Part shown: in pieces, positions 1-64,000 of the stretch
Layout: each line of letters starts with the position of its first letter
How positions within the stretch are numbered: position 1 is the first letter of the stretch
Assembly (NCBI GenBank): GCA_012862575.1
Contig: BLSF01000059.1
Span: forward strand, 186,001-250,000
Length of the DNA: 64,000 nucleotides
Reading direction: 5' to 3'
Origin: Parietichytrium sp. I65-24A
Taxonomy: Eukaryota > Sar > Bigyra > Thraustochytrida > Thraustochytriidae
Translations under genes and position numbers: made by a program
The notes under the pieces: model-generated
Database searches by the model: none
What the model was told of the DNA's origin: nothing
Seen by the model: the letters and a program-made list of their open reading frames with translations, nothing else

Positions 1-680
1 CCTGTGCCGCCCATGAGCAAGTACCAAGTGACAATCTGCACAGTGTCTCCGGGCTCAGAGCCAGCGCACAGGAAAGGCAAAAAGCCCAAGAGTGCGGCAT
101 ACAGACAAAGCCAAAAGCACATCTTGTCAGCCAAGTTTGTGAACTCCTTGGTTTGGCTCTTTCCCTTCAGGACGCTTCTGAGCAGAGCTGGTTGGAACGC
201 GAAGACGGCGAGATAAAAACCGCATTTGGCGATGGCATACAGCAAGTTGAGCATTGCATTCTCGCCAAGGTGGAGATCGGGGTTGATGATTTTAATTAGG
301 CCATAGAGCTGCACGGCCGGGAATACTGCAAATATGTATCCGTAGATCGCAACCAGCCCTCGGTTGTTCCACAAGGTAAATTTTTGACCTTGAGCTCGCT
401 TCAAGTCGCGCGTCTCGGCGTATGTCTCGTACCTTAACTTGATTCGAGGAATCGACATGAATAACATGACGCATCCCAGCATGAAATTGAGCACCCACAG
501 CAGGCGCACAGCGAGCAAATTGACTTGGCAATCCGAGCCAAGCGTGTTGACGATATCCGACCCGCCTGACCAGTTCTCCTGGCATTCGCAAACGCTCTCT
601 ACACAGATGCCGTGGCTTGAGCAACTTCCGCGAAAGTTGTTCACTTCGAATCCATAATTCAAAGTCACGCACTCAGCCAT
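1..680 (-). CDS. EGF-like multi-pass membrane protein, 3' end cut off by window edge
   Basis: Reading the minus strand from the ATG at 680 gives 226 codons without a stop to the window edge, so only the N-terminal part is present. Residues about 4-52 hold a Cys-rich EGF-like pattern (GSCSSHGICVESVCECQENW, then a further Cys). Hydrophobic stretches follow at about residues 54-77, 108-132, 142-165, 184-204 and from 213 onward, so at least four or five membrane spans are expected. There is no signal peptide before the Cys-rich part; if that part is extracellular, the first span would have to insert it N-terminus out. The family was not recognised. A receptor-like or transporter-like role is only a guess. 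The frame is well supported by its length and its clean alternation of hydrophobic and polar segments. Confidence 0.7.
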   Translation of the reverse strand, partial: MAECVTLNYGFEVNNFRGSCSSHGICVESVCECQENWSGGSDIVNTLGSDCQVNLLAVRLLWVLNFMLGCVMLFMSIPRIKLRYETYAETRDLKRAQGQKFTLWNNRGLVAIYGYIFAVFPAVQLYGLIKIINPDLHLGENAMLNLLYAIAKCGFYLAVFAFQPALLRSVLKGKSQTKEFTNLADKMCFWLCLYAALLGFLPFLCAGSEPGDTVQIVTWYLLMGGT

Positions 681-3376
681 GGTTGCTCTCCTGCGTGCCC
701 TGACCCTCCTCCCTGCGTCGTCAGTTCTTCTCAGCTCAAGTGACAGGTCCGTATTCTGCCTGCCGCGCGGTGCTCAGAAGCCTCTTGCAACGGCGTTCAA
801 GCAGCACTCTGTGATTTCCACTTGATAGGAGATTGATGACGGAAACAATCACCGGCATAGTACCTGGCAGGGCTCTTTCCTCTCACAAGGCCTCATCAAT
901 CAACGATATATGAGAGGATTTGCTAGCACGGTTCGGGATGGACCAACCCTTCCACATGAACACTTGGAAGAAAATTTACAGTAGCATCTGGCGAGTTGTC
1001 CATCAATTCACCACATCGCGTGTGTGCGTGGGTCATTTTGTGTGCTTGATCCCTTCCCTCGACCTAGCCGGCTTCTAAAATATCAAATTTCGAAAAGGTA
1101 GTACTCACAAACCTAGATTGCAACGTTTCACTTACTGCTTCTTCTGGAGTTGTTGAACTATTTCATTCACTCATCTATGAGCATGAGGATGACTCGGAGG
1201 CCGCGCAATCCACGGTCTGGAGAGTAGAGCTTTATGTTCTGTTCAACTAGCCTCGTGTAAGAATTGCGAGAACTCTGAACTAACTGTACTACATGTATGT
1301 AAACCTCTCCTCTCTGGATTTCAGATGTAGAATTCCCAAGCTTGTCCACTAACTTATCAGCTCATTCACATGAACGTGAACAGCGCACAGGCGAGGGAAG
1401 TTGCGCACGTTTGTGTATTGGTGTCTACGGGAAGTCTTATTGAGTTAATGCACGGTTTGACAGACACTAAAGTAGTAATAACGTTCGCATTTCCTTCGAC
1501 GATCTGTGCGAGATAAAAGAGGGAGAAGGCTTGCATTACTGCACAGCTCGCGTTTTGGAAGCTGCACACTTGCAGTCTCTACCTAGCGGTCGGCGCTCGA
1601 GCATCTAACATTTCAAAAGCTCTTTTAAAACCTGGCCTTGTGTCACGAGGAGTCATCTAGTGCAGCTCACCAACGCAAGAGGAAACTCTCACAATCGCTC
1701 ACGCTTCCCTCCCTCGAGCCAGTTTCTGGCCAGAATTCCTCTGTCTTTCGAGACTCAAGCCTGTTTCGCCAGAGTTCCATGAGTTCTCATGCACCTTGGT
1801 AGTGAGTGGGTCATCATGAGGTCCGAGGAGATAACATGTTCCGTCTATGACCTCCTCCCACTGCCTCTCATCCACTTTTATTTCAACGAATGTGTGCATC
1901 AGATCGACGGAGAAGATCTACACGATGGCCAGAACTGCAGAGTTCTGTTTCTATGTGCAAATCGCATTGCTTCATGCACATCAAAACTGCACCTCTTCCC
2001 CCTTCCTCTCCTGTGCTCATTCATTTCACATTGGCTACATTGGCTCAACTAAACATTCACTGTCAACAAAAGTGGCTTGTGCACAATTAAAGAAAACCTG
2101 CGCGGAGGAATGCGGCAAATCTTGCTCCTAATATTTTGCCTAAATGGATCCCATACAAAATTGCCCGATCGGGGTAACTTGGGAAGGTGTGCACTAAAAG
2201 GCTCTAACGAAATGATAGAGAATAGATGAGGTGAGAGAGAGCATTATATGCATGAGAGGAAAGGAAATGGATTCACACGTAGTATCGTTGGGGACCTAAA
2301 ACACTCGTGTTGGTAGGAACGGGGCGGGCTGAGGAGATTGGCGGTGGTCTCATTTCGTGCGGCGCTCTGGCTGGTCGCTCTGGAAATGAATCCTGAACGA
2401 TGAATAGGTCGTTGTTGAGCACTTAGGAGCCTGTACTACTCACAGTCAGTACCAGGACCTACACGTGCGTGAACGTGTGAATCTATGTGTTCTATCCATC
2501 CGCCTTTTGCTTATTTGACTGGATTGGAACAACTGTCCAAATTATCCCAGTCAACTTTTTATAACCTTGCACTTTTGCTCGCGGTAATTATTTCGAATTC
2601 GGAACCGACCAAAGGGCGGCTCGCCAAGGCACCTGAACGAGGAGCTCGAGTCGGGGCATACGAAAAGCAGTAAATCGATTCGAAAATTCTCTTGAGGCAG
2701 TGAGATTTAGTTGAGGGTCTTCATTGATACCTCGTTCGGAAAGAAATCGGACCGTTTGAATGATTTGAGCCGCGTGAATCGAAGAAGGCAGGTGTATATC
2801 TTTTTCTCAGGAACAAAAAGAGCCTCAGAAGAACAATTTTACAGGTATTGATCTTTAGAAAACCATCCCACTATGGCAAGGCTGCAGCTCGCTGCATTCG
2901 CTTCCGCTGCTTTAATACAGCATGATCGGCGTGCGTACTCCGCAACCCAATCCGCTTGGTAATGTCAACTGGCCAAGATGGGACCCGAAAAATGAAAAGT
3001 GTCGACACATCATCTGAACTAGTATCGTTTTCCAATCCTCGTCAAAGTTGTTTGCTTTCTATTCCTTGATTGATTCTCTTGCTGAGATACATCATGTTGA
3101 AGATCGACCGAGTCAAATTGCTTAATCGTTTGGGAGCCAAACCAGACAATTGTGAACAGAGGCAAAGAAGGACCAATGAAAAGCCATAGAGCGTTCAACA
3201 AGTGGTATTAAACAGGGTTGTGTCAAGACGTCAAGTTCGAAATCAACGGTTCCTTGAGGGTCCATCGAGTCAATAACGCAAATTTGTTCAGAAGCAATTT
3301 CGAAGAATAAGGAAGGAAACGTGGAGACTGAAGGAAAACACGAAACATACAAGAGCTTTAAAACAAAAGAATGTAT
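681..3376. other. Intergenic spacer, no gene seen
   Basis: This stretch carries the upstream flank of the EGF-like membrane gene and the downstream flank of the myosin-like gene. All reading frames are short and none shows a recognisable domain. I saw no tRNA, no long repeat and no mobile element. An unrecognised spliced or non-coding gene cannot be excluded. Confidence 0.5.
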
Positions 3377-6300
3377 TTACTGGTCCTCGTCCAAAACATC
3401 AAACTCGGAACCCATGCTGCCTTCCCCATCGTCGGTGACCCATTCGTACTCGCTATCGTCATCCCCGTTGTCTTCTTCCTCTGAAGAGGAGTCCAAGCCC
3501 TCCACGTCGATGTTGAGGTGTATTTTGAGCTCCAGCGCAACGAGGTCGAACTTTTCACGGAACCCTTCGCGGTCCTCTTTGGAAACCTTCGTAGACTCCA
3601 TCGATCCGAAAACCTGCAAAGCCTTCGCAACGCCAGGAAAGTCGTTGCCTGTCATTCCGAGCTCTTTGGCGTCCTGCAAGTTTTTGTACAAATCCGGCGC
3701 GTTCTTGCGCTGGCAAGAGAGCTCCAGAGCTTCCAGCACCTGTCTTTCGCGCTCCAAGCGCCGCAGTTTCTCGTTGGCAATGGTCAGAATGGAATGCTGC
3801 AGGTTCCACACCTTTGCCAGCTCGAGATTGCGGCGAATCTCCTTCTCGTTGCTCTCCTCGATTGCTTCCCGGAGTTGACGACGGATCTTCGAGTGCATGC
3901 GACGGATGTATTCGCAGCGTGCGAGATACCTCCTTCCAAAGCGCTGCATGTATATGACGGAAGGCTTCACCAACAGTCTCAGAGCAGTTTCGAGGTTGTT
4001 GCGGGAGGTGACATTCATGAAGACTTTTTCTTCTCCGTCTGATATTTCCCATTGTCCGATCAAAAAGTTGGCGCCAGCCAGTAAAGAACAGAATTCACGC
4101 AATGCCGGCAGAGCTTTACTCTTGTCGCCTTTCTTCTTCGTCTTCATGAAGCTAAAGGTAGCAGTGACGTGCATGTTGTGGTGGAGTGGGCCGTAGCGTA
4201 GGATAAAGTCCCGCGATGGAATGCCAGGTCCGCGGAGTGAATCATACATCCGCGTGCAGATGGCACTGGAAAGGCCATTTTGGCGAATCTGATCGAGCAG
4301 ATAGTGTGCGTCAAAGCGGCCATACTTGTCACCTTTCTTGTTGGCAGAAAGGCAGATTACGTTCTCAACCTGAGTTCGGGCCAGGATCGCCACAGCTCGG
4401 TTCGCCTCAGTAAAAATGCGCTTTGCAGTATCGTTGACCTCCGCCCTCCGCACCTGGGAGACGCCTTTTTCACTGCTAGGAGAAGAGGAGTCCTGCGCTT
4501 GATCGGTATCATTGTTCTCCGTGGCGCCTCCAAGGCTGCTAAGAGCACTGTCGTCCAACTCGGCCATCGCTTCGATTTCCCGTTTGCCAAGAATACCGCT
4601 GCGCTTAATGGCACTGCTCTTGAAATTTACCACTTCGCGGATCAACGGATTGGAAGACTTGTCATGGAGTAGTTGCATCACCTGCATTGGAATCGAGTGT
4701 GCTTTGCTTCGATTGATGAATTCGTCCAAATGATACTTGACGATGCCCCCAAAGTGTTTGATGCTGAAGTCAGAGGTTGTGGCCCTTGTTAGGTACTCGT
4801 TGTCCTTCTTCTTGCGAATAATCCTGCGCGCAAGGCCCTTGTCGCTGCCACCGGGAACGTTGATCTCCTCTTCAATGAGCTGGAGGACCCCAAGACGCTC
4901 ACTTCCGGCGGTACCGTCATTACCTGCTGGTGCGCTTTCCCCGCTTGCTTTGGTTGTCGGCGCTGGACTGGAGTAATTTGCACTTGGACGCCGGTTTGCT
5001 TGATAGCGGCTGGCCATCAGACGAACCACACTGGGGCGCTTGACTATCGGCGCTGGAGCCTTCGCCTTGCCGGTATACCCCACATCAAAGTTGGTCTGCA
5101 CGGCGCCCAAGAAGAGATTGAGCACCATCTCATTCGCTGGCGGATAACACACTGGCGCAATCATCTTGGCCTCTTCCTCCAGCTTGCGAGAGTTGCGCTC
5201 GACGATGTCCTGCATGAAGAAAGTGTGGAAGCGTTCTAGACGGTAATTCTGGTACAAGTCCTCCAAGGTGCTATCCTTTTGTACAAGAGAGGATGTCTCC
5301 AGCACTCCGATGATTCCAATCATGCCCTTGCTCTTCGTGAGCGTGCGCTGCACGGAGCGCCGGAGCGACAGCCTTCCCTTGAGCGTGCGGCCGCCTTTTT
5401 TGGCATTCGAAGTGGCTCTGCTCCGCCCATCGTCCTCCTCATCCTCGTCCACCCACCCTAAAGCCGTAGCGTTCTTGATGACCTTTTCGATTCGCGCAAC
5501 CTCTTTGTTGACGGTTTCCACGAGCCAATCAAAGAAAAGAGAGTACAATACGCGCGCAAGACCATCGCGCACCGAGACTTGTTCGCTCACAGAGCGCTCT
5601 TTGAAAAACCTTTCCGACTTGACCTGAAGCGTTTTCACGCGAATTGCAGTGCGAAGCTCCTCGAGCCCAACCCCGAGAACACTTTGTGAGGCACTAGAGT
5701 TTGTCTTGAATTCAATGTTGCCGGTCTCCAGGATTCCAACGAGCAGATTCTCAATGTTGCTCATTAGCTCTTTGGAAAAGCCCAGCGCTTTCATGCAGCC
5801 TAGCGTCTCAGACCACTCCTTGACAGGCTCCTGCGCATAGTCGCTCTTCTTCTTGCGCTTGGCCAAATATGAGTATGAGCTGGTCTTGAGTTTGTTGTGC
5901 TTCACGATACTATCAAACACCGGGAAGACCGGGTGCGCGTTATCGGTTACGCGCGACTTGTCCAGACCGAACGCGTTGCAGATCGCACCAATTAGAGTTC
6001 CACTGTTGAGGTTTGCTTTTGCTTCCATACGTTTGCTGGTGCGCGAAAACCAAGCCGGATTCGCTGCCTTCTTCTTCGGTGGGAAGAACATCTGCAGCTC
6101 TGTCCAACGAACGTAGCCCGTCCCTCCAAATTCTTGCAACAAGGTGTCACCGGAAAGAAGTTTGGACCACCATTTCGCATCCGGAGGCTTGGCGAGCTGA
6201 ATTGAGCGGAGCAAGATGAAGCGGGTAACGTCTCGCTTGCCGCTCGACTCTGCTCCGTTCACGACGATCGACTGTGACTGCAACCCGTTGCTTTCCTGCA

Positions 6301-6916
6301 GTTTGAAAAAGGACCGCTCCACGAGACTATTCAGGTCGTCTTTGCATGCCAATGGGTCATTCTTTTTCTTTGGCCTAGCGCGCTTTGATTTCATGGCCTT
6401 GCTGCCGTCGTCCGAAAGCGTCTGGAGCGCTAAGAAATCTGTGTCAAAGTCTTTGTTAAGGAACAGCAAGATGTTATCGCAAACCCGGACAAAATTGTAC
6501 CCGAGCTCGAACCTCATGCGAACGTTGTGGAATAGAGCAGGCTCGGAGATGTCCCAGAGCTTGCCAGGATCGAATTCCGGCCATGCTTGGAGATTCTCCC
6601 TTCCCATGGGCAGGATCGTAGCCGCCATCGCATCATCCACTTCTACTTCTTTTACGCGCCCATGTTCTTTGTACAACAGTATGCCGCCGGCGGGAGCGTC
6701 TCTATCAAACGACCTTTTCACCTTGGCAGGCCGGAACACAGGGCCGTCCATCGGCCTCAGCCCGCGCACCACAAGCTTGTCCTGCCGAAGCCACACGAGC
6801 TGGCCCTTCACAAACCGCTCATACTTGGCATTCTCTTTGAGCGAGAGCACGTACTGCAGCAGCTCATCCTTCTGCTCAATGTAATGCGGCAGCTGCAGCT
6901 GCAGCGACCCGGCCAT
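3377..6916 (-). CDS. Myosin-head protein with degenerate nucleotide-binding motifs
   Basis: The product is 1179 residues from the ATG at 6916 (the open frame begins two codons earlier with GTG). An SH3-like N-terminal subdomain (about 38-110) precedes a myosin head: WDISEPALFHNVRMRF at about 121-136 matches the motor's LNEPxVLxNLxxRY region, and a VxxLLHDKSSNPL segment matches the loop-2/actin-binding part. YGRFDAHYLLDQIRQNG matches the converter-proximal GKFDxxxVLxQLRCNG. One IQ-like motif (about 984-1006, MQRFGRRYLARCEY) follows, then coiled coil and a very acidic C-terminus. The P-loop reads GAESSGKR instead of GESGAGKT, and the switch II region reads VLETSS instead of DIxGFE. I did not find a canonical switch I. 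It is therefore probably unable to cycle ATP normally and may act as an actin- or calmodulin-binding scaffold. That role is inferred. Confidence 0.85.
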   Translation of the reverse strand: MAGSLQLQLPHYIEQKDELLQYVLSLKENAKYERFVKGQLVWLRQDKLVVRGLRPMDGPVFRPAKVKRSFDRDAPAGGILLYKEHGRVKEVEVDDAMAATILPMGRENLQAWPEFDPGKLWDISEPALFHNVRMRFELGYNFVRVCDNILLFLNKDFDTDFLALQTLSDDGSKAMKSKRARPKKKNDPLACKDDLNSLVERSFFKLQESNGLQSQSIVVNGAESSGKRDVTRFILLRSIQLAKPPDAKWWSKLLSGDTLLQEFGGTGYVRWTELQMFFPPKKKAANPAWFSRTSKRMEAKANLNSGTLIGAICNAFGLDKSRVTDNAHPVFPVFDSIVKHNKLKTSSYSYLAKRKKKSDYAQEPVKEWSETLGCMKALGFSKELMSNIENLLVGILETGNIEFKTNSSASQSVLGVGLEELRTAIRVKTLQVKSERFFKERSVSEQVSVRDGLARVLYSLFFDWLVETVNKEVARIEKVIKNATALGWVDEDEEDDGRSRATSNAKKGGRTLKGRLSLRRSVQRTLTKSKGMIGIIGVLETSSLVQKDSTLEDLYQNYRLERFHTFFMQDIVERNSRKLEEEAKMIAPVCYPPANEMVLNLFLGAVQTNFDVGYTGKAKAPAPIVKRPSVVRLMASRYQANRRPSANYSSPAPTTKASGESAPAGNDGTAGSERLGVLQLIEEEINVPGGSDKGLARRIIRKKKDNEYLTRATTSDFSIKHFGGIVKYHLDEFINRSKAHSIPMQVMQLLHDKSSNPLIREVVNFKSSAIKRSGILGKREIEAMAELDDSALSSLGGATENNDTDQAQDSSSPSSEKGVSQVRRAEVNDTAKRIFTEANRAVAILARTQVENVICLSANKKGDKYGRFDAHYLLDQIRQNGLSSAICTRMYDSLRGPGIPSRDFILRYGPLHHNMHVTATFSFMKTKKKGDKSKALPALREFCSLLAGANFLIGQWEISDGEEKVFMNVTSRNNLETALRLLVKPSVIYMQRFGRRYLARCEYIRRMHSKIRRQLREAIEESNEKEIRRNLELAKVWNLQHSILTIANEKLRRLERERQVLEALELSCQRKNAPDLYKNLQDAKELGMTGNDFPGVAKALQVFGSMESTKVSKEDREGFREKFDLVALELKIHLNIDVEGLDSSSEEEDNGDDDSEYEWVTDDGEGSMGSEFDVLDEDQ

Positions 6917-7776
6917 TCTCACACCAAACTAAACGACAGCCTACACCACCACCACCTTCTCACACTCACACTCACGCAAGCGCCACGCCCACCGCCCACC
7001 GCCCGCGACAGACACAGACACAGACACACACAGACACAGAGTCAGTGAGACAGAGAAAGAGAGAGAGCGCGCAAAGTCGCCAGCGAGTGAGCGAGAGAGA
7101 GAGAGAGACAGAGAGAGTGGGTGAGTGAGTGATTGACTGTGAGTGAATGTGAATGAGTGAGTGTGCAGTGCAGCTTCCTTCCCTCCCGTATAATAGCCCA
7201 CAGCCTAGTCTAGAGAGCGGTGCATAAGCTTAGCGGAGAGTATCAGCGACGACGCCTTCAACCTGTTGGGCTTCCTACCCGCGCGACGTAACTTTCTACA
7301 ACACCGTCGAGCACTTGTGCACTAGTCGATAGTCAAATAGTCAAATGCGAAGACGGCGATGAGCTCGATGAGCTGCGATTGTGAATGTTAATGTGAATTC
7401 TGAGCTGGGAATGCTCACTGTTCTCACCGTTCGCAGACAGGACAGAGAGACAGACCTCCCATTCGTTCTGGCCCGGCCTGCAACTCGAACACTCGAGCAC
7501 TGGAGCACTCGAGCGTGATGATCTGGAACGGGACATCCGTCATACCTGTCAGAGTTCGCACAAGCTTTAGTTCGCTCGCGAGCTGGGTAATGCTTTATGC
7601 TGGGTAGGTAAGTGAGTGAGCGAGTTATGCTGGGTGGACACATATGATTGAGCCTCAACAACCACGGGCTCGAGTAGGAGTGCACGTGGGCTTCAAGTTG
7701 TTTTGTTCAAAATGAAATGACTTGAGCCGAGTCGAGTTGAGTTGAAGTGAATGGTAATGGTATGGAGTGGATGAAC

Positions 7777-7858
7777 AAGGGCATGAATGAACTCGCGAAA
7801 GCAGTTGTCGTAGCTTGAAGGGCATGAATGAACTCGCGAAAGCAGTTGTCGTAGCTTG
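7777..7858. repeat. Exact 41-bp tandem duplication (two copies)
   Basis: Positions 7777-7817 and 7818-7858 are identical and adjacent, beginning aagggcatgaatgaactcgc. The lack of any difference suggests a recent event. Confidence 0.95.
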
Positions 7859-8563
7859 CGGCCTGTGATTGGGACGGACGGGCTGTGACTGGAGATCAGG
7901 GGACGATATCGGGATCATCGCAAGTCACATGAAGCAGATTAAGCACTACAAACTACAAACAATACATCTATTTTAACTGTATGTCAATTGAAATGGGGGA
8001 TGTTTGGTTCCATGAATGCTTTGGCGCAGAATTTCTCTTGGCTGTGAATCGAAATCGATCTCTCTCTTTACCTTCTTTCACACACACACAACATTGCGTG
8101 GGCTATGCCCATTTAAGGCAAACGATAATACTCAGTACCCTTCCCCCTCCCTCCCCAGCGCGGCACGAGATCGTAAGGTGGTTCTATAGATTATGGTAAG
8201 TGTCTTGTGTGCACGTGGTGTGCACGTCCGTGGAGCCTAGGCCTTGCTAGAGATGGGGCTAATGACTGAAGCAGATGTATTGACACTGTGGCGGTGCTTA
8301 CTGGGGTGCTAGCCCCGGTACCGGTACAGTGAGAATTTCATAATTTATGTAATTTCGATGAGTGTCCAAGTCGCGAGCCAAAACTGTGTGGTGGTGACAG
8401 AGAACGTTGATGGCGTCTCCTTTCTTTGCGCGAGATGTCTGACATGGCAGAAGCTTGAAACGGCGTGCAACACGGCGCCATTTCAGCTTTGAATGAAGGC
8501 TTGCTACTCGCTACTCGCTAGTAGGGACACTGGCTTCGCAATCAGACTTGGACTCTTCGGGGC

Positions 8564-8592
8564 TATCCATCCAACCATCCATCCATCCATCC
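8564..8592. repeat. CATC microsatellite
   Basis: A run of slightly interrupted CATC (plus strand) tetranucleotides lies in the spacer downstream of the mitochondrial carrier gene. Confidence 0.85.
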
Positions 8593-8961
8593 TGGACCCA
8601 TCTGAACGACGAAAAGTCTTCACAGTGCGTGAAAACAGCGAGCTGCCTTTGGACTTTTGCTTCTGCGGCATTAGAATTGAAAGTATTGCTTACTAACAGT
8701 GAGTACGGGTACGTTGTGAATGTGAATGGCCTGGGAAGCTGTAAAAAAGCAAAGTCAAATTCGTCGGTAGGTTTCAATCGTCTATCGGTATTTTCGTGGA
8801 TGTCTGGCTGCACAGTGTCTTCAGCGAAAAAACCGGCGTCACAACAGTGTGAATGCTATCTCTATTAACAGTAGTTCATGTATGTAAGACCACCACCGTG
8901 TGGAGCTTCGTAAGGAAGACTTCGCACATGGGATTGGACGTTGAATAGCGCGATCAGGCGC

Positions 8962-10011
8962 TCACAAACCAAGGTCAAACCAGCTGCGGCCATGGAGAAT
9001 GTCCATGGTCCTTTCATACGCGAAAAATGTCACCGCGTTCACAGGAAAGGCCCTGAGGAGAACCGGAACAGTGCCCTTGAAAAAAGCAGCCCCGCCCTCT
9101 TTTGCGTAGATTTTTCGAGCGCAGTCCCAGCTGGAGCTATATTCACGGGCTCCCGGCGAGCAGACGTCCATCTGGATTCTAGTCTTCACCACGTCGATTG
9201 GAATCACAGCACCCCATGCAGCAACTCCTGCAAGGCCTCCAGACACCAACTCAGCTGCAAGTCTGTTCTGTTCAAATGACTTCAAAAAGTAGTCTTTGGT
9301 TTCGTAATAGCTGTTGGCGCGCAAATATGATCAGTATTGTCGCGAAATCTTTTCAATGTAGAGAAGAACTCAAATCACTCGAATAACGTACAGAAGAAAA
9401 TATAGACCTGAGGATGGAACATCACGCAAAGAGGTGATTGCCCAGCCACCATACAAGCCGCGAACTCCCTCCGCTGCGATCCGCTCCCTGACCAGCCTTC
9501 GAACACCTCCCATGCCCATTTTGTCGTGGTTCACCTGCAAGTTTATCTTTACGATATCACATGGCGTTGTGACAATTGTCGTCACCGCGCCTCCAACACA
9601 ACCAGCGAGGAAAGTATGTGATAATGGAGTAGAGTGAAGCAAGTCCGATTCCGACCCCACGTGGTCTGCAAGCGCCGACAGAGTCGCGTTGAAGCCCATA
9701 AACGCAAGGGCGGTGTACGCGCCCTGGCTCACAACCGGGGCGACCAAGCCTCTAAAGAGTGCAGACACTCCTTCGCTCTTGACCGTGTCCACCAGTATCT
9801 TTAGCGACCCTTGACTCTTTGCTTCCGCTTGCTGTCGCACCTTCACCACGTCTAATGGATGCCCTACCACGATGCCGGCAGCCCCGCCTGTGTTATGAAG
9901 CAGATGCAAAAACGTAAGCCTCAAGTCCTAAGCTGAGTGTCCGCCGCCAGGGAGCGCCAACTTACCAATGGTGCCCGAAATCAGGTCATTTCTCACAGCT
10001 ACAAGGTCCAT
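8962..10011 (-). CDS. Mitochondrial carrier family (SLC25) protein, three exons
   Basis: This is a 296-residue carrier assembled from exon 1 (10011-9966), exon 2 (9887-9392) and exon 3 (9310-8962). Intron 1 starts gtaagt and ends cacag; intron 2 starts gtacgt and ends caacag. The joins keep frame (phase 1, then phase 2) and give continuous carrier sequence, TIGGAAGIVVGHPLDVVKV and LYFLLYYETKDYF. The three family signatures PxDxVKxx are present: HPLDVVKVR, TPCDIVKIN and IPIDVVKTR, one per repeat. Length is typical for the family. Such proteins exchange metabolites across the inner mitochondrial membrane. The RDVPSSGLYFLLY segment recalls the carnitine/acylcarnitine and basic amino acid carriers, but the substrate cannot be fixed by eye. 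It is the only gene in the window with demonstrable introns. Confidence 0.92.
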
Positions 10012-11686
10012 TGCTGCAGCAGCAAAGCGCCAAAAGCGTCAAACAGCCTAGTGCCCACTCGCTCGCACGCAGGACGCAGGTCAAACAAGCCAACCGGCCC
10101 CACCTGCACAACGCTGCACAGTTGCCAGTAACGTCAACGTCAACGCCCTCTGTCCCACGCAACTCTGAACGTCAAGCACAGGTCCCGGTAGCCGCCACGT
10201 GAGCAAGCTCCAGTCTAATTCGGGTCCTGCAAACTACGCAAGACAAGACACTCGCGCAATTGACTGTCAGACAGTTTCTGGAGACGCAAATGTCTATGCA
10301 GGCAGGCAACGCAGGCAGGCCGGGACCGCGACCTATAGAGCACATGTAACACATGTAGCACATGTAGCACGGGATGCGTCTACTGTAACGTGCGCCCTGC
10401 TTGCGACGCAGTGCGAGGGCGGTAGGCTTTGTGTAGCTCGCTGACGTCAGGGACTCAGATGTGATCTCTTGCGACAGCTCTGAGGTGCATAAGTTTATAA
10501 AGTTTACGCGTGTGCGAGTGTTTGTTTATGTGTTTGTGTGTTGCCTGTGTGTTCGTTGCTGCGGTGGTTAGGAAGAAAGCAAGAAGGAAAGTTGAACTTG
10601 AGCGCATTTCGTGTTGGGTTGCAGGTGTCAGAGATGGGCAGAGGGTCAGAGTGCATGTGCACGCTTTGGCTTTCTCTCTCTCTCTCTATCTCTCTTCCTC
10701 CCTTCTCTCTTTCTTTCTCTCGCTCTTTCTCTTTCTTGCTCTCCGATTGGCTGGCCGTGGCTCAGTCTGAGCTGTGAGTTTTAGAGCTTTGAGCTTTGAG
10801 CTCTTTCGCTTTTGAATGCGTTGGACCACATCGTGCTGAGAGCTATAAGCTTACCGACCAGGCTTTGCCATCGGAAGCCTGCCATGTGCCGTGTGCCATG
10901 AGAGCATATGAGGGCATATGAGGCCATATGAGAGCCATGAGAGCTTTCGTGTTCTCGACACACACCGGTCAGACTGTAAGGGCAGCGCGTGGGAAGATCG
11001 AGTGGTGCACAACGGTCCCTCTTCTCTTCTTCTCGCATGCCACAAAGAGCAATGCACGTACCAGTAATGTAAACAAGATTGGTTTGTTTGAGACTAGTTC
11101 CCCGGGACGTTGGCTTCGCATTGGCGGCGAGCGGGATTGTCGAGCGGTGAACTACAGACTTGCAAGTTGCAATAATAACTTACCGGTACTCACGTCAACA
11201 GACTGAGTCAGCTTCAAGTTGCAAACTTTGCAAAGGTTTGGTCTTTTGATTGAGATTGACTGATCGATCTGATCGACATCGATTGACCCAAGAGCGAACA
11301 GAACCCACTGCCAACTGACGGACGTCGATGGTCGCAAGTGCTTCTTTCAACAATCAACAATGGATCAATCAAATCAATGGATAAATAGAATGAAATCAAT
11401 CAACCTTGCAAAAACAAAAGGAATGGAAAAGAAATAACAACAACAAAACACAACACAACTGCTAGTACTTTGCCATCTCTCCCACAATAAACACTAGGAA
11501 CGATTTTGAAAATCTTACAACTTGAGCTTACATCAAAATCAATCAACAACACAACTGTGTCCTCGGCGCGTACCCCAGGTTGATCCTACGTCTGTTAGTC
11601 TGTTCGACCATCACTACTCGGGTCCAAGTGCACAGTTAGGCCAGTTCGGGGAACAGGACGGCACAGAGAGATCGCTCGCTCGCTCT
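10012..11686. other. Divergent intergenic region between carrier and WD40 genes
   Basis: It separates two divergently transcribed genes, so it should contain both promoters. Visible content: short repeats of acatgtagc (about 10340-10370), a pyrimidine-rich tract (about 10670-10742), three copies of a gcatatgagg-like unit (about 10903-10940) and one accggtact motif (11182-11190). No gene was supported. The frame of the WD40 gene stays open upstream to 11522, but without an ATG. Confidence 0.55.
10670..10742. repeat. Pyrimidine-rich (CT) low-complexity tract
   Basis: About 70 bases of CT and CTTT repeats on the plus strand. Similar tracts lie upstream of the KH-domain gene (about 16798-16858) and, as GA on the plus strand, upstream of the myosin and eL24 genes. 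Confidence 0.8.
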
Positions 11687-13801
11687 ATGGACATGGCGCT
11701 GGAGAGTTGGACGCTGCAAGTGCGGCGAGACTCAGCCGGGGCTAGCAGCAGACAGTTTTCGCTTCAATGGGATGCAAGCAACGGGCTGTTGTGGACAGCA
11801 TTGAGCTCTTCGGCTTTTGCGCTCAGGACTTGGAGCAGGCCAATGGGCTTGGGCGCCAGCTCCAGCTTGCTGTGCGGGCCACCGTTTTCGACCAGCATAT
11901 CGGGCGGCCACGATAAGCAAAATGTTGATGATGATGATGATGATGACGCGGAAACGAAAGATCGCGGCACAAGGCAGAGGGGGTCCAGGCCAGCTGTGTC
12001 ATTAGCGTCGCCAGCTGTGGTTAGCGGTCTCGCTGCGAGAATGGGGAGCTTGGGAATTGCATGCGCGGTCCTCGGAAACGGCACTGTTCACTTCGTGCAG
12101 GCGGAAGAAGGCAGCGTGGAAGGTGGAGAATTACAGCGGATAGAGTGTGAAATTGATGCGCCGAGCGGCGTGCTGGACGCTGCCTGGTCGCTCGACGGAC
12201 GCAGCTTGGTCCTTGCTACGCAGAATCGAATTGAGGTCTTTGATATGCGTGTAGAAAGGCCGTCGCAACAGGGTGACGCCGAAAGGCGCTGCGTTGCTAT
12301 CAAAGCCACAAAGCGCGCGGCGCTCAGCATCGAATCGCGCGAGGTGATCAGCTCAGTAATCTTTGCGCAACTGCACACAACTGGGGGCGAAACAATTCTG
12401 TGCGGACTGAGCAACGGAGACGTGCAGAAATTTGAAATTGTCGATAGCGACTTGCAGCTTTTGCAGAGCATGTTGACAGACGGAGTTTCGTATCCTCGGA
12501 TCCCGGTGTCACATATGGCCGTTCGGGGAGAGCAGACTGTGGCTTGCAGCGGAAATCAAATTCTGGTGTGGACGGAGGCCAGCAAGTGCCCTGGTTCACC
12601 GCCCACTCGATTGACGATCGGCAGCAACGTTGCCGGGATCGACTGGAGCGGCACGGACGTTCTTATCGCTTGTGGGGTAAACGGGTCAATTCACTCCTGG
12701 AACAAAGCGAACGAATCCGGTACGTTCGAGTCAGTGTCTCTGGAAGACCAGCTTAATGGAGAGGAATCTACCATATACGGCTGGCTCAAAGATGCACCGG
12801 GGGAAGGCAACTTTAGCCCCGCTTCAGGGCTCTGCGTGAGCCCCTGCGGAGGCATGGTGATGACCTTGAGGTTTGAGAATAAAAACAAGTATCCCGTGAA
12901 GAACCAGCGCGTGCGTGGCGTGTTCGCCAATCTTTACGCTGTGCCCGTCAAAAGATCACTGACGGATATGATTCAGTCCGTTGTTGGCCGTGGAGAGCCT
13001 TACGCCATGCACTCTATAGCGTGGTCGGTGGTGAGGTTCAAATCTCTACAGGAGGAATGTGCTCGGCTCGTGTGGTCGCTGGAGATGCCGCCTTCCATCG
13101 CACGCATGGAAGCAGATGCGTCAAATTACGCGTTTAGTCGCGGTGTAGTTGCACTCGCGCTCTTAATAAGCTCCACAGTCGCAGACGCAACCAGCAGGCA
13201 GCGCGAGCACTTGTGCTCAAACCTAGTCAAGGCCGTCCGGGAGCCAATTCTTGGTGATTATTTACGCGCTGCTCAGTGCAGATGGATTATCATGTTGATC
13301 GAGCGCTCCCTTTCATGGACGGAGTCGAACCCGGGCCGGGATATCTCGCCGTACCTCCTCGCTGCTGCAGATCTGGCATGCGCTCTGCATCAGGAAGGAG
13401 ATTTGAAAGGCATGTTCCAAGACAAAGACTCTGATTTGGTGAGACAAGTGTATTCGAAACTTGGAACGAACGAGGACGTGGAGCGGTTTGAGAAAGCTCT
13501 TGCTGCCCGCGCAATTAAGGTGACTTTTCCCGCGCGCGACCCAGCAAGAGGTGCGATTCCTCCTGTGCAATACGACCGCGAAAACCTCGGAATGACGCAA
13601 ACAGAGTTTCCGAACGAGATCCGAGATGTGCGAACGCTAGAAATTATTCTGAATAATAAAACCCTGTGTTGCGCAGGGTGCGGGGCTTGTACAGCTTTCA
13701 GTCCACCGCCATTCCTCCCAGAAGTGCCCAATTCATCTTGCGTGTTGTGCGGCCTGCCGCTGATTGCGGATGGACCTTTGGCGATACATCTGCTCTCTTA
13801 G
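11687..13801 (+). CDS. WD40-repeat protein with C-terminal Cys pairs, possibly TFIIIC subunit-like
   Basis: The product is 704 residues from the first in-frame ATG (11687). The first 400 residues contain WD40-like blades, for example GVLDAAWSLDGRSLVLATQN, TILCGLSNGDVQKFEIVD, VACSGNQILVWTE and LIACGVNGSIHSWNKA, interrupted by an Asp-rich insert encoded by a GAT repeat near 11925-11946. The middle is helical. The end carries two Cys pairs (CAGC near residue 664 and CVLC near 684) that look like a small zinc-binding module. A propeller followed by helices and a terminal zinc module recalls GTF3C4/TFIIIC90 of RNA polymerase III transcription, but the similarity is architectural and I could not confirm it. 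WD40 protein is solid; TFIIIC is tentative. Confidence 0.7.
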   Translation: MDMALESWTLQVRRDSAGASSRQFSLQWDASNGLLWTALSSSAFALRTWSRPMGLGASSSLLCGPPFSTSISGGHDKQNVDDDDDDDAETKDRGTRQRGSRPAVSLASPAVVSGLAARMGSLGIACAVLGNGTVHFVQAEEGSVEGGELQRIECEIDAPSGVLDAAWSLDGRSLVLATQNRIEVFDMRVERPSQQGDAERRCVAIKATKRAALSIESREVISSVIFAQLHTTGGETILCGLSNGDVQKFEIVDSDLQLLQSMLTDGVSYPRIPVSHMAVRGEQTVACSGNQILVWTEASKCPGSPPTRLTIGSNVAGIDWSGTDVLIACGVNGSIHSWNKANESGTFESVSLEDQLNGEESTIYGWLKDAPGEGNFSPASGLCVSPCGGMVMTLRFENKNKYPVKNQRVRGVFANLYAVPVKRSLTDMIQSVVGRGEPYAMHSIAWSVVRFKSLQEECARLVWSLEMPPSIARMEADASNYAFSRGVVALALLISSTVADATSRQREHLCSNLVKAVREPILGDYLRAAQCRWIIMLIERSLSWTESNPGRDISPYLLAAADLACALHQEGDLKGMFQDKDSDLVRQVYSKLGTNEDVERFEKALAARAIKVTFPARDPARGAIPPVQYDRENLGMTQTEFPNEIRDVRTLEIILNNKTLCCAGCGACTAFSPPPFLPEVPNSSCVLCGLPLIADGPLAIHLLS

Positions 13802-14457
13802 AAATATTGGTCTTTGTGCATTGTAAATTACATACGTTAGGAATAAATGACTTTGGTTGAATTGTGTCGTGGACGTTGACAGCGAATCAATCGAATGATA
13901 AATCTCCTGAATTCTGTTCCTGAAGCGAAAAAATTGGAGGCAGTGGGACCTGATTTCAGTTTTTGGACTTGATTTTTCATTGAACAAGAAAGAATGAATG
14001 AAAATTGTTGTGGAGCAAAGCAGAATATTTTTTTTTCCTTCCATTGGTAATTTTTATTGATAGGTTTTTTTTGTTCGGTTTTGCAGCACCATAACTTTTC
14101 CTGCAAAACACGTCTTTTCTTGATTATTGGTGTTGTGTATTTTTTTGTTCCTTTTTGTGAAAAGAAAGAGATTTAAAAAATCTCCAGTGACTCGCTCTCC
14201 GAGTACACAGCAAGCAAGAGACAATGCAAACTAGGGAAGAGATGATCTGATCTGATCGCTTCGATACTTGGCTTGTCCAATTAACTTTTTCCTATGTCGC
14301 TTGCAACTCGCAGGACAGCACGAAACCAAAACCCCACAGCCGAGAGGACCGATCAGGGAGTTAAGTCCTTGATTCTCCCCATAGCACGTGGGCGATGATT
14401 TCATTCACTCACTCCCGCTGGTTGCCCCCGACTACAACAGCAACACACACACACACA
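13802..14457. other. Convergent 3' spacer
   Basis: AT-rich DNA lies between two converging genes. An AATAAA at 13842-13847, 41 bases after the WD40 stop codon, is a plausible poly(A) signal for that gene. T-rich runs (about 14025-14160) and a short CA run just before the KH-gene stop codon are present. No gene was seen. Confidence 0.6.
13842..13847 (+). promoter_or_regulatory. Putative poly(A) signal AATAAA of the WD40 gene
   Basis: Canonical hexamer at a plausible distance behind the stop codon at 13801. Inferred from sequence only. Confidence 0.45.
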
Positions 14458-16533
14458 TTACCATCCGTTGGAGGCGCCAGCAGCATTTCCCCATGCGCCC
14501 TCAGTGGAGGTGGAGGAAACTGGCCACTCGCGGTCCAAGACAGGGACGTCCCAGCCGGAGTAGGCACCGTCGTCGGTGGTAGCAGCGTGGCCGTTCTGAG
14601 CAGCAACCTTAGCGAGTTCCTCTTCCTGCTTCTTGGAGCGTTCTAACATCTCCTGGTGCTTGCTGATGGCTTCCTCGATTTCTTTCTGGGCAGCATCAGC
14701 ACCTTCCTTAGGACCGGTCACAAAGCACTGGGTTCCATTCTTGACAATGACAGAGACGCCATGCTCCTTCTCGAGGCGAGCGATGTTGGAGCCGCTGGAG
14801 CCGATGATCTTGCCGGTAGCACCTCCAAGGTCGGCAGAGTGCTGAATCTGGCCAGAAGGAACTGGTGGTGGTCCGAGCTCCTCGTTGATCTTGGCCTGCA
14901 CCATCTGACGGGCCTTGGCGACCTGCTGCTTGGTGCCGGTGATGGTGACAGCGGTGTCAGCGACCTCGACGCGGGCATTGGTAGTGTCACGGATGTTCAT
15001 GATGTACGAGCCCTTCTCTCCGATGATGGCGCGGGCCAGGTTGGGGGAGCTGAGGCCCACCTTCTCCTGGTGAGAGTTGTCCGCGATGAGCTTGTTAATA
15101 GTTGCCACGCACTTGCTGACCTGCTCCTTGCTGCCGCTGACGGTGACCGTGGAGGTGGCGATCGAGTGCACCACGTTGATTCGTGCGCCGGTGTCTGCCT
15201 GCAGCTTGTTGACGGTGGCGCCGCTCTTGCCGATGATGAGGCGGCCGTGGTCGATGTGCACGGTGAGTGGCTCCACCGCCTCAGGGGGCGGTCCGCGGTG
15301 CTCCTTGTACAACGCGATGAGTTCCTTGGCCTTGGCCACCTGGCTAGGCTCCCCGGTGATGGTGCAGTAGCCGCTCTCGCCGTCCAGTTCAATGGTGGCG
15401 CCCGAGTCGGTCTGCAGGCGGCGGATGTTCTCCCCGCCCTTGCCCAGGATGGCAGCGCGGTCCTTGTCCTCGAGCGGGATGGTGGTCACGTTCGTGCTGT
15501 TGAGAATCTCCTCGATCATGGCCCTCGCGCGCTCCACGGCCTCGCTCTGCCCGCTGATGGTGCACAGTGTGGCGCCGCGCTCCAGGTCCAATCGAGCGCC
15601 GGACTTGTCCTGGATGCTCCTGATGGTCTCTCCGCCTTGGCCGAACACCAGGCCGCGCTTGGCGCCCAGCTCCACCTGCGCCTTGCGCTGGTCGCCGATG
15701 ATGGAGATGATCTGCGCCTTGGCGTTGTTCACCTGCTCCACGCTGCCGCTGATCACGCACTCCTTGGTGTTCTTGTCCACCTCCACCTTGGCGCCGCTGC
15801 TCTGCTGGATCGCCGTGATGCGCGAGCCGCCGGGTCCGATGATAAGAGGCGCAAAGTCGCCGATCTCCAGAGTCACGTTCGCCTTGGATCCTTCCACGCT
15901 CACCGTCACGTCGTCCTGGTTGGGCGCCACCAGCGGCTGCTTCTTCTTCTTACGGGACACGGTCTCCCATTCGCCGCCGTCAGATTCATCATCCTCTGCT
16001 GCCGCCGCTGCTGCTGCTGCTGCCGCTGCTGCTGCTGCTGCTACCGCATCGTCCTGGGACTTGCTAGCCTTCTTCTTCTTCTTGCTGCCAGCCTTCTGCT
16101 CCTCCTGCACCGGAGCTGCAGGAGCTGCAGGAACAGGCTGTTCCTCGGCGGTCTTGTTCTTGTTCTTTTTGTTCTTCTTCTTGTTCTTCTTGCCGCCGGC
16201 TGGCTCCGCAGGCGCCACTGCGGTCACCACTTTGGCCGCCTGCACTGGCTCCTCCTTGGTCTCTTCCTTGATCTTGTCATTGTTGTTGATGTCATTGTTG
16301 TTGTTGTCCTGCTGCGGCTTGGCCTTGGTCTTGTTTTTGTTCTTTTTGTTCTTCTTCTTGCCGGCCGAGTTGGAGCCCTGCTGTGGGGCGCTGTCCGCGG
16401 AGGTGTCCGCGGGGACTGCCTTGCTGGCGTCCTCGGGGGACTTGCCGAGGAACTTGGCGCCTAGCATCATCACTAGCCCGCCCAAGGCCACGGCGGCCAT
16501 CACGGACGCCGGCGCTTGCGCAGAGTGGTCCAT
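14458..16533 (-). CDS. Membrane-anchored protein with six KH domains (vigilin-like)
   Basis: The product is 691 residues from the ATG at 16533. A hydrophobic segment at about residues 11-30 (SVMAAVALGGLVMMLGAKFL) looks like an N-terminal signal anchor. Next come a Lys/Asn-rich linker (KKKNKKNKNK blocks) and a polyalanine run encoded near 15999-16043. Six KH domains follow at about residues 220-620, each with a GxxG loop: GPGG, GQGG, GKGG, GKSG, GEKG and GSSG. All six loops keep both glycines, so RNA binding is likely throughout. Vigilin/Scp160 proteins bind mRNA at the endoplasmic reticulum but are soluble with about 14 KH domains. Here a shorter KH array appears fused to its own anchor, which would tether RNA to a membrane. 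Whether that is ER or outer mitochondrial membrane cannot be told. The gene converges on the WD40 gene. Confidence 0.88.
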   Translation of the reverse strand: MDHSAQAPASVMAAVALGGLVMMLGAKFLGKSPEDASKAVPADTSADSAPQQGSNSAGKKKNKKNKNKTKAKPQQDNNNNDINNNDKIKEETKEEPVQAAKVVTAVAPAEPAGGKKNKKKNKKNKNKTAEEQPVPAAPAAPVQEEQKAGSKKKKKASKSQDDAVAAAAAAAAAAAAAAAEDDESDGGEWETVSRKKKKQPLVAPNQDDVTVSVEGSKANVTLEIGDFAPLIIGPGGSRITAIQQSSGAKVEVDKNTKECVISGSVEQVNNAKAQIISIIGDQRKAQVELGAKRGLVFGQGGETIRSIQDKSGARLDLERGATLCTISGQSEAVERARAMIEEILNSTNVTTIPLEDKDRAAILGKGGENIRRLQTDSGATIELDGESGYCTITGEPSQVAKAKELIALYKEHRGPPPEAVEPLTVHIDHGRLIIGKSGATVNKLQADTGARINVVHSIATSTVTVSGSKEQVSKCVATINKLIADNSHQEKVGLSSPNLARAIIGEKGSYIMNIRDTTNARVEVADTAVTITGTKQQVAKARQMVQAKINEELGPPPVPSGQIQHSADLGGATGKIIGSSGSNIARLEKEHGVSVIVKNGTQCFVTGPKEGADAAQKEIEEAISKHQEMLERSKKQEEELAKVAAQNGHAATTDDGAYSGWDVPVLDREWPVSSTSTEGAWGNAAGASNGW

Positions 16534-16664
16534 CGCGTCGTTCCTGTTCCTGTTCCTGTTCCGCGGCTGTTCCGCGACTGTTCCGTGCTCTGGAAATAGG
16601 GGTCCTCGCCGAGCACTCACTCAAGCACTCACAAGGGATCAGAGATCGGTTGATTGGAGGGATT

Positions 16665-16733
16665 GGATGGATGGATGGATGGATGATGGATTGGACGCGA
16701 CTGCTTTTGCTACTGCTACTGCTACTGCTACTG
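16665..16733. repeat. GGAT and CTACTG microsatellites upstream of the KH gene
   Basis: A GGAT run is followed closely by about five copies of a ctactg-like hexamer. Both lie within 200 bases of the KH-gene start codon and are probably in its promoter or 5' UTR. Confidence 0.85.
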
Positions 16734-17227
16734 ATGCGAGTAGGTAGGAGCTGGGGTACGCGGTGAGACGAGGACACCTGCCTTGTGTACGCGGACCTCT
16801 TTTTTCCTTCCTTTCCTTCCTTCCTTCTCTCTCTCTGTCTCTGTCTCTCTCTCTCTGTAGAGACTCTCTCTTTGCATACTTTCTGTTTGGGTCTTCGGTC
16901 CTAGCCGCTCGCTTACTCTCACCGGTAGAACCACGCCTGAGTTGGCTCGAAGCTAGGGTTCGGCTAAGAGCACTAGAGCTGCGAGGCTTAAGGGGCGAAT
17001 AGGGAGATGGGTAGGAGGGGAAGGATGTGCCAGGTCAGTGTAAGAGCGGCGGGAGAGGTGGTAGCTGGGTATTAGAGTATATGGTGAGAGGTGGAGAGGA
17101 TATGGGAGGCGGGGTTTAAAATGCGAGGAGGGGGTAAGTGGGACTAGTACATCCCTTGTTTGATTGTCATCGAGGTTGGGTTGTTTGTTGTTGTCTCATT
17201 GCACAGCTTGTCTTTGTCGGAGCCGAC

Positions 17228-17268
17228 GATTGATTGACTGATTGACTGATTGATTGATTGATTGATCG
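17228..17268. repeat. GATT microsatellite
   Basis: Tandem GATT with a few single-base variants (gact). Confidence 0.85.
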
Positions 17269-17969
17269 ATGGTATCCAAAGAGACAAAAGAGACGTGTGA
17301 TCTGGAATGACAGTCGTTCAATCAAATTTTTGCAACTAACTTTATTCCTTTCACACAAGCCAGCCTCAATCGCGAACGCCTTTCGGTGTGCAACGCAGCT
17401 ACTACTCTGCTGTGCTACGTACAGATAGCCATTTGGATAGGAGTGCTACTGTGAGTACCGTACCCAGTTCCGGTACTCTGACTTTTTCTGTGTTGTAATA
17501 ATGTAATTCGAGGGAATGCTACTGTTTATGATAGTTATGGATTAGGCTGTGAAGCTGGCTTGAGAAGGACAACAATGAGACAGATCACCATAAGAGTAGC
17601 TATGCGCGGCTTAAGCAGCTTTCGTCTCAGCCGCAGATACACCCTTTCTAGGGAGACTCATATCTCCACGCTTAAGACTGCCCTTGCAGGTCACCACCGT
17701 GACTAACCGTGACGCATATGGACCCAACGTGACGTAAATATTTCGAATGAGCCTGTAGACGTACATAACGATGCCTCCGTCGTTGCCAACGTGGCAATCC
17801 GGCTGGCTAAGAGACCTTATATGAACCTAACTCGTGCGGACAAGTGTGAGGAGGGGGAGCCCTAACCTAAGGAATAAAGAACGGATTCCCATACTCTTCA
17901 AAGCAGCAGTGTGATCTGCGATGTTGGTTCGTGTGTGATAAATGGAGAAACTGGTTGACGGACAAGGAG

Positions 17970-18112
17970 AAACAAACAAACAAACAAACAAACAAACAAA
18001 CAAACAAACAAACAAACAAACAAACAAACAAACAAACAAACAAACAAACAAACAAACAAACAAACAAACAAACAAACAAACAAACAAACAAACAAACAAA
18101 CAAACAAACAAA
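17970..18112. repeat. Perfect AAAC/GTTT tetranucleotide array, about 143 bp
   Basis: About 36 uninterrupted AAAC units on the plus strand. It begins about 40 bases beyond the stop codon of the minus-strand gene at 18153, so in that gene's sense it is a GTTT run in the presumed 3' UTR. Reading through it in any frame gives repetitive peptides (FVCL or NKQT) that should not be taken as protein. A shorter GTTT run lies behind the eL24 gene in the same sense orientation. Confidence 0.97.
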
Positions 18113-18152
18113 GAATTCAGATTTACTATTTGTTGTTCAAAAGTCAGTACAT

Positions 18153-20237
18153 TCATTGTGCGTTCGCCCGCATGCAAGTCCAAAAGTCCTGGCTTAGGAC
18201 GAAAAACCTGTCGGGCTGAGACGGGTGCGATTGGAGCTGCAAAGGACCACATTGCTCCGTCCGAGTATACCCGACAAAGCCGCTTTCTTGGAACGCTCGA
18301 ACCACGCCATTTGCATCGACAGTCACGACCAGATCCGGACTCTGCAAAGGCATCACGCTCACGATGGGCCCCGCGATCCCGGCGAGCTGTTCTTGATCGC
18401 ACAATAACGCTGCTCTTTTGGACATTGAGGGATGCAAAAGTGCAATCTGGCCATCATCACACCCCACTATGATCCGACCAGTTCCGTCGACACAAACCGA
18501 CAGCGGTGTTCCATCCAAACCCCCTATGTAGGCAAACTTCGCCCCGTTCTGCATGGACAGCACCTCCTCAACAAACCCGTCTTCTGCTATGAACGGATCG
18601 TCTTGGATACTCTGGCGGCTACTCACGCTGTTCATTGTGGCCACCTCGCGATTTAGCTTGTGCTTGTGCCTAGCCTTCTTCCGCTCATCGATGTAGTCGA
18701 TCCAGGCCCTACAAGATGTTGAGAATCTTGCGTACTTTGGTCCTTCCTTCTCCGTGTCATTCAACTTGGCTTGCGCGTACTCGATGCCCGAGTCGCGCGG
18801 TGCAAGCAAGAGCACCAAATCACCAGTTGAGGTACCAACCACAAAATCAGTCTTGTTGCCGTCTAGAGGGGCGATGCATGTCCAGAGCCTCTTCTCCGGC
18901 TGCGATTTCCCATTGTCCGTGGACTGCGATGTGGACGCCAAGATGCGGCTGCTTGACTGCGAGTTACTGGAAGATTGGCTCTTGAAGCTTTCCATATTTT
19001 TTCTGGTTCCCATGTTGCGCACTTGCGGCTTTCCTAGCGAAAGGGACTCCAGTAAATTATTCACATTACAGCTCCATAAGTTTTTCAGACCGATATCAAA
19101 CGCGCGTACCATTCCTTGATTTACAAGGATGATGGAATTTAGGCCAGGAGAGTACTCGCAGCTGGCGATCCCCGGGCTCGTGATCGGCCGTTCCACAACG
19201 ATGTTGGCGTCCTCGAGCCACCTCAGCCCCTCGCAGTCTAGGTCTACCTTTTGTTTCCTCACAGCTTCGGATGGATTACTCTGAAAGAGGCGCTTAAGCT
19301 CCCGAAACTGCAACATGTCCTGCTCGGAAACTAGCCCGTTCGCTCTCACCTCAGGCTCTCGCGAGACCTTGGCGACTAAAATTGCACCCCTTCCTGTGCG
19401 GGTTGCCGAAAATACCGCTATCCACTCTGTCGAATTTGCGGCCTTCTTTCTGCCCGACCCTTTGCCCGATGATGCCTTGGTATTCGCAGACGACAGCGCT
19501 TCGCGTTTGTTGTTGCTCTTTGGACCGCCAGTGGCTTCAGCCAACTCGCGATCTTTCTTGTCGGCTTCAAACATATCCTTGAGCTCCTGTGGGACCTGAC
19601 CGCCAAGATCCAGGCACAGGCAGCAGGCCACAACGGCATGTGGATCGTCTGGGGTCACCTCCCGTACTGACTCCGTATAGTCAACCAGAGTTGGAGCCCA
19701 CCACCCTGGTTGATTGGTGGCACGAGACTGTGTTTCGGATGATTGGTTGTTCCCAAAGCTACCTTCCTTTGACGCAATTTGAAGCGGCTGAGTTCCATAC
19801 TTCCAGACGCCCATCATGCCGTGGCTCCCAACGCAAATTAACGACTCGATTGCCGGCCTCCAGGACCACAATAAACAATTCCCAAAAGGAACGAACGCCC
19901 TTTGCTCCACTTTAGGGCCGCTCGCTTTCACTAGCTTGAGCTGCTGAAACTCTTTTCTAATGCGCTCGACAGCTCTGCCTAGCTCGGCCTTTCTCACTTT
20001 TTTCTCTTTTGCGGCCTCCTTCTTCTCCAGCTCCTCGAATCTTTGTTTCTTCTCCAGCTCCTCCTTCACCCTCTGCTGCAGCATTTGAGCATTATATTGC
20101 ACTTGCCATTCCAGCGCCTTGTCTTTGGATGAAATTTTGCTTTGCAGGGTCTCCACGCGCTCCATGAGGGCCTCCGCCTGTCCGCGGACCCTGTCGAGCC
20201 CGCGCTTTCCTGCGCCTTGTGATTTATGAGCGTCCAT
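18153..20237 (-). CDS. Coiled-coil plus beta-propeller-like protein, function unknown
   Basis: The product is 694 residues from the ATG at 20237. The open frame continues 62 codons upstream, but those lack an ATG. Residues about 10-105 are charged and helical with Lys/Glu heptads (coiled coil). The rest alternates strand-like segments and loops typical of WD40/propeller proteins, for example LICVGSHGMMGVWKYG, FVVGTSTGDLVLLLAPRD, GRIIVGCDDGQIALLHP and LVVTVDANGVVRAFQESG. A Ser/Lys-rich linker with a GSGRKK stretch interrupts the propeller. I do not recognise the family. Ciliary, trafficking or RNA-processing WD proteins all show this arrangement, so no role is assigned. The 3' flank carries the long AAAC array. 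Confidence 0.75.
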   Translation of the reverse strand: MDAHKSQGAGKRGLDRVRGQAEALMERVETLQSKISSKDKALEWQVQYNAQMLQQRVKEELEKKQRFEELEKKEAAKEKKVRKAELGRAVERIRKEFQQLKLVKASGPKVEQRAFVPFGNCLLWSWRPAIESLICVGSHGMMGVWKYGTQPLQIASKEGSFGNNQSSETQSRATNQPGWWAPTLVDYTESVREVTPDDPHAVVACCLCLDLGGQVPQELKDMFEADKKDRELAEATGGPKSNNKREALSSANTKASSGKGSGRKKAANSTEWIAVFSATRTGRGAILVAKVSREPEVRANGLVSEQDMLQFRELKRLFQSNPSEAVRKQKVDLDCEGLRWLEDANIVVERPITSPGIASCEYSPGLNSIILVNQGMVRAFDIGLKNLWSCNVNNLLESLSLGKPQVRNMGTRKNMESFKSQSSSNSQSSSRILASTSQSTDNGKSQPEKRLWTCIAPLDGNKTDFVVGTSTGDLVLLLAPRDSGIEYAQAKLNDTEKEGPKYARFSTSCRAWIDYIDERKKARHKHKLNREVATMNSVSSRQSIQDDPFIAEDGFVEEVLSMQNGAKFAYIGGLDGTPLSVCVDGTGRIIVGCDDGQIALLHPSMSKRAALLCDQEQLAGIAGPIVSVMPLQSPDLVVTVDANGVVRAFQESGFVGYTRTEQCGPLQLQSHPSQPDRFFVLSQDFWTCMRANAQ

Positions 20238-21489
20238 TCTCTCTCGACAATATACCCCTCTTGGCCAACCGCGACATGGGACGTTGCTTGCCACTCGCGC
20301 CGACTTGCACACCCACTTTAATGAAACCACAAATGGGTCGCCAAGACTCAGGAACTTGATCACAAGTGATGCACGAGTTAATTGGCTTGTCTGCACACAG
20401 ACACAGCCTCCCACAAAAACCACTTCGCAGACTATTCAATGAACTCAACTTGCTCGCAAAGACACAGAGTAAAACCGTTTAGGGCCTTCTGGCCGCACTT
20501 TTGAGCCCTGTTACCGACGCGATTTGGGCTCTGCGATCGACTTCAGACCTCTCCTTCCGCAGCTCCGCAGCCTCTCACGCGCTGCACATCCCGCGCACTT
20601 TTTCCAGTCGTGCGTTCATTGAACAAAAACAACTAAGTCTTCGAGCCAACATCCTTAATGTTTGGGCCGACTGAGGACTACCGCTTTACCGGTCACTTTC
20701 AGACTATGTTCAATGAAGCATTTTCACTGAACAGGCGACGGGAGAAGAAGAAGGGCATGTCACGAGGACGTGCTTGTGACGATAGTTGCCACGCATTCCG
20801 GGACAACGGAGACAACGGAGCTCTGAGAGCTCTGCCATGCTCTGCCAACAGAGATAGATGTCAACATGTGCCAATAGAGTCCACAGAGCCAACAGTGAAC
20901 GATCAACACAATGTGCCAAAAGTGAAAGTGCCAACAGTGCCAACTTAGAAACTCGTATCAACTTATGAACCTAACCATTGTGCAAGATGAGAATGCACCG
21001 TTCACACCAAATTTATGCATGACAATGTTCATCGAAGGAATAGAACGGAAGAAAAAGGCCTAACAGAGAAATGAAATCAAATGCAATGTTCACAAAAGTA
21101 AAAGGAATGAGACCTCAGAGAATCCAAGAAGAGTCGCGACCAAAAGGCGGACGAATGCGAAGATAGTTGACAGACAGAAAGCTCGCTCCTTGTCTTTCCT
21201 CCCTCATCCATCCTCATCCTCCCTCTTTCACTGCATTGGTACTAGAGTACAACCCAACTAACGCACACGCACGCGTGCATCTTTTCACCTTTTCACTTCA
21301 CTGATGAATGAATGAATGAACAATGGCTTCACTGTCAATCAATGACTCGGAACATGAACAGTGAACGCTCACGCGACCAGCTCCTACCCAGGAGGACAAT
21401 AGGGGACTCCGCTCGTATCCATTCAGAAAGTAGAGCAGCGCTAGCTAGAGAGTCTTTGCGCAGTGCACGCGCGGATGCTAGACTAAAAA
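20238..21489. other. Divergent promoter region between propeller and transporter genes
   Basis: It holds the 5' flanks of two divergent genes. Short, imperfect repeats built on gtgccaacag occur at about 20860-20945, and a GAAT run at about 21302-21319. No further gene was recognised. Confidence 0.55.
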
Positions 21490-23295
21490 ATGCCGGAGGT
21501 CACTCGCGAGGACTTGGAGCCCTTGGAGTTTGAAATGGAGAGGAGCGGCAGCTATCGGAGCGCGTCAGAGGACTACGAGAGGACGCCGTGGTACAGGTTT
21601 GTCGCGCAGGAGGTGCTCGGAGCGCCGAGAAATGTGTACGAGTACTATGGCAGACTGTGCGAGGAGTTCGGGCCCAGGTTTGTGGCCATGGTGGCTGTGG
21701 TGTACGGGTTGAGCCAAGGGGTCGGCGAGCAGTTCAATGACATAGCGTCCAAGTACTTTCTGACGGATCAGCCGCCGAAAGGGCTCGGATTGGAGGCGGA
21801 CCGCAAGGCTTCCATTGAGGGCCTTGCGAATGTGCCGTGGCAGATCAAAGCCGTGTATGGGATCATAAGCGATTCCTTTCCTATTCGCGGAATGCACCGA
21901 ACGCCGTACATCGTTTTTGCGGGAGTAGTCGGCGTCTTCTCCTGGGGAGCGCTGTGGACGTGGCCCTTCCTCACGGCTCTGCTGACCGGATGTTTCCTCT
22001 TTTTTGGTAACTTTTCCATCGCGTCACCAGATGTGATGATCGACGCATCCGTGGCGGAGCGCTCCAAGACCCATCCGCGTTACGCGGCGGATCTACAGAC
22101 ATTATGCTGGTCTTCCTTCGGGATCGGTAAAATAGTTTCTGCAGCAAGCTCCGGGTTCCTCTACGACGAGCCCTGGTGTGGAAGTCGCGGACTCTTTGGC
22201 CTCACAGTCTTTACCTCCCTAGGGATGCTCGTCCCGGCAATGCGAGGCTGGCTTGGTGAAAAAGCCTCCGAGGCCGAAGTGGCCGTGGACGGTGCAACTG
22301 GCACTCATGCGAAAGTCACCGGCTCTCAGAAATGCTCATCCTTGCTCAACAAATTTCAGTCTCCGCTTGCCGGCCGCGTTTATAAGTTGGCGATTGTCAT
22401 GTTGGTCGTGTCGATGTCAATGGGTTTCTTTGTCGGATACAGTGAAAACGATGCTTTGATTGCTCTCCTGGCAGGTGTGTGTGCGGCGATCGTCACTGCA
22501 GCCGTTTTCCACTACCAGCGGCCCATTAGCACCAAACTTGCTGGGGCTTCTGTCTACATTTTCCTCTCCGGCGTGGTGCAGCCTTCTTCGTCTCTAATGT
22601 ACCTCTGGGAGCGTGAGAACGAGGAAAATTGCAAACCTGAACGCAATCGCCCTTGCTTCTCTCCCGAGTTTCTATCCGCTTTGGACGTTGTTGGCTTCAC
22701 CGTCTTTGTTGTAGGAACGGCTCTCTACAATCGCCATTTCTCTGCTTGGAGCTACCAGAAAATTTGGGCTCTCACACAACTACTTTTGGTATTCACTAGC
22801 CTTTTGGACTTCATTCTAGTTGAACGCTGGAATTTGATTGTTGGTGTTTCTGACAAAGCGTTTATGCTTGGCACTGAGGTCATGGGCGATTTGGTTTACC
22901 GCATCAATACCATGCCCCTTTTTGTTCTAGCTGCTGCAACCTGTCCACGAGGGGTAGAAGCTACCTTGTTCGCACTTAATATGGGTCTCTCTAATTTTGG
23001 CAAAACTCTTGGCGAGTACATGGGAATTGGACTCATATGGGGTCTTGGGGGAATCAAAAGCCCGGAATTCACGAATCTCTCAACTTTTATTGCGATTCGC
23101 AGCGTATGCCATCTGGTCCCAGTCTTACTTATTCCATCGCTTGTTCCGCAAGGTTCTCCGATTGATGAGTTGGAAGTCGACGACCATGCCAACGAAGCAA
23201 GTGAACAGAGCAGCACGAGGTCTCGCGACCAACTGAACGAGGCAACGGTGTCAGATACCTTCAACGGAGAAAATGAGCCGCTTGTGAGAGCCTGA
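21490..23295 (+). CDS. Folate-biopterin transporter family (BT1/FBT) membrane protein
   Basis: The product is 601 residues from an ATG preceded by an A-rich stretch. It is a polytopic protein of about 12 membrane spans. The diagnostic BT1-family segment PWQIKAVYGIISDSFPIRG lies at about residues 116-134, with GMHRTPYI just after it. Another family-like stretch is LPDVMIDASVAERS-like (SPDVMIDASVAERS, about 180-193). The family, within the major facilitator superfamily, moves folates, pterins and related solutes by proton coupling in trypanosomatids, apicomplexans, algae and stramenopiles. The exact substrate here is unknown. The N-terminal 50 residues and the last 40 are hydrophilic and probably cytosolic. 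The gene converges on the archaemetzincin-like gene with only 68 bases between stop codons. Confidence 0.9.
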   Translation: MPEVTREDLEPLEFEMERSGSYRSASEDYERTPWYRFVAQEVLGAPRNVYEYYGRLCEEFGPRFVAMVAVVYGLSQGVGEQFNDIASKYFLTDQPPKGLGLEADRKASIEGLANVPWQIKAVYGIISDSFPIRGMHRTPYIVFAGVVGVFSWGALWTWPFLTALLTGCFLFFGNFSIASPDVMIDASVAERSKTHPRYAADLQTLCWSSFGIGKIVSAASSGFLYDEPWCGSRGLFGLTVFTSLGMLVPAMRGWLGEKASEAEVAVDGATGTHAKVTGSQKCSSLLNKFQSPLAGRVYKLAIVMLVVSMSMGFFVGYSENDALIALLAGVCAAIVTAAVFHYQRPISTKLAGASVYIFLSGVVQPSSSLMYLWERENEENCKPERNRPCFSPEFLSALDVVGFTVFVVGTALYNRHFSAWSYQKIWALTQLLLVFTSLLDFILVERWNLIVGVSDKAFMLGTEVMGDLVYRINTMPLFVLAAATCPRGVEATLFALNMGLSNFGKTLGEYMGIGLIWGLGGIKSPEFTNLSTFIAIRSVCHLVPVLLIPSLVPQGSPIDELEVDDHANEASEQSSTRSRDQLNEATVSDTFNGENEPLVRA

Positions 23296-23363
23296 CCTTT
23301 TTGACACGCGCGATGTACCTCAAATCTTACAATTACGGAGCAGAGAGCTTCATTTTTTTTACA

Positions 23364-25235
23364 TTACTGTGCAGCGGTCACCCTCGCCAGTGCCGGAGAG
23401 GAGGAAACCGTTAATAGTGCTTGTTGTAATTGCTTAGTTGTTGGCTTTGACCGAGGGGAGATCTGAGGCAATCTTAGACCCCTGGAAGTGTCGGCGTCCG
23501 CCTGTGGCAAGTGTTTATCGTCGCCAAAGGTCCTCTTGAGTTGCTCGTCGGTTAGGAACTTTTCGAATGACTCTTCTAGCATTCTTGACCTTGTAGTATA
23601 CCACCGATATTCGTTCTCGAAACCCTTATTGATCCTGAAAAATGTTCTCATTGCATGAAATCTCGCCACACATCGGTTCGACGTTTTGATTCCGATCGCA
23701 TCAAACAGCTTTCGAAGGCAAACGGGGCAAAGATTCATGGGCACGAATCCCATCTCTTCGGCATTTTCGAAGCCGTTCATTGCGCAAGAGTGGTAAATAC
23801 AGTTGTGCATCCCGAAGAAAAGCATCATATGGTGAACCGCCCAAAGACAACCTCGCCGCAATAGTGTAATCTGTCTCTCGGACATCGGCTCCCTGGTGAA
23901 TTCGTCCTTAGGCCCGCTGACAAACCACGGATCTAGATTCGCCAAACTCAGCACAGCAACTCGCTTTGCAATCGCTGCCTCGCATAATTCTGGCACGTGC
24001 ATAATATAACTCCCGTTTGTGGAGAAATTTTTGGCATCCCTCACAGCATGCAATGTGATGCCAAGGAGCATGAAAGCGTCGTTTGGAACGAGTTTCTTGA
24101 GGTACTTTTGAGCCTGCTGCAACGGAATTGCCTGGGATTGGTTGAATGTTAGTATTCCGTTGCGCTTGCTTTTGCCGATTGCCCGGTCTTTCGTGAACCC
24201 TGGATATTCGACGCTGATTCGCATACCACGGTCTTTGTGGATACCACATAGAGGCATGCCGGGCAAAATGAGTACCTGCAGTCCGTAGAAGAAAGCTCGC
24301 AAATACTCTGCAATTTTATTGAGCTCGCACCCACCGCGATACTCATCGAGATCCCCGAGCGCCACAAGGTATATTTTGCTGCGGTTGCTTCCACATGGAA
24401 CTGCTGGATTGGTTTCCGCCCACTCCGGGTATGTCTGTCCGCCCATGAGCTTTTCATACTTTTGTGCCCAGTCGTCTCTCCAAGGATTCTGAATCGGGGC
24501 AAACATGCCGCTTTGGTCAGCCTCGGCATCGAACGCAAGCTGTAACGGCGGACAAAGGGATTGCGTGTCCCCAACAGCAAAGCGTCGCTCCCCAGCATCT
24601 GGTAGCTGTGGTTCTACTGCAGGACGGTATCTCTTCTGATCGATCATAGTTTTTACAAAAATATTCAGCGGCTTGCGATTAGCGCGCTGTGACTTCCTTT
24701 GCAACTGTATTGTCCACTTTTGAAACGTGAATTCGAAGCATTCCATGAAGCCGGTGGTATTGAAAATAGAAAACGTCTCGCGAACCGAATCGCGCTGGAT
24801 GATTGTGACCTCATTTTTGTGATGCCCCTGGCCCCGCACCACCGCCATCAAGTTCGTGAACGAAAACACGAAGCTCGCTGTGTCACTTTTATCCTGGTGG
24901 ACCTCGACGCGGTCTGGAAATATCAATAGTCTGCGCAAAAACTCTTTGCGGTCGCCATCCACCCACAAGTAGCCTGCTCGCGTCGCTTGAAACTGGATTC
25001 CGCTCTCAAGCCGATCTCTCTCCAACCTGGCCCAAGTCGACCAGGCAGCAAGCACACGCAGCATCTTGTAGTTCTTGAACACTCCATTATCGCCGCACAG
25101 CTTCTCCACGAACGCCGCCCGGGTTCCCCACACTGCGAGCTTCTTCCGAATGATCCTCTGGATGACCCTCGCAGAATTCACCTTCTTGCGCTGGAAACGA
25201 AGCGCCACTGCCTTGGCGTCATTCTGAAATACCAT
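23364..25235 (-). CDS. IQ + PH-like + archaemetzincin-like protein with a lost zinc site (pseudopeptidase)
   Basis: The product is 623 residues from the ATG at 25235. The open frame extends 68 codons upstream without an ATG. An IQ-like calmodulin-binding motif lies at about 22-36 (ARVIQRIIRKKLAVW). A PH-like strand/helix segment spans about 84-175 (GYLWVDGDRKEFLRRLLIF, ending in a helix with ECFEFTFQKW). From about 285 the protein resembles archaemetzincins (AMZ1/AMZ2): LVALGDLDEY, EYLRAFFYGLQVLILP, then residues 466-488 and NLCPVCLRKL at 501-510. In the family the active site is HExxHxxGxxHC. Here residues 468-479 read HHMMLFFGMHNC, so the catalytic Glu and the second and third zinc His are gone. 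The structural Cys set (C479, C484, C503, C506) and the MNG signature are kept. The protein is probably a non-catalytic regulator or scaffold. Confidence 0.85.
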   Translation of the reverse strand: MVFQNDAKAVALRFQRKKVNSARVIQRIIRKKLAVWGTRAAFVEKLCGDNGVFKNYKMLRVLAAWSTWARLERDRLESGIQFQATRAGYLWVDGDRKEFLRRLLIFPDRVEVHQDKSDTASFVFSFTNLMAVVRGQGHHKNEVTIIQRDSVRETFSIFNTTGFMECFEFTFQKWTIQLQRKSQRANRKPLNIFVKTMIDQKRYRPAVEPQLPDAGERRFAVGDTQSLCPPLQLAFDAEADQSGMFAPIQNPWRDDWAQKYEKLMGGQTYPEWAETNPAVPCGSNRSKIYLVALGDLDEYRGGCELNKIAEYLRAFFYGLQVLILPGMPLCGIHKDRGMRISVEYPGFTKDRAIGKSKRNGILTFNQSQAIPLQQAQKYLKKLVPNDAFMLLGITLHAVRDAKNFSTNGSYIMHVPELCEAAIAKRVAVLSLANLDPWFVSGPKDEFTREPMSERQITLLRRGCLWAVHHMMLFFGMHNCIYHSCAMNGFENAEEMGFVPMNLCPVCLRKLFDAIGIKTSNRCVARFHAMRTFFRINKGFENEYRWYTTRSRMLEESFEKFLTDEQLKRTFGDDKHLPQADADTSRGLRLPQISPRSKPTTKQLQQALLTVSSSPALARVTAAQ

Positions 25236-26317
25236 CACATCCACCCAAGTTCTACAACACCCTGAAAGCCTCCTTGAAGAAGACCAGCACACTCGCGCAC
25301 GGAGTTGTGCTGTCGCAACCTTCAGGTGCTCTCCTTGCCTTGCCGTGCTTTGCTTTGCTTTGCCTTGCGCTTGAACAGACTCAAGATGCTTATGATCATG
25401 AACAACGCAATTTTTTCGCACACGTGTACGATATTGCAATTAGTTGTCTCTAAGCCTCGCTTAGCACTTCCTCGACTCCTATGCAGTGTCTAACAAATTG
25501 GCTACAAGCGGTGGGGAAGTCCGCGGCGGATTGCGTTCCGGTGAGTGGTATTGATTATTATATCTGTCTTGGTAATCACTGGAGAACATAATTTTGTTCT
25601 TTAGAGAGGAAGGAATGAATGTTCTTTTCTATAATTCTCGAACGGACACATCTCTTTCGTCATCTATTGTCATGCTATAGTTTTAGCCTTGTGTGATAGT
25701 GTGCCAGAGGCGATGTGTTGTGCAGGTAAAAGTGCTTACCTGAAATGGATAGTCAATGGAAGGCTTAGAGGGAATTGTAGTTGCGCACAATGCACAAAAA
25801 AAAGTTGGACATTCATTGCTGCACTTTGCTCTCTCCTTCAATGAACATTGAGATTGATTGAACATTAAACGATGCAAGGAACATAATAAGTTGCAGTTGA
25901 AGTGTCTGGAAAAGTGCATTCCGACAAACCTGTGCATTGAATCAACCGAAAGGAGAAAGAGAGTAACTCGTGCACAAGTATTCTGTTCTCTGGCAGTATT
26001 CCCAAGTTGTTTACGAATGGCCAGTAGATGTGAGATAATTGCAAGTCTCTCGACGTGCTTATAGTGTCTAAGAATGGATCCAATCACCCTCGCTTTTTCC
26101 CACCGCCTCGGGATGATCAAAGACCGTAGCGGTTTGTAGTTCCCGATGAGCCTGGCTCGTTTCGGGACACACAGATCCTGTTCGGCAGAGCGGTTGGCTG
26201 CGTGGCAACCACTTCATAAAGCGGTTGACAGTTGGTGCACGAGCAACTCCGATAGATCGCAAGGAAGCGAATCACGCGTTCCGGCCCGTTAGTGTAACCG
26301 CAAGCCGTGAGAAAAGT
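25236..26317. other. Divergent intergenic region
   Basis: This is the shared upstream region of the archaemetzincin-like gene (minus) and the small coiled-coil gene (plus). A ttgcc/ctttg short repeat (about 25330-25370) is the only visible structure. The small reading frames present show no domain. Confidence 0.55.
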
Positions 26318-26908
26318 ATGGGCCAAACGGAAAGTGGGCCGGTGGCAGGGAAAGAAAATGGCTACCCACCGTCTGCTTGGAACATGAATTTGCCTGCTTT
26401 GGCGCTGAGCGAGATCTCGCCTTCCCAGCACTCGCAGACAATCAAGATGTCCCCGGCGCACGGCAACAAAGCGGGAACAGGACCAGCTTCCCACTTTCCG
26501 TCCTCCATTTCCATGAATTGGAAGCCATCACCTGCCTTGCAGTCACGAAACGAAGCGCAGCGCACACTTCAGATCGTATCGAGACGGCGAAAGTCGCGAT
26601 CAACATATATGGAGAGCCTTTTATTGAGCGAGCAACAAGAACTTGAGCTGCTCCGTCGGGCAGCGGCAGCATGGGAGTCGCACAATCAGAATGAGATCGA
26701 GACGTGCGAGTCGCTCATTCGCGTGCGACTGGTAAATCCAACAATGGAGGAAAGGTCCGTCTTGGAGGAAGAGGTGCTTCGACTGCGAGAGCAGCTGGAG
26801 AAGAGTGAACAGGAGAAGCGCCGTTTATCCATCGGAATGAAGACCCGAGACTCACTGTACGTGCCACTGGAGAAACCCGTTGTGCAGAGCACAGTGGAAA
26901 CTGCGTAA
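26318..26908 (+). CDS. Small coiled-coil protein with N-myristoylation-like start
   Basis: The product is 196 residues from the ATG at 26318. The frame is open upstream to 26225 without an ATG. The N-terminus MGQTESGPV fits the MGxxxS/T pattern for N-myristoylation, which supports this start. Residues about 10-85 are polar and Ser/Pro-rich, probably disordered. A basic cluster RRRKSRS (about 89-95) follows, then a helical, heptad-rich half with EEEVLRLREQLEKSEQEKRR near 148-168. No family was recognised. Lipid anchor plus basic patch plus coiled coil would suit a peripheral membrane adaptor, but that is inference. A shorter or unrelated start cannot be excluded. Confidence 0.6.
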   Translation: MGQTESGPVAGKENGYPPSAWNMNLPALALSEISPSQHSQTIKMSPAHGNKAGTGPASHFPSSISMNWKPSPALQSRNEAQRTLQIVSRRRKSRSTYMESLLLSEQQELELLRRAAAAWESHNQNEIETCESLIRVRLVNPTMEERSVLEEEVLRLREQLEKSEQEKRRLSIGMKTRDSLYVPLEKPVVQSTVETA

Positions 26909-27266
26909 AGAATTCTGCTCAAAGTCCTTTCTCATGTTGACATATCCCATGTCTGTATCTTATTTCCAGCCACCAAATATGCGCCAACATTCAATTGCGT
27001 AGTAGGTCTGAACCAGCGGACCTTCCTTTCCTCCTTGGATCTTTCACAATATACTCCATCTGGAGGGCAAGGAAACCGTTCTTTGACAATTCAACATATA
27101 TAACTTGTATCTCTGCTCTTCTTGTCTACATGCACCCAATTCGCACATCACTTGACTCACATTTAATTACAAACAACATATCTTTCGAGAAGAGGCTTTG
27201 GCTGTTCACGAATCGCGAAGCCAGATTCATCTAAACACGCACTGCGCGGGCACAATAGCGCCGCGC
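26909..27266. other. Convergent 3' spacer, nothing further seen
   Basis: AT-richer DNA between the stop codons of the small coiled-coil gene and the fucosyltransferase gene. No repeat or gene was recognised. Confidence 0.6.
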
Positions 27267-29003
27267 CTAGGGATTAAACAGCTCATCCAGAACCTTCGTT
27301 TTCGGCCAAGGCTTGGAATCCCCGATGTGCCTGTCCTTCGATGACACATGTTCGAGGTAGAGAGGGTTGCACAGACGACAGCATGATGCTACGCGCCCGG
27401 CATTGACAATTCTTGAGGGGTTCATAGCCTTATATTGCCGGTTGATCTCTGTGTACACCGCTCGAGAGACGACATTCTTCGAGACCAAATCCAAATATGT
27501 CGAGTCAAAGGCCTTGCTTTCATGTTCATCGCGCCAAGCATGGTACTCCATGTACGCTGTCGAGTTGGCCTCCAGATATAAAAGATACTCTGCTAATTCT
27601 TCTGGCGAGCTGAAATCGTGAGCGTTTATAAACGACTTTTTGCGCGTTATTCTCGGGACGTCAGGAGCACCAAGATACACCGGGACGGGCCCAAAGCTGA
27701 GAATTTTGAAGAGCTTTTCCGTGACGTATCCATCGGCGATTGAGTTTTCGAAGGCAAAGTAGAATTTATACCTCTTTGCGAGATCTGCGACCTCTTCGAG
27801 GGGCTTTTTAGGAGTAACATGCCCATCTCCGCATTTGCCGAATTGATGCACCCGCTCTGTTCCAAGACGGGCGACCATGCGATCAATGTAAACACCTCTC
27901 AAACTCTTGGTGGGCTCGCAGTGACTGATCACTGACATGGCAAACTCTGTCCTATTCGCGCTTTTGATCCCCCTCCCTTCGTTTCTTGAGACGTACGAGC
28001 TGGGCCTCATGAAGAAGTTCGGGTTCATCACCTGATTCCACAAGTAGGTGCCCATCACAAAGTCTACTTGTTGCTGCACTTGTTCCGATATGTCATCGAC
28101 CTCGCGAACATACACGACTCTATACCTCCTACTTCCCTTCTCGCTGTTGTACGGAGGGATGACCTTATCCAGGGAGTTCAACTTCACCAGATGCGAAGCT
28201 TCGCTCACGGTGAGCACCACAACGTCTGCGTCAAGAAGACGTTTTGTACTTGTTGTCTGATACATTAGACAGCCAGGGTCTTGGAGGCAGCCAGGGTTTT
28301 TGGCGCCCATCTCCATTCCGGAATTGACAGGACAGCCTGAGAATCTTCGCAGTGACAGCACGCCACCCTCGTAAAATTTTCCGTAAAATGCTATCTTGGT
28401 GTTTGCTCTTTCCACCAAATCTCCGTCATAGTACCGGTGAAAATCAGTTCCACAGTTTGCTCGCTCCCAAGGTGTTCGAGCTTTCTCGCACACCTTGGTA
28501 TCATGTTTAACAACTTGCGTTTCATCGCGCTCCAAATCTCCTTGCAACTGCTCCAGAGGCGCGGTCGAGTTCGCCATGCCTGATTGCAAGCTACCTTCAA
28601 CTGAAATCGTGCTTTCTTGCATGACGCTCGAGTTCAATATTGCACCCATCCTGGCATCCAAAGCGGTGAAACCGATGACTTCGCTGCCGTCGTTACCGCT
28701 AACCCTCCAAGTCGGCCAGGACAGCCGCAGCCGGACCTGCTTTGCTTGCAGCAAAGAGTCTTTCATGTTACTATATCGCCACAGCATTCCCACCAAGGCA
28801 GCGGACAGCACGGCGAGCAAACCTGCCCTGGCCACACTCCTCCGCCTGCGCCATGTCCCAGTCTCGGTGAGCCTTAACAACGCTTGCTTGACCGGTGGTT
28901 CTGCCTTCATGCAAACGCGCAAATTCACCCCTGATACAGTCCGCACCGAGCCAGCCGAGCCGACTTGCCGCTGGAAGGCCGTGGTGCCGGCGGCACTTGC
29001 CAT
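27267..29003 (-). CDS. Alpha-1,3-fucosyltransferase, GT10 family
   Basis: The product is 578 residues from the ATG at 29003. A basic N-terminus (WRRRR) precedes one hydrophobic span at about 56-75, so it is a type II membrane protein, most likely of the Golgi with a luminal catalytic domain. The GT10 donor-binding signature is clear at about residues 420-445: YKFYFAFENSIADGYVTEKL followed by FKILSFGPVPVYLGAPDV. The SHCEPTKSLR segment upstream matches the family's SxCxxxxxR region. Such enzymes transfer L-fucose from GDP-fucose to GlcNAc in N-glycans or related glycans. Several N-x-S/T sites and paired Cys fit a secretory enzyme. The acceptor is not predictable here. The stem region (about 80-190) is longer than in minimal GT10 enzymes. 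Confidence 0.92.
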   Translation of the reverse strand: MASAAGTTAFQRQVGSAGSVRTVSGVNLRVCMKAEPPVKQALLRLTETGTWRRRRSVARAGLLAVLSAALVGMLWRYSNMKDSLLQAKQVRLRLSWPTWRVSGNDGSEVIGFTALDARMGAILNSSVMQESTISVEGSLQSGMANSTAPLEQLQGDLERDETQVVKHDTKVCEKARTPWERANCGTDFHRYYDGDLVERANTKIAFYGKFYEGGVLSLRRFSGCPVNSGMEMGAKNPGCLQDPGCLMYQTTSTKRLLDADVVVLTVSEASHLVKLNSLDKVIPPYNSEKGSRRYRVVYVREVDDISEQVQQQVDFVMGTYLWNQVMNPNFFMRPSSYVSRNEGRGIKSANRTEFAMSVISHCEPTKSLRGVYIDRMVARLGTERVHQFGKCGDGHVTPKKPLEEVADLAKRYKFYFAFENSIADGYVTEKLFKILSFGPVPVYLGAPDVPRITRKKSFINAHDFSSPEELAEYLLYLEANSTAYMEYHAWRDEHESKAFDSTYLDLVSKNVVSRAVYTEINRQYKAMNPSRIVNAGRVASCCRLCNPLYLEHVSSKDRHIGDSKPWPKTKVLDELFNP

Positions 29004-30472
29004 CCCGCCAAACTGCAGCTGGCTGCTGGCTGCTGGCTGCTGGCTGCTCTCTGCTTTTCTGCCCTGCGCCGTGATTTGTGGCTTCTCAATTCAAGTTTGC
29101 CGCTAAGTGGGTTTCGTGAATCTCCAAAAGAGTCACAGACACCAAGTTCGCAGTGACCTACCTACTCAAACGAATACCGTGATGTTGCACAGTGACTTGC
29201 TCACAGCAAACGGCTGACTCACATCCCACAGAGAGCTCAAGCCGCCGTCGTACTCACTTCGCTGTTAGTTCCCGTCGATCATGACACACCGGGAGAGCGA
29301 TAATCCTTGCATGACTTTTGTTTAAAAGTCGCAATAAGAGCTTCGAATCAAAGCTAGATCACCCCAGTTTGCACTCTTTCGACTTACTGCAGTCAATCAT
29401 CAATCAATCAATCAATCAATCATCAATCAAGAGGCGCCAAGAAGAGAAAGAAAAGTAAGCCCAGGCTCACTCCATTAACCGATGAAGAATAAAATCCTAT
29501 CAACAATACGCAGTCAGCTAAAATCCATTGCTTTTCTCTCACTTTCAATCTCAATTGACTCAATTGGACGTGTTTTCAGAGGTCAGAATTCAGAACTTAG
29601 AAAAGAGAGATGATAATCAGTACCTGTCCCACTTCCGAGTCCAACATACTTCCCAACATTCCCAACGGTCGAAACGATCTTACCGAATCACTTACTTAAC
29701 GTCTAGCAAGCAATCTCCAAACTCTCCAAACCATTCCAAAACATCGCATCGCATGCAAAGTTACGATGTCTTCTGGTACTATAGTTTCGCGCAGTTGAAC
29801 ATAGTCGCCAGTCCATTCACCCTCGAATCTCCGCTCCTAAATTTTCGCCAAATGGCTCATCAATCAATGAGTCTTATAGTATCTCCTTCGTATTCTTTTC
29901 TTATATGATTAGAGGTTTTAGTAGTCCCTGTTAATGATCAGCGATTGTATTCGTTTTGTTCGTGAACAAAGAACTCACCCCATGTTTAATCAAGTTGCGG
30001 GCTGCGATACCGGCAAGTACTTCAAAGCAGACTCGGAGGTGGCAAGACAACTCGAAGACAAAGACAAGGCAGAAACAAATACAAAGACAAAGATAAAGAC
30101 AAAAATCTACTGATCAATCATTCTAAATTCCAAAAAGCTAACACATCAAAACCAAAACAAGAAAATCTCTACACTGTGTTTTTAATAATACATATTCCAT
30201 AACTGCACACAAATCACTCCGTTTCAGATAATCCATGTCATTTCCAGTATTACCAAACCCAGGGCAAAAGCACATTCCAAATTCCATAAAAACGCCATCC
30301 TAGGAATCGGCCAAGTTCAACTCGAGCACACTCACAACATCTCACAACACCACAAGACCGCCTATTCCGCGATTCACAGGCGGTGGCAGCCGGGGACCAA
30401 TTCGACCGTCCGTCAGTGCATCAGTGCATCAGTGCATCAGTCCACAGCAGCTCATCAGTACAGAGTACGGAG
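29004..30472. other. Divergent promoter region between fucosyltransferase and RAB3GAP genes
   Basis: It contains GCTGGCTGCTG-type repeats (about 29021-29047) just upstream of the fucosyltransferase start, a CAAT array (about 29396-29430), an AAGACA-rich stretch (about 30045-30110) and a cagtgcat triplication (30413-30440) just upstream of the RAB3GAP start. No additional gene was supported. Confidence 0.55.
29396..29430. repeat. CAAT microsatellite
   Basis: Tandem CAAT (plus strand) bounded by catcaat variants. Confidence 0.85.
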
Positions 30473-33400
30473 ATGCCCTCCGGCGAAGATCAATACGAGA
30501 GGTCGGCGGAAAGCGATGGCATATCTCGCTCGCAAAGAGAAGAAGGAGAAGTATTTGACGAAGAAGAAGTTGATGTAGTTGATGTCGTTCATGATGATAA
30601 TAATGTTGTTGTAGTTGACGATGATGATAATGATAATGATGATGATGAAGAGCTGATCGAGTGGGTGGACCACTCCAACGCGACTGCCGTGGAGGAGTTC
30701 GTGAGCTCTCTGGAGCAGCACCTGTCGGAGTGGTCTTCCGCGGCGGACGATGGCAAAGTCGACCAGCGCTGTGACATTCCGATTGGCAGGGACATCTACG
30801 CGGTGTCGTACTGCTCCGGCGCGAACGTCTTGCGATCGGAAGCTGAGAAGGAGCTGGGGATGAAGCTGACCGCGCCAGAGCTGGACATGATGCTGAACGG
30901 GCCAAAGATGTGGCGGCAAAATGGGAGAGGTAGAGAGGACAGCGACAACGACAACGACAACGACGCGGAATTGGACGTGTGCAGAGTCTTTGGCGTGGAG
31001 GAATTCGTCAACATGGAACCCTGCGGCAGAGCCACCAATATGAACGACGTGGCTCTGCTTCTATCTAGCGCTTCGCTTGCGGGCGCCACGGAGGGCATTC
31101 TGCCGGTTCCGTGCTTCGTGACAGGGCAATTCGAGAGACAGCAGACGTCGGCGCGAAAGCTGGGGCCACTTAAGAGCACGATAGACCATGCGACGAGGCA
31201 TCGGCAGATCAAATGCGTCTTCGGTGTCTGCGTTTCCAGCCTGGATAATGGCGGAACGACGATCCACTTTGATGCGTCCACCGACAGGAGGTCGCGCGTC
31301 TCTCCAGATCTGTGCACGTTGTCGGGCTTTTTAGACCTCTTTAAAGCAAAGGTGTGGGGAAGCCCAGCTGCTTCCTCGAATGCCAAAGTGGGCGAGGAAA
31401 ACCAAGACGAAGAGTTGCCGCGAGCGCGCTCTTGCTCGCAATTCAACGAGTTGCGAGAGTTGTCGAGCGGGGGTGTCATCATAAGTGTACAGTTTACGTA
31501 TAAGGATGCTGCAATTCAAAAAACCGCCAGACATCTCGCTCTGTGCGATGAAGAGCTCTACGTTCAATCGCTCAAGTGGGCGCAATCTATGGATGAAGAC
31601 TATACCTGGAGACTCCACGTCCGCCCGGCACCGCAAGCGTCTACGCGAAGCGCAATAATAGCCCTGCAAGGTGGGACGGACAGGCCTGCATTGTGGGGAC
31701 CAGTCTCTGATCCCATCAAAAACATGAGCCTGCAAGTGATTTGGCCGTCTTTCAAAGAGTCGCAGTATGTTGAGAACTCCTCCTACTCTAGTTTTCAAGG
31801 AGAGGCTGCTCCGCAATGGATTGTGTCCGCTGGCATTTCGTACTCTGCCATGCTAATAGAAATGAGCGAGGAGTTGGCAGCCATTTGTCCGCTGTCTACC
31901 GCTGTCCGATTTGTCCACAAACTCCTTGACAACGCGCAACTCTCGCCGTTCGCAGATGCGCTCATGGGGAGTATCGCTTCTAATACTGAGAAAGAGTCCG
32001 GCAGTGACATTGAAGATGACGACACGGACTTCAGCCCTCGTTTGCGCGATGCTGACACGCAAAAGGATCGCTACCTCGCATCGAAAGCTATCCGCGAGAT
32101 ATTTGTGCCGGTAACGCACGACGTTGTCCCGGACGACGTCATCGATCAAGTGAAGAGCCTGAAAAGCCTGTATTCTGATGGTGGATTGTCCACGGCCGAG
32201 TTCAAGGAATCCGTTCAGCGTGTTGTAAACGATAGTGCAAGAGGCTCAGACAAACTGGAGGAGACGAAGCCCTCAGGTAACACGGCGACCTTGTCAAAGC
32301 CCAGCTCCGAGTGCTGGATGTGCTCGCAAGCTGATTGCGTTCACACCCGGCCTGGTGCCCGCCACAAAGTCAAAAGTGCCCCAGTCGGGTCCGTTCTCTC
32401 CTTATTGGTGCTCCGAGCTCTTCCTGAGTTTGGAGCTAGCTTGCCAGGATTTGCCCAACTATGGTGCGAATTCGTTTCTGAGCTGAGGTGGCACTGGGAC
32501 AACCTCGTTCTTGTTCCGCTCGGAACTGCCTCTGAACAGGTGTTCATCCCAATAAACCATGATGAATGTTTACTCCATCAAAAGCTCTGCTTGTTGAACC
32601 TCTGCATTGCCGCTGAAGCCCATAGTCGTTATGCGCATAGCTCGCAAACTCGCGCCTGTGTGCTCGAAGGAGGGAAATCAAGTGCAGGATCGCGGGAACG
32701 CCAAAATGTCTCTGAAGATGAGCACGAGCACGACGATATCTTTTTCGATGCGGACAGTCTCGCTGACGAAGACGAGGTGCTTGTTGATGCCCTCAATACG
32801 TCCGGGATCTCGCTTAATCGCGATGCCGACCGCGAGTCTCTTCATGGAATCGTGGAGCCGTGGACGAAAGAAAACTCTTTGATGACGTCGGATATGATTA
32901 CGCAGCAGAACGAGCTTATGGAGTCTTTGGCACTGGACGCGAACACGGCGGCTTTGCACGAAAAGATGCTCTCGGAAACGCTTAGATCTGAAATGAGAGC
33001 GTTCAAACATGCCAATCCGGAAAAGGAGTTTGAGGACTTTAAGCGCTGGAAAGGAAGGAGTAGGCGACTCGGAGAATTTTGGCGTAAATTGTGGAAGCAA
33101 TGCAAGCCAATGTCATTTAGGGAGCAGTTGAAAGAAGACCCATCGCTTTTCAATGCATCCCAAGAAGCAGAGAAGACTCTCCTCTATCTCGAGACTCTTA
33201 CCGCCTTGGACGTCCTCAAGCAGCTCTTCACAATTGCCACGGAAGGTGCAGAGTTCCTGTTGTCCAGTGCTGTTGGTGGACTTGCAACTGTTCCGGAGGT
33301 GTTCAGCCCTCTCAAGAATCAGACCCTCGAGCTACGCAAGCAGCTTGATCTCGTAAACATTGCTCGCTCACGACCTCTGTCTCCAAAGCCTGGAACACAG

Positions 33401-33946
33401 CAGTTACCGCGGCGCGATGAGGCTTCCATCATTCGAGAGCGAGAGTTGGGCGTGATAGAAACGTTCCAGCGTACGGAGTTTTTGCTTTCGATAAGTGCAT
33501 CACTACTCCACAAAGTGCCCCCCCACATGGTCGCTGATATGGTGCAGGAAGAGGCCATCAGCGGCGAATTCAAGTGCACTTTAGATCCAAGTAGCAAACA
33601 AGGACGGTCCAGGGTCCGGGCTCTGTTATTCACTGGCTCACAAAATGGCTTAATGGGTATGCCCGAGCCTGACGAGAAGGAGTACCTCATTCGCTGTCTA
33701 GCTTCGCGGGCAACCTACGCACAGCCGTTAACTGATCATTTATGCCACGAAGGTGCTGACTCTGATTCTGACTCTGAGGACGGCAGCGACGCTGACTCTA
33801 GTGTTTCCGAAGACCAGGCTATCTTTCGTTCACCGCAGCACCCGACAGTATCATCAGTTCGCGCTGGGGCGAATCGAATGTACGTCCACCTGACCAAGTC
33901 GGAAATTACGGTGGCAACTGCGCTTACAGAAACAACGCATGACTAG
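30473..33946 (+). CDS. RAB3GAP1: RAB3GAP1-like Rab GTPase-activating protein catalytic subunit
   Basis: The product is 1157 residues from the ATG at 30473, longer than human RAB3GAP1 (about 980). An Asp/Glu-rich stretch near residues 20-60 leads into EELIEWVDHSNATAVEEFV, which resembles the family N-terminus. In the second half, the segment FAQLWCEFVSELRWHWDNLVL followed by LLHQKLCLLNLCIAAEA matches the conserved LRWxWEN and CLLHQKLQMLN blocks. Then SEMRAFKHANP, FEDFKRW and SQEAEKTLLYLETLTALDVL match the GAP catalytic region (human DMESFKAANP, EDFVRW, REAEKVLHYL). The family activates Rab3 GTP hydrolysis and, with RAB3GAP2, acts on Rab18 at the ER and in autophagy. No RAB3GAP2 partner lies in this window. 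The gene converges on GCNA. Confidence 0.85.
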   Translation: MPSGEDQYERSAESDGISRSQREEGEVFDEEEVDVVDVVHDDNNVVVVDDDDNDNDDDEELIEWVDHSNATAVEEFVSSLEQHLSEWSSAADDGKVDQRCDIPIGRDIYAVSYCSGANVLRSEAEKELGMKLTAPELDMMLNGPKMWRQNGRGREDSDNDNDNDAELDVCRVFGVEEFVNMEPCGRATNMNDVALLLSSASLAGATEGILPVPCFVTGQFERQQTSARKLGPLKSTIDHATRHRQIKCVFGVCVSSLDNGGTTIHFDASTDRRSRVSPDLCTLSGFLDLFKAKVWGSPAASSNAKVGEENQDEELPRARSCSQFNELRELSSGGVIISVQFTYKDAAIQKTARHLALCDEELYVQSLKWAQSMDEDYTWRLHVRPAPQASTRSAIIALQGGTDRPALWGPVSDPIKNMSLQVIWPSFKESQYVENSSYSSFQGEAAPQWIVSAGISYSAMLIEMSEELAAICPLSTAVRFVHKLLDNAQLSPFADALMGSIASNTEKESGSDIEDDDTDFSPRLRDADTQKDRYLASKAIREIFVPVTHDVVPDDVIDQVKSLKSLYSDGGLSTAEFKESVQRVVNDSARGSDKLEETKPSGNTATLSKPSSECWMCSQADCVHTRPGARHKVKSAPVGSVLSLLVLRALPEFGASLPGFAQLWCEFVSELRWHWDNLVLVPLGTASEQVFIPINHDECLLHQKLCLLNLCIAAEAHSRYAHSSQTRACVLEGGKSSAGSRERQNVSEDEHEHDDIFFDADSLADEDEVLVDALNTSGISLNRDADRESLHGIVEPWTKENSLMTSDMITQQNELMESLALDANTAALHEKMLSETLRSEMRAFKHANPEKEFEDFKRWKGRSRRLGEFWRKLWKQCKPMSFREQLKEDPSLFNASQEAEKTLLYLETLTALDVLKQLFTIATEGAEFLLSSAVGGLATVPEVFSPLKNQTLELRKQLDLVNIARSRPLSPKPGTQQLPRRDEASIIRERELGVIETFQRTEFLLSISASLLHKVPPHMVADMVQEEAISGEFKCTLDPSSKQGRSRVRALLFTGSQNGLMGMPEPDEKEYLIRCLASRATYAQPLTDHLCHEGADSDSDSEDGSDADSSVSEDQAIFRSPQHPTVSSVRAGANRMYVHLTKSEITVATALTETTHD

Positions 33947-34122
33947 TCAACGGCTGCTCCATGGTGGTGATCTTGCGTAGAAGGTCCTTAGACTTCTCAA
34001 TTTTGTCTTGTTTCACTCAATGAACAGAAAGTGTACAAATTTGCTTTTTAGTATTTTTTGGGGGCCTCAATGTTTCTGCACCCACTTTTGACTCTATGGT
34101 TTACAATTTTGGCTCAGAAAAG

Positions 34123-37100
34123 TTACTTGGCACCAGCCTTGGCTCGTCTAGGCTTCATCGGTGTTCCGTCAGGATGAAATGCTCCCAGGAGCTCGATGGT
34201 TCCGTGGCATCTTCCGCACCTTTTGGAGGTCGTATCAAGAGATTTTGAGTGCCTCAGGAATGCAGCTTGACAGGTCGTGCACTCATACCTGAACTTGGCG
34301 TGAATCTTGTACGAATGACAGGTTTGCACTGGATACTGAGGGAATGACTTTGTTGCTCTTGCGCCCCACTTTTTGAATTCAGGACCATGAGGCGGTTTGC
34401 TGACTCCTTGCACAATCCACGCAGCGGCGTGGCAAAGCTCATGGAGTAATGTTTCCTTGAGCCTATCGACTGTGGTCAGCACTTTGTCGGCCAACTCGAC
34501 TTTAGCGACTCGCTTCCCAGCGACTTTGCTTAAGAAGGTCGTGCCAGCAGTTTTGAGACACCTTTTGTTCCACACTATCTCCATGTCAGCAGGAAGAAGG
34601 TTTTCAAACACCAAGCCATTGAACTCCGCATACCAAAATTTCACTATTGCGTCCCGATTCCCCGCAGTGACATTCGTTGAGTCATCCCATATGTTCTTCA
34701 AAGCGCGCTGAGCAGGGGCCTTTTTCTCGGACGTAGAGCTATGCAGGTTGACAACTTGCGTGTCATTTTCCTTGTCTACCAAATTCATGACTGCTGGGAG
34801 CGGTTTCTTAATTGCCGGGCTTGTGGTCCTGTTTTGTTTGATGGGAGTAAAAGGCTTTCGTGCATCCTGTAGCTCGTCAAGAATTCCGCTATCCTCCTCG
34901 ACGTACTCTTCGTCCTGATCACGGTCGCTTTCGGGCACACTACTTGTAACAGAACTTTCGTCGCCTGAGACCTCCACGATGTCAACAACAGCAGCCTTAA
35001 TGCCGACTTTGGACGCTCCTTCTCGCTTGACTTTTGCTGCGCTTGTTCCCTTTCCATCATCCTCGGATGGACGGTAGGAATCGTCCGACAAGCTATCCTC
35101 TTCTTCTTCATCTTCGCTTGCGATGAAGGAAGACTCGTACTTGTCAAGGTCCTCGCCATTGCTGTCCTCCTCTTTATCATCATCATCATCATCGTTGTCT
35201 TCTCCTTCTCCTAAGTCGTCCTTGTCATCAGAAAACTCCCCAGCATCGTTCAACGAGGCGTCATCGGCAGCCTCGCCATCTTCGTCAGTAGAGGAGAGCG
35301 GCGACTCGACGTATTTCACAAGCCTCGACGCAGCGCGTCTCGGGCGAACGATTTGACGCATTGGAGTTTGATCTGCTGAGAGTATGTGGCTCGAGTCCGA
35401 TGAGCTGTCCGCGCCCTCGCCCAACTCCTCTTCGTCATAGTCGGAGTCTAGGCTGTCGTCCAAGTCGATACATGGCTTTTTAAACTTTCCTTTGGACGCT
35501 TGAGAATCTTCCGATTCATTTGTGCTTACCTTGAGTGTAGCAAAGTAATCAGAGATTGTGGTTTTCTTAGTCGCTTCAGAGACTTCTTGTGCGCCCTTTG
35601 TATCGGCAAACGAGCACTCGCTGTCCGAATCTACCAAGTCAACAACGTTCAAGACGCTGTTCTCAACAGCGGTGCCTTGGAAATCCTTCTCTTGTTTGAT
35701 TGGCACTGCCTCTGAACCTGCGACGTTGATCAAAGTCGTCTGCGCAAGAGTCTGGGAAATTGTGCTCTTTCGTTCCAAGTCGTCTTCCGTTGGCTCTCCA
35801 TTTGCGTCAGGGCCGAGAAAACTTTCTCCTTCCACTCTAGAATCATCTGCGCTACGATCAGAGGCGCTCTCCGCGTCCATTTCTTGGGTTGCCGGGAATG
35901 ACATTTCGTCTTCGCTGCTGATGGAATCGTTCGCGTCAATGTTGATTCCGTCGTCGTCGTCAGTGTCAATCTCCTGTGTTGGGAGGTTCGACTCTGTGTC
36001 CTCCTCAAAATGCTCATCATCAGCATGCTCCAAGTCGCCCAAGGGGGCTTCAGATTGAAGGTCTGCCTCCGGTGTCTTTATGGCGTCCCCCTCCGCGGTA
36101 GTGTTGCAGACTGAGTCCCCAGTATTTTCCAGTAATAGCGATTCCTCTTCCACAGAGGCCATTGCTGGACACGAGTCCTCCTCATCACCTACGACAGGAA
36201 CGTTTGCGTCGCGCAAAGCAAAGTCTTTGCTCTCTTGATCTGCAGGTTCACATTTCTGTATCTCCTCGCATTGTGAAGTGCCTTCCAGGCATGAATTCTC
36301 CCTTTCCAAAGCTTGAGTGGCTTCGAAGGATTCCTCAGAATCAGAGCCTTGCTCAACGACATCCCGCGTTTTGCAGATTTCCAGGCTATTCAGCCGCGTA
36401 GAAATAACGTCTGCGTCGTTTAGTTCGCCAATAATCTCTGCATGCCTATGCTCGGTCTGGAATGCCATCGAAAGGCGCTTCATTGTACGCGGTCCCGTCC
36501 TTCGCGTTGCCATTTTGAGGAAGGCTTCCTCTTCAGATGGAAGGTCAATCTTCGTCTTCTCTCCAAAAGCGTCCGCCAAAGAGCCAATGCTCTCGGACTC
36601 GAGGCAGAATCCATCTCCTTCATCTCCTTCATCCCCAGAGCGATCTTCCACCTCCTTGGTTGCTTCTAGCTCTTTAACTGATTCTCCTTCGGATCCGTAC
36701 TCTTCACCACTCTCTTGCTCTTCGCGAAGGCGTGTAAACGATTCCTTTTGACTTGTTTTTGCCCTAGCCAACACAACTTTCGGGCGAGTCGCGCAATCTG
36801 TCTCCTCATCTGACCCAGTCTCAAAGTTGAGCTCTTCGATCATGTCCGCCAACTGTTCGCTCTCAAGGTCGGCCGGATACGCGCTCTTCCTTCCGGCACG
36901 AATCACCAGCGGCGAATCCAAAAGAGGAATCTCGGAGCCAGCGTCGCTTTCGTCGCCAAATGCATCTGCTCGTGCCTCCATGAACCCACTTTCGTCTTCA
37001 GAATCCTCCACCGCATCGTCAAAGTCAGTGCGCGCGTCGGAAAGCTTCTCCACAGCAGATTCGCTCCAGCTCTCTCCTCGCTTCCTCGCTCGCAGCGTGC

Positions 37101-37167
37101 TCGCGTCGAGCTCCAAGGTAGACTCTTCGCAAAGGTCGCTGTCTTCCAGCTCGTCACGGTCCGACAT
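34123..37167 (-). CDS. GCNA: GCNA-like acidic SprT-domain metalloprotease
   Basis: The product is 1014 residues from the ATG at 37167. About the first 800 residues are highly acidic and low in complexity, predicted disordered. The C-terminus (about 815-1000) is a SprT-like domain: KFWYAEFNGLVFENLLP, catalytic HELCH at 909-913 with a third His ligand in PPHGPEFKKW (about 927), and a zinc ribbon (YECTTC ... RCGRCH). This is the arrangement of GCNA/ACRC, a nuclear protease relative of SPRTN/Wss1 that helps resolve DNA-protein crosslinks and preserve genome stability. Two SUMO-interaction-like motifs followed by acids, VVDLVDSDSE (near 35618-35647) and VVDIVEVSGDE (near 34958-34990), and a PIP-box-like TTISDYF (near 35542-35562) lie in the disordered part. 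The active site looks intact. Confidence 0.9.
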   Translation of the reverse strand: MSDRDELEDSDLCEESTLELDASTLRARKRGESWSESAVEKLSDARTDFDDAVEDSEDESGFMEARADAFGDESDAGSEIPLLDSPLVIRAGRKSAYPADLESEQLADMIEELNFETGSDEETDCATRPKVVLARAKTSQKESFTRLREEQESGEEYGSEGESVKELEATKEVEDRSGDEGDEGDGFCLESESIGSLADAFGEKTKIDLPSEEEAFLKMATRRTGPRTMKRLSMAFQTEHRHAEIIGELNDADVISTRLNSLEICKTRDVVEQGSDSEESFEATQALERENSCLEGTSQCEEIQKCEPADQESKDFALRDANVPVVGDEEDSCPAMASVEEESLLLENTGDSVCNTTAEGDAIKTPEADLQSEAPLGDLEHADDEHFEEDTESNLPTQEIDTDDDDGINIDANDSISSEDEMSFPATQEMDAESASDRSADDSRVEGESFLGPDANGEPTEDDLERKSTISQTLAQTTLINVAGSEAVPIKQEKDFQGTAVENSVLNVVDLVDSDSECSFADTKGAQEVSEATKKTTISDYFATLKVSTNESEDSQASKGKFKKPCIDLDDSLDSDYDEEELGEGADSSSDSSHILSADQTPMRQIVRPRRAASRLVKYVESPLSSTDEDGEAADDASLNDAGEFSDDKDDLGEGEDNDDDDDDKEEDSNGEDLDKYESSFIASEDEEEEDSLSDDSYRPSEDDGKGTSAAKVKREGASKVGIKAAVVDIVEVSGDESSVTSSVPESDRDQDEEYVEEDSGILDELQDARKPFTPIKQNRTTSPAIKKPLPAVMNLVDKENDTQVVNLHSSTSEKKAPAQRALKNIWDDSTNVTAGNRDAIVKFWYAEFNGLVFENLLPADMEIVWNKRCLKTAGTTFLSKVAGKRVAKVELADKVLTTVDRLKETLLHELCHAAAWIVQGVSKPPHGPEFKKWGARATKSFPQYPVQTCHSYKIHAKFRYECTTCQAAFLRHSKSLDTTSKRCGRCHGTIELLGAFHPDGTPMKPRRAKAGAK

Positions 37168-37840
37168 GGCTACGAACTTCGTGCACCACGTCGACCAACC
37201 CTGACCAGAATTTCCACGCACGCTCAAGTCCCGCGAGGACTGCCCGCTTTGCACGCGAGTGCTTTGTTTGTGTTGCTTGCGTTGCTCTTTGTCTGTTTGT
37301 CTGTAATTCACTCACACACTCGCAATGCTTTTGCTACTTTTAAAATTTAAGCTTTCGCTTTAGCTTTCGCTTTCAAATGTGTTGGCAGTTGGTCGTTAGA
37401 ATCTTTGGAAATTTTGGAAAATATGCTCAGGTACGAGTACTAGATTAGTACTTGCATAATTTTTTCTATTGATAATTTAAGCGTACTACATCTCAGTGAG
37501 CTCTCAATAGAACACTAGCAATTTGACTTATGATAGATTTTTTAAATTTGGTGGGTTTAGGTGTGGTTAGTACTGTTAATGGTCTTTCATAAGGATCTTA
37601 AAGGATACATACGCGTTTTTCACCGGTACTATGTATTAATAAGCTACTACTACCGTTGCAGGACAGCAAGATTGCGAATACCTTCGATTGGATGAGGGAA
37701 CGCAGAGGCAGTCAGAGATGATATCGAGCATGGATACTTAAACTTTGTGATGGAAAAGCTGGCTCACAGACGTGTACTCAGTACCGGTACTCAGTACAGC
37801 AAAGTAGAGCCCGGGCTTGGCTTCTTCATGCTGATTCATA
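37168..37840. other. Spacer between GCNA and the first membrane-protein paralog
   Basis: An agctttcgcttt duplication lies at about 37349-37376. The GTACTCAGTACC-GGTACTCAGTAC double motif lies at 37775-37797. The last 140 bases belong to the segment duplicated downstream at 40.84-40.96 kb. No gene was seen. Confidence 0.6.
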
Positions 37841-39135
37841 CTATGTCAATGAAAAAGAAGTTGGGTAACACATGGTGCATGACCCAGTGATAAACACCAT
37901 CATTGCACAGGTTTGCCCGACGGCGATGAGCAAAGAATTGGTTTTCAAATGCTTCGCATCCACTTCCACCGCGTAAATGTAGCTCTTAAGATGGTCGAAT
38001 AGGCATCTTGGAAAGAGCCCCAGAGCAGTGCGCCAAGCAATCGATTGCAAGCCATCTAATTTCATAAGCGACAGAGCGGCAAGCGCGCCGAGCACCACAG
38101 CTTGTCTCTCGCCAACGACTTCGCTGATTAAAAGCTCTGGACGAATTGCGCGAGATATTTGGGCCACTTTGTGGAGCACAAAGAGGTTCTCTTGTGGCGT
38201 TATTTTCGAGAGTTTCTCTCGGGTTTTGAAATATGCGTAGGCAGTTACCAGGTCCACCAAAAATTGCAGCGCTAGAGTCAGCAAGAAGTCTTTGGTGTCC
38301 TCGGTGAGCATGAGCACAGCCATGCACGGAGCCGTGAAGGTAACGACCAGAAATTGATTCAGGATGCAGACGTTGCTCAGCCTATTTTCGTCGACTGCTC
38401 CACCGTCTTTGGTCGACCCGAATGTACGAATTTTGAAGCGTAGCAAGGTTGTCGCAACGGGGTACACGAACCCAACAAGTCCGACCTTTACATTACTAGA
38501 GAGGAAATCGGTCAAAGAGAACTGGACGAAAAGAGACACCATCAGCGCGCTGGCGCCAGTCAAGAGGTGTCTCAAGAACACTCGAAACAAGCCCTGTACT
38601 GTGCGGAACCTTTTGATCTCGAACACACAAATGAGGTACGTGAACGCAAAAAAATTAAAAGTCACAAAAGAAAAAGAGGATAACACGCCAAATTCAAACG
38701 ATGGGTCTCGAGCGAGCGGCACAGCAAAAGCCGCGATCGCGAGGGACATGCAAAGAGTACGAAAAACCCGCAAAAGCTTTCTCTTCGACCCCACACAGAC
38801 GAGAAAAAATCGCAGCGAGGAGGCTCCGCAAAGCACACCGGCGAACACGTCATAGCCACGGAGCACATCTTTGCTTTTGCACAAATCCTCGGGGCTTCGC
38901 GCATTGATCAAAAGCGTCCAGTGGTTCACACCGCGCAAGAGCTGCTCGTCCAAGGCAAATAGCGAGTACGTTGCTGTCGTTCCTATCCATGTCAAGACCA
39001 CCTGCGTGAGAGTCGAAAGGAAGATGCGGCTTTCTTTCCGCAACCACTGGGCGAAGAACTCGCGCGTCTTCGCAGCCATTGCCTCGCGCGCTCAGTCACC
39101 CGCCACACTCATATAATCCGTTGCCTCATCGCAGC
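37700..39135. repeat. Segmental tandem duplication, copy 1
   Basis: This unit contains the 412-residue membrane gene plus both flanks. It matches 40840-42245. Flanking matches include gagcatggatact before the 3' end and the shared promoter-side string tcgcgcgctca followed by a conserved 'atccgttgcc' block. Boundaries are approximate. Confidence 0.85.
37841..39079 (-). CDS. Multi-pass membrane protein, family A paralog 1
   Basis: The product is 412 residues from an ATG, with about 9-11 hydrophobic segments and no recognised domain. It begins MAAKTREFFAQWLRKE, followed by the first span (VVLTWIGTTATYSLF). Notable conserved points are LDEQLLRGVNHWTL, GFVYPVATTLLRFKIRTFG, ISEVVGERQAVVLGALAALS and FDHLKSYIYAVEV. 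It is about 80 percent identical by eye to the 409-residue neighbour at 40958-42187, and the upstream DNA is duplicated too. No signal peptide is obvious. Comparable points (a GE motif inside a span, and a D-x6-9-VE motif near the end) occur in the family B pair at 49-54 kb. A transporter or channel role is only guessed from topology. Confidence 0.75.
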   Translation of the reverse strand: MAAKTREFFAQWLRKESRIFLSTLTQVVLTWIGTTATYSLFALDEQLLRGVNHWTLLINARSPEDLCKSKDVLRGYDVFAGVLCGASSLRFFLVCVGSKRKLLRVFRTLCMSLAIAAFAVPLARDPSFEFGVLSSFSFVTFNFFAFTYLICVFEIKRFRTVQGLFRVFLRHLLTGASALMVSLFVQFSLTDFLSSNVKVGLVGFVYPVATTLLRFKIRTFGSTKDGGAVDENRLSNVCILNQFLVVTFTAPCMAVLMLTEDTKDFLLTLALQFLVDLVTAYAYFKTREKLSKITPQENLFVLHKVAQISRAIRPELLISEVVGERQAVVLGALAALSLMKLDGLQSIAWRTALGLFPRCLFDHLKSYIYAVEVDAKHLKTNSLLIAVGQTCAMMVFITGSCTMCYPTSFSLT

Positions 39136-39235
39136 ACTTTGGGTCTTGACCCGAATGCACTCTTCACTCACTGGGATGCAAACTGTAAGCCTCGTTCGGG
39201 GTGACTATCACTTCGTAATGACCTCAGAGAAAATA

Positions 39236-40210
39236 GGATGTCTTTTCAGTCGTGGAAAAACGCAGTGAAGCTTTTGAAGGTTAGCGGCTAGCGGTGCTCA
39301 ATACCACCTCGATAGTCTTCATACATGAACATGTGGAGTATCAATTAATTCATGAAGTTGCCCCGCTAGTTTTTGCTTCTCTTTCCTGCGCAAATTATGA
39401 CTCTCCTCCAGCAAACTGAACTTGAACTTTGAAAGGTGAACGCACAACACTGTTGCCAACAACATTGCACATTCAGTCCTATGAAAAGGAGTATAAGCGC
39501 CGTAAGGTATTCGTTCCCCACTGTTGAAGCCTTTGGCCTGGTTGACAATGAGTTCGCCTATTGACCGAGGAAAGCAGACTCGTGCGTGCCAAGGTGGATT
39601 GCTTTTGCAACGCATTTTTCGAGACAAATAAGGCTGCCGAAGAGGGCGCACTTAGCTTACACCTTTTTGAAAAATAATAGACCATCTCAGTGAGCTTCTA
39701 ATGGTGTCCCTTTTCGTCCAGTTCTCTTTAACATGCTACTACTACACTGCTAAGCAAAGGAGACAAATTTATATCTCTTTGGACTGACCTGACGGAGATA
39801 GTCTTTTGCAGTCGTGGCATGTCGTGGCCTTCCGTAGTGAAGCTTTGAAGGTTTATAGCAGACGCCTTGTGGCCTTCCTTTTCTGCGCAGAAATTTTAAC
39901 CCCTCCCAAGCAAACCAAAAGGCGAAAGAAGGGACAACTACTGCTTTGCACGTTCATTCCTATGGATGCGAGTAGAAGAGCCTTAAGGTATCCGTTCCCC
40001 ACCAAAACTGGAGGCTGAGTACGCCTATGCACCGAGCAAAGCTGACGCTTGCATGCACGACTCGCAATGTGAATTGCAAACGCAATGCGCTGTTGAAGGC
40101 GCACTTGGCTTGTACCCCTTAAAAAAAAAAAAAGATAAATAAAAAAGGAAGAGAAAGTTAAACGAAAAGAAGATGGAAAGCAGCCAGTGACCTCTTAACG
40201 TTCCGTTTCC
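39236..40210. repeat. Two diverged tandem copies of a roughly 450-bp unit
   Basis: Copy 1 is about 39236-39715 and copy 2 about 39798-40210. Shared landmarks in order are tctttt.cagtcgtgg, gtgaagctt, ctgcgca.aa, cattc.gtcctatg, cgttccccac, gcctat.gaccgag, gaaggcgcactt.gctt and cagtgac/gag ct. The copies have many differences and indels, so the duplication is older than the paralog pair's flanks suggest. Boundaries are approximate. Confidence 0.65.
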
Positions 40211-40493
40211 GTTTACTCTCAGAGCGAATTTTACAGCGTCAGAGATTATTAAGAGTCTCAAGAGCCTCTCAAGAGCCTCTCAATCAAGAGTAAAAAACTG
40301 AGCTGCAATTTCAATTTTTGCGCGACAGAAAATCGGTTACATGTCAATATAAGGTTTACCTAGCGAAACAAGGTTGAGTCCGGTTCGAGAAACTTCCCGA
40401 CGAGAAAAGCTTTCCTTGACAACGTTCCAGCGGAGGCGAACCACAGTGGTAATGCGATGTTGAAAACGATCTGTTTCATGCATTAGCTACGAG

Positions 40494-40780
40494 TAAAGTG
40501 AACTGTCTTTGCAAGCGCGCAGCGATGTGCGCAGCGCATATTAACCGAGCTCAATAGACAGCAGAGACTCTTCTTCAACAATACCGGTATGATTCATGTC
40601 TGTTCGTTCATACGCAATAGCGTCCAAGGTGAGGTTAAGTATGCTCAAATGAGTCTGGACTACCAGTCCTATGTGAAATGCACGTGCAGAGTGCACTGAT
40701 TTTGCAAAAGTGCAGCGATGTGCGCAGCGCGAATTAATCCAAATAAACGAGCTCAACAGACAGCGGGGTCTCTCTTCTTC
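40494..40780. repeat. Pair of about 90-bp repeats
   Basis: Positions about 40494-40580 and 40686-40780 share gcagcgatgtgcgcagcgc, then attaa, gagctcaa.agacagc and tcttcttcaa. The shorter motif around tgcttttgcaa also occurs in the two larger repeat copies upstream, which hints at a common origin. Confidence 0.75.
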
Positions 40781-40839
40781 AATATAAATAAAAGACCTCG
40801 GATTTCTATTCCCACGAACGAAATTACAGTCGATTGGAA

Positions 40840-42245
40840 GAGTGGAACCCAGCGGTCGCAGATAGAGATGGTATCCGAGCATGGATACTTTGTGACGGGA
40901 AAGCTGGCTCACAGTCGGTTCCAGTACAGCAGCGTTGGGCTTCTCACTTTGATTCAATCAAAAGGAAGCTTGGTAACACATTGCGCACGATCCGGTGATG
41001 AACACCTGTACTGCACAGGTTTGCCCGACGGCGATGAGCAAAACATTGGTTTTCATATGCTTGGCCTCCACTTCCACCGCGTAAATGTAGCTCTTAAGGT
41101 GGTCGAATACGCATCTTGGAAAAAGCCCTAGAGCAGTGCGCCAAGCAATCGATTCCAAGCCATCTGATTTCGTAATCGACAGAGCGGCAAGCGCGCCAAG
41201 CACCACAGCTTGTCTCTCACCGACAACTTCACTGAATAAAAGCTCTGGACGAATCGCGCGAGATATTTGGGCCACTTTGTGGAGCACAAAGTGGCTATCT
41301 TGTGGCGTAATTTTCGAGAGCTTCGCTTGGGTTTTGGAGTAGGCGTAGGCAGTTACCAGGTCCGCCAAAAATTGCAGCACCAGAGTCAGCAAAAAGTCTT
41401 TGGTGGTCTCGGTGAGCATAAGCACAGCCATACATGGAGCCGTGAAGGTAATGACCAGAAATTGATTCAGGATGCAGACCTTGCTCAGCCTATCTTCGTC
41501 GGCTGTTTCGCTGGCTGCGAACGACCCGAATGTACGAATTTTGAAGCGCAGCAAGGTTGTCGCAACGGGGTATACGAACCCAACAAGACCAACCTTTACA
41601 TTTCTAGGAAGAAAATCGGTCAGAGAGAACTGCACGAAAAGTGACACCATCAGCGCGCCGGACCCAGTCAAGACATGCCTCAAAAATACTCGAAGCAAGC
41701 CCTGCACAGTGCGGAACCTCTTAGCCTCAATCACGCAAATGAGATATGTGAGTACAGCGAAAATTAAAAACACAAAACCAAAGGAGAACAGCACGCTAAA
41801 GACAACCGAAGAGCCTCGAGCGAGCGGCACAGCAAAAACCACGCTCGCTAGATAAATGCAAAGAGTGTGAAACCCGCGCAGAAGTTTTCTCTTGGACGAC
41901 ACGCAGATGAAAAAGAACCTCAGCAAGGAAGCGGCGCAAATTGTACTGGCGACCACGTCAAAGCCTTTGAGTACGTCTTTGCTTCCGCACAAACCCTCCG
42001 TGCCTCGCGCGTTGACCCAAAGCGTCCAGTGATTCACACCACGCAAAAGCTGCTCGTCCAAGGCAAACAGCGAGAACGACACCACCGTCCCAATGCACGT
42101 CAAGACCACCGGCGCGAGGGTCAAGAGGGCGATGCGGCATTCTTTCCGCAACCACTGGGCGAAGAACTCGCGCGCATTCGCGGCCATTGGCTCGCGCGCT
42201 CACTCACCCATCACACTTGCATTATCCGTTGCCCAATCGTGGGGC
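40840..42245. repeat. Segmental tandem duplication, copy 2
   Basis: This is the partner of 37700-39135. It carries the 409-residue paralog and about 50 bases of conserved upstream DNA (tcgcgcgctcactcaccc and 'atccgttgccc'). Boundaries are approximate. Confidence 0.85.
40958..42187 (-). CDS. Multi-pass membrane protein, family A paralog 2
   Basis: The product is 409 residues from an ATG, colinear with the 412-residue copy at 37841-39079. The best conserved blocks are SLFALDEQLLRGVNHWTL, KRFRTVQGL.RVFLRH, MVSLFVQFSLTDFL, KVGLVGFVYPVATTLLRFKI and RPELLFSEVVGERQAVVLGA. Differences concentrate in spans two to four. Both copies are full length and lack internal stops, so both are probably functional. 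The shared promoter suggests similar expression at first; later divergence cannot be judged. No known domain was recognised. Confidence 0.75.
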   Translation of the reverse strand: MAANAREFFAQWLRKECRIALLTLAPVVLTCIGTVVSFSLFALDEQLLRGVNHWTLWVNARGTEGLCGSKDVLKGFDVVASTICAASLLRFFFICVSSKRKLLRGFHTLCIYLASVVFAVPLARGSSVVFSVLFSFGFVFLIFAVLTYLICVIEAKRFRTVQGLLRVFLRHVLTGSGALMVSLFVQFSLTDFLPRNVKVGLVGFVYPVATTLLRFKIRTFGSFAASETADEDRLSKVCILNQFLVITFTAPCMAVLMLTETTKDFLLTLVLQFLADLVTAYAYSKTQAKLSKITPQDSHFVLHKVAQISRAIRPELLFSEVVGERQAVVLGALAALSITKSDGLESIAWRTALGLFPRCVFDHLKSYIYAVEVEAKHMKTNVLLIAVGQTCAVQVFITGSCAMCYQASF

Positions 42246-42683
42246 TCTTGAATGCATTGCATAACATAGTATGGACACGTTTCCCGACACTAGTAGGTGA
42301 AGGTTCACAGCTCTGCTACGCGGCAGATAAGCACCACCACTTGGGGAAGGTACGAAAACGATTTCGAGTTCAGGTTAGAAGCTGTGTAAAGTAAATATTC
42401 TTGGAGTAGCGTTGCTGATCCGGAAGTTTCCTGCAAATCTTAGGGATGAGTTTAGGACGTCTAGATACTTGATTTTGCGTGACCAGTTTGGCTCGAATTC
42501 AGAGAACAAGCCTTCAGTGACCCCCACTAACAAATTGTTACTTTTTGGTAGCGAAAAAGGCCAGTAAGCAAAGGGGGGTTGCATGTTGCATTAGCATACT
42601 TGATTTCGATAGAAGTGACGAATAGAGAGAGAGGAAAGTTGTTGAGTAAAATATCAAGTTGGGCGAAGGCATTTAAAAAGCGA
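42188..42683. other. Spacer between family A paralog 2 and the ABCC gene
   Basis: The first 58 bases are the duplicated promoter-side DNA of the family A genes. The rest is unremarkable, AT-richer DNA with no gene seen. Confidence 0.55.
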
Positions 42684-45600
42684 TTACTTCTTTTTCTTCA
42701 TCTGAGTGACGAGGCTGGTGAAGATGGAGTCCTTGTCCTCCAAGAGCTTGTTTGGTTCGTCGAACTCTTTGACGACACCATTGTCCATGACAACAATGCG
42801 GTTAGCATCCATGATGGTGGTCAGGCGATGCGCGATGGTCAGAACAGTGGACTCCTTGAACTCGCGGCGGATTGTGGTGTGAATCATTTCGTCAGTGAAA
42901 TTGTCGATACCACTCGTTGCCTCATCGCAAAGAATCACCTTGCAACGTCGAAGGATAACACGCGCGATACAAATAAGCTGGCGCTGCCCAAAGCTAAAGT
43001 TGGAGCCGCCCTCGGAGATCTGGGTATCGAGCTTACTCTCCAGCTTTTCGACGTGATCCTTCAACTGTGTATGATCCAAAGCAGTCCAGATCTGCTCGTC
43101 CGAGTAACGGCCCAGAGGATCCAAGTTTTCGCGTAGAGTTGTGTTGAACATGACTGGATCCTGAGGGATGATGGCACAGGCTTGACGCAAGCGTTCAAGG
43201 CCGAAGAGCTGAAGATCCATTCCGTCTATTAGCACACGGCCCTTTTCGGGCTCGATGAGGCGCAGAAGGAGCCCAAATGTCGTGCTCTTTCCGCTGCCAG
43301 TACGGCCGACCACTCCAACTTTCTCGCCTGCATTGATCGTGATATTGACGCCGCGCAAGACGTAGTCAAGACCAGGTCTGTAGCGAGCCCAAACATCCTC
43401 GAGAACAATCTCACCTTTGCTTGGCCAGTCCTCCAACACAGGCACTTTGCTCGGCTCCGGGTCATCGTCGGAAGCCTCCGTGTCGACCGTGATGTATTGA
43501 TTAATGCGCTCAATGCTGACTGCATCAGTCTCAATCTGAGCGATCATGCGCACAGTCCAGGCGAGAGCCCATGTGACGTTCAGGGAGTAGGTAATTGCCA
43601 TTCCACCAAAGGCGTGGTCAATTTTGGAACGTGTTGCGACGACCAAGAATGCAGTGGCAACCACCAAGACCGTTCCGAGGAACTCCAGACGAACAGCCAA
43701 CCATCTATTGCTGGACACAGAAAGATAAGATGCCCCAACCTGCTTGTCGAGTTGGCCCTTGTTGTGGTCAGCAAATCTGCTCGTTGCAGAAAATGCTCTA
43801 ATTGTCGTGATTCCGTCCAGTGATTCCGTAAAGTGGCTGTAGATCGGCGAGCGCAGCACAGAGTCCCATCGCTTGAGCTGACGACTTGTTGCAACGTAGT
43901 ACCTCTGAATCCACCAGTAAACAACGCACAGCACTGGGATCACAGCCAAGATCTCCGGGGTGACAATCGCGATGGTCGCAACTGCACCAAGGACTGCAAA
44001 GAACGACTGGAACATGTCCAGCATTTCAGAAGGCAAGTTTTCGTCTATCGTGTGAATATCCTTGCTGAAGCGATTGATGACACGGCCAAGCGGAGTCGTG
44101 TCAAAGAAGCTCATCGGAGCGTGGAAGACAGTGGAGAGCATGCTGTTGTGCATATTTCTAGAGGCGTTCAGAGCAACAAGGAAGACCACCATAACAATCA
44201 AACTCGTCATCACGAGACTGCCGAAGGACAGCACGGCGTAGATGCCCAGGTAGAACGCAGTTCCCTGGTAGTGAGGCTCCCCCGACCTTTTGCTCCAGTA
44301 AGTGAGCCATGCAGTAGTTCCGCTTTCCATAGATGTTTGCAGCACAATCGAGATAATCACGAGAGCGACAACGCGGTATCCACCGATTGCCTCGACGTAT
44401 TTCTGGTACACGCTCCACGAGACTTGACCAACAGCAATCTCTTCTTCCTCCTCGGACTTCTTCTCCGTCTGTGCCTTGGAAGTATCGGCTGCCACAGCAG
44501 TCTCCTCGGTTACCTCCTCGGTTACCTCTTCGTCCTTGTGACCTTCCTTTGCTTCGTGGTCTACCCGCAAGGAAAGGCGGGCGAGCTCTGAGTTCGGTTC
44601 TGCCATAATGGTATCGAATTTTCCCTGCTCGGCGACCGTTCCGTTCTTCATAACCACCACATAGTCCGCATCGTGAGCGTACTTCAAAGCGTGTGTGATC
44701 ACAAGAACCGTGCGCCGGCGTCCCGTCAGAGGATGAGGCTCCAACAAAATTCCCCGGAAGCAGTTCTTCCACAAAAACGCTCCAACGTGTTCATCAACAG
44801 CTTCGAAACAAGTCTCCAGAAGTAAAATGTCCGCCCGCGAATAGACAGCCCTTGCAAGAGCAATACGAGCTTTTTGCCCTCCGCTCAGATTGATTCCTCG
44901 CTCACCGATCGAGCAAGAATCACCGTTGGGGAGCTGGTCAAAGTCGGGAAGAAGGCAGCAAGCATGGACGACCTTCTTGTACCACTCTGGCTCCAGAGGG
45001 TAACCGAACAAGATATTATCCTTCACGGTTGCATTTTGAATCCACGGAACCTGGGCGGCGTACGCGATTGACCCGGTCACACCAACGTGCGGCAAAGGAT
45101 GCTCTTCTGGTTGAAGTTCCCCAATTAGCATGGCCATGAGAGCTGACTTTCCTGAGCCAACTTCACCAGTGATGACGCACAGGTCGCCTTCCTTGACGTC
45201 AAGCTCGACATCGTGCAATGCCTGTTTGGATCGCTTGTCGTCCCAGTAAAACTTTCCGTCCTTGACATGGATCGCCACACCTTGTGGCGTCGGCGTATCC
45301 TTCCTGATTTGCTCCAACATCTCCAGATCGAGCTCCTCGCTTTCCAAAAAGCTAGAAATACGACGGAAAGATACAGAGGCCTCGATCAACGAGCTGAAGA
45401 CATGTGGCAAAACACCAAGAGGGAACTCGAGCATTTTCAGCAGACTGAGGGAAGTGAGTGCGGTTCCGGGGTCCAATTCCCCGCCGATCAGGGAGAAGGT
45501 TGCGAAGGAGCACAAGGTCAAAAGCACTGGAGTTGCTCCCCAGCACACATACGCTCCAGCAACAAAGTAGGCAAACTTTTTGAGGGTCGCCAGCTCCTTC

Positions 45601-47387
45601 TCTCTTTGCTCCATCACACGTGCAGCAAAAGAGCGGACCCAACCGTACATCTTCAGCACCTTGATTGACGTCAGGGACTCGGTCGTGACGCGCACACGCT
45701 GGTCACGCATCTCCATCAGCTCTCCTTGGATTCGATCCAGAGCCTTGGCCACGATGATGGTGGCCGGCGTCACCATCACCACAATGATGCCCATCGCCAC
45801 CAAAACAGAGTACTTGAGCTCTGCCCAGAGAAAGAAGAGGGCCAAGATTACTTGCAATGGGGAGCTCCAAATGATGTGCAGATATGTGAATAGCTGGTTG
45901 AGACGCTCAACATCTGTACTCATAAGGTTCACAACTTCTCCATTGGTGCGCTTCTGACGCGCGGAAGGTGTCAGACGAAGCGACTTGCGGTAGACTGCCG
46001 TGATGAGAGCGCTTCTGACTCTCAGACCGGTGCGAGTGACCAATTGAAAGTATGCATGCAGAGTGAGGGTTTGAACGACGGAGGAGAGAAACATGAGTCC
46101 GACGTACATGTAACCTTGAGAGAGAGGCTCAGGGTTCTCACTGTCTGCGGATTGCAAGAATCTAATCAATTGCTTGAGAATCTGAGGGGCCACAAAGCCA
46201 AGGGAGTCGGACACGAGCTTCAGGAAGCCAGCCTGGTAGAAGGGACTGAAAATGCCGCTTTTGTGCATTGCCCTCAGGATGAGCATGAGATCACCGGTCT
46301 TTCCTTCTTCATTTTTTTTCTTTTTCCCACCATCCTTGTCACCGCTGGTTTCTGCATTTTCCTCAGAGTTTGTGCCTGCCGCGCTTTCGTCCACATCCCC
46401 GAGACGTACGTAGTCACCTTCTGTAGCATCTCCGTTCGCGACCTGTTCCTGGGGCAAGTTGAGGATGCCTTGCTCGCTCAGGCGCTTTCGCTTTTTTTCT
46501 TGCTCAACTTTAAAGGCAGCTGCAAACGCGTCCGCGAGGCCTTCGCTCTCGTCCTCGCGGAGGATCCTGCAAAAGTCTCCCTTTTCGAGCGTTCGTCGAT
46601 ACCCGGTTTCCATGAGCGGGCCGACCCACAAGAAAAGCAGGCGCGAAAAAAGCCCAGCATACTGCTCGCCAGTCCGGCGCAGATACTTGGTGTAGTCCTC
46701 GCCTGGCTTGCAACTCTCGATGCGTCGAGAGATCTCCTCTGCGGACTCGCTCTCGTCGCTCGTGAGCACAGACTCATTGTCCACTTCCAGAAGACTGTCC
46801 TGGAGATCATCGCCCACCGCTGCGGACTGCTTTCGCAGCGAGCTGCGCAAGGCGCGCCAGTCTCGATTAAAGCAGATGACGAAGAACGCAGTCACAAACT
46901 TGATCGCGAACCTTGCCACCGCAACTTCCATCGCCAGACGCTCCTCTGTCTTGCTGGGGTACATTTCGGCAGCATCATCCACGTCGTCCCAAAGGCGTCC
47001 GATCTCAGCGCCGACCTGCAGAAGCGCGAAGACCCTGACCCAGAGAAACTCCGATCCGCCAAGCCTCACCTCCACCACGAGCCACATCAAGCACAGCCCG
47101 ATCCAGGCCACCGCGTCCAACGCCGCCGCCGCCCACGTGAGCTCGTCGGCCGTCCCGCCAAACTTGGCGCGCTGCACCAGCTCTCCGGCCGCAAACGCCA
47201 GCCCGCACGCCACGAACAGCACCGCTCGTATCCAGTCGAGCCCGCCCATCGCTCGCAGAGCCTGTCCAGACCCAACTTTGCCCAGCCGCGACCCGACTTT
47301 GCACCTCGCAGCGCCAAACGCCACCACGCTCAAGGCCACGCTGGGGCTCGCCCACGCCAGCGCGCACCATGCTTCCGTGCAGCCCAT
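42684..47387 (-). CDS. ABC transporter, ABCC (MRP) subfamily, with degenerate NBD1
   Basis: The product is 1567 residues from the ATG at 47387. The layout is a hydrophobic N-terminal region (TMD0-like), TMD1, NBD1, TMD2, NBD2, as in full-length ABCC exporters of conjugates and organic anions. NBD1 has Walker A GEVGSGKS (about 740) and signature LSGGQKARIALARA (about 830). Its Walker B is ILLLETCFEAVDEH (852-866) instead of the usual LLDDPLSAVDAH, so the Walker B Asp is Glu and the following catalytic-position residue is Thr. NBD2 looks active: GRTGSGKST (about 1358), FSFGQRQL (about 1461), VILCDEATSGID (about 1480) and TIAHRL. One weak and one competent ATP site is usual for ABCC proteins, but loss of the Walker B Asp goes further. 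Substrate and membrane are unknown. Confidence 0.93.
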   Translation of the reverse strand: MGCTEAWCALAWASPSVALSVVAFGAARCKVGSRLGKVGSGQALRAMGGLDWIRAVLFVACGLAFAAGELVQRAKFGGTADELTWAAAALDAVAWIGLCLMWLVVEVRLGGSEFLWVRVFALLQVGAEIGRLWDDVDDAAEMYPSKTEERLAMEVAVARFAIKFVTAFFVICFNRDWRALRSSLRKQSAAVGDDLQDSLLEVDNESVLTSDESESAEEISRRIESCKPGEDYTKYLRRTGEQYAGLFSRLLFLWVGPLMETGYRRTLEKGDFCRILREDESEGLADAFAAAFKVEQEKKRKRLSEQGILNLPQEQVANGDATEGDYVRLGDVDESAAGTNSEENAETSGDKDGGKKKKNEEGKTGDLMLILRAMHKSGIFSPFYQAGFLKLVSDSLGFVAPQILKQLIRFLQSADSENPEPLSQGYMYVGLMFLSSVVQTLTLHAYFQLVTRTGLRVRSALITAVYRKSLRLTPSARQKRTNGEVVNLMSTDVERLNQLFTYLHIIWSSPLQVILALFFLWAELKYSVLVAMGIIVVMVTPATIIVAKALDRIQGELMEMRDQRVRVTTESLTSIKVLKMYGWVRSFAARVMEQREKELATLKKFAYFVAGAYVCWGATPVLLTLCSFATFSLIGGELDPGTALTSLSLLKMLEFPLGVLPHVFSSLIEASVSFRRISSFLESEELDLEMLEQIRKDTPTPQGVAIHVKDGKFYWDDKRSKQALHDVELDVKEGDLCVITGEVGSGKSALMAMLIGELQPEEHPLPHVGVTGSIAYAAQVPWIQNATVKDNILFGYPLEPEWYKKVVHACCLLPDFDQLPNGDSCSIGERGINLSGGQKARIALARAVYSRADILLLETCFEAVDEHVGAFLWKNCFRGILLEPHPLTGRRRTVLVITHALKYAHDADYVVVMKNGTVAEQGKFDTIMAEPNSELARLSLRVDHEAKEGHKDEEVTEEVTEETAVAADTSKAQTEKKSEEEEEIAVGQVSWSVYQKYVEAIGGYRVVALVIISIVLQTSMESGTTAWLTYWSKRSGEPHYQGTAFYLGIYAVLSFGSLVMTSLIVMVVFLVALNASRNMHNSMLSTVFHAPMSFFDTTPLGRVINRFSKDIHTIDENLPSEMLDMFQSFFAVLGAVATIAIVTPEILAVIPVLCVVYWWIQRYYVATSRQLKRWDSVLRSPIYSHFTESLDGITTIRAFSATSRFADHNKGQLDKQVGASYLSVSSNRWLAVRLEFLGTVLVVATAFLVVATRSKIDHAFGGMAITYSLNVTWALAWTVRMIAQIETDAVSIERINQYITVDTEASDDDPEPSKVPVLEDWPSKGEIVLEDVWARYRPGLDYVLRGVNITINAGEKVGVVGRTGSGKSTTFGLLLRLIEPEKGRVLIDGMDLQLFGLERLRQACAIIPQDPVMFNTTLRENLDPLGRYSDEQIWTALDHTQLKDHVEKLESKLDTQISEGGSNFSFGQRQLICIARVILRRCKVILCDEATSGIDNFTDEMIHTTIRREFKESTVLTIAHRLTTIMDANRIVVMDNGVVKEFDEPNKLLEDKDSIFTSLVTQMKKKK

Positions 47388-48981
47388 CTTCGGTGTTCGC
47401 AACTCTGTGCGCCGCGCACTCCAACCCAACAACCCAACTTCGCAACAACCCAACTTCGCAACAACTTGACAAACTTGCGCGACTCGAGCCTTGCCCTCGC
47501 GAAACAGTCCTCGCAGCGTCCGCCGCGTGCACCAGACCTTTGCTCTCAGCGTCCAAGCTGAGTTCGGGGTCTGCTGCAAAGTTTTAACTTGTCTACGCTA
47601 TTCCGGTTCTGCTCTCTCTCTCTCTTCTTTTGCTCGGTCGCTCGGTCGCTCTCCCTCACTTTCTTTGACTTTTGTTGGCTGTGCTCTCTCTGTACCTTGC
47701 TTGCTTGGGAGCTTTCCTCCCCACGTTATCGTTATCGCTAACTGAGCGTTAGAGAGGCTGCTGAAGTAGACGGCTGATAGTTCGTTAAGCAAGTGCGCAG
47801 GGGAAGGTGGGCAGACTTAGCTGAATGAGTAAGGACTGTGGAGGCGGGGATTAACTTTGGGTTAGGGACGAGGTCAAGAACCGGATGACGCGATGTTAGT
47901 GCTAGTAGGCGTGTAAGGGAGAGGGGGATAGGAAGAAAGGTAGGAGGGCCAAGGTGTGGTTTTGCGAGAAGAAAGGATGCATGGGTACTAGTACAAGTAC
48001 GAAAAAGTACCAGAGGAAAAGGTTGGGGAAAAGGTTTTTAGGTTCTGCGGGGAGACGCCGTTGCAGTTGCGCATCAGAACGGGCGGTATGCATTAAAAGA
48101 ACCGTCGCGCATGTGATCGAAGCGCCTGTGATCGACGAAACAGCCAACATGTCATTTGCCTTGTACGACATCATCATCATCAACTTTATAAATAAATATC
48201 GGCGTCTACTTTCTTACATCCACTCGAGCCACCGTTCATCGAAAGTCGACCACACCATACCACACAGCTGACACCCTCCAATCGATCAATGGAGCATTCG
48301 ATCAAAAATAATCTAAAAAAAAGTCTATTGAAATTGACATGAATCTATGGCTCGCAAACGGTGTCAATCTTAACCGAGCCCTTATCCGGTCTTACTCTTG
48401 GACTACCTCTGGGAAGGTGTGCGAGCGAGTCGAGAATGGTGCTTTCTTCAACTGAACATTGAACCTAACATGCCTTCGATTGACAGTGAAATGCTCTTTT
48501 TTGGGTCACGACGACAGTGAATTTAGAAGCGGGTCGCCAGCGTGGATCACGATGAACGGCGGCGGCGATCACTTGGCGGTAAGCGTATCGATGAGTCACA
48601 GCCTGTGTCTGCAAGGCACGCACCGTTTCAAGAACTGTCACGGTCGCACTAGCTGCGGTAGAAGCACGGTATCAAAACGAGAAACAGTTGTCTTGCACTA
48701 CTTTTGGTTTGTTTGGATTGTTTGAATGTTCTGGATGTCAGGAACATTATGAGCATGTATTTTCAAATAATTGTCAGCTCTCCAAGTGACCGCGGCCGCT
48801 GTCGATAATGGGGCGGTCGGCTTAAGCCAGTTCGGCTGCGCTGGTTTGGTTGTTTTTCAATTGAGGAGTTCATAAAAAGGAAAACATGTCGGCATGGAAC
48901 GCATCCCGAACGCGGAACTTGGATGTTGAAAGCGATCTTTGGAGTTGGGCTCGCAAAGCCATCCATCGCAGAATGGGTTAA
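47388..48981. other. Spacer upstream of the ABCC gene
   Basis: A CT-rich, cggtcgct-containing tract (about 47610-47660) lies near the presumed ABCC promoter. A gtactagtacaagtacg palindromic cluster lies at about 47985-48001 and short ATC repeats near 48170. The small reading frames show no recognisable domain. Confidence 0.55.
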
Positions 48982-50589
48982 TTAACTGTAAATTGTGCAG
49001 TTACTTTGGAATGAGAAGAGCATGGCGCTTTCATTCGCCAGTAGCTGGCAGTACTTGTCGCGAAGGCCATTGGTTTGCAGCCCAGTGTTGTTCGAGCAGC
49101 AGCACAGGTCAAAGCCTTGGCATGCCCCGAATTGGTCTTTGTAGTAAATGAGGGAGTATACTCCCCAGCTGGCGTACAGTGAGCACAAGGTGAAGGAAAT
49201 GAAGAACCCTTTGTGACGCGACTCCCAGACCCCACGCAAATCAAAGCCTGAGTGGATCTCCACAGCACCGCAGATTGTGTCAGTTAGGAGCTCTGCTGCA
49301 AGCTGGGCGAGCAGCCAGCTTATTACTGGTCCCATGGAAGGTGTCACGTCGAATATAGTCTCGTCGCTCGCAAAGGAGTCCAGCGGCAAGGCCAGTGGCG
49401 CTTCTCTGTAGATCAGTATCAATCCGAAAACCCAGAAAATGGCAATGTACTCTGCAAGCTGCTCTCCAACAAGAAGCATGGCTGTAAAATTTTTCAATGC
49501 CATTTCTTGTTCGGACACACTAGAGGTCAAGGGGTATCTCCACGTTGTTGCCCTGCTGTCTTTGGAAGCAGCGCCTTGCTCGGCAGGCGAGATGCGCGAG
49601 GGCCTGGTCCCTCTATAGGACTCGTGTGAAGGCGAGAAAAAGACCATGGCACTTTCCTGATTGTGTTGTCTCGTCGCACGCCCTCTCAAGAATCCCATGC
49701 ACTTCTTTGCGAAGGTATCACGTTTGTGCAGAGTAAACCGCATAAAGAGCTCCAAGAGCGACTGATACACTAAAGCGACCCCTTGATATTTGTTGAGCTT
49801 TAGAAATGTGAGCCGCACGATTCCAGAGGCAACGATTTGCATCCACAGGAAAAATGGCCACGTTCTTTCATACCTCGCCGGAATTGCGTTGCCAGCCACG
49901 TTTGCAGTTAACGTCAACGAACGTGACGACGTTCGAGCAAGAACGTACCAGAGCTCTCGCACGGTGGGTAGCACGCAAAAAAGCATTACAAGCCTGGAGC
50001 TATCGCTGTCCGCTGGAATAAGATTTAATAACGTCACCAGGATGATGCAGATGAGAACCACGAGGTACTGCTTGAGAGCATGCCAAGGGAGTTTTGAGTC
50101 AGAAGGGAGAAAGAACCTGAACGATACCATGAATGTAGCGAACGGGATGACACTTCCCATCATTCCGAATAGCGACCCGTTGCCAAATATCAACTTCCCT
50201 CCGAAAAACAAAACGTATCCAATGAAGATCCACATTGCAATGAAGGCCGTTGCCCTTCTGCCCACTTCAGCGTACTGCAAGAATGACCACGGCAGAAACC
50301 CAAAAAAGATTACATCATAGAATAGGTCGCTCATCACGTGAGTGAAGAGACTCTCATACTCCTTCATAAAGACCCGTTCACGAGCATGAATACCGACCCG
50401 CCAAGGCGATGTCACAATAAACCTATCATACAAAAAAAACATGCAAAAGCCCACCGCGCTTGAGCTCCCGTACAGACAGAGGCTGAGTGAGACACGAGCG
50501 CCGTCTTTAAGCTCCAGCCACCAGCGACTCCAGGTGCTCGGCGCCACTGCCATCTTGGTCACGCTAACAGCCTCCTTGGATGCTTCCAT
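48982..50589 (-). CDS. Multi-pass membrane protein, family B paralog 1
   Basis: The product is 535 residues from an ATG, with about 10 hydrophobic segments and a hydrophilic loop of about 70 residues (near 300-365) before the LLVGEQLAEYIAIFW span. The C-terminal, probably extracytoplasmic region is Cys-rich: GACQGFDLCCCSNN followed by GLRDKYCQLLANES. No known domain was recognised. It is clearly paralogous to the 519-residue protein at 52343-53902: both share the VGEQL.EY.AI span, L.LPLD.F, a D-x-C-x3-E segment and the terminal GFxLCCC motif. The many Cys suggest disulfide bonds and therefore a surface or secretory-pathway location. Transport or sensing roles remain guesses. Confidence 0.75.
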   Translation of the reverse strand: MEASKEAVSVTKMAVAPSTWSRWWLELKDGARVSLSLCLYGSSSAVGFCMFFLYDRFIVTSPWRVGIHARERVFMKEYESLFTHVMSDLFYDVIFFGFLPWSFLQYAEVGRRATAFIAMWIFIGYVLFFGGKLIFGNGSLFGMMGSVIPFATFMVSFRFFLPSDSKLPWHALKQYLVVLICIILVTLLNLIPADSDSSRLVMLFCVLPTVRELWYVLARTSSRSLTLTANVAGNAIPARYERTWPFFLWMQIVASGIVRLTFLKLNKYQGVALVYQSLLELFMRFTLHKRDTFAKKCMGFLRGRATRQHNQESAMVFFSPSHESYRGTRPSRISPAEQGAASKDSRATTWRYPLTSSVSEQEMALKNFTAMLLVGEQLAEYIAIFWVFGLILIYREAPLALPLDSFASDETIFDVTPSMGPVISWLLAQLAAELLTDTICGAVEIHSGFDLRGVWESRHKGFFISFTLCSLYASWGVYSLIYYKDQFGACQGFDLCCCSNNTGLQTNGLRDKYCQLLANESAMLFSFQSNCTIYS

Positions 50590-52342
50590 CCGTCCTGTGT
50601 TGCTCTCGGTGTCGCATGTGTCGGTGTCTTGATGGAGAAGTCAGGTGCGTCCAGACTTTGACACCAAACGCTCTACTAGTTTCGACAAAGGCATTGGAGT
50701 CTTGAATGATGATGTCCACGGGCTCAGGCTCCTGCCTAGCACCTAGCTACTTGATCAACAGTGAAAGCAAGTATCTGTTGTCTTCTGAAAGCCAACACTC
50801 TCCGAAACTTTCTGTAGCGTGCTACTTTCGCGCTCATTACCTAACCACTGTACTACGCAACCATCGCCCCAAGCCCCTCATCATTCGCCCCTCGCCCCTC
50901 CCGGACTTGCTAACCCATTGCAACTTGAATACGGCACTTCAGAAAGTGTCCGTTGACTTTTGATCAAGCCTTAGCCTTGCCTTGAGCTGAGCCTTGAGCT
51001 GAGCCTTAGAGATAATTGAATTTCACTGACAGTCTGAGACAGTGACTCGTGATGATCATTAGCCGTCAGTGACTGTGGAAGGAAGTAATGAGAGTAGCTG
51101 CTCCTTCACTCTAATGACCAACCGCATTTATCTGCTTGCGACTCACCCGCTCTATTTGTGTGTCAATCATTGAAAGCACAGATATATGAGGTCTCCCAAG
51201 GTGTATTCAAATTGTACATTTACAGTTAAAAAGAAAGAATCTTAACGTTTCTGCCGTAACCTCTCAGTTTTGTATTTCTTTCGTGTAAACTTTCGAATTC
51301 TGAATTTTCATATTTCCCTTATTTCGACGTCCTTTGCACTGGTGCCTCTTGGGGACAACAGAACTTCTTCCATTGCAACGACATGAGAGTGTGTGATGCT
51401 GCACGATATCAGTGGTAGCCCCTGGTATCTCATGGTGATTTTTGGTTCACAGTCAGTACATAAACAACGTAGACCAGGCTGAGCACACGCGCATTAAGTT
51501 GGCGTGATCATCGATCCTACTCCATAGGGTCCCGTACTCAGTATGGCGTGGCTTGCAGACTCAGATCGCCAAATACCGGTGCGTTTGAAAGCTGCCTACT
51601 AGAGGTAGCAGCGCGAGAGAATCATTGCCAAGGAACAGCGCAGCCAAGAACATCGGAGGACTACTATTAACGTGTAAAGACGATGCCAGGACATCATTAC
51701 ATTCCTCGTAGGTTCGTGCTGAAGTGGAATGGTACCTGGTAGGGAGGTAGTTTCTGATTGAAAGCAGAAGGCAGTTTGCACAGTTGAAGAAATACAGAAT
51801 TTGACAACTTGCTTTGAGCAAGATCATTTTAAGGGCGTTTATGAGAATGAAAGGTGGCCGAGCGACGCACTAGCCAGGCGGGAGTGGCCAGCTACGTGGC
51901 GAATTGTTCAAGCTTCTCATTGTTTGATTTTCATGTCGGAAGGATCAGATATAACAGGAGTCTGGCAATGTGTCAGAGATAGTCTCACTGTGGGTGAAGA
52001 GATATCTAGACCACGGCCGAGACCAACAGGAAGCGCAGGGGCTGCCAAGCGAAACTTCCAGGAACACTTGCTTGCTCAATGCCTCTGGAATGCCTACAGA
52101 TCACGACGGTTTCATGAACGAAGTGAACAATCTTCCATGGCCCGCGACGCGATAACGTAGTGTAGGTCTCGAGGCTGTGTAATCTGAGCGACGTCACGCA
52201 TGCAAACAGGTGGTCGCGAGTAAAGACGCACTGACACCTGACAATTTGACACCTCGATCCAGGTGTAAACACTCGTATGCATATTGAGCAAAGTCAACAG
52301 ATCCCTACGCAAGGCGCTGCAGAATCTCCCGAAAAAAAAAAT
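50590..52342. other. Spacer between family B paralogs
   Basis: It carries a short tandem of cttgagctgagc (about 50967-51010), a gtactcagtat motif (51536-51546) and an ataccggtg (51572-51580). Unlike the family A pair, no duplicated promoter was evident by eye. No gene was supported. Confidence 0.55.
50967..51010. repeat. GAGCTGAGCCTT short tandem
   Basis: Three to four units based on ccttgagctgag. A longer array of the same unit lies at 54762-54847, on the other side of the second family B gene. Confidence 0.8.
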
Positions 52343-53902
52343 TCAAAGTGCACAGGTGCTGTTGAAAGCTGCAAGGTCCTCGCCGTACAAGAATATGCAA
52401 TATTTTTCCCGAAGCCCTCCCTCTTGAAGAGACTTTTCGATGGCGCAACAGCAAAGATTAAACCCGGTACACTCGCCATAGTGATCTCGAAAGCTGATAA
52501 ACGCTCCGACGCCCCAGCTTGCAAGGAGACTTGAATAGAAAAATGCATTTCCAAACCTGGAATGTCTTGCGTTCCACACCTCTCGAAGCATAAAGCCCCT
52601 TCGGAATTCCAGCGTGCAGCAAAAGATGTCTGTCAAGAACTCCACGAGAAGCTGCATTGCCAGCCATTGATACATTGGAGCCATGTTTAATTGGGCAGTG
52701 AAGATGTCAGGCTGCATGTTAAAGTAATCCAGCGGCAAGATCAAGGGCAGGTCTTTGTACAAAAGAACCAGAGCAAAGCTCCACAGTATGGCAACGTATT
52801 CACCGAGTTGCTCACCAACTAGTAACATGGAAATGAACATCTTCTCTGACGACTGTTTCTCTTCGATGGTTTTTGCGGCCTGGTACTCTGGATTTGCCTT
52901 TTGGCTACTGATGACCGTGCTCTCTAGAGATGGCACAACCGTGCCAGCCTTTACTCTTGACGACCAATTGGAAAGTGCTGCTCTGGACACGTACTCTACC
53001 TCTGCCTCCCCACCGTCTCTCCGACAAAGCAAGTTCCACGCTTTTCGAAATGCCCGGTCCCGGCTGTCCAGCGTGAGACGCATCACGATTTCAAGAATGG
53101 ACTGTAGAGCCAATGTCAGAAGCTGTGCCGAGCCATTTTTTAGATTCAGCATCGACAATCTGATCATAGAGGAGCAGATCATTTGCATCCAGAGAAACAA
53201 AGCCCATGAGCGCTCATGCCGCAAAATAATGCCTTTGCCTGCAGCTCCCTTGATCAGCGTGAATGACTTTGCGCCACTTCGAACGAGAGTGTACCACACC
53301 TCCTTCATCACTGGTAACACAAAGACGATGACAATTATTTGGCCTCTGTCGCTGGAGATTGGTATCTTGTTCAAAAGCATCAGAACAAGAAGACCGACAA
53401 GAATGACAACTAATTGTGTGAGGATAAGCCTCGGAAGTATGGAGTCCCCAGGAAGGACGGCGTATGAGACGGCAACGAAGCCAAGGAACGGTGCAACAGA
53501 GGTGATCAAGGCGGGTTGTGAGGCATTGCCGAAGACCCCGCGTGATATCACAAAAACCAAGTAGCCCATGAAGACTCCAAACATGCACATTGCCATGGCC
53601 CGCCTCCCAATGTCAACGGCGTGCGCCATTAAAAACGGGAGGTACGAGTAGAAGATAAAGTCGGCATAAAGTCCAACCAAGAGCTGTGTGTCCCAGGCCA
53701 GGTCGGCGACAACCACCGCTACTCTTTCCTGCACGTTCACGCGCCACATTTCAGAAGCAGGAGAGATGAACCGATCAAAGCCGAAGAATATGATGAAGCC
53801 GGCAAGACTCAAGCATGAGTACGCACTAAGAGCCAGGTGTAAGCGAAGACTCTCGCACACGCCTTCAGTCCAGCTGGCGCCCTCTACACTCGCTTTCCCC
53901 AT
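52343..53902 (-). CDS. Multi-pass membrane protein, family B paralog 2
   Basis: The product is 519 residues from the ATG at 53902 (the frame opens nine codons earlier with GTG). Its topology matches the neighbour at 48982-50589, with about 10 spans, a hydrophilic loop before MLLVGEQLGEYVAILW, and the Cys-rich tail GECTGFNLCCCAIE plus GLREKYC. Identity by eye is moderate, clearly lower than in the family A pair, so this duplication is older or diverging faster. No known domain was recognised. Confidence 0.75.
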   Translation of the reverse strand: MGKASVEGASWTEGVCESLRLHLALSAYSCLSLAGFIIFFGFDRFISPASEMWRVNVQERVAVVVADLAWDTQLLVGLYADFIFYSYLPFLMAHAVDIGRRAMAMCMFGVFMGYLVFVISRGVFGNASQPALITSVAPFLGFVAVSYAVLPGDSILPRLILTQLVVILVGLLVLMLLNKIPISSDRGQIIVIVFVLPVMKEVWYTLVRSGAKSFTLIKGAAGKGIILRHERSWALFLWMQMICSSMIRLSMLNLKNGSAQLLTLALQSILEIVMRLTLDSRDRAFRKAWNLLCRRDGGEAEVEYVSRAALSNWSSRVKAGTVVPSLESTVISSQKANPEYQAAKTIEEKQSSEKMFISMLLVGEQLGEYVAILWSFALVLLYKDLPLILPLDYFNMQPDIFTAQLNMAPMYQWLAMQLLVEFLTDIFCCTLEFRRGFMLREVWNARHSRFGNAFFYSSLLASWGVGAFISFRDHYGECTGFNLCCCAIEKSLQEGGLREKYCIFLYGEDLAAFNSTCAL

Positions 53903-55425
53903 GGTGCTCCAGAGCGGCTCATGCCGCACAGCCTGAGCGCGTCAAGGGCGGGCGCTCGATCAATTGGAAAGCACGTACTTCAAGTACAAACTTCGCACAC
54001 ATAATTAAGATTGAACTCACGCATTCAATTTTCCGTTGAGTTCGGATGCATCATGCTTTTCTCCCTATGAAGCGCCTCACGAAACCCAGAGGAATTTAAA
54101 GTGGTGGGGACACTGTTTTGCGTCCAATAGTAGTCGTGAAATGGTTTTCGGATAGTCGACGTCTGCCATAACAATGTGAAAGTACAAAGCAATGCTGGTC
54201 ATATAGGTACTGAGAAAGTGCAATTTTGACACCGAAGTGCTGTTTTGTCTTCCAATGCCCCACAACATCCCTGTACATTAACTCAGACTTGGATCAGAGG
54301 TGGCATCCCCACCAAACTTATTCGTGCACCATCTTTGTCTTGAAGAAGCAAGCGTAACAAAAACATTTGGCGAAGCCACGGGCGTTTCACGCCCTGACCG
54401 TGTTCGCGAACGCTCGGTACGCCTTTCCAAAACCAGAGCCGGATGCTTCAGTCTGGACGACGTCGACCCAAAGACTCAGGCGAGAGTCATCAGTACGGCC
54501 GATGGTAAGGCGGGCTTGACTGGAAAACCCTTGCTCCGTTCAAACTATATTCTCTCATGCCCTTGTAAGCTCTCGCATCCGTCAACACTCGACGGACGGA
54601 GTGTCGATAAAATACAAACTCCCAAAGCCGCTGATCAGCGCATCGTCCTTGCGTCGACCATTCGCGCAAGATCTCCAAACTCTCGCGAGTCGCTGGCAGA
54701 CGATGAGAACAATTAATTATTGGCTGACCCCTGACCATATAAAAACTCTGACCATCAGAGTAGCTGAGCTGAGCCTAATCCTGAGCGGAGCCTAAGCCTG
54801 AGCTGAGCCTGAGCTGTCTGAGCTGAGGAGCTGAGGAGCCTGAGCTCCCTTTCGTCAACGGACAAATGTAAAGGGTCCTTACCCAAATTTTGTAGCTCAG
54901 CATATCTCAGCATTAGCCATCTTCCACCATCGGCACTTGACATGGATGAAAGTGTATTCAACTTGACTGCTCAGGTACAGCAGCTATCAAGAAGCTTTGT
55001 CATCTTTCATACAGAATTTAAAAATTGGATGATTATTATCGCTTTCAGTCTTCAGTCTTCAGACTTCATTATTCGCTATAGAAACATTCGCTTTGGAAGC
55101 GAGCAAAATGTCGGCATAGTGAGCGCGTGCTCCACCCAACTCAACTCATTTCAACTCACAGTCGAGAGAAAGAGAGAAAAAGAGAGAGGAGTAAACTTTG
55201 GATGCGATTGGGAGACTAATCGACTCTGTAGCGCTGCCCCGAGCTTTGTTGGACGAGGACGAAGACGAAGACGAAGAGGACAGTGCTCTCCGACGAGTTG
55301 ACCGAGCTTCGTTGGGTCTTTTGTCCACCTTTGCTGGAGTGACATTTGTCGACACTGAAGGCGCGGTTGATGCAGCTGACGTGAGAGACTCGCGGCGATT
55401 CAGGGAGCCTCGGGCCGGCGCGAAG
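53903..55425. other. Divergent spacer between family B paralog 2 and the coiled-coil gene
   Basis: A degenerate GAGCTGAGCCT array lies at 54762-54847 and a gagagaaagaga tract at about 55163-55190. From 55198 the frame of the coiled-coil gene is open and acidic but has no ATG until 55426; it may be an upstream exon or untranslated leader. No other gene was supported. Confidence 0.5.
54762..54847. repeat. Degenerate GAGCTGAGCCT array
   Basis: About seven imperfect 11- to 12-bp units. The unit is shared with the shorter array at 50967-51010. Confidence 0.8.
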
Positions 55426-56583
55426 ATGGGGGATGAGGCGGAGTGCACGCCCCGCGACTGGGAGCGGGAGCTGAAACAGCGGGAGAAGCAGATTTCCAGT
55501 CTCCATATCAAACTGGAAGCAGAGTCCGAGCAGCACAAGGAGCGCGTGTCCGTCCTGGTGTCCGAGGCGCGGGCGGAGAAAGATGCCATGGAGCACGAGC
55601 TGCACATGTCCCAAGGCAAGGTGAAGCAGCTGGAAATTGAGGTGGCTGGCCTACAGGTGATGCAAGAGGAGAATGCGCGACTAAGCGAGCTTGTGCTCGG
55701 CCTGCAAGAGCAGATTACAGAGCTTATCGAGCAGCACTCCCTGGAGACACATAATATAAAGAAGGAGACGTTCAACTCCAGACTGCAGCTGGAAAACACG
55801 TTCCGCAGGACGCTACAGGAGATGGACAGGAAGCACCACGAGCTCGCCTTTCAGGAGATGGATGTGGAAAGTAAAAACGCGCTTATCGAAAAAGCTCGGG
55901 TCCAAGACGAGCTGGCACTGCAAACGATCGGCATCGAAGCTTTGACCAATCGGTATATGGCGCAGAGCAAATCGATGCAGGTGCTGAAAACGGACAATAG
56001 CATCTTAAAAGAGCACCAGCGCGTGCAGACCCGTAAGATCGCGTCTTTAAAAGAAGAGCTAGCTGCGGCGGCGTCTCGTTCGACAGCGTTGGAAGAGCAG
56101 CTGGCTCACGAAAAGTCTCGCACTGAACGAATGGAAGAGCTTACAAAACAGGTGGACGTTTTGCGCCGCGAGAATAAGGAGCTTCAAATTGCAAACGCTG
56201 AGGCAGAACAAAAGTGTACAAAATTGAAAGAGCGGTGCAGTAGACAAACCGAGCGGCTCAAGGTTTACGAGAAGACCGACGACAAGAAGCGTCAAGCTGA
56301 CAAGCAACAAGCAAATACAGAACTATTACGAAGCTTAGCGAATATCGGTCGAGCTCGATCGCCGTCGGTTGACGAGACCGAGCCGACTGCTCAGGATGAC
56401 GTTTTCTTTCAGACTGGAATGTCAACAGCAAAAATTTCCATGCGCAAGATTCCCGCAACCACGGACTTTAGCAAGGGCTTGAAAGAGTCTGGTTCCATGC
56501 CACTGCTTCGAAAAAGTGAGTACCCAGGGATTCTCGACAGCTGGAATGCCAAATATACAAATGAGCGAAAAAAGGGATTATGA
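55426..56583 (+). CDS. Coiled-coil protein, possibly ciliary/basal body
   Basis: The product is 385 residues from the first ATG (55426). Residues about 15-300 are almost wholly heptad-rich coiled coil with many Lys/Glu. The C-terminal part is less ordered, with a SPSVDETEP stretch and a PGILDSWNAKYTNERKKGL end. A segment reading HNIKKETFNSRLQLENTFRR, then ESKNALIEKARVQDELALQT, recalls the coiled-coil core of basal-body proteins such as BBOF1 and CFAP157, but coiled coils look alike and this is weak. The frame is open and protein-like for another 76 codons upstream (acidic DEDEDEDEED), with no ATG; a spliced or alternative start is possible. It converges on the MAP kinase gene. Confidence 0.7.
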   Translation: MGDEAECTPRDWERELKQREKQISSLHIKLEAESEQHKERVSVLVSEARAEKDAMEHELHMSQGKVKQLEIEVAGLQVMQEENARLSELVLGLQEQITELIEQHSLETHNIKKETFNSRLQLENTFRRTLQEMDRKHHELAFQEMDVESKNALIEKARVQDELALQTIGIEALTNRYMAQSKSMQVLKTDNSILKEHQRVQTRKIASLKEELAAAASRSTALEEQLAHEKSRTERMEELTKQVDVLRRENKELQIANAEAEQKCTKLKERCSRQTERLKVYEKTDDKKRQADKQQANTELLRSLANIGRARSPSVDETEPTAQDDVFFQTGMSTAKISMRKIPATTDFSKGLKESGSMPLLRKSEYPGILDSWNAKYTNERKKGL

Positions 56584-57188
56584 GTTCGGCGCGGCGGTGT
56601 CGCTGAACGCCGTTACTATATGAGTAAGCCCTGAGCAGCTCTCTTCTAATGGAACTCCCGCCTTTATTAAGTGTAGCATATTTTCTTGCACAATGTGTTT
56701 CAATGTTCAAGAAATTGAGAAATGGTGTTTACAGTTAATCTTTCTTTAGACCTGTTGGCAGCGATTGTTTCTGGCCGCACAAGCACAAGCCATAAAACGG
56801 CCAAGCCTGACAGCAGTTCGGGTACACCGACGCCAAATTTTAGCAGAGGCAATCTCGGAAGCATTGTTCAGCAGTACGTTGATTCCCTCTACAGCAAGTG
56901 GCAAGTGGCAAGTGGCAAGTGGCTTTCAGAGGGACTCGAAGGGATGCTTGTGTATCGATTCTTTTGCTTCGAGGGTCAGTGAGGATCTTGACTGTTGAAC
57001 AAAAAAAAATGAGGGAGTTGTCACAAAATTTACAAATCGAAATGCCGAAATTCTCTCACCAAAAAGTGCTTTTTGGCCACGTGTGAGCAACGTAGATGTA
57101 ACAGAGTGGAAAATCAGTGCCAAAAGAAAAACGAACGAGGACGTAGTAACGTGCATGTCATGTCAATTTTTAATAAATTCCGGTCTAT
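56584..57188. other. Convergent 3' spacer
   Basis: A GCAAGTG tandem of four units (about 56894-56923) is the only notable feature between the coiled-coil and MAP kinase stop codons. No gene was seen. Confidence 0.6.
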
Positions 57189-59321
57189 TCAGTAACCTGC
57201 GTGTTTAGAAGAGCCGCTGTATCGATCTTGTGCAGCAGTTCTTTCTTGGTTTCTTGGGTGCGAGAATGAGAATGGCTGGGTGGCCGTCACAGCTCTTGCC
57301 TTCAGGTTTCCAGAAGACGAAGATGAGCCGTTGACCATGGAGGACGTCCGGCCATATCTGGAGCCTTGCATGGTGTCTGGATCAATCGCAGTAGAGCCAG
57401 ACCCGGCGCTGGTATGGCGCTTGCTCTTTCGCAAGATGTTCTTGATTGGCAGCATGGAGGACATGGAGTCATGCTTGTGCTCTTCGACGATGTTGCTATT
57501 GGACATTGGCGAGTTTGCAGAGTCGCATGACATTGGTGATGCATCATCACGTTGTCGCGACCGCGAGCTCCCCGAGGTGGAAACCACGGGCTTCTTGCCA
57601 GAAAAAGAGGCGGCTTTGTGTAGGTTCGGAAGTTTGTCGCCTTTAGCCTTAGAGGACCCGGTCAGGATCGAGGTTCCGCCCAAAATTCGCGAAGTAAAGC
57701 TTCTGCTTTTCTTCTTTTGCCGCTGCTCGGTGGTTGGAACAACGTTGCCGTACGCCTCATTTTCACGTTCAGTAGACTGGTCATACACGATTTTCGTCTT
57801 ACTGCTGCGGCTGGAGCTCGAGTTGTGGTTGGATGGCGAACCAGAGTGAGTCGAACCCGATGAGACAGAGGTCGAAGAGCTCTGGCGAGAAACGTTGCGC
57901 GGAGCAACGTGGTGGTGCTCCTCGCGGTCCATGGCGTCATTCATGTCGCAATCTTGTTGATTCTTGCTTGAGGATCGTTGCATTTGCATTTGAGCACTCT
58001 GGGGCCGCACGCGGTGCTCGACTGTCTCAGGTTGAGACGGCTCGGCTCGGGCAGACAATGCCTTCGCGCTGGACTTCTTCTTTTTAGCCTGGCGCAGCGC
58101 TTCCAAAGTCACTGGGTCCATGTCTTGTTCCATATCGAAATCACGGCTGCGGCGCATCACCTCACGTGACTTTGTCCGCTGGTGCATGCCCCACTTTTGC
58201 TCTAACTCCTGCATGTACTTTTGGTGAGCCATGTATCGCTCTGGCTCCAGAGGGCGGATGTTATTCTGAATGGTAAAGTCGGTCACCTCGTTGATGATGA
58301 TCTCGCGAAGCTGTTTCTCGTTGAGATCTTGCTGCTCAAAGTCAAAGTTGAAGAGTTTTTCGTCAAGCTTTGGGGTATGAATTTTCTTGTCGCGGAGAGG
58401 CGCATTAGCAAAGAACGGATGCTGCAGCGCGTCGCCCACAGAGATGCGTTTGTCCGCTGCGAAGCGAATGCAGCTCTCCATAAAGTCGATCGCCTCTTTG
58501 CCGGCGTGAGGGTAGATTGATGCCAAATCAACCGCGCCCTTGTTAGGCAAGGAGCGAAGAAACTGGATAGCCTGTGAGTTTTTAATGTATGTGGTTTCGC
58601 GTGGATCTGGAGTTCCAATCACATCAAAGATGAGCTGAAGCTGATGAACAAAGTTCTTACCAGGGAAGAGAGGGGTGCGACCCAAGAGCTCTGCAAAGAT
58701 GCATCCGCAAGACCAGATGTCCACGGCGGCAGTGTACTTGCCGTCCGGGGAGAGCATCAATTCAGGTGGACGGTACCACCTGGTTACGACATGCTCGGTC
58801 ATCAGAGGTTTGTCGTCTGTGGCTTCTGGCGCTAATCGCGCGAGTCCGAAATCACTAATTCTGAGGTCGCAGTTCTTGGAAACGAGCAGGTTTGCAGGCT
58901 TGAGATCCCTATGGAGAATGCCGTTTGAGTGCAAAAAGTCGATGCCGAGGATGAGCTGGTACATGAAGTGCTTGTGGTGGGAAACACTGAGTTTCTGACT
59001 ACTCTGAATAATGCGATGCAAGTCGGTGTCCATGCACTCCATTCCAATGTAGAGCTCATCTGCCTCCGGGTTGACCATCAAGTCGAGAAGAGTGATGACG
59101 TTTGGGTGCTGACCGCAGTGGCGTAGAAGCTTGATTTCTCGCAGGGTATGCTTGGCATCGTAGACGCTCTTTGCCATGGGGCAAATTTTCTTGATCGCCA
59201 GCTTGCGGTTCGCCACATTGTCTTTGACCGAGCAAACCACGCCGTACGCACCCTTGCCGAGCGCTTTCACGAAGGTATACCTTTCGTCAACATTGAACTT
59301 GGTCCCGTACACCTCAAACAT
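57189..59321 (-). CDS. MAP kinase with TEH activation motif and long Ser-rich tail
   Basis: The product is 710 residues from the ATG at 59321; an in-frame stop lies 26 codons upstream, so the start is well bounded. The kinase domain fills about 14-330: glycine loop GKGAYG (22-27), Lys in AIKK (43-44), HRDLKPAN (138-144), DFGLA (158-161), and MTEHVVTRWYRPPE at 174-187. The CMGC/MAPK-type sequence after it (TAAVDIWSCGCIFAELL) is clear. The activation lip has Thr-Glu-His (175-177) where ERK-type kinases have Thr-x-Tyr, so dual phosphorylation cannot occur in the usual way. Catalytic residues are intact. The C-terminal 350 residues are Ser/Gln-rich and low in complexity, with basic patches. The TxY-lacking lip resembles apicomplexan MAPK2 (TSH), but orthology is not shown. 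Confidence 0.93.
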   Translation of the reverse strand: MFEVYGTKFNVDERYTFVKALGKGAYGVVCSVKDNVANRKLAIKKICPMAKSVYDAKHTLREIKLLRHCGQHPNVITLLDLMVNPEADELYIGMECMDTDLHRIIQSSQKLSVSHHKHFMYQLILGIDFLHSNGILHRDLKPANLLVSKNCDLRISDFGLARLAPEATDDKPLMTEHVVTRWYRPPELMLSPDGKYTAAVDIWSCGCIFAELLGRTPLFPGKNFVHQLQLIFDVIGTPDPRETTYIKNSQAIQFLRSLPNKGAVDLASIYPHAGKEAIDFMESCIRFAADKRISVGDALQHPFFANAPLRDKKIHTPKLDEKLFNFDFEQQDLNEKQLREIIINEVTDFTIQNNIRPLEPERYMAHQKYMQELEQKWGMHQRTKSREVMRRSRDFDMEQDMDPVTLEALRQAKKKKSSAKALSARAEPSQPETVEHRVRPQSAQMQMQRSSSKNQQDCDMNDAMDREEHHHVAPRNVSRQSSSTSVSSGSTHSGSPSNHNSSSSRSSKTKIVYDQSTERENEAYGNVVPTTEQRQKKKSRSFTSRILGGTSILTGSSKAKGDKLPNLHKAASFSGKKPVVSTSGSSRSRQRDDASPMSCDSANSPMSNSNIVEEHKHDSMSSMLPIKNILRKSKRHTSAGSGSTAIDPDTMQGSRYGRTSSMVNGSSSSSGNLKARAVTATQPFSFSHPRNQERTAAQDRYSGSSKHAGY

Positions 59322-60810
59322 GTTGCCAGCGCTGTTCACTGATACAGTCTGTGCCGTGCTTTCTCCAAACCCTGCTTTTTCTAACGGATCGTGCAATCAG
59401 CTCTGATAGAATAGTGGTTTCAAGCCGGCGAGCACGCGTGAAAGGCTTGCACGTTCTGGAGCACCGACCCACTCGCACACCCTGGGCTTCCTACGAGCTT
59501 GTCCGAATTCTCGCGCGCAGCAAGGCGTCTGTCAAAGACCCAGGCTGGCGAAGGGCTCAACTTGCACTGCTTTAAAAGAAGATTGCCCACGTCTGATGTC
59601 GATGTCTGATGCCGAGACTCGAGCACAAGTATCTCAGAGACTGAGACGGTTTTCAAACCTACTAGGCGACACACCGCAGCCCGGTACAGGCGATTGCATC
59701 AACAAGCGCTCAGCTAGATCTATTTGTGGTGTGATTTTTGGCTCTAAACAACAACACCAGCCACGAAAGGAGGAAAGGGAAGAGCACATCAGGGAAAAAG
59801 TCCCGGCAGGGAAGTCAGTCCTCCTCAAGCGATACCGGGGCGCAATGTCAAGTCACGGAATTACGGGTTTCTAGTAAGGAGACTGTCAAGGGGTGGAGGA
59901 AAGGGCAGTCATTCGCAGTCAAGTTACCGCTAGGTGGGTCCGCAACCTCTTGGGCGTCTCTAGTCGCCTGTCAAGTTGTTTCATCTCCACTCAGCCGCAA
60001 ATCGCTGCACAGCGTCCGAAGCTGCCTGCGAAGCACCTAGCTCCGCTTACATATTTTAGAAGACTCGACCATTTGATGTGACCGTTCCTCTGATAAAACT
60101 TGCTCATTTCTCATTTCGCACTTCCTGACCATCTCCCATCTTCCTTTTTCCCACGTAATGCTTCACAAACAATCACTCTATCTCTAAGCTTTGGGTATTC
60201 ACTCCTGCCATTTTATGCTTGCAGCTCTACCTTTTTCTTTGCGCCTTCTTCCTCTGACCAGCCCGGTCCTGGATGGACGGATAGTTCACTTCCAGTGCAA
60301 AGCTGTCGATGCAGATACTAGTGCTACTTCGCGCGCCGGATTCAGCGCGACTCGGGAAACTGCGAAGAAAGAAAGGAAGAAACAGTAAGGAATGGAAGCA
60401 ATGAGCCTCGTACAGGACGGAAATAGCACGGGAGTGCGAAAAGCAAAAATATAGACGTTGCCATTTTTCGTTTCTTCCCTCGCACCACAAAAAGTTTCAA
60501 GTGGTGTGCGAACGGCCAAATTCACCGGCCATATTCTTAAACCCCGCCTCCCCGTTCTCGCACAAGTCGTTATGCTGCCGCCTGCGGTACCTTAACCATG
60601 TTTTGTTCGTTAGACCTTTAGGTACTTACTTGCCAGCGCCACACCAACATGGCTTGGGAAGTAGTATTTACAGGGAAGAAGAGTAGGTAGATGAACTGAC
60701 TGTGAAAAAGAAAAATGACGGCTTTTACAAATTTTCATACACAAAGCGGGAAAAGAGGCAGTCTATCTGTCTCGGCTTTGCTTGCTCGTTTAGTTGATTA
60801 TCTGTTTGTG

Positions 60811-60835
60811 AATGAATGAATGAATGAATGAATAT
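60811..60835. repeat. GAAT microsatellite
   Basis: Six consecutive TGAA/GAAT units in the spacer between the MAP kinase and eL24 genes. Confidence 0.9.
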
Positions 60836-63169
60836 AAGACACAGGTTGCCAAGGTTGCCAAGATAATCACGGTGGGCTCAGCTTGGAAACGAGAAGAGAC
60901 AGCGCCGACACACTTGCAAGTGGCGGAAGAGCTTGCCCGAAACGCTTCCACTATTGTAGCATCCTGGCGTGATGCCCGTGATGGATCGATGAAGAATGAC
61001 GGGCGAGATCCTCGATGCTGACATTGGCAGCGATCGAAGGAGGAATCCCTCTCCCTCTCTCTGTGTCTCTCCATCTATCTTCCTACATTCCATTCCATTC
61101 CATTCACTCCCTCTCTTCTTTCTTTTTTTCTTACCATCGGCATGTGGAGCAATCCAACCCATCTTCGTCTGGCTGGTGTAGTTATCTGGCCTCTGACGGT
61201 CATCGCTGCCAGAAGAGAAGATGCCACAAGGCTGAGGAGACTTGGCAGTAAAGTCGAGAAATGATACTTAGGCTGCCTCGCTGTGTCGCCGGTCAACGAG
61301 CAAAAAGCGAGGTCCAACACTGCACAAAACTCCCGCGAACCGATACGTGGCCCGGGCAACTGGGAAGTAAAGTGAAGCTACAAATCGCTGGTGGCTTCGT
61401 GTACATGCGTGAATAAAGTTGGAAAATTAAACCCTCTACCTTCACGTTTCCGATCTTTGCGTCCCGCAGTTCCGTAGTATGCGTTGATTTGCCTGTTTCC
61501 AAATCTTCTCTACTAGCGAGTAGATGATGTCCATCGAGTCCATCGCCCATCGTCCATCGTCCATGGATAGACATAGAACGAAAAAGATATGATGTGGCCG
61601 TTCCACTTTGCCTGGTAGCGTGGTGGTTGTGCGATATGCGAGCACATTCCTCTCCGCTGCTCGATGATCAACAGGATGGACGGACGAATACCGGTAACCT
61701 GAACTGCCCAGGCATGTGCTCACTATTTGCCCGGCGGGCTCATGGGGCCATTCTTCTTTGGCGATATTCTTCCTGGCAACGTGTGCGCGTGCTTGAGGCT
61801 CAGCCAAAGTTCTAAATTCTACATTCTGAAGCTATTTAATGTACAGTGAATCGAAAAAGCTCTCTAGTTGAACATAAGCGTTGATGATTTGGATCTGAAG
61901 GTTTCTCTGACAACTATGAAAACAGACTGCGCGAAAATTCTTGCGTGTACAGGACCCGCACCGTGCATTGGGCACCTCGGCTGGCTCGATAGAGCGGCTT
62001 GCTTTTAAAGTTGTCGCTTTTACGCGGCGGCGGCCTTTGTTTGCTGCGGATTTATTCGTCAAACATTTTAATCAAAAGAAAGAATACTTTTTACCGGCCA
62101 TGCACGAACCTTTCAAGCAATCTTTTTAAAACTACCTCATTGATACACATCTTTCTCAACACTAATCAGTCACCCCCCTGCTGCACATGCTTTTCAAGAT
62201 CGGAGCTCGCGGACGAAGGATAGGTTCATCGGAGAGAGCCCTCCTTGGTCAACGCATAAAATCCTGTCCGCTCTTCGTCAATCTTCAACAAAGGACACGG
62301 ACGATCGATGTGAGCAAACGCAAGTGGTGAGATAACTCTGGTGCAAAAATGTGCCAAGCGCGTCGGGGCACCTCGGCAATCTCAACTTGGCAACTCTCGG
62401 AAACTTGACTCTTCGAACCTGCGTCAAGCCGCGCCATTCATTTAAAAGCTTCAAAAGCTTGCATGTTGATTCGAGATCCTTGAACAAAGTACTCAGTACT
62501 CAGTCGCAGCTTGTGAATTTGTGTTCGTTCTTGCCAAACATTGCCAAACTTTGAACTTGCCGCCATTTCTCGCCGTTGGACAATACTATGGGTTCTCAGG
62601 CTTAGCAGCTCACCAATAGTTTTCCAGCCGGGCGGGTTCCAGTAGGCGGAACCCAGTGGTTGCGGAACGTAATGGAGGAACGTTCTATTTGATCGTGATC
62701 ACTCTTTTGCTCGTCAGGGCTAGGGTTTCGAGCCCTGCCAGACAGTTAGGGTGTTCTGGTAAGTTGCTCCTTGAGCTCTGGAGAACAAGGAACAAAACCC
62801 TATTTCTCTTATTAGTGTCTGCTATAAACGGACCTCATCTATACTCAACACTAGGAGTCTACCAGTCTCTCTGATAGCCCGTCTGTTAACTCTCTCTGCT
62901 ACCATCCACTCTAGCCAGACCATGACCACGAGAGTTGTGGTGGCGGGAAGGACGCCTACCCATCACCTACCCCTCCTACCCCTCCTCTCCCCGCTCACGC
63001 AATCCCCACCCCCACAATACCCCCATGACGTCACCCTCCTCGACTCCTCCGCCACCGCTAGAATACCCCTTACCGTAGCCTATCATAGCCTCCCATAGGC
63101 TGCGGACAGCCCCGCTGCTACGCTTCTGCATAGGAGTGCGCTGATGCCCCCCGAGTCGCAGGAGTGGCA

Positions 63170-63412
63170 GGGAGAGAGAGAAAGAGACATAGAGAGATAG
63201 AGAGATAGATAGAGGGGTAGAGAGAGAGAGAGGTAGAGAGAGAGGCCTAAGGTGCGCGTAGGTGGAGAGAGGGGGGTGCTAGCAAAGAGAGAGAGGAAGA
63301 GGGGTGTAGGGAGCGCGAGAAGGTCGAAGAAAGCAAGAAAGAAAGAAAGAAAGAAAGAAAGAAGTCAGCAGGAGCAGCAGCGGGAGCAGCAGCAGGAGCA
63401 GCAGCAAGCAGC
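63170..63412. repeat. Purine-rich GA, GATA, GAAA and GCAGGA tract upstream of eL24
   Basis: Successive low-complexity blocks end 26 bases before the eL24 start codon: GAGA/GATA (63170-63242), GAAA (about 63333-63363) and GCAGCA/GCAGGA (63366-63412). They are probably promoter or 5' UTR sequence of a highly expressed gene. Confidence 0.8.
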
Positions 63413-63438
63413 GAGTGCAGCAAGATCCAAGATCCAAG

Positions 63439-63828
63439 ATGGTTATCAAGACAGATGTGTGCGCGTTCTCTGAGTACAGGATCTACCCAGGGCACGGCGT
63501 CCGCTTCGTGCGCAAGGACGGTCAGGTGATCTCGCTCATCAACAGCAAGTGCAAGTCGCTGTACCACCAGAAGAAGAAGCCTGCAAAGATCAAGTGGACC
63601 GTGGGATGGCGCAAGCTTAACAAGAAGGACAGGAGAGACGATGGCGGCCGCCTCAAGAAGCGCCGCGTGCAGAAGGTGCAGAAGGCATTCGTCGGAGCGT
63701 CCCTGGATGTGATCAAGAAGAAGAAGAACGAGAAGCCTGCTGAGCGTAGTGCGGCACGCGAAGCTGCCAAGAAGGAGATGAAGGAGCGCCAGAAGAAGAA
63801 GGCAGCAAAGGGTGTTGTTAAGAAGTAA
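63439..63828 (+). CDS. RPL24: Large-subunit ribosomal protein eL24
   Basis: The product is 129 residues from the ATG at 63439 (an in-frame GTG lies eight codons upstream). The N-terminus, VCAFSEYRIYPGHGVRFVRK, is the eL24 signature, followed by SKCKSLYHQKKKPAKIKWTV and WRKLNKKDRRD. The rest is Lys-rich and helical, ending KKAAKGVVKK. eL24 sits on the 60S subunit and contributes to an inter-subunit bridge. At 129 residues it is shorter than the roughly 155 residues of yeast and human; the difference is in the C-terminal Lys-rich tail. The first Cys of the usual zinc-finger-like pair region is replaced (KTDVCAFSEYRIYPGHG), as in other eukaryotic eL24. No intron is evident. Confidence 0.96.
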   Translation: MVIKTDVCAFSEYRIYPGHGVRFVRKDGQVISLINSKCKSLYHQKKKPAKIKWTVGWRKLNKKDRRDDGGRLKKRRVQKVQKAFVGASLDVIKKKKNEKPAERSAAREAAKKEMKERQKKKAAKGVVKK

Positions 63829-63891
63829 TTGACAGAAAGAAAGTAATTCATGGACGTTATATTATGACTTGACACAAGGGAGCGGTGTTTT

Positions 63892-63919
63892 TTGTTTGCT
63901 TGTTTGTTTGTTTGTTTGC
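63892..63919. repeat. GTTT run downstream of eL24
   Basis: About six imperfect GTTT units begin about 63 bases after the stop codon, in the sense direction of the gene. It is the same unit and orientation as the long array behind the gene at 18153-20237. Confidence 0.85.
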
Positions 63920-64000
63920 CGAGTCGCTGGACTTGTTTTCCGGTGCGGTACGACCTTCAGGTCAATTGCGATGCGATATTTCTTTTTTGGGTTGTTTTCT

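Follow-up and report, generated by a model that had tools for sequence, protein, structure and literature searches.

Whether a metallopeptidase fold that has lost its catalytic residues continues to serve the cell is the question raised by a gene of 623 amino acids found on the minus strand (23364..25235) of the DNA analysed here, a stretch of 64,000 nucleotides from the thraustochytrid Parietichytrium sp. I65-24A that is referred to below as the window. Its product, the window protein, is related to the archaemetzincins (AMZs), whose function is poorly known. For example, AMZ-tk cleaves casein (PMC4681839), the archaemetzincins of A. fulgidus and M. kandleri have complete sites and were inactive in the assays tried, and the activity of vertebrate AMZ1 has been questioned (PMC3427221). 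A relative that is devoid of the catalytic site and retains the structural zinc ligands would reveal which portion of the fold is important to the cell. A sequence-only reading of the locus had described an archaemetzincin fold fused to IQ and PH-like parts, with its zinc site erased, and had proposed a pseudopeptidase kept for binding.

Gene structure and coding signal

The AMZ-derived gene occupies a single open frame, with no intron needed, which runs for 691 codons from stop to stop; translation from the ATG at 25235 yields 623 amino acids before the stop at 23364. Codon usage was scored with a model whose training set was seven window frames, all with Pfam matches of E 1.1e-18 or better. 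With this neighbour-trained model the first five 100-codon slices had a bias per codon of 0.22, 0.18, 0.13, 0.14, and 0.11; it was about 0 in slice 501-600, the last coding slice, and negative (-0.155) in the open stretch upstream of the ATG. As the bias is positive from the ATG at 25235 and negative upstream of it, the assigned start is probably correct and the gene probably genuine. The open frame together with the codon bias suggests purifying selection on the gene. The window protein, when searched against its own genome, gave one match of 100%, which is the window gene itself. A BT1-family transporter gene ending at 23295 lies next to it in tail-to-tail orientation.

Relationship to archaemetzincins

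The AMZ of Bernardetia has matches in 49 of the 395 genomes of its phylum; loci were drawn from 30 of the places matched in these genomes, and 33 AMZ proteins, all of Bacteroidota and including short ones, were read. One profile comprised 17 long proteins and a wider one 32 AMZs. A protein (L017) that is 96% identical to another (L011) was omitted from both, and a partial protein (L034) and the short ones (L035-L048) entered the wider profile only. The search set consisted of the window protein, 476 other frames of the window, the reversed protein, and 1,000 shuffles. The window protein scored 61.7 bits and E 5.1e-18 with the 17-protein profile (best non-target in the set, E 0.39) and E 6.5e-16 with the wider one (best other sequence, 0.062). 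The AMZ-homologous region spans residues 248-554 (23574..24494, minus strand), and the alignment to the 17-protein profile falls into two stretches, 248-325 and 377-537, with envelopes 239-340 and 356-554. Likewise, hhalign against an 18-protein AMZ alignment returned a probability of 98.3% and E 2.6e-14 (for one comparison) over residues 248-537 and 239 columns. A tblastn search of plasmids found an annotated archaemetzincin of Bernardetia, matching residues 248-555 at 24% identity and E 2e-7. The archaemetzincin relationship put forward from sequence alone is therefore upheld by the profile, tblastn, and hhalign results. The sole other plasmid record at E up to 10 was Arsenophonus mobC (E 2), which was taken as chance.

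The long Bacteroidota AMZs, such as that of Bernardetia (WP_338815796.1), are collinear with residues 248-555 of the window protein and share with it the GQT, IYL..G.F, and EYL..FF elements, the core, and the Cys4 motif; many of them start with a lipoprotein-like stretch. The blocks that the sequence-only reading had named around the motif were found as described, namely GDLDEY at 294-299, AFFYGLQV at 314-321, MNG at 486-488, and CPVC at 503-506.

The likeness could in principle stem from a cysteine motif that is a chance zinc knuckle in an otherwise unrelated protein, and the silence of Pfam might be counted in favour of this. Masking of the motif argues against it. With residues 468-479 masked the E-value was still 1e-11 for the 17-protein profile and 2e-9 for the wider one, and hence the AMZ homology does not depend on the zinc motif alone. 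With residues 468-510 masked the values were 5.9e-5 and 0.0024 (wider), and residues 1-340 on their own gave 1.2e-4 and 0.0027 (wider). The tblastn match over 248-555 and the hhalign match over 239 columns likewise extend far beyond a knuckle. On these grounds the chance knuckle was rejected, and we hold a non-AMZ origin to be very improbable.

Curated models responded differently from our own. Neither the whole window protein nor its pieces matched any Pfam family, Peptidase_M54 (PF07998) included, and the NCBIfam archaemetzincin model NF033823 reached E 0.041 with the whole protein and 0.014 with a fragment, both sub-threshold (13.9 and 15.4 bits, where the cut-off is 145). Sequence searches of the PDB with the protein and its pieces gave no significant match to any chain. 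Since our own profiles do match, this silence reflects divergence. The profile search that had been suggested as a check was thus positive with the Bacteroidota profiles, blank with Pfam, and sub-threshold with NCBIfam. Viral contigs searched with the window protein (22 pattern matches) and with the AMZ alignment (89) held no relative. An AlphaFold2 model of the whole protein, built with four sequences, had a mean pLDDT of 34.3 and a pTM of 0.23, values too low to justify a comparison of folds.

Catalytic residues lost and structural cysteines retained

Residues 468-479 (23799..23834, minus strand) read HHMMLFFGMHNC in the place of the HExxHxxGxxHC motif of AMZs, and translation confirms what had been noticed there. 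Over the 11 residues of the catalytic place, HHMMLFFGMHN stands where AMZs have HExxHxxGxxH. The first histidine is kept as H468, the glutamate is replaced by His469, the second histidine by Leu472, and the third by Asn478, and an additional histidine (H477) lies one residue ahead of the lost third ligand. All of the 33 Bacteroidota AMZs have the glutamate and the three histidines intact, although these references were chosen by likeness to the intact AMZ of one phylum and the selection favours intact sites; 32 of them fit the regular expression, and the remaining one (L021) deviates by a Thr at the Gly/Ser position.

A second conserved element has gone as well. At residues 397-413 (23997..24047, minus strand), the place of the DL.P...W..VFG motif, which we take to be the substrate edge-strand region of AMZs, none of the seven near-invariant residues is kept and two positions carry similar residues (Ile411 and Met412). 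The alignment there contains an insert and deserves less trust than that over the Cys block. The motif is present in all 15 Bacteroidota AMZs compared.

The cysteine knot and Met-turn at residues 479-506 (23718..23801, minus strand) have persisted in the form C479-x4-C484-x-M486-x16-C503-x2-C506. The AMZ-type signature Cx4CxM x16-17 CxxC is thereby complete, with C479, C484, C503, and C506 as the four cysteines and M486 as the methionine of the Met-turn. The same knot and turn occur in the archaeal AmzA structures 3zvs, 4axq, 2x7m, and 3lmc, to which the window protein has no direct sequence match. In AMZs the Cys4 zinc is reported to be structural (PMC3427221).

The pattern was quantified over 51 columns that are near-invariant (14 or 15 of 15 references; L018 and L019 were additionally omitted from this count). 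The window protein retains 30 of them: one of the four catalytic columns, none of the seven of DL.P...W..VFG, and 29 of the 40 others, among which are the four cysteines, Met486, Asn487, and Gly488. Fisher's test of the catalytic and DL.P...W..VFG columns against the rest gave p 2.3e-4, with the classes set after viewing the alignment. The retained cysteines, the Met-turn, and the C-terminal residues are adjacent and may reflect one constraint. Judged from the sequence, it is confirmed that the catalytic site is lost and that the four structural cysteines, the Met-turn, and much of the core persist. The statement that the zinc site is erased accordingly holds for the catalytic zinc, of which two of the three ligands and the glutamate are lost, and fails in that H468 remains and the Cys4 site is complete.

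An error of assembly or sequencing in the catalytic codons would produce a false loss, and the motif does stand on one assembly only. Counted from the codons, the step from HExxH..H to the motif of the window protein takes at least four base changes with no frameshift, so that an error would have to comprise at least four separate changes, all in frame. In addition, the DL.P...W..VFG element, 55-71 residues upstream, is lost too, and the probable second homologue described below is likewise devoid of the motif. Sequencing error was rejected for these reasons and is regarded as scarcely credible.

It may also be asked whether the protein is still an enzyme, in which H468, H469, H477, Asn478, or a nearby cysteine hold the metal in another geometry and a new general base has been recruited. 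Two adjacent histidines and a further one just ahead of the old third ligand would suit such a site, and Asn also replaces the third histidine in AMZ1 (PMC3427221). Mutants of AMZ-tk in which any one of the three histidines was changed to Asp are reported to retain about 20% of activity, and a change of E to Q left minimal activity (PMC4681839). Against a rebuilt site, Leu472 occupies the position of the ligand expected one helix turn further on, the base is gone, DL.P...W..VFG is lost too, and all four catalytic residues are absent from the second homologue. A rebuilt site is therefore considered quite improbable. With the glutamate and two of the histidines gone, peptidase activity is very unlikely, and the window protein is in all probability a non-catalytic relative of the AMZs.

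A probable second homologue in the genome

A search of the entire genome, 42.5 Mb in 172 contigs, with the window protein returned the gene itself and one place near the start of another contig (C49:1643-2875), with 34% identity over 106 residues and E 1.2e-4. The frame there encodes 410 amino acids from an ATG. Of its four full 100-codon slices, only 301-400 is free of codon bias. It scored E 2e-4 with the 17-protein profile and E 0.4 with the wider one, the latter below a chance frame. In the catalytic region its sequence is KVAAWWTGMRAC, with Lys, Val, Trp, and Ala at the four catalytic positions and hence none of the catalytic residues. The four cysteines, the methionine, and the asparagine are retained, and the N-terminal half aligns poorly. 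From these features it is probably a second AMZ homologue, more degenerate than the window gene. When it served as a query against the same genome, 20 rows came back. Apart from its own locus and the window gene there were 18, all of which align inside its first 161 residues; of these 18, five lie in the repeat-rich start of C49 or elsewhere.

An AMZ with an intact motif was not found in the genome by six-frame searches with PF07998 and three bacterial AMZs in which introns were disregarded. Two of these four queries (PF07998 and one bacterial AMZ) missed even the window gene. As the searches were blind to introns and the queries partly weak, a divergent or intron-broken copy could escape; an intact AMZ is likely absent, as far as such searches of the assembly can tell. 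Two weak additional matches to AMZ queries were dropped, one on contig C35 in a frame that is presumably kinesin-like and one on contig C2 with a Cys-rich start and no visible AMZ motif.

These results bear on the alternative that AMZ function has been lost in the lineage and the window gene is decaying, its frame merely unbroken so far. The more degenerate state of the second homologue would agree with such a course, and if no intact AMZ exists in the genome the enzyme may now be dispensable. On the other hand, the window gene has 623 open codons with bias in five of six slices, and even the second copy is biased in all but one of its four full slices. Moreover, the losses cluster in the catalytic and DL.P...W..VFG columns and the structural residues stay, a distribution that drift alone would be unlikely to produce. 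Decay is thus an explanation to be taken into account, though a rather unlikely one.

The N-terminal extension

About 240 residues precede the AMZ region. The IQ consensus is [FILV]Qxxx[RK]Gxxx[RK]xx[FILVWY]. The strict motif has no match in the window protein, and Pfam has no family for residues 1-75. An incomplete IQ-like motif, IQRIIRK, is present at residues 25-31 (25143..25163, minus strand), and the same form occurred in 34 of 2,000 shuffles. The IQ part that had been read into the protein is consequently not sustained. The region taken for PH-like, residues 70-195 (24651..25028, minus strand), matches no Pfam family, and the best PDB match, for residues 76-192, has E 0.61. A single-sequence model of residues 70-195 is all-beta with seven short strands, at low confidence (mean pLDDT 35.7). 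The proposed coupling to calmodulin or lipid is speculative, since the underlying motifs passed no test, and the layout of IQ, PH, and AMZ parts is to be treated as a lead, not as a result.

Proposed role and comparison with known relatives

Structural residues retained in an open, coding frame fit a folded protein kept for binding. The domain would still fold round the Cys4 zinc, hydrolysis of peptides by the zincin mechanism would be impossible, and the protein would act by binding, with the 240-residue N-terminal extension and the old cleft together determining its partner. Its mode of action might resemble in kind that of CarG, an inactive AMZ-type protein that is complexed with CarD; the window protein is not claimed to be CarG. 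That the protein is kept for binding is fairly probable, and so is the statement as a whole, that of an AMZ-derived, Cys4-folded, non-hydrolysing pseudopeptidase which works in kind like CarG. The core of the sequence-only proposal thus gains from the AMZ homology, the catalytic loss, the retained Cys4 and Met-turn, the coding signal, and the probable second homologue; its calmodulin and lipid partners are speculative.

CarG of Myxococcus xanthus has the motif HQx2Hx2Ex2HCx4CxMx16Cx2C. It is described as having Gln in place of the glutamate and no protease activity, as binding two zinc ions, as a monomer, and as forming with CarD a tight complex that acts as one regulatory unit. Its Cys to Ser variants fail in complementation, that is, the four cysteines are needed (PMC3427221, PMC8156234). 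As compared by this published motif, CarG and the window protein both have the catalytic glutamate replaced (His469 in the latter) and the Cys4 kept with identical spacings of x4, x16, and x2. They differ in that CarG keeps the three histidines, of which two are replaced here by Leu472 and Asn478, and in that the window protein has about 240 residues ahead of the AMZ region and belongs to a eukaryotic genome. In vertebrate AMZ1, Asn, Ser, or Thr stands in place of the third zinc histidine, as Asn478 does in the window protein. By its description, from which the comparison was made, only that one replacement is named, and AMZ1 is an aminopeptidase whose activity is doubted (PMC3427221).

Inactive relatives of AMZs are therefore already known, CarG being an example and AMZ1 with its replaced third histidine a further precedent, and the window protein is a variant and not a new kind. 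The earlier remark that no family of this layout has been described may hold for the layout, since the searches made here found none; it does not hold for inactive, binding AMZ-type proteins, which CarG represents (PMC3427221, PMC8156234). By titles and the starts of abstracts, no published inactive eukaryotic AMZ was seen among the matches listed, most subscription journals lying outside their scope. A review from 2024 on inactive homologues of metallopeptidases mentions in its main text neither M54, archaemetzincin, archaelysin, AMZ, nor CarG (PMC11266112). Among eukaryotes, the window protein would be the counterpart of bacterial CarG, which is inactive. A wider proposal is that the lineage has turned its AMZ family wholly from peptidase to adaptor, with the catalytic member gone and two site-less homologues held by Cys4, one of which is linked at its N-terminus to another signal; this is tentative and on the unlikely side.

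Neighbouring genes in the window

The window carries another zincin, a SprT-like domain with a C-terminal zinc ribbon encoded at 34126-37311 (minus strand). The SprT-like domain matches Pfam at E 4e-23, and the ribbon at E 9e-6, just below its cut-off. It lies at the end of a frame of 1,062 codons, with about 890 residues ahead of it, and its catalytic HELCH is intact, which shows that zincin motifs are not generally corrupted in this window. The neighbours of the AMZ-derived gene include Rab3GAP and myosin families, in a eukaryotic genome. A search for chlorophyll a/b-binding proteins in this genome gave no match. The frame at 3380-6928 (minus strand; 1,183 codons) matches the myosin head in two stretches only, the best being residues 294-481 to positions 149-359 of the 679 of the profile, and is perhaps a divergent motor, on the strength of these partial matches. 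A frame of 760 codons (18156-20435, minus strand) has no Pfam family at E up to 0.01. Two pairs of related frames, neighbours within each pair, were also observed on the minus strand. The frames at 37844-39091, which has no Pfam match, and 40961-42199 are 78% identical over 413 amino acids, and those at 48985-50640 and 52346-53941 are 36% identical over 540 amino acids.
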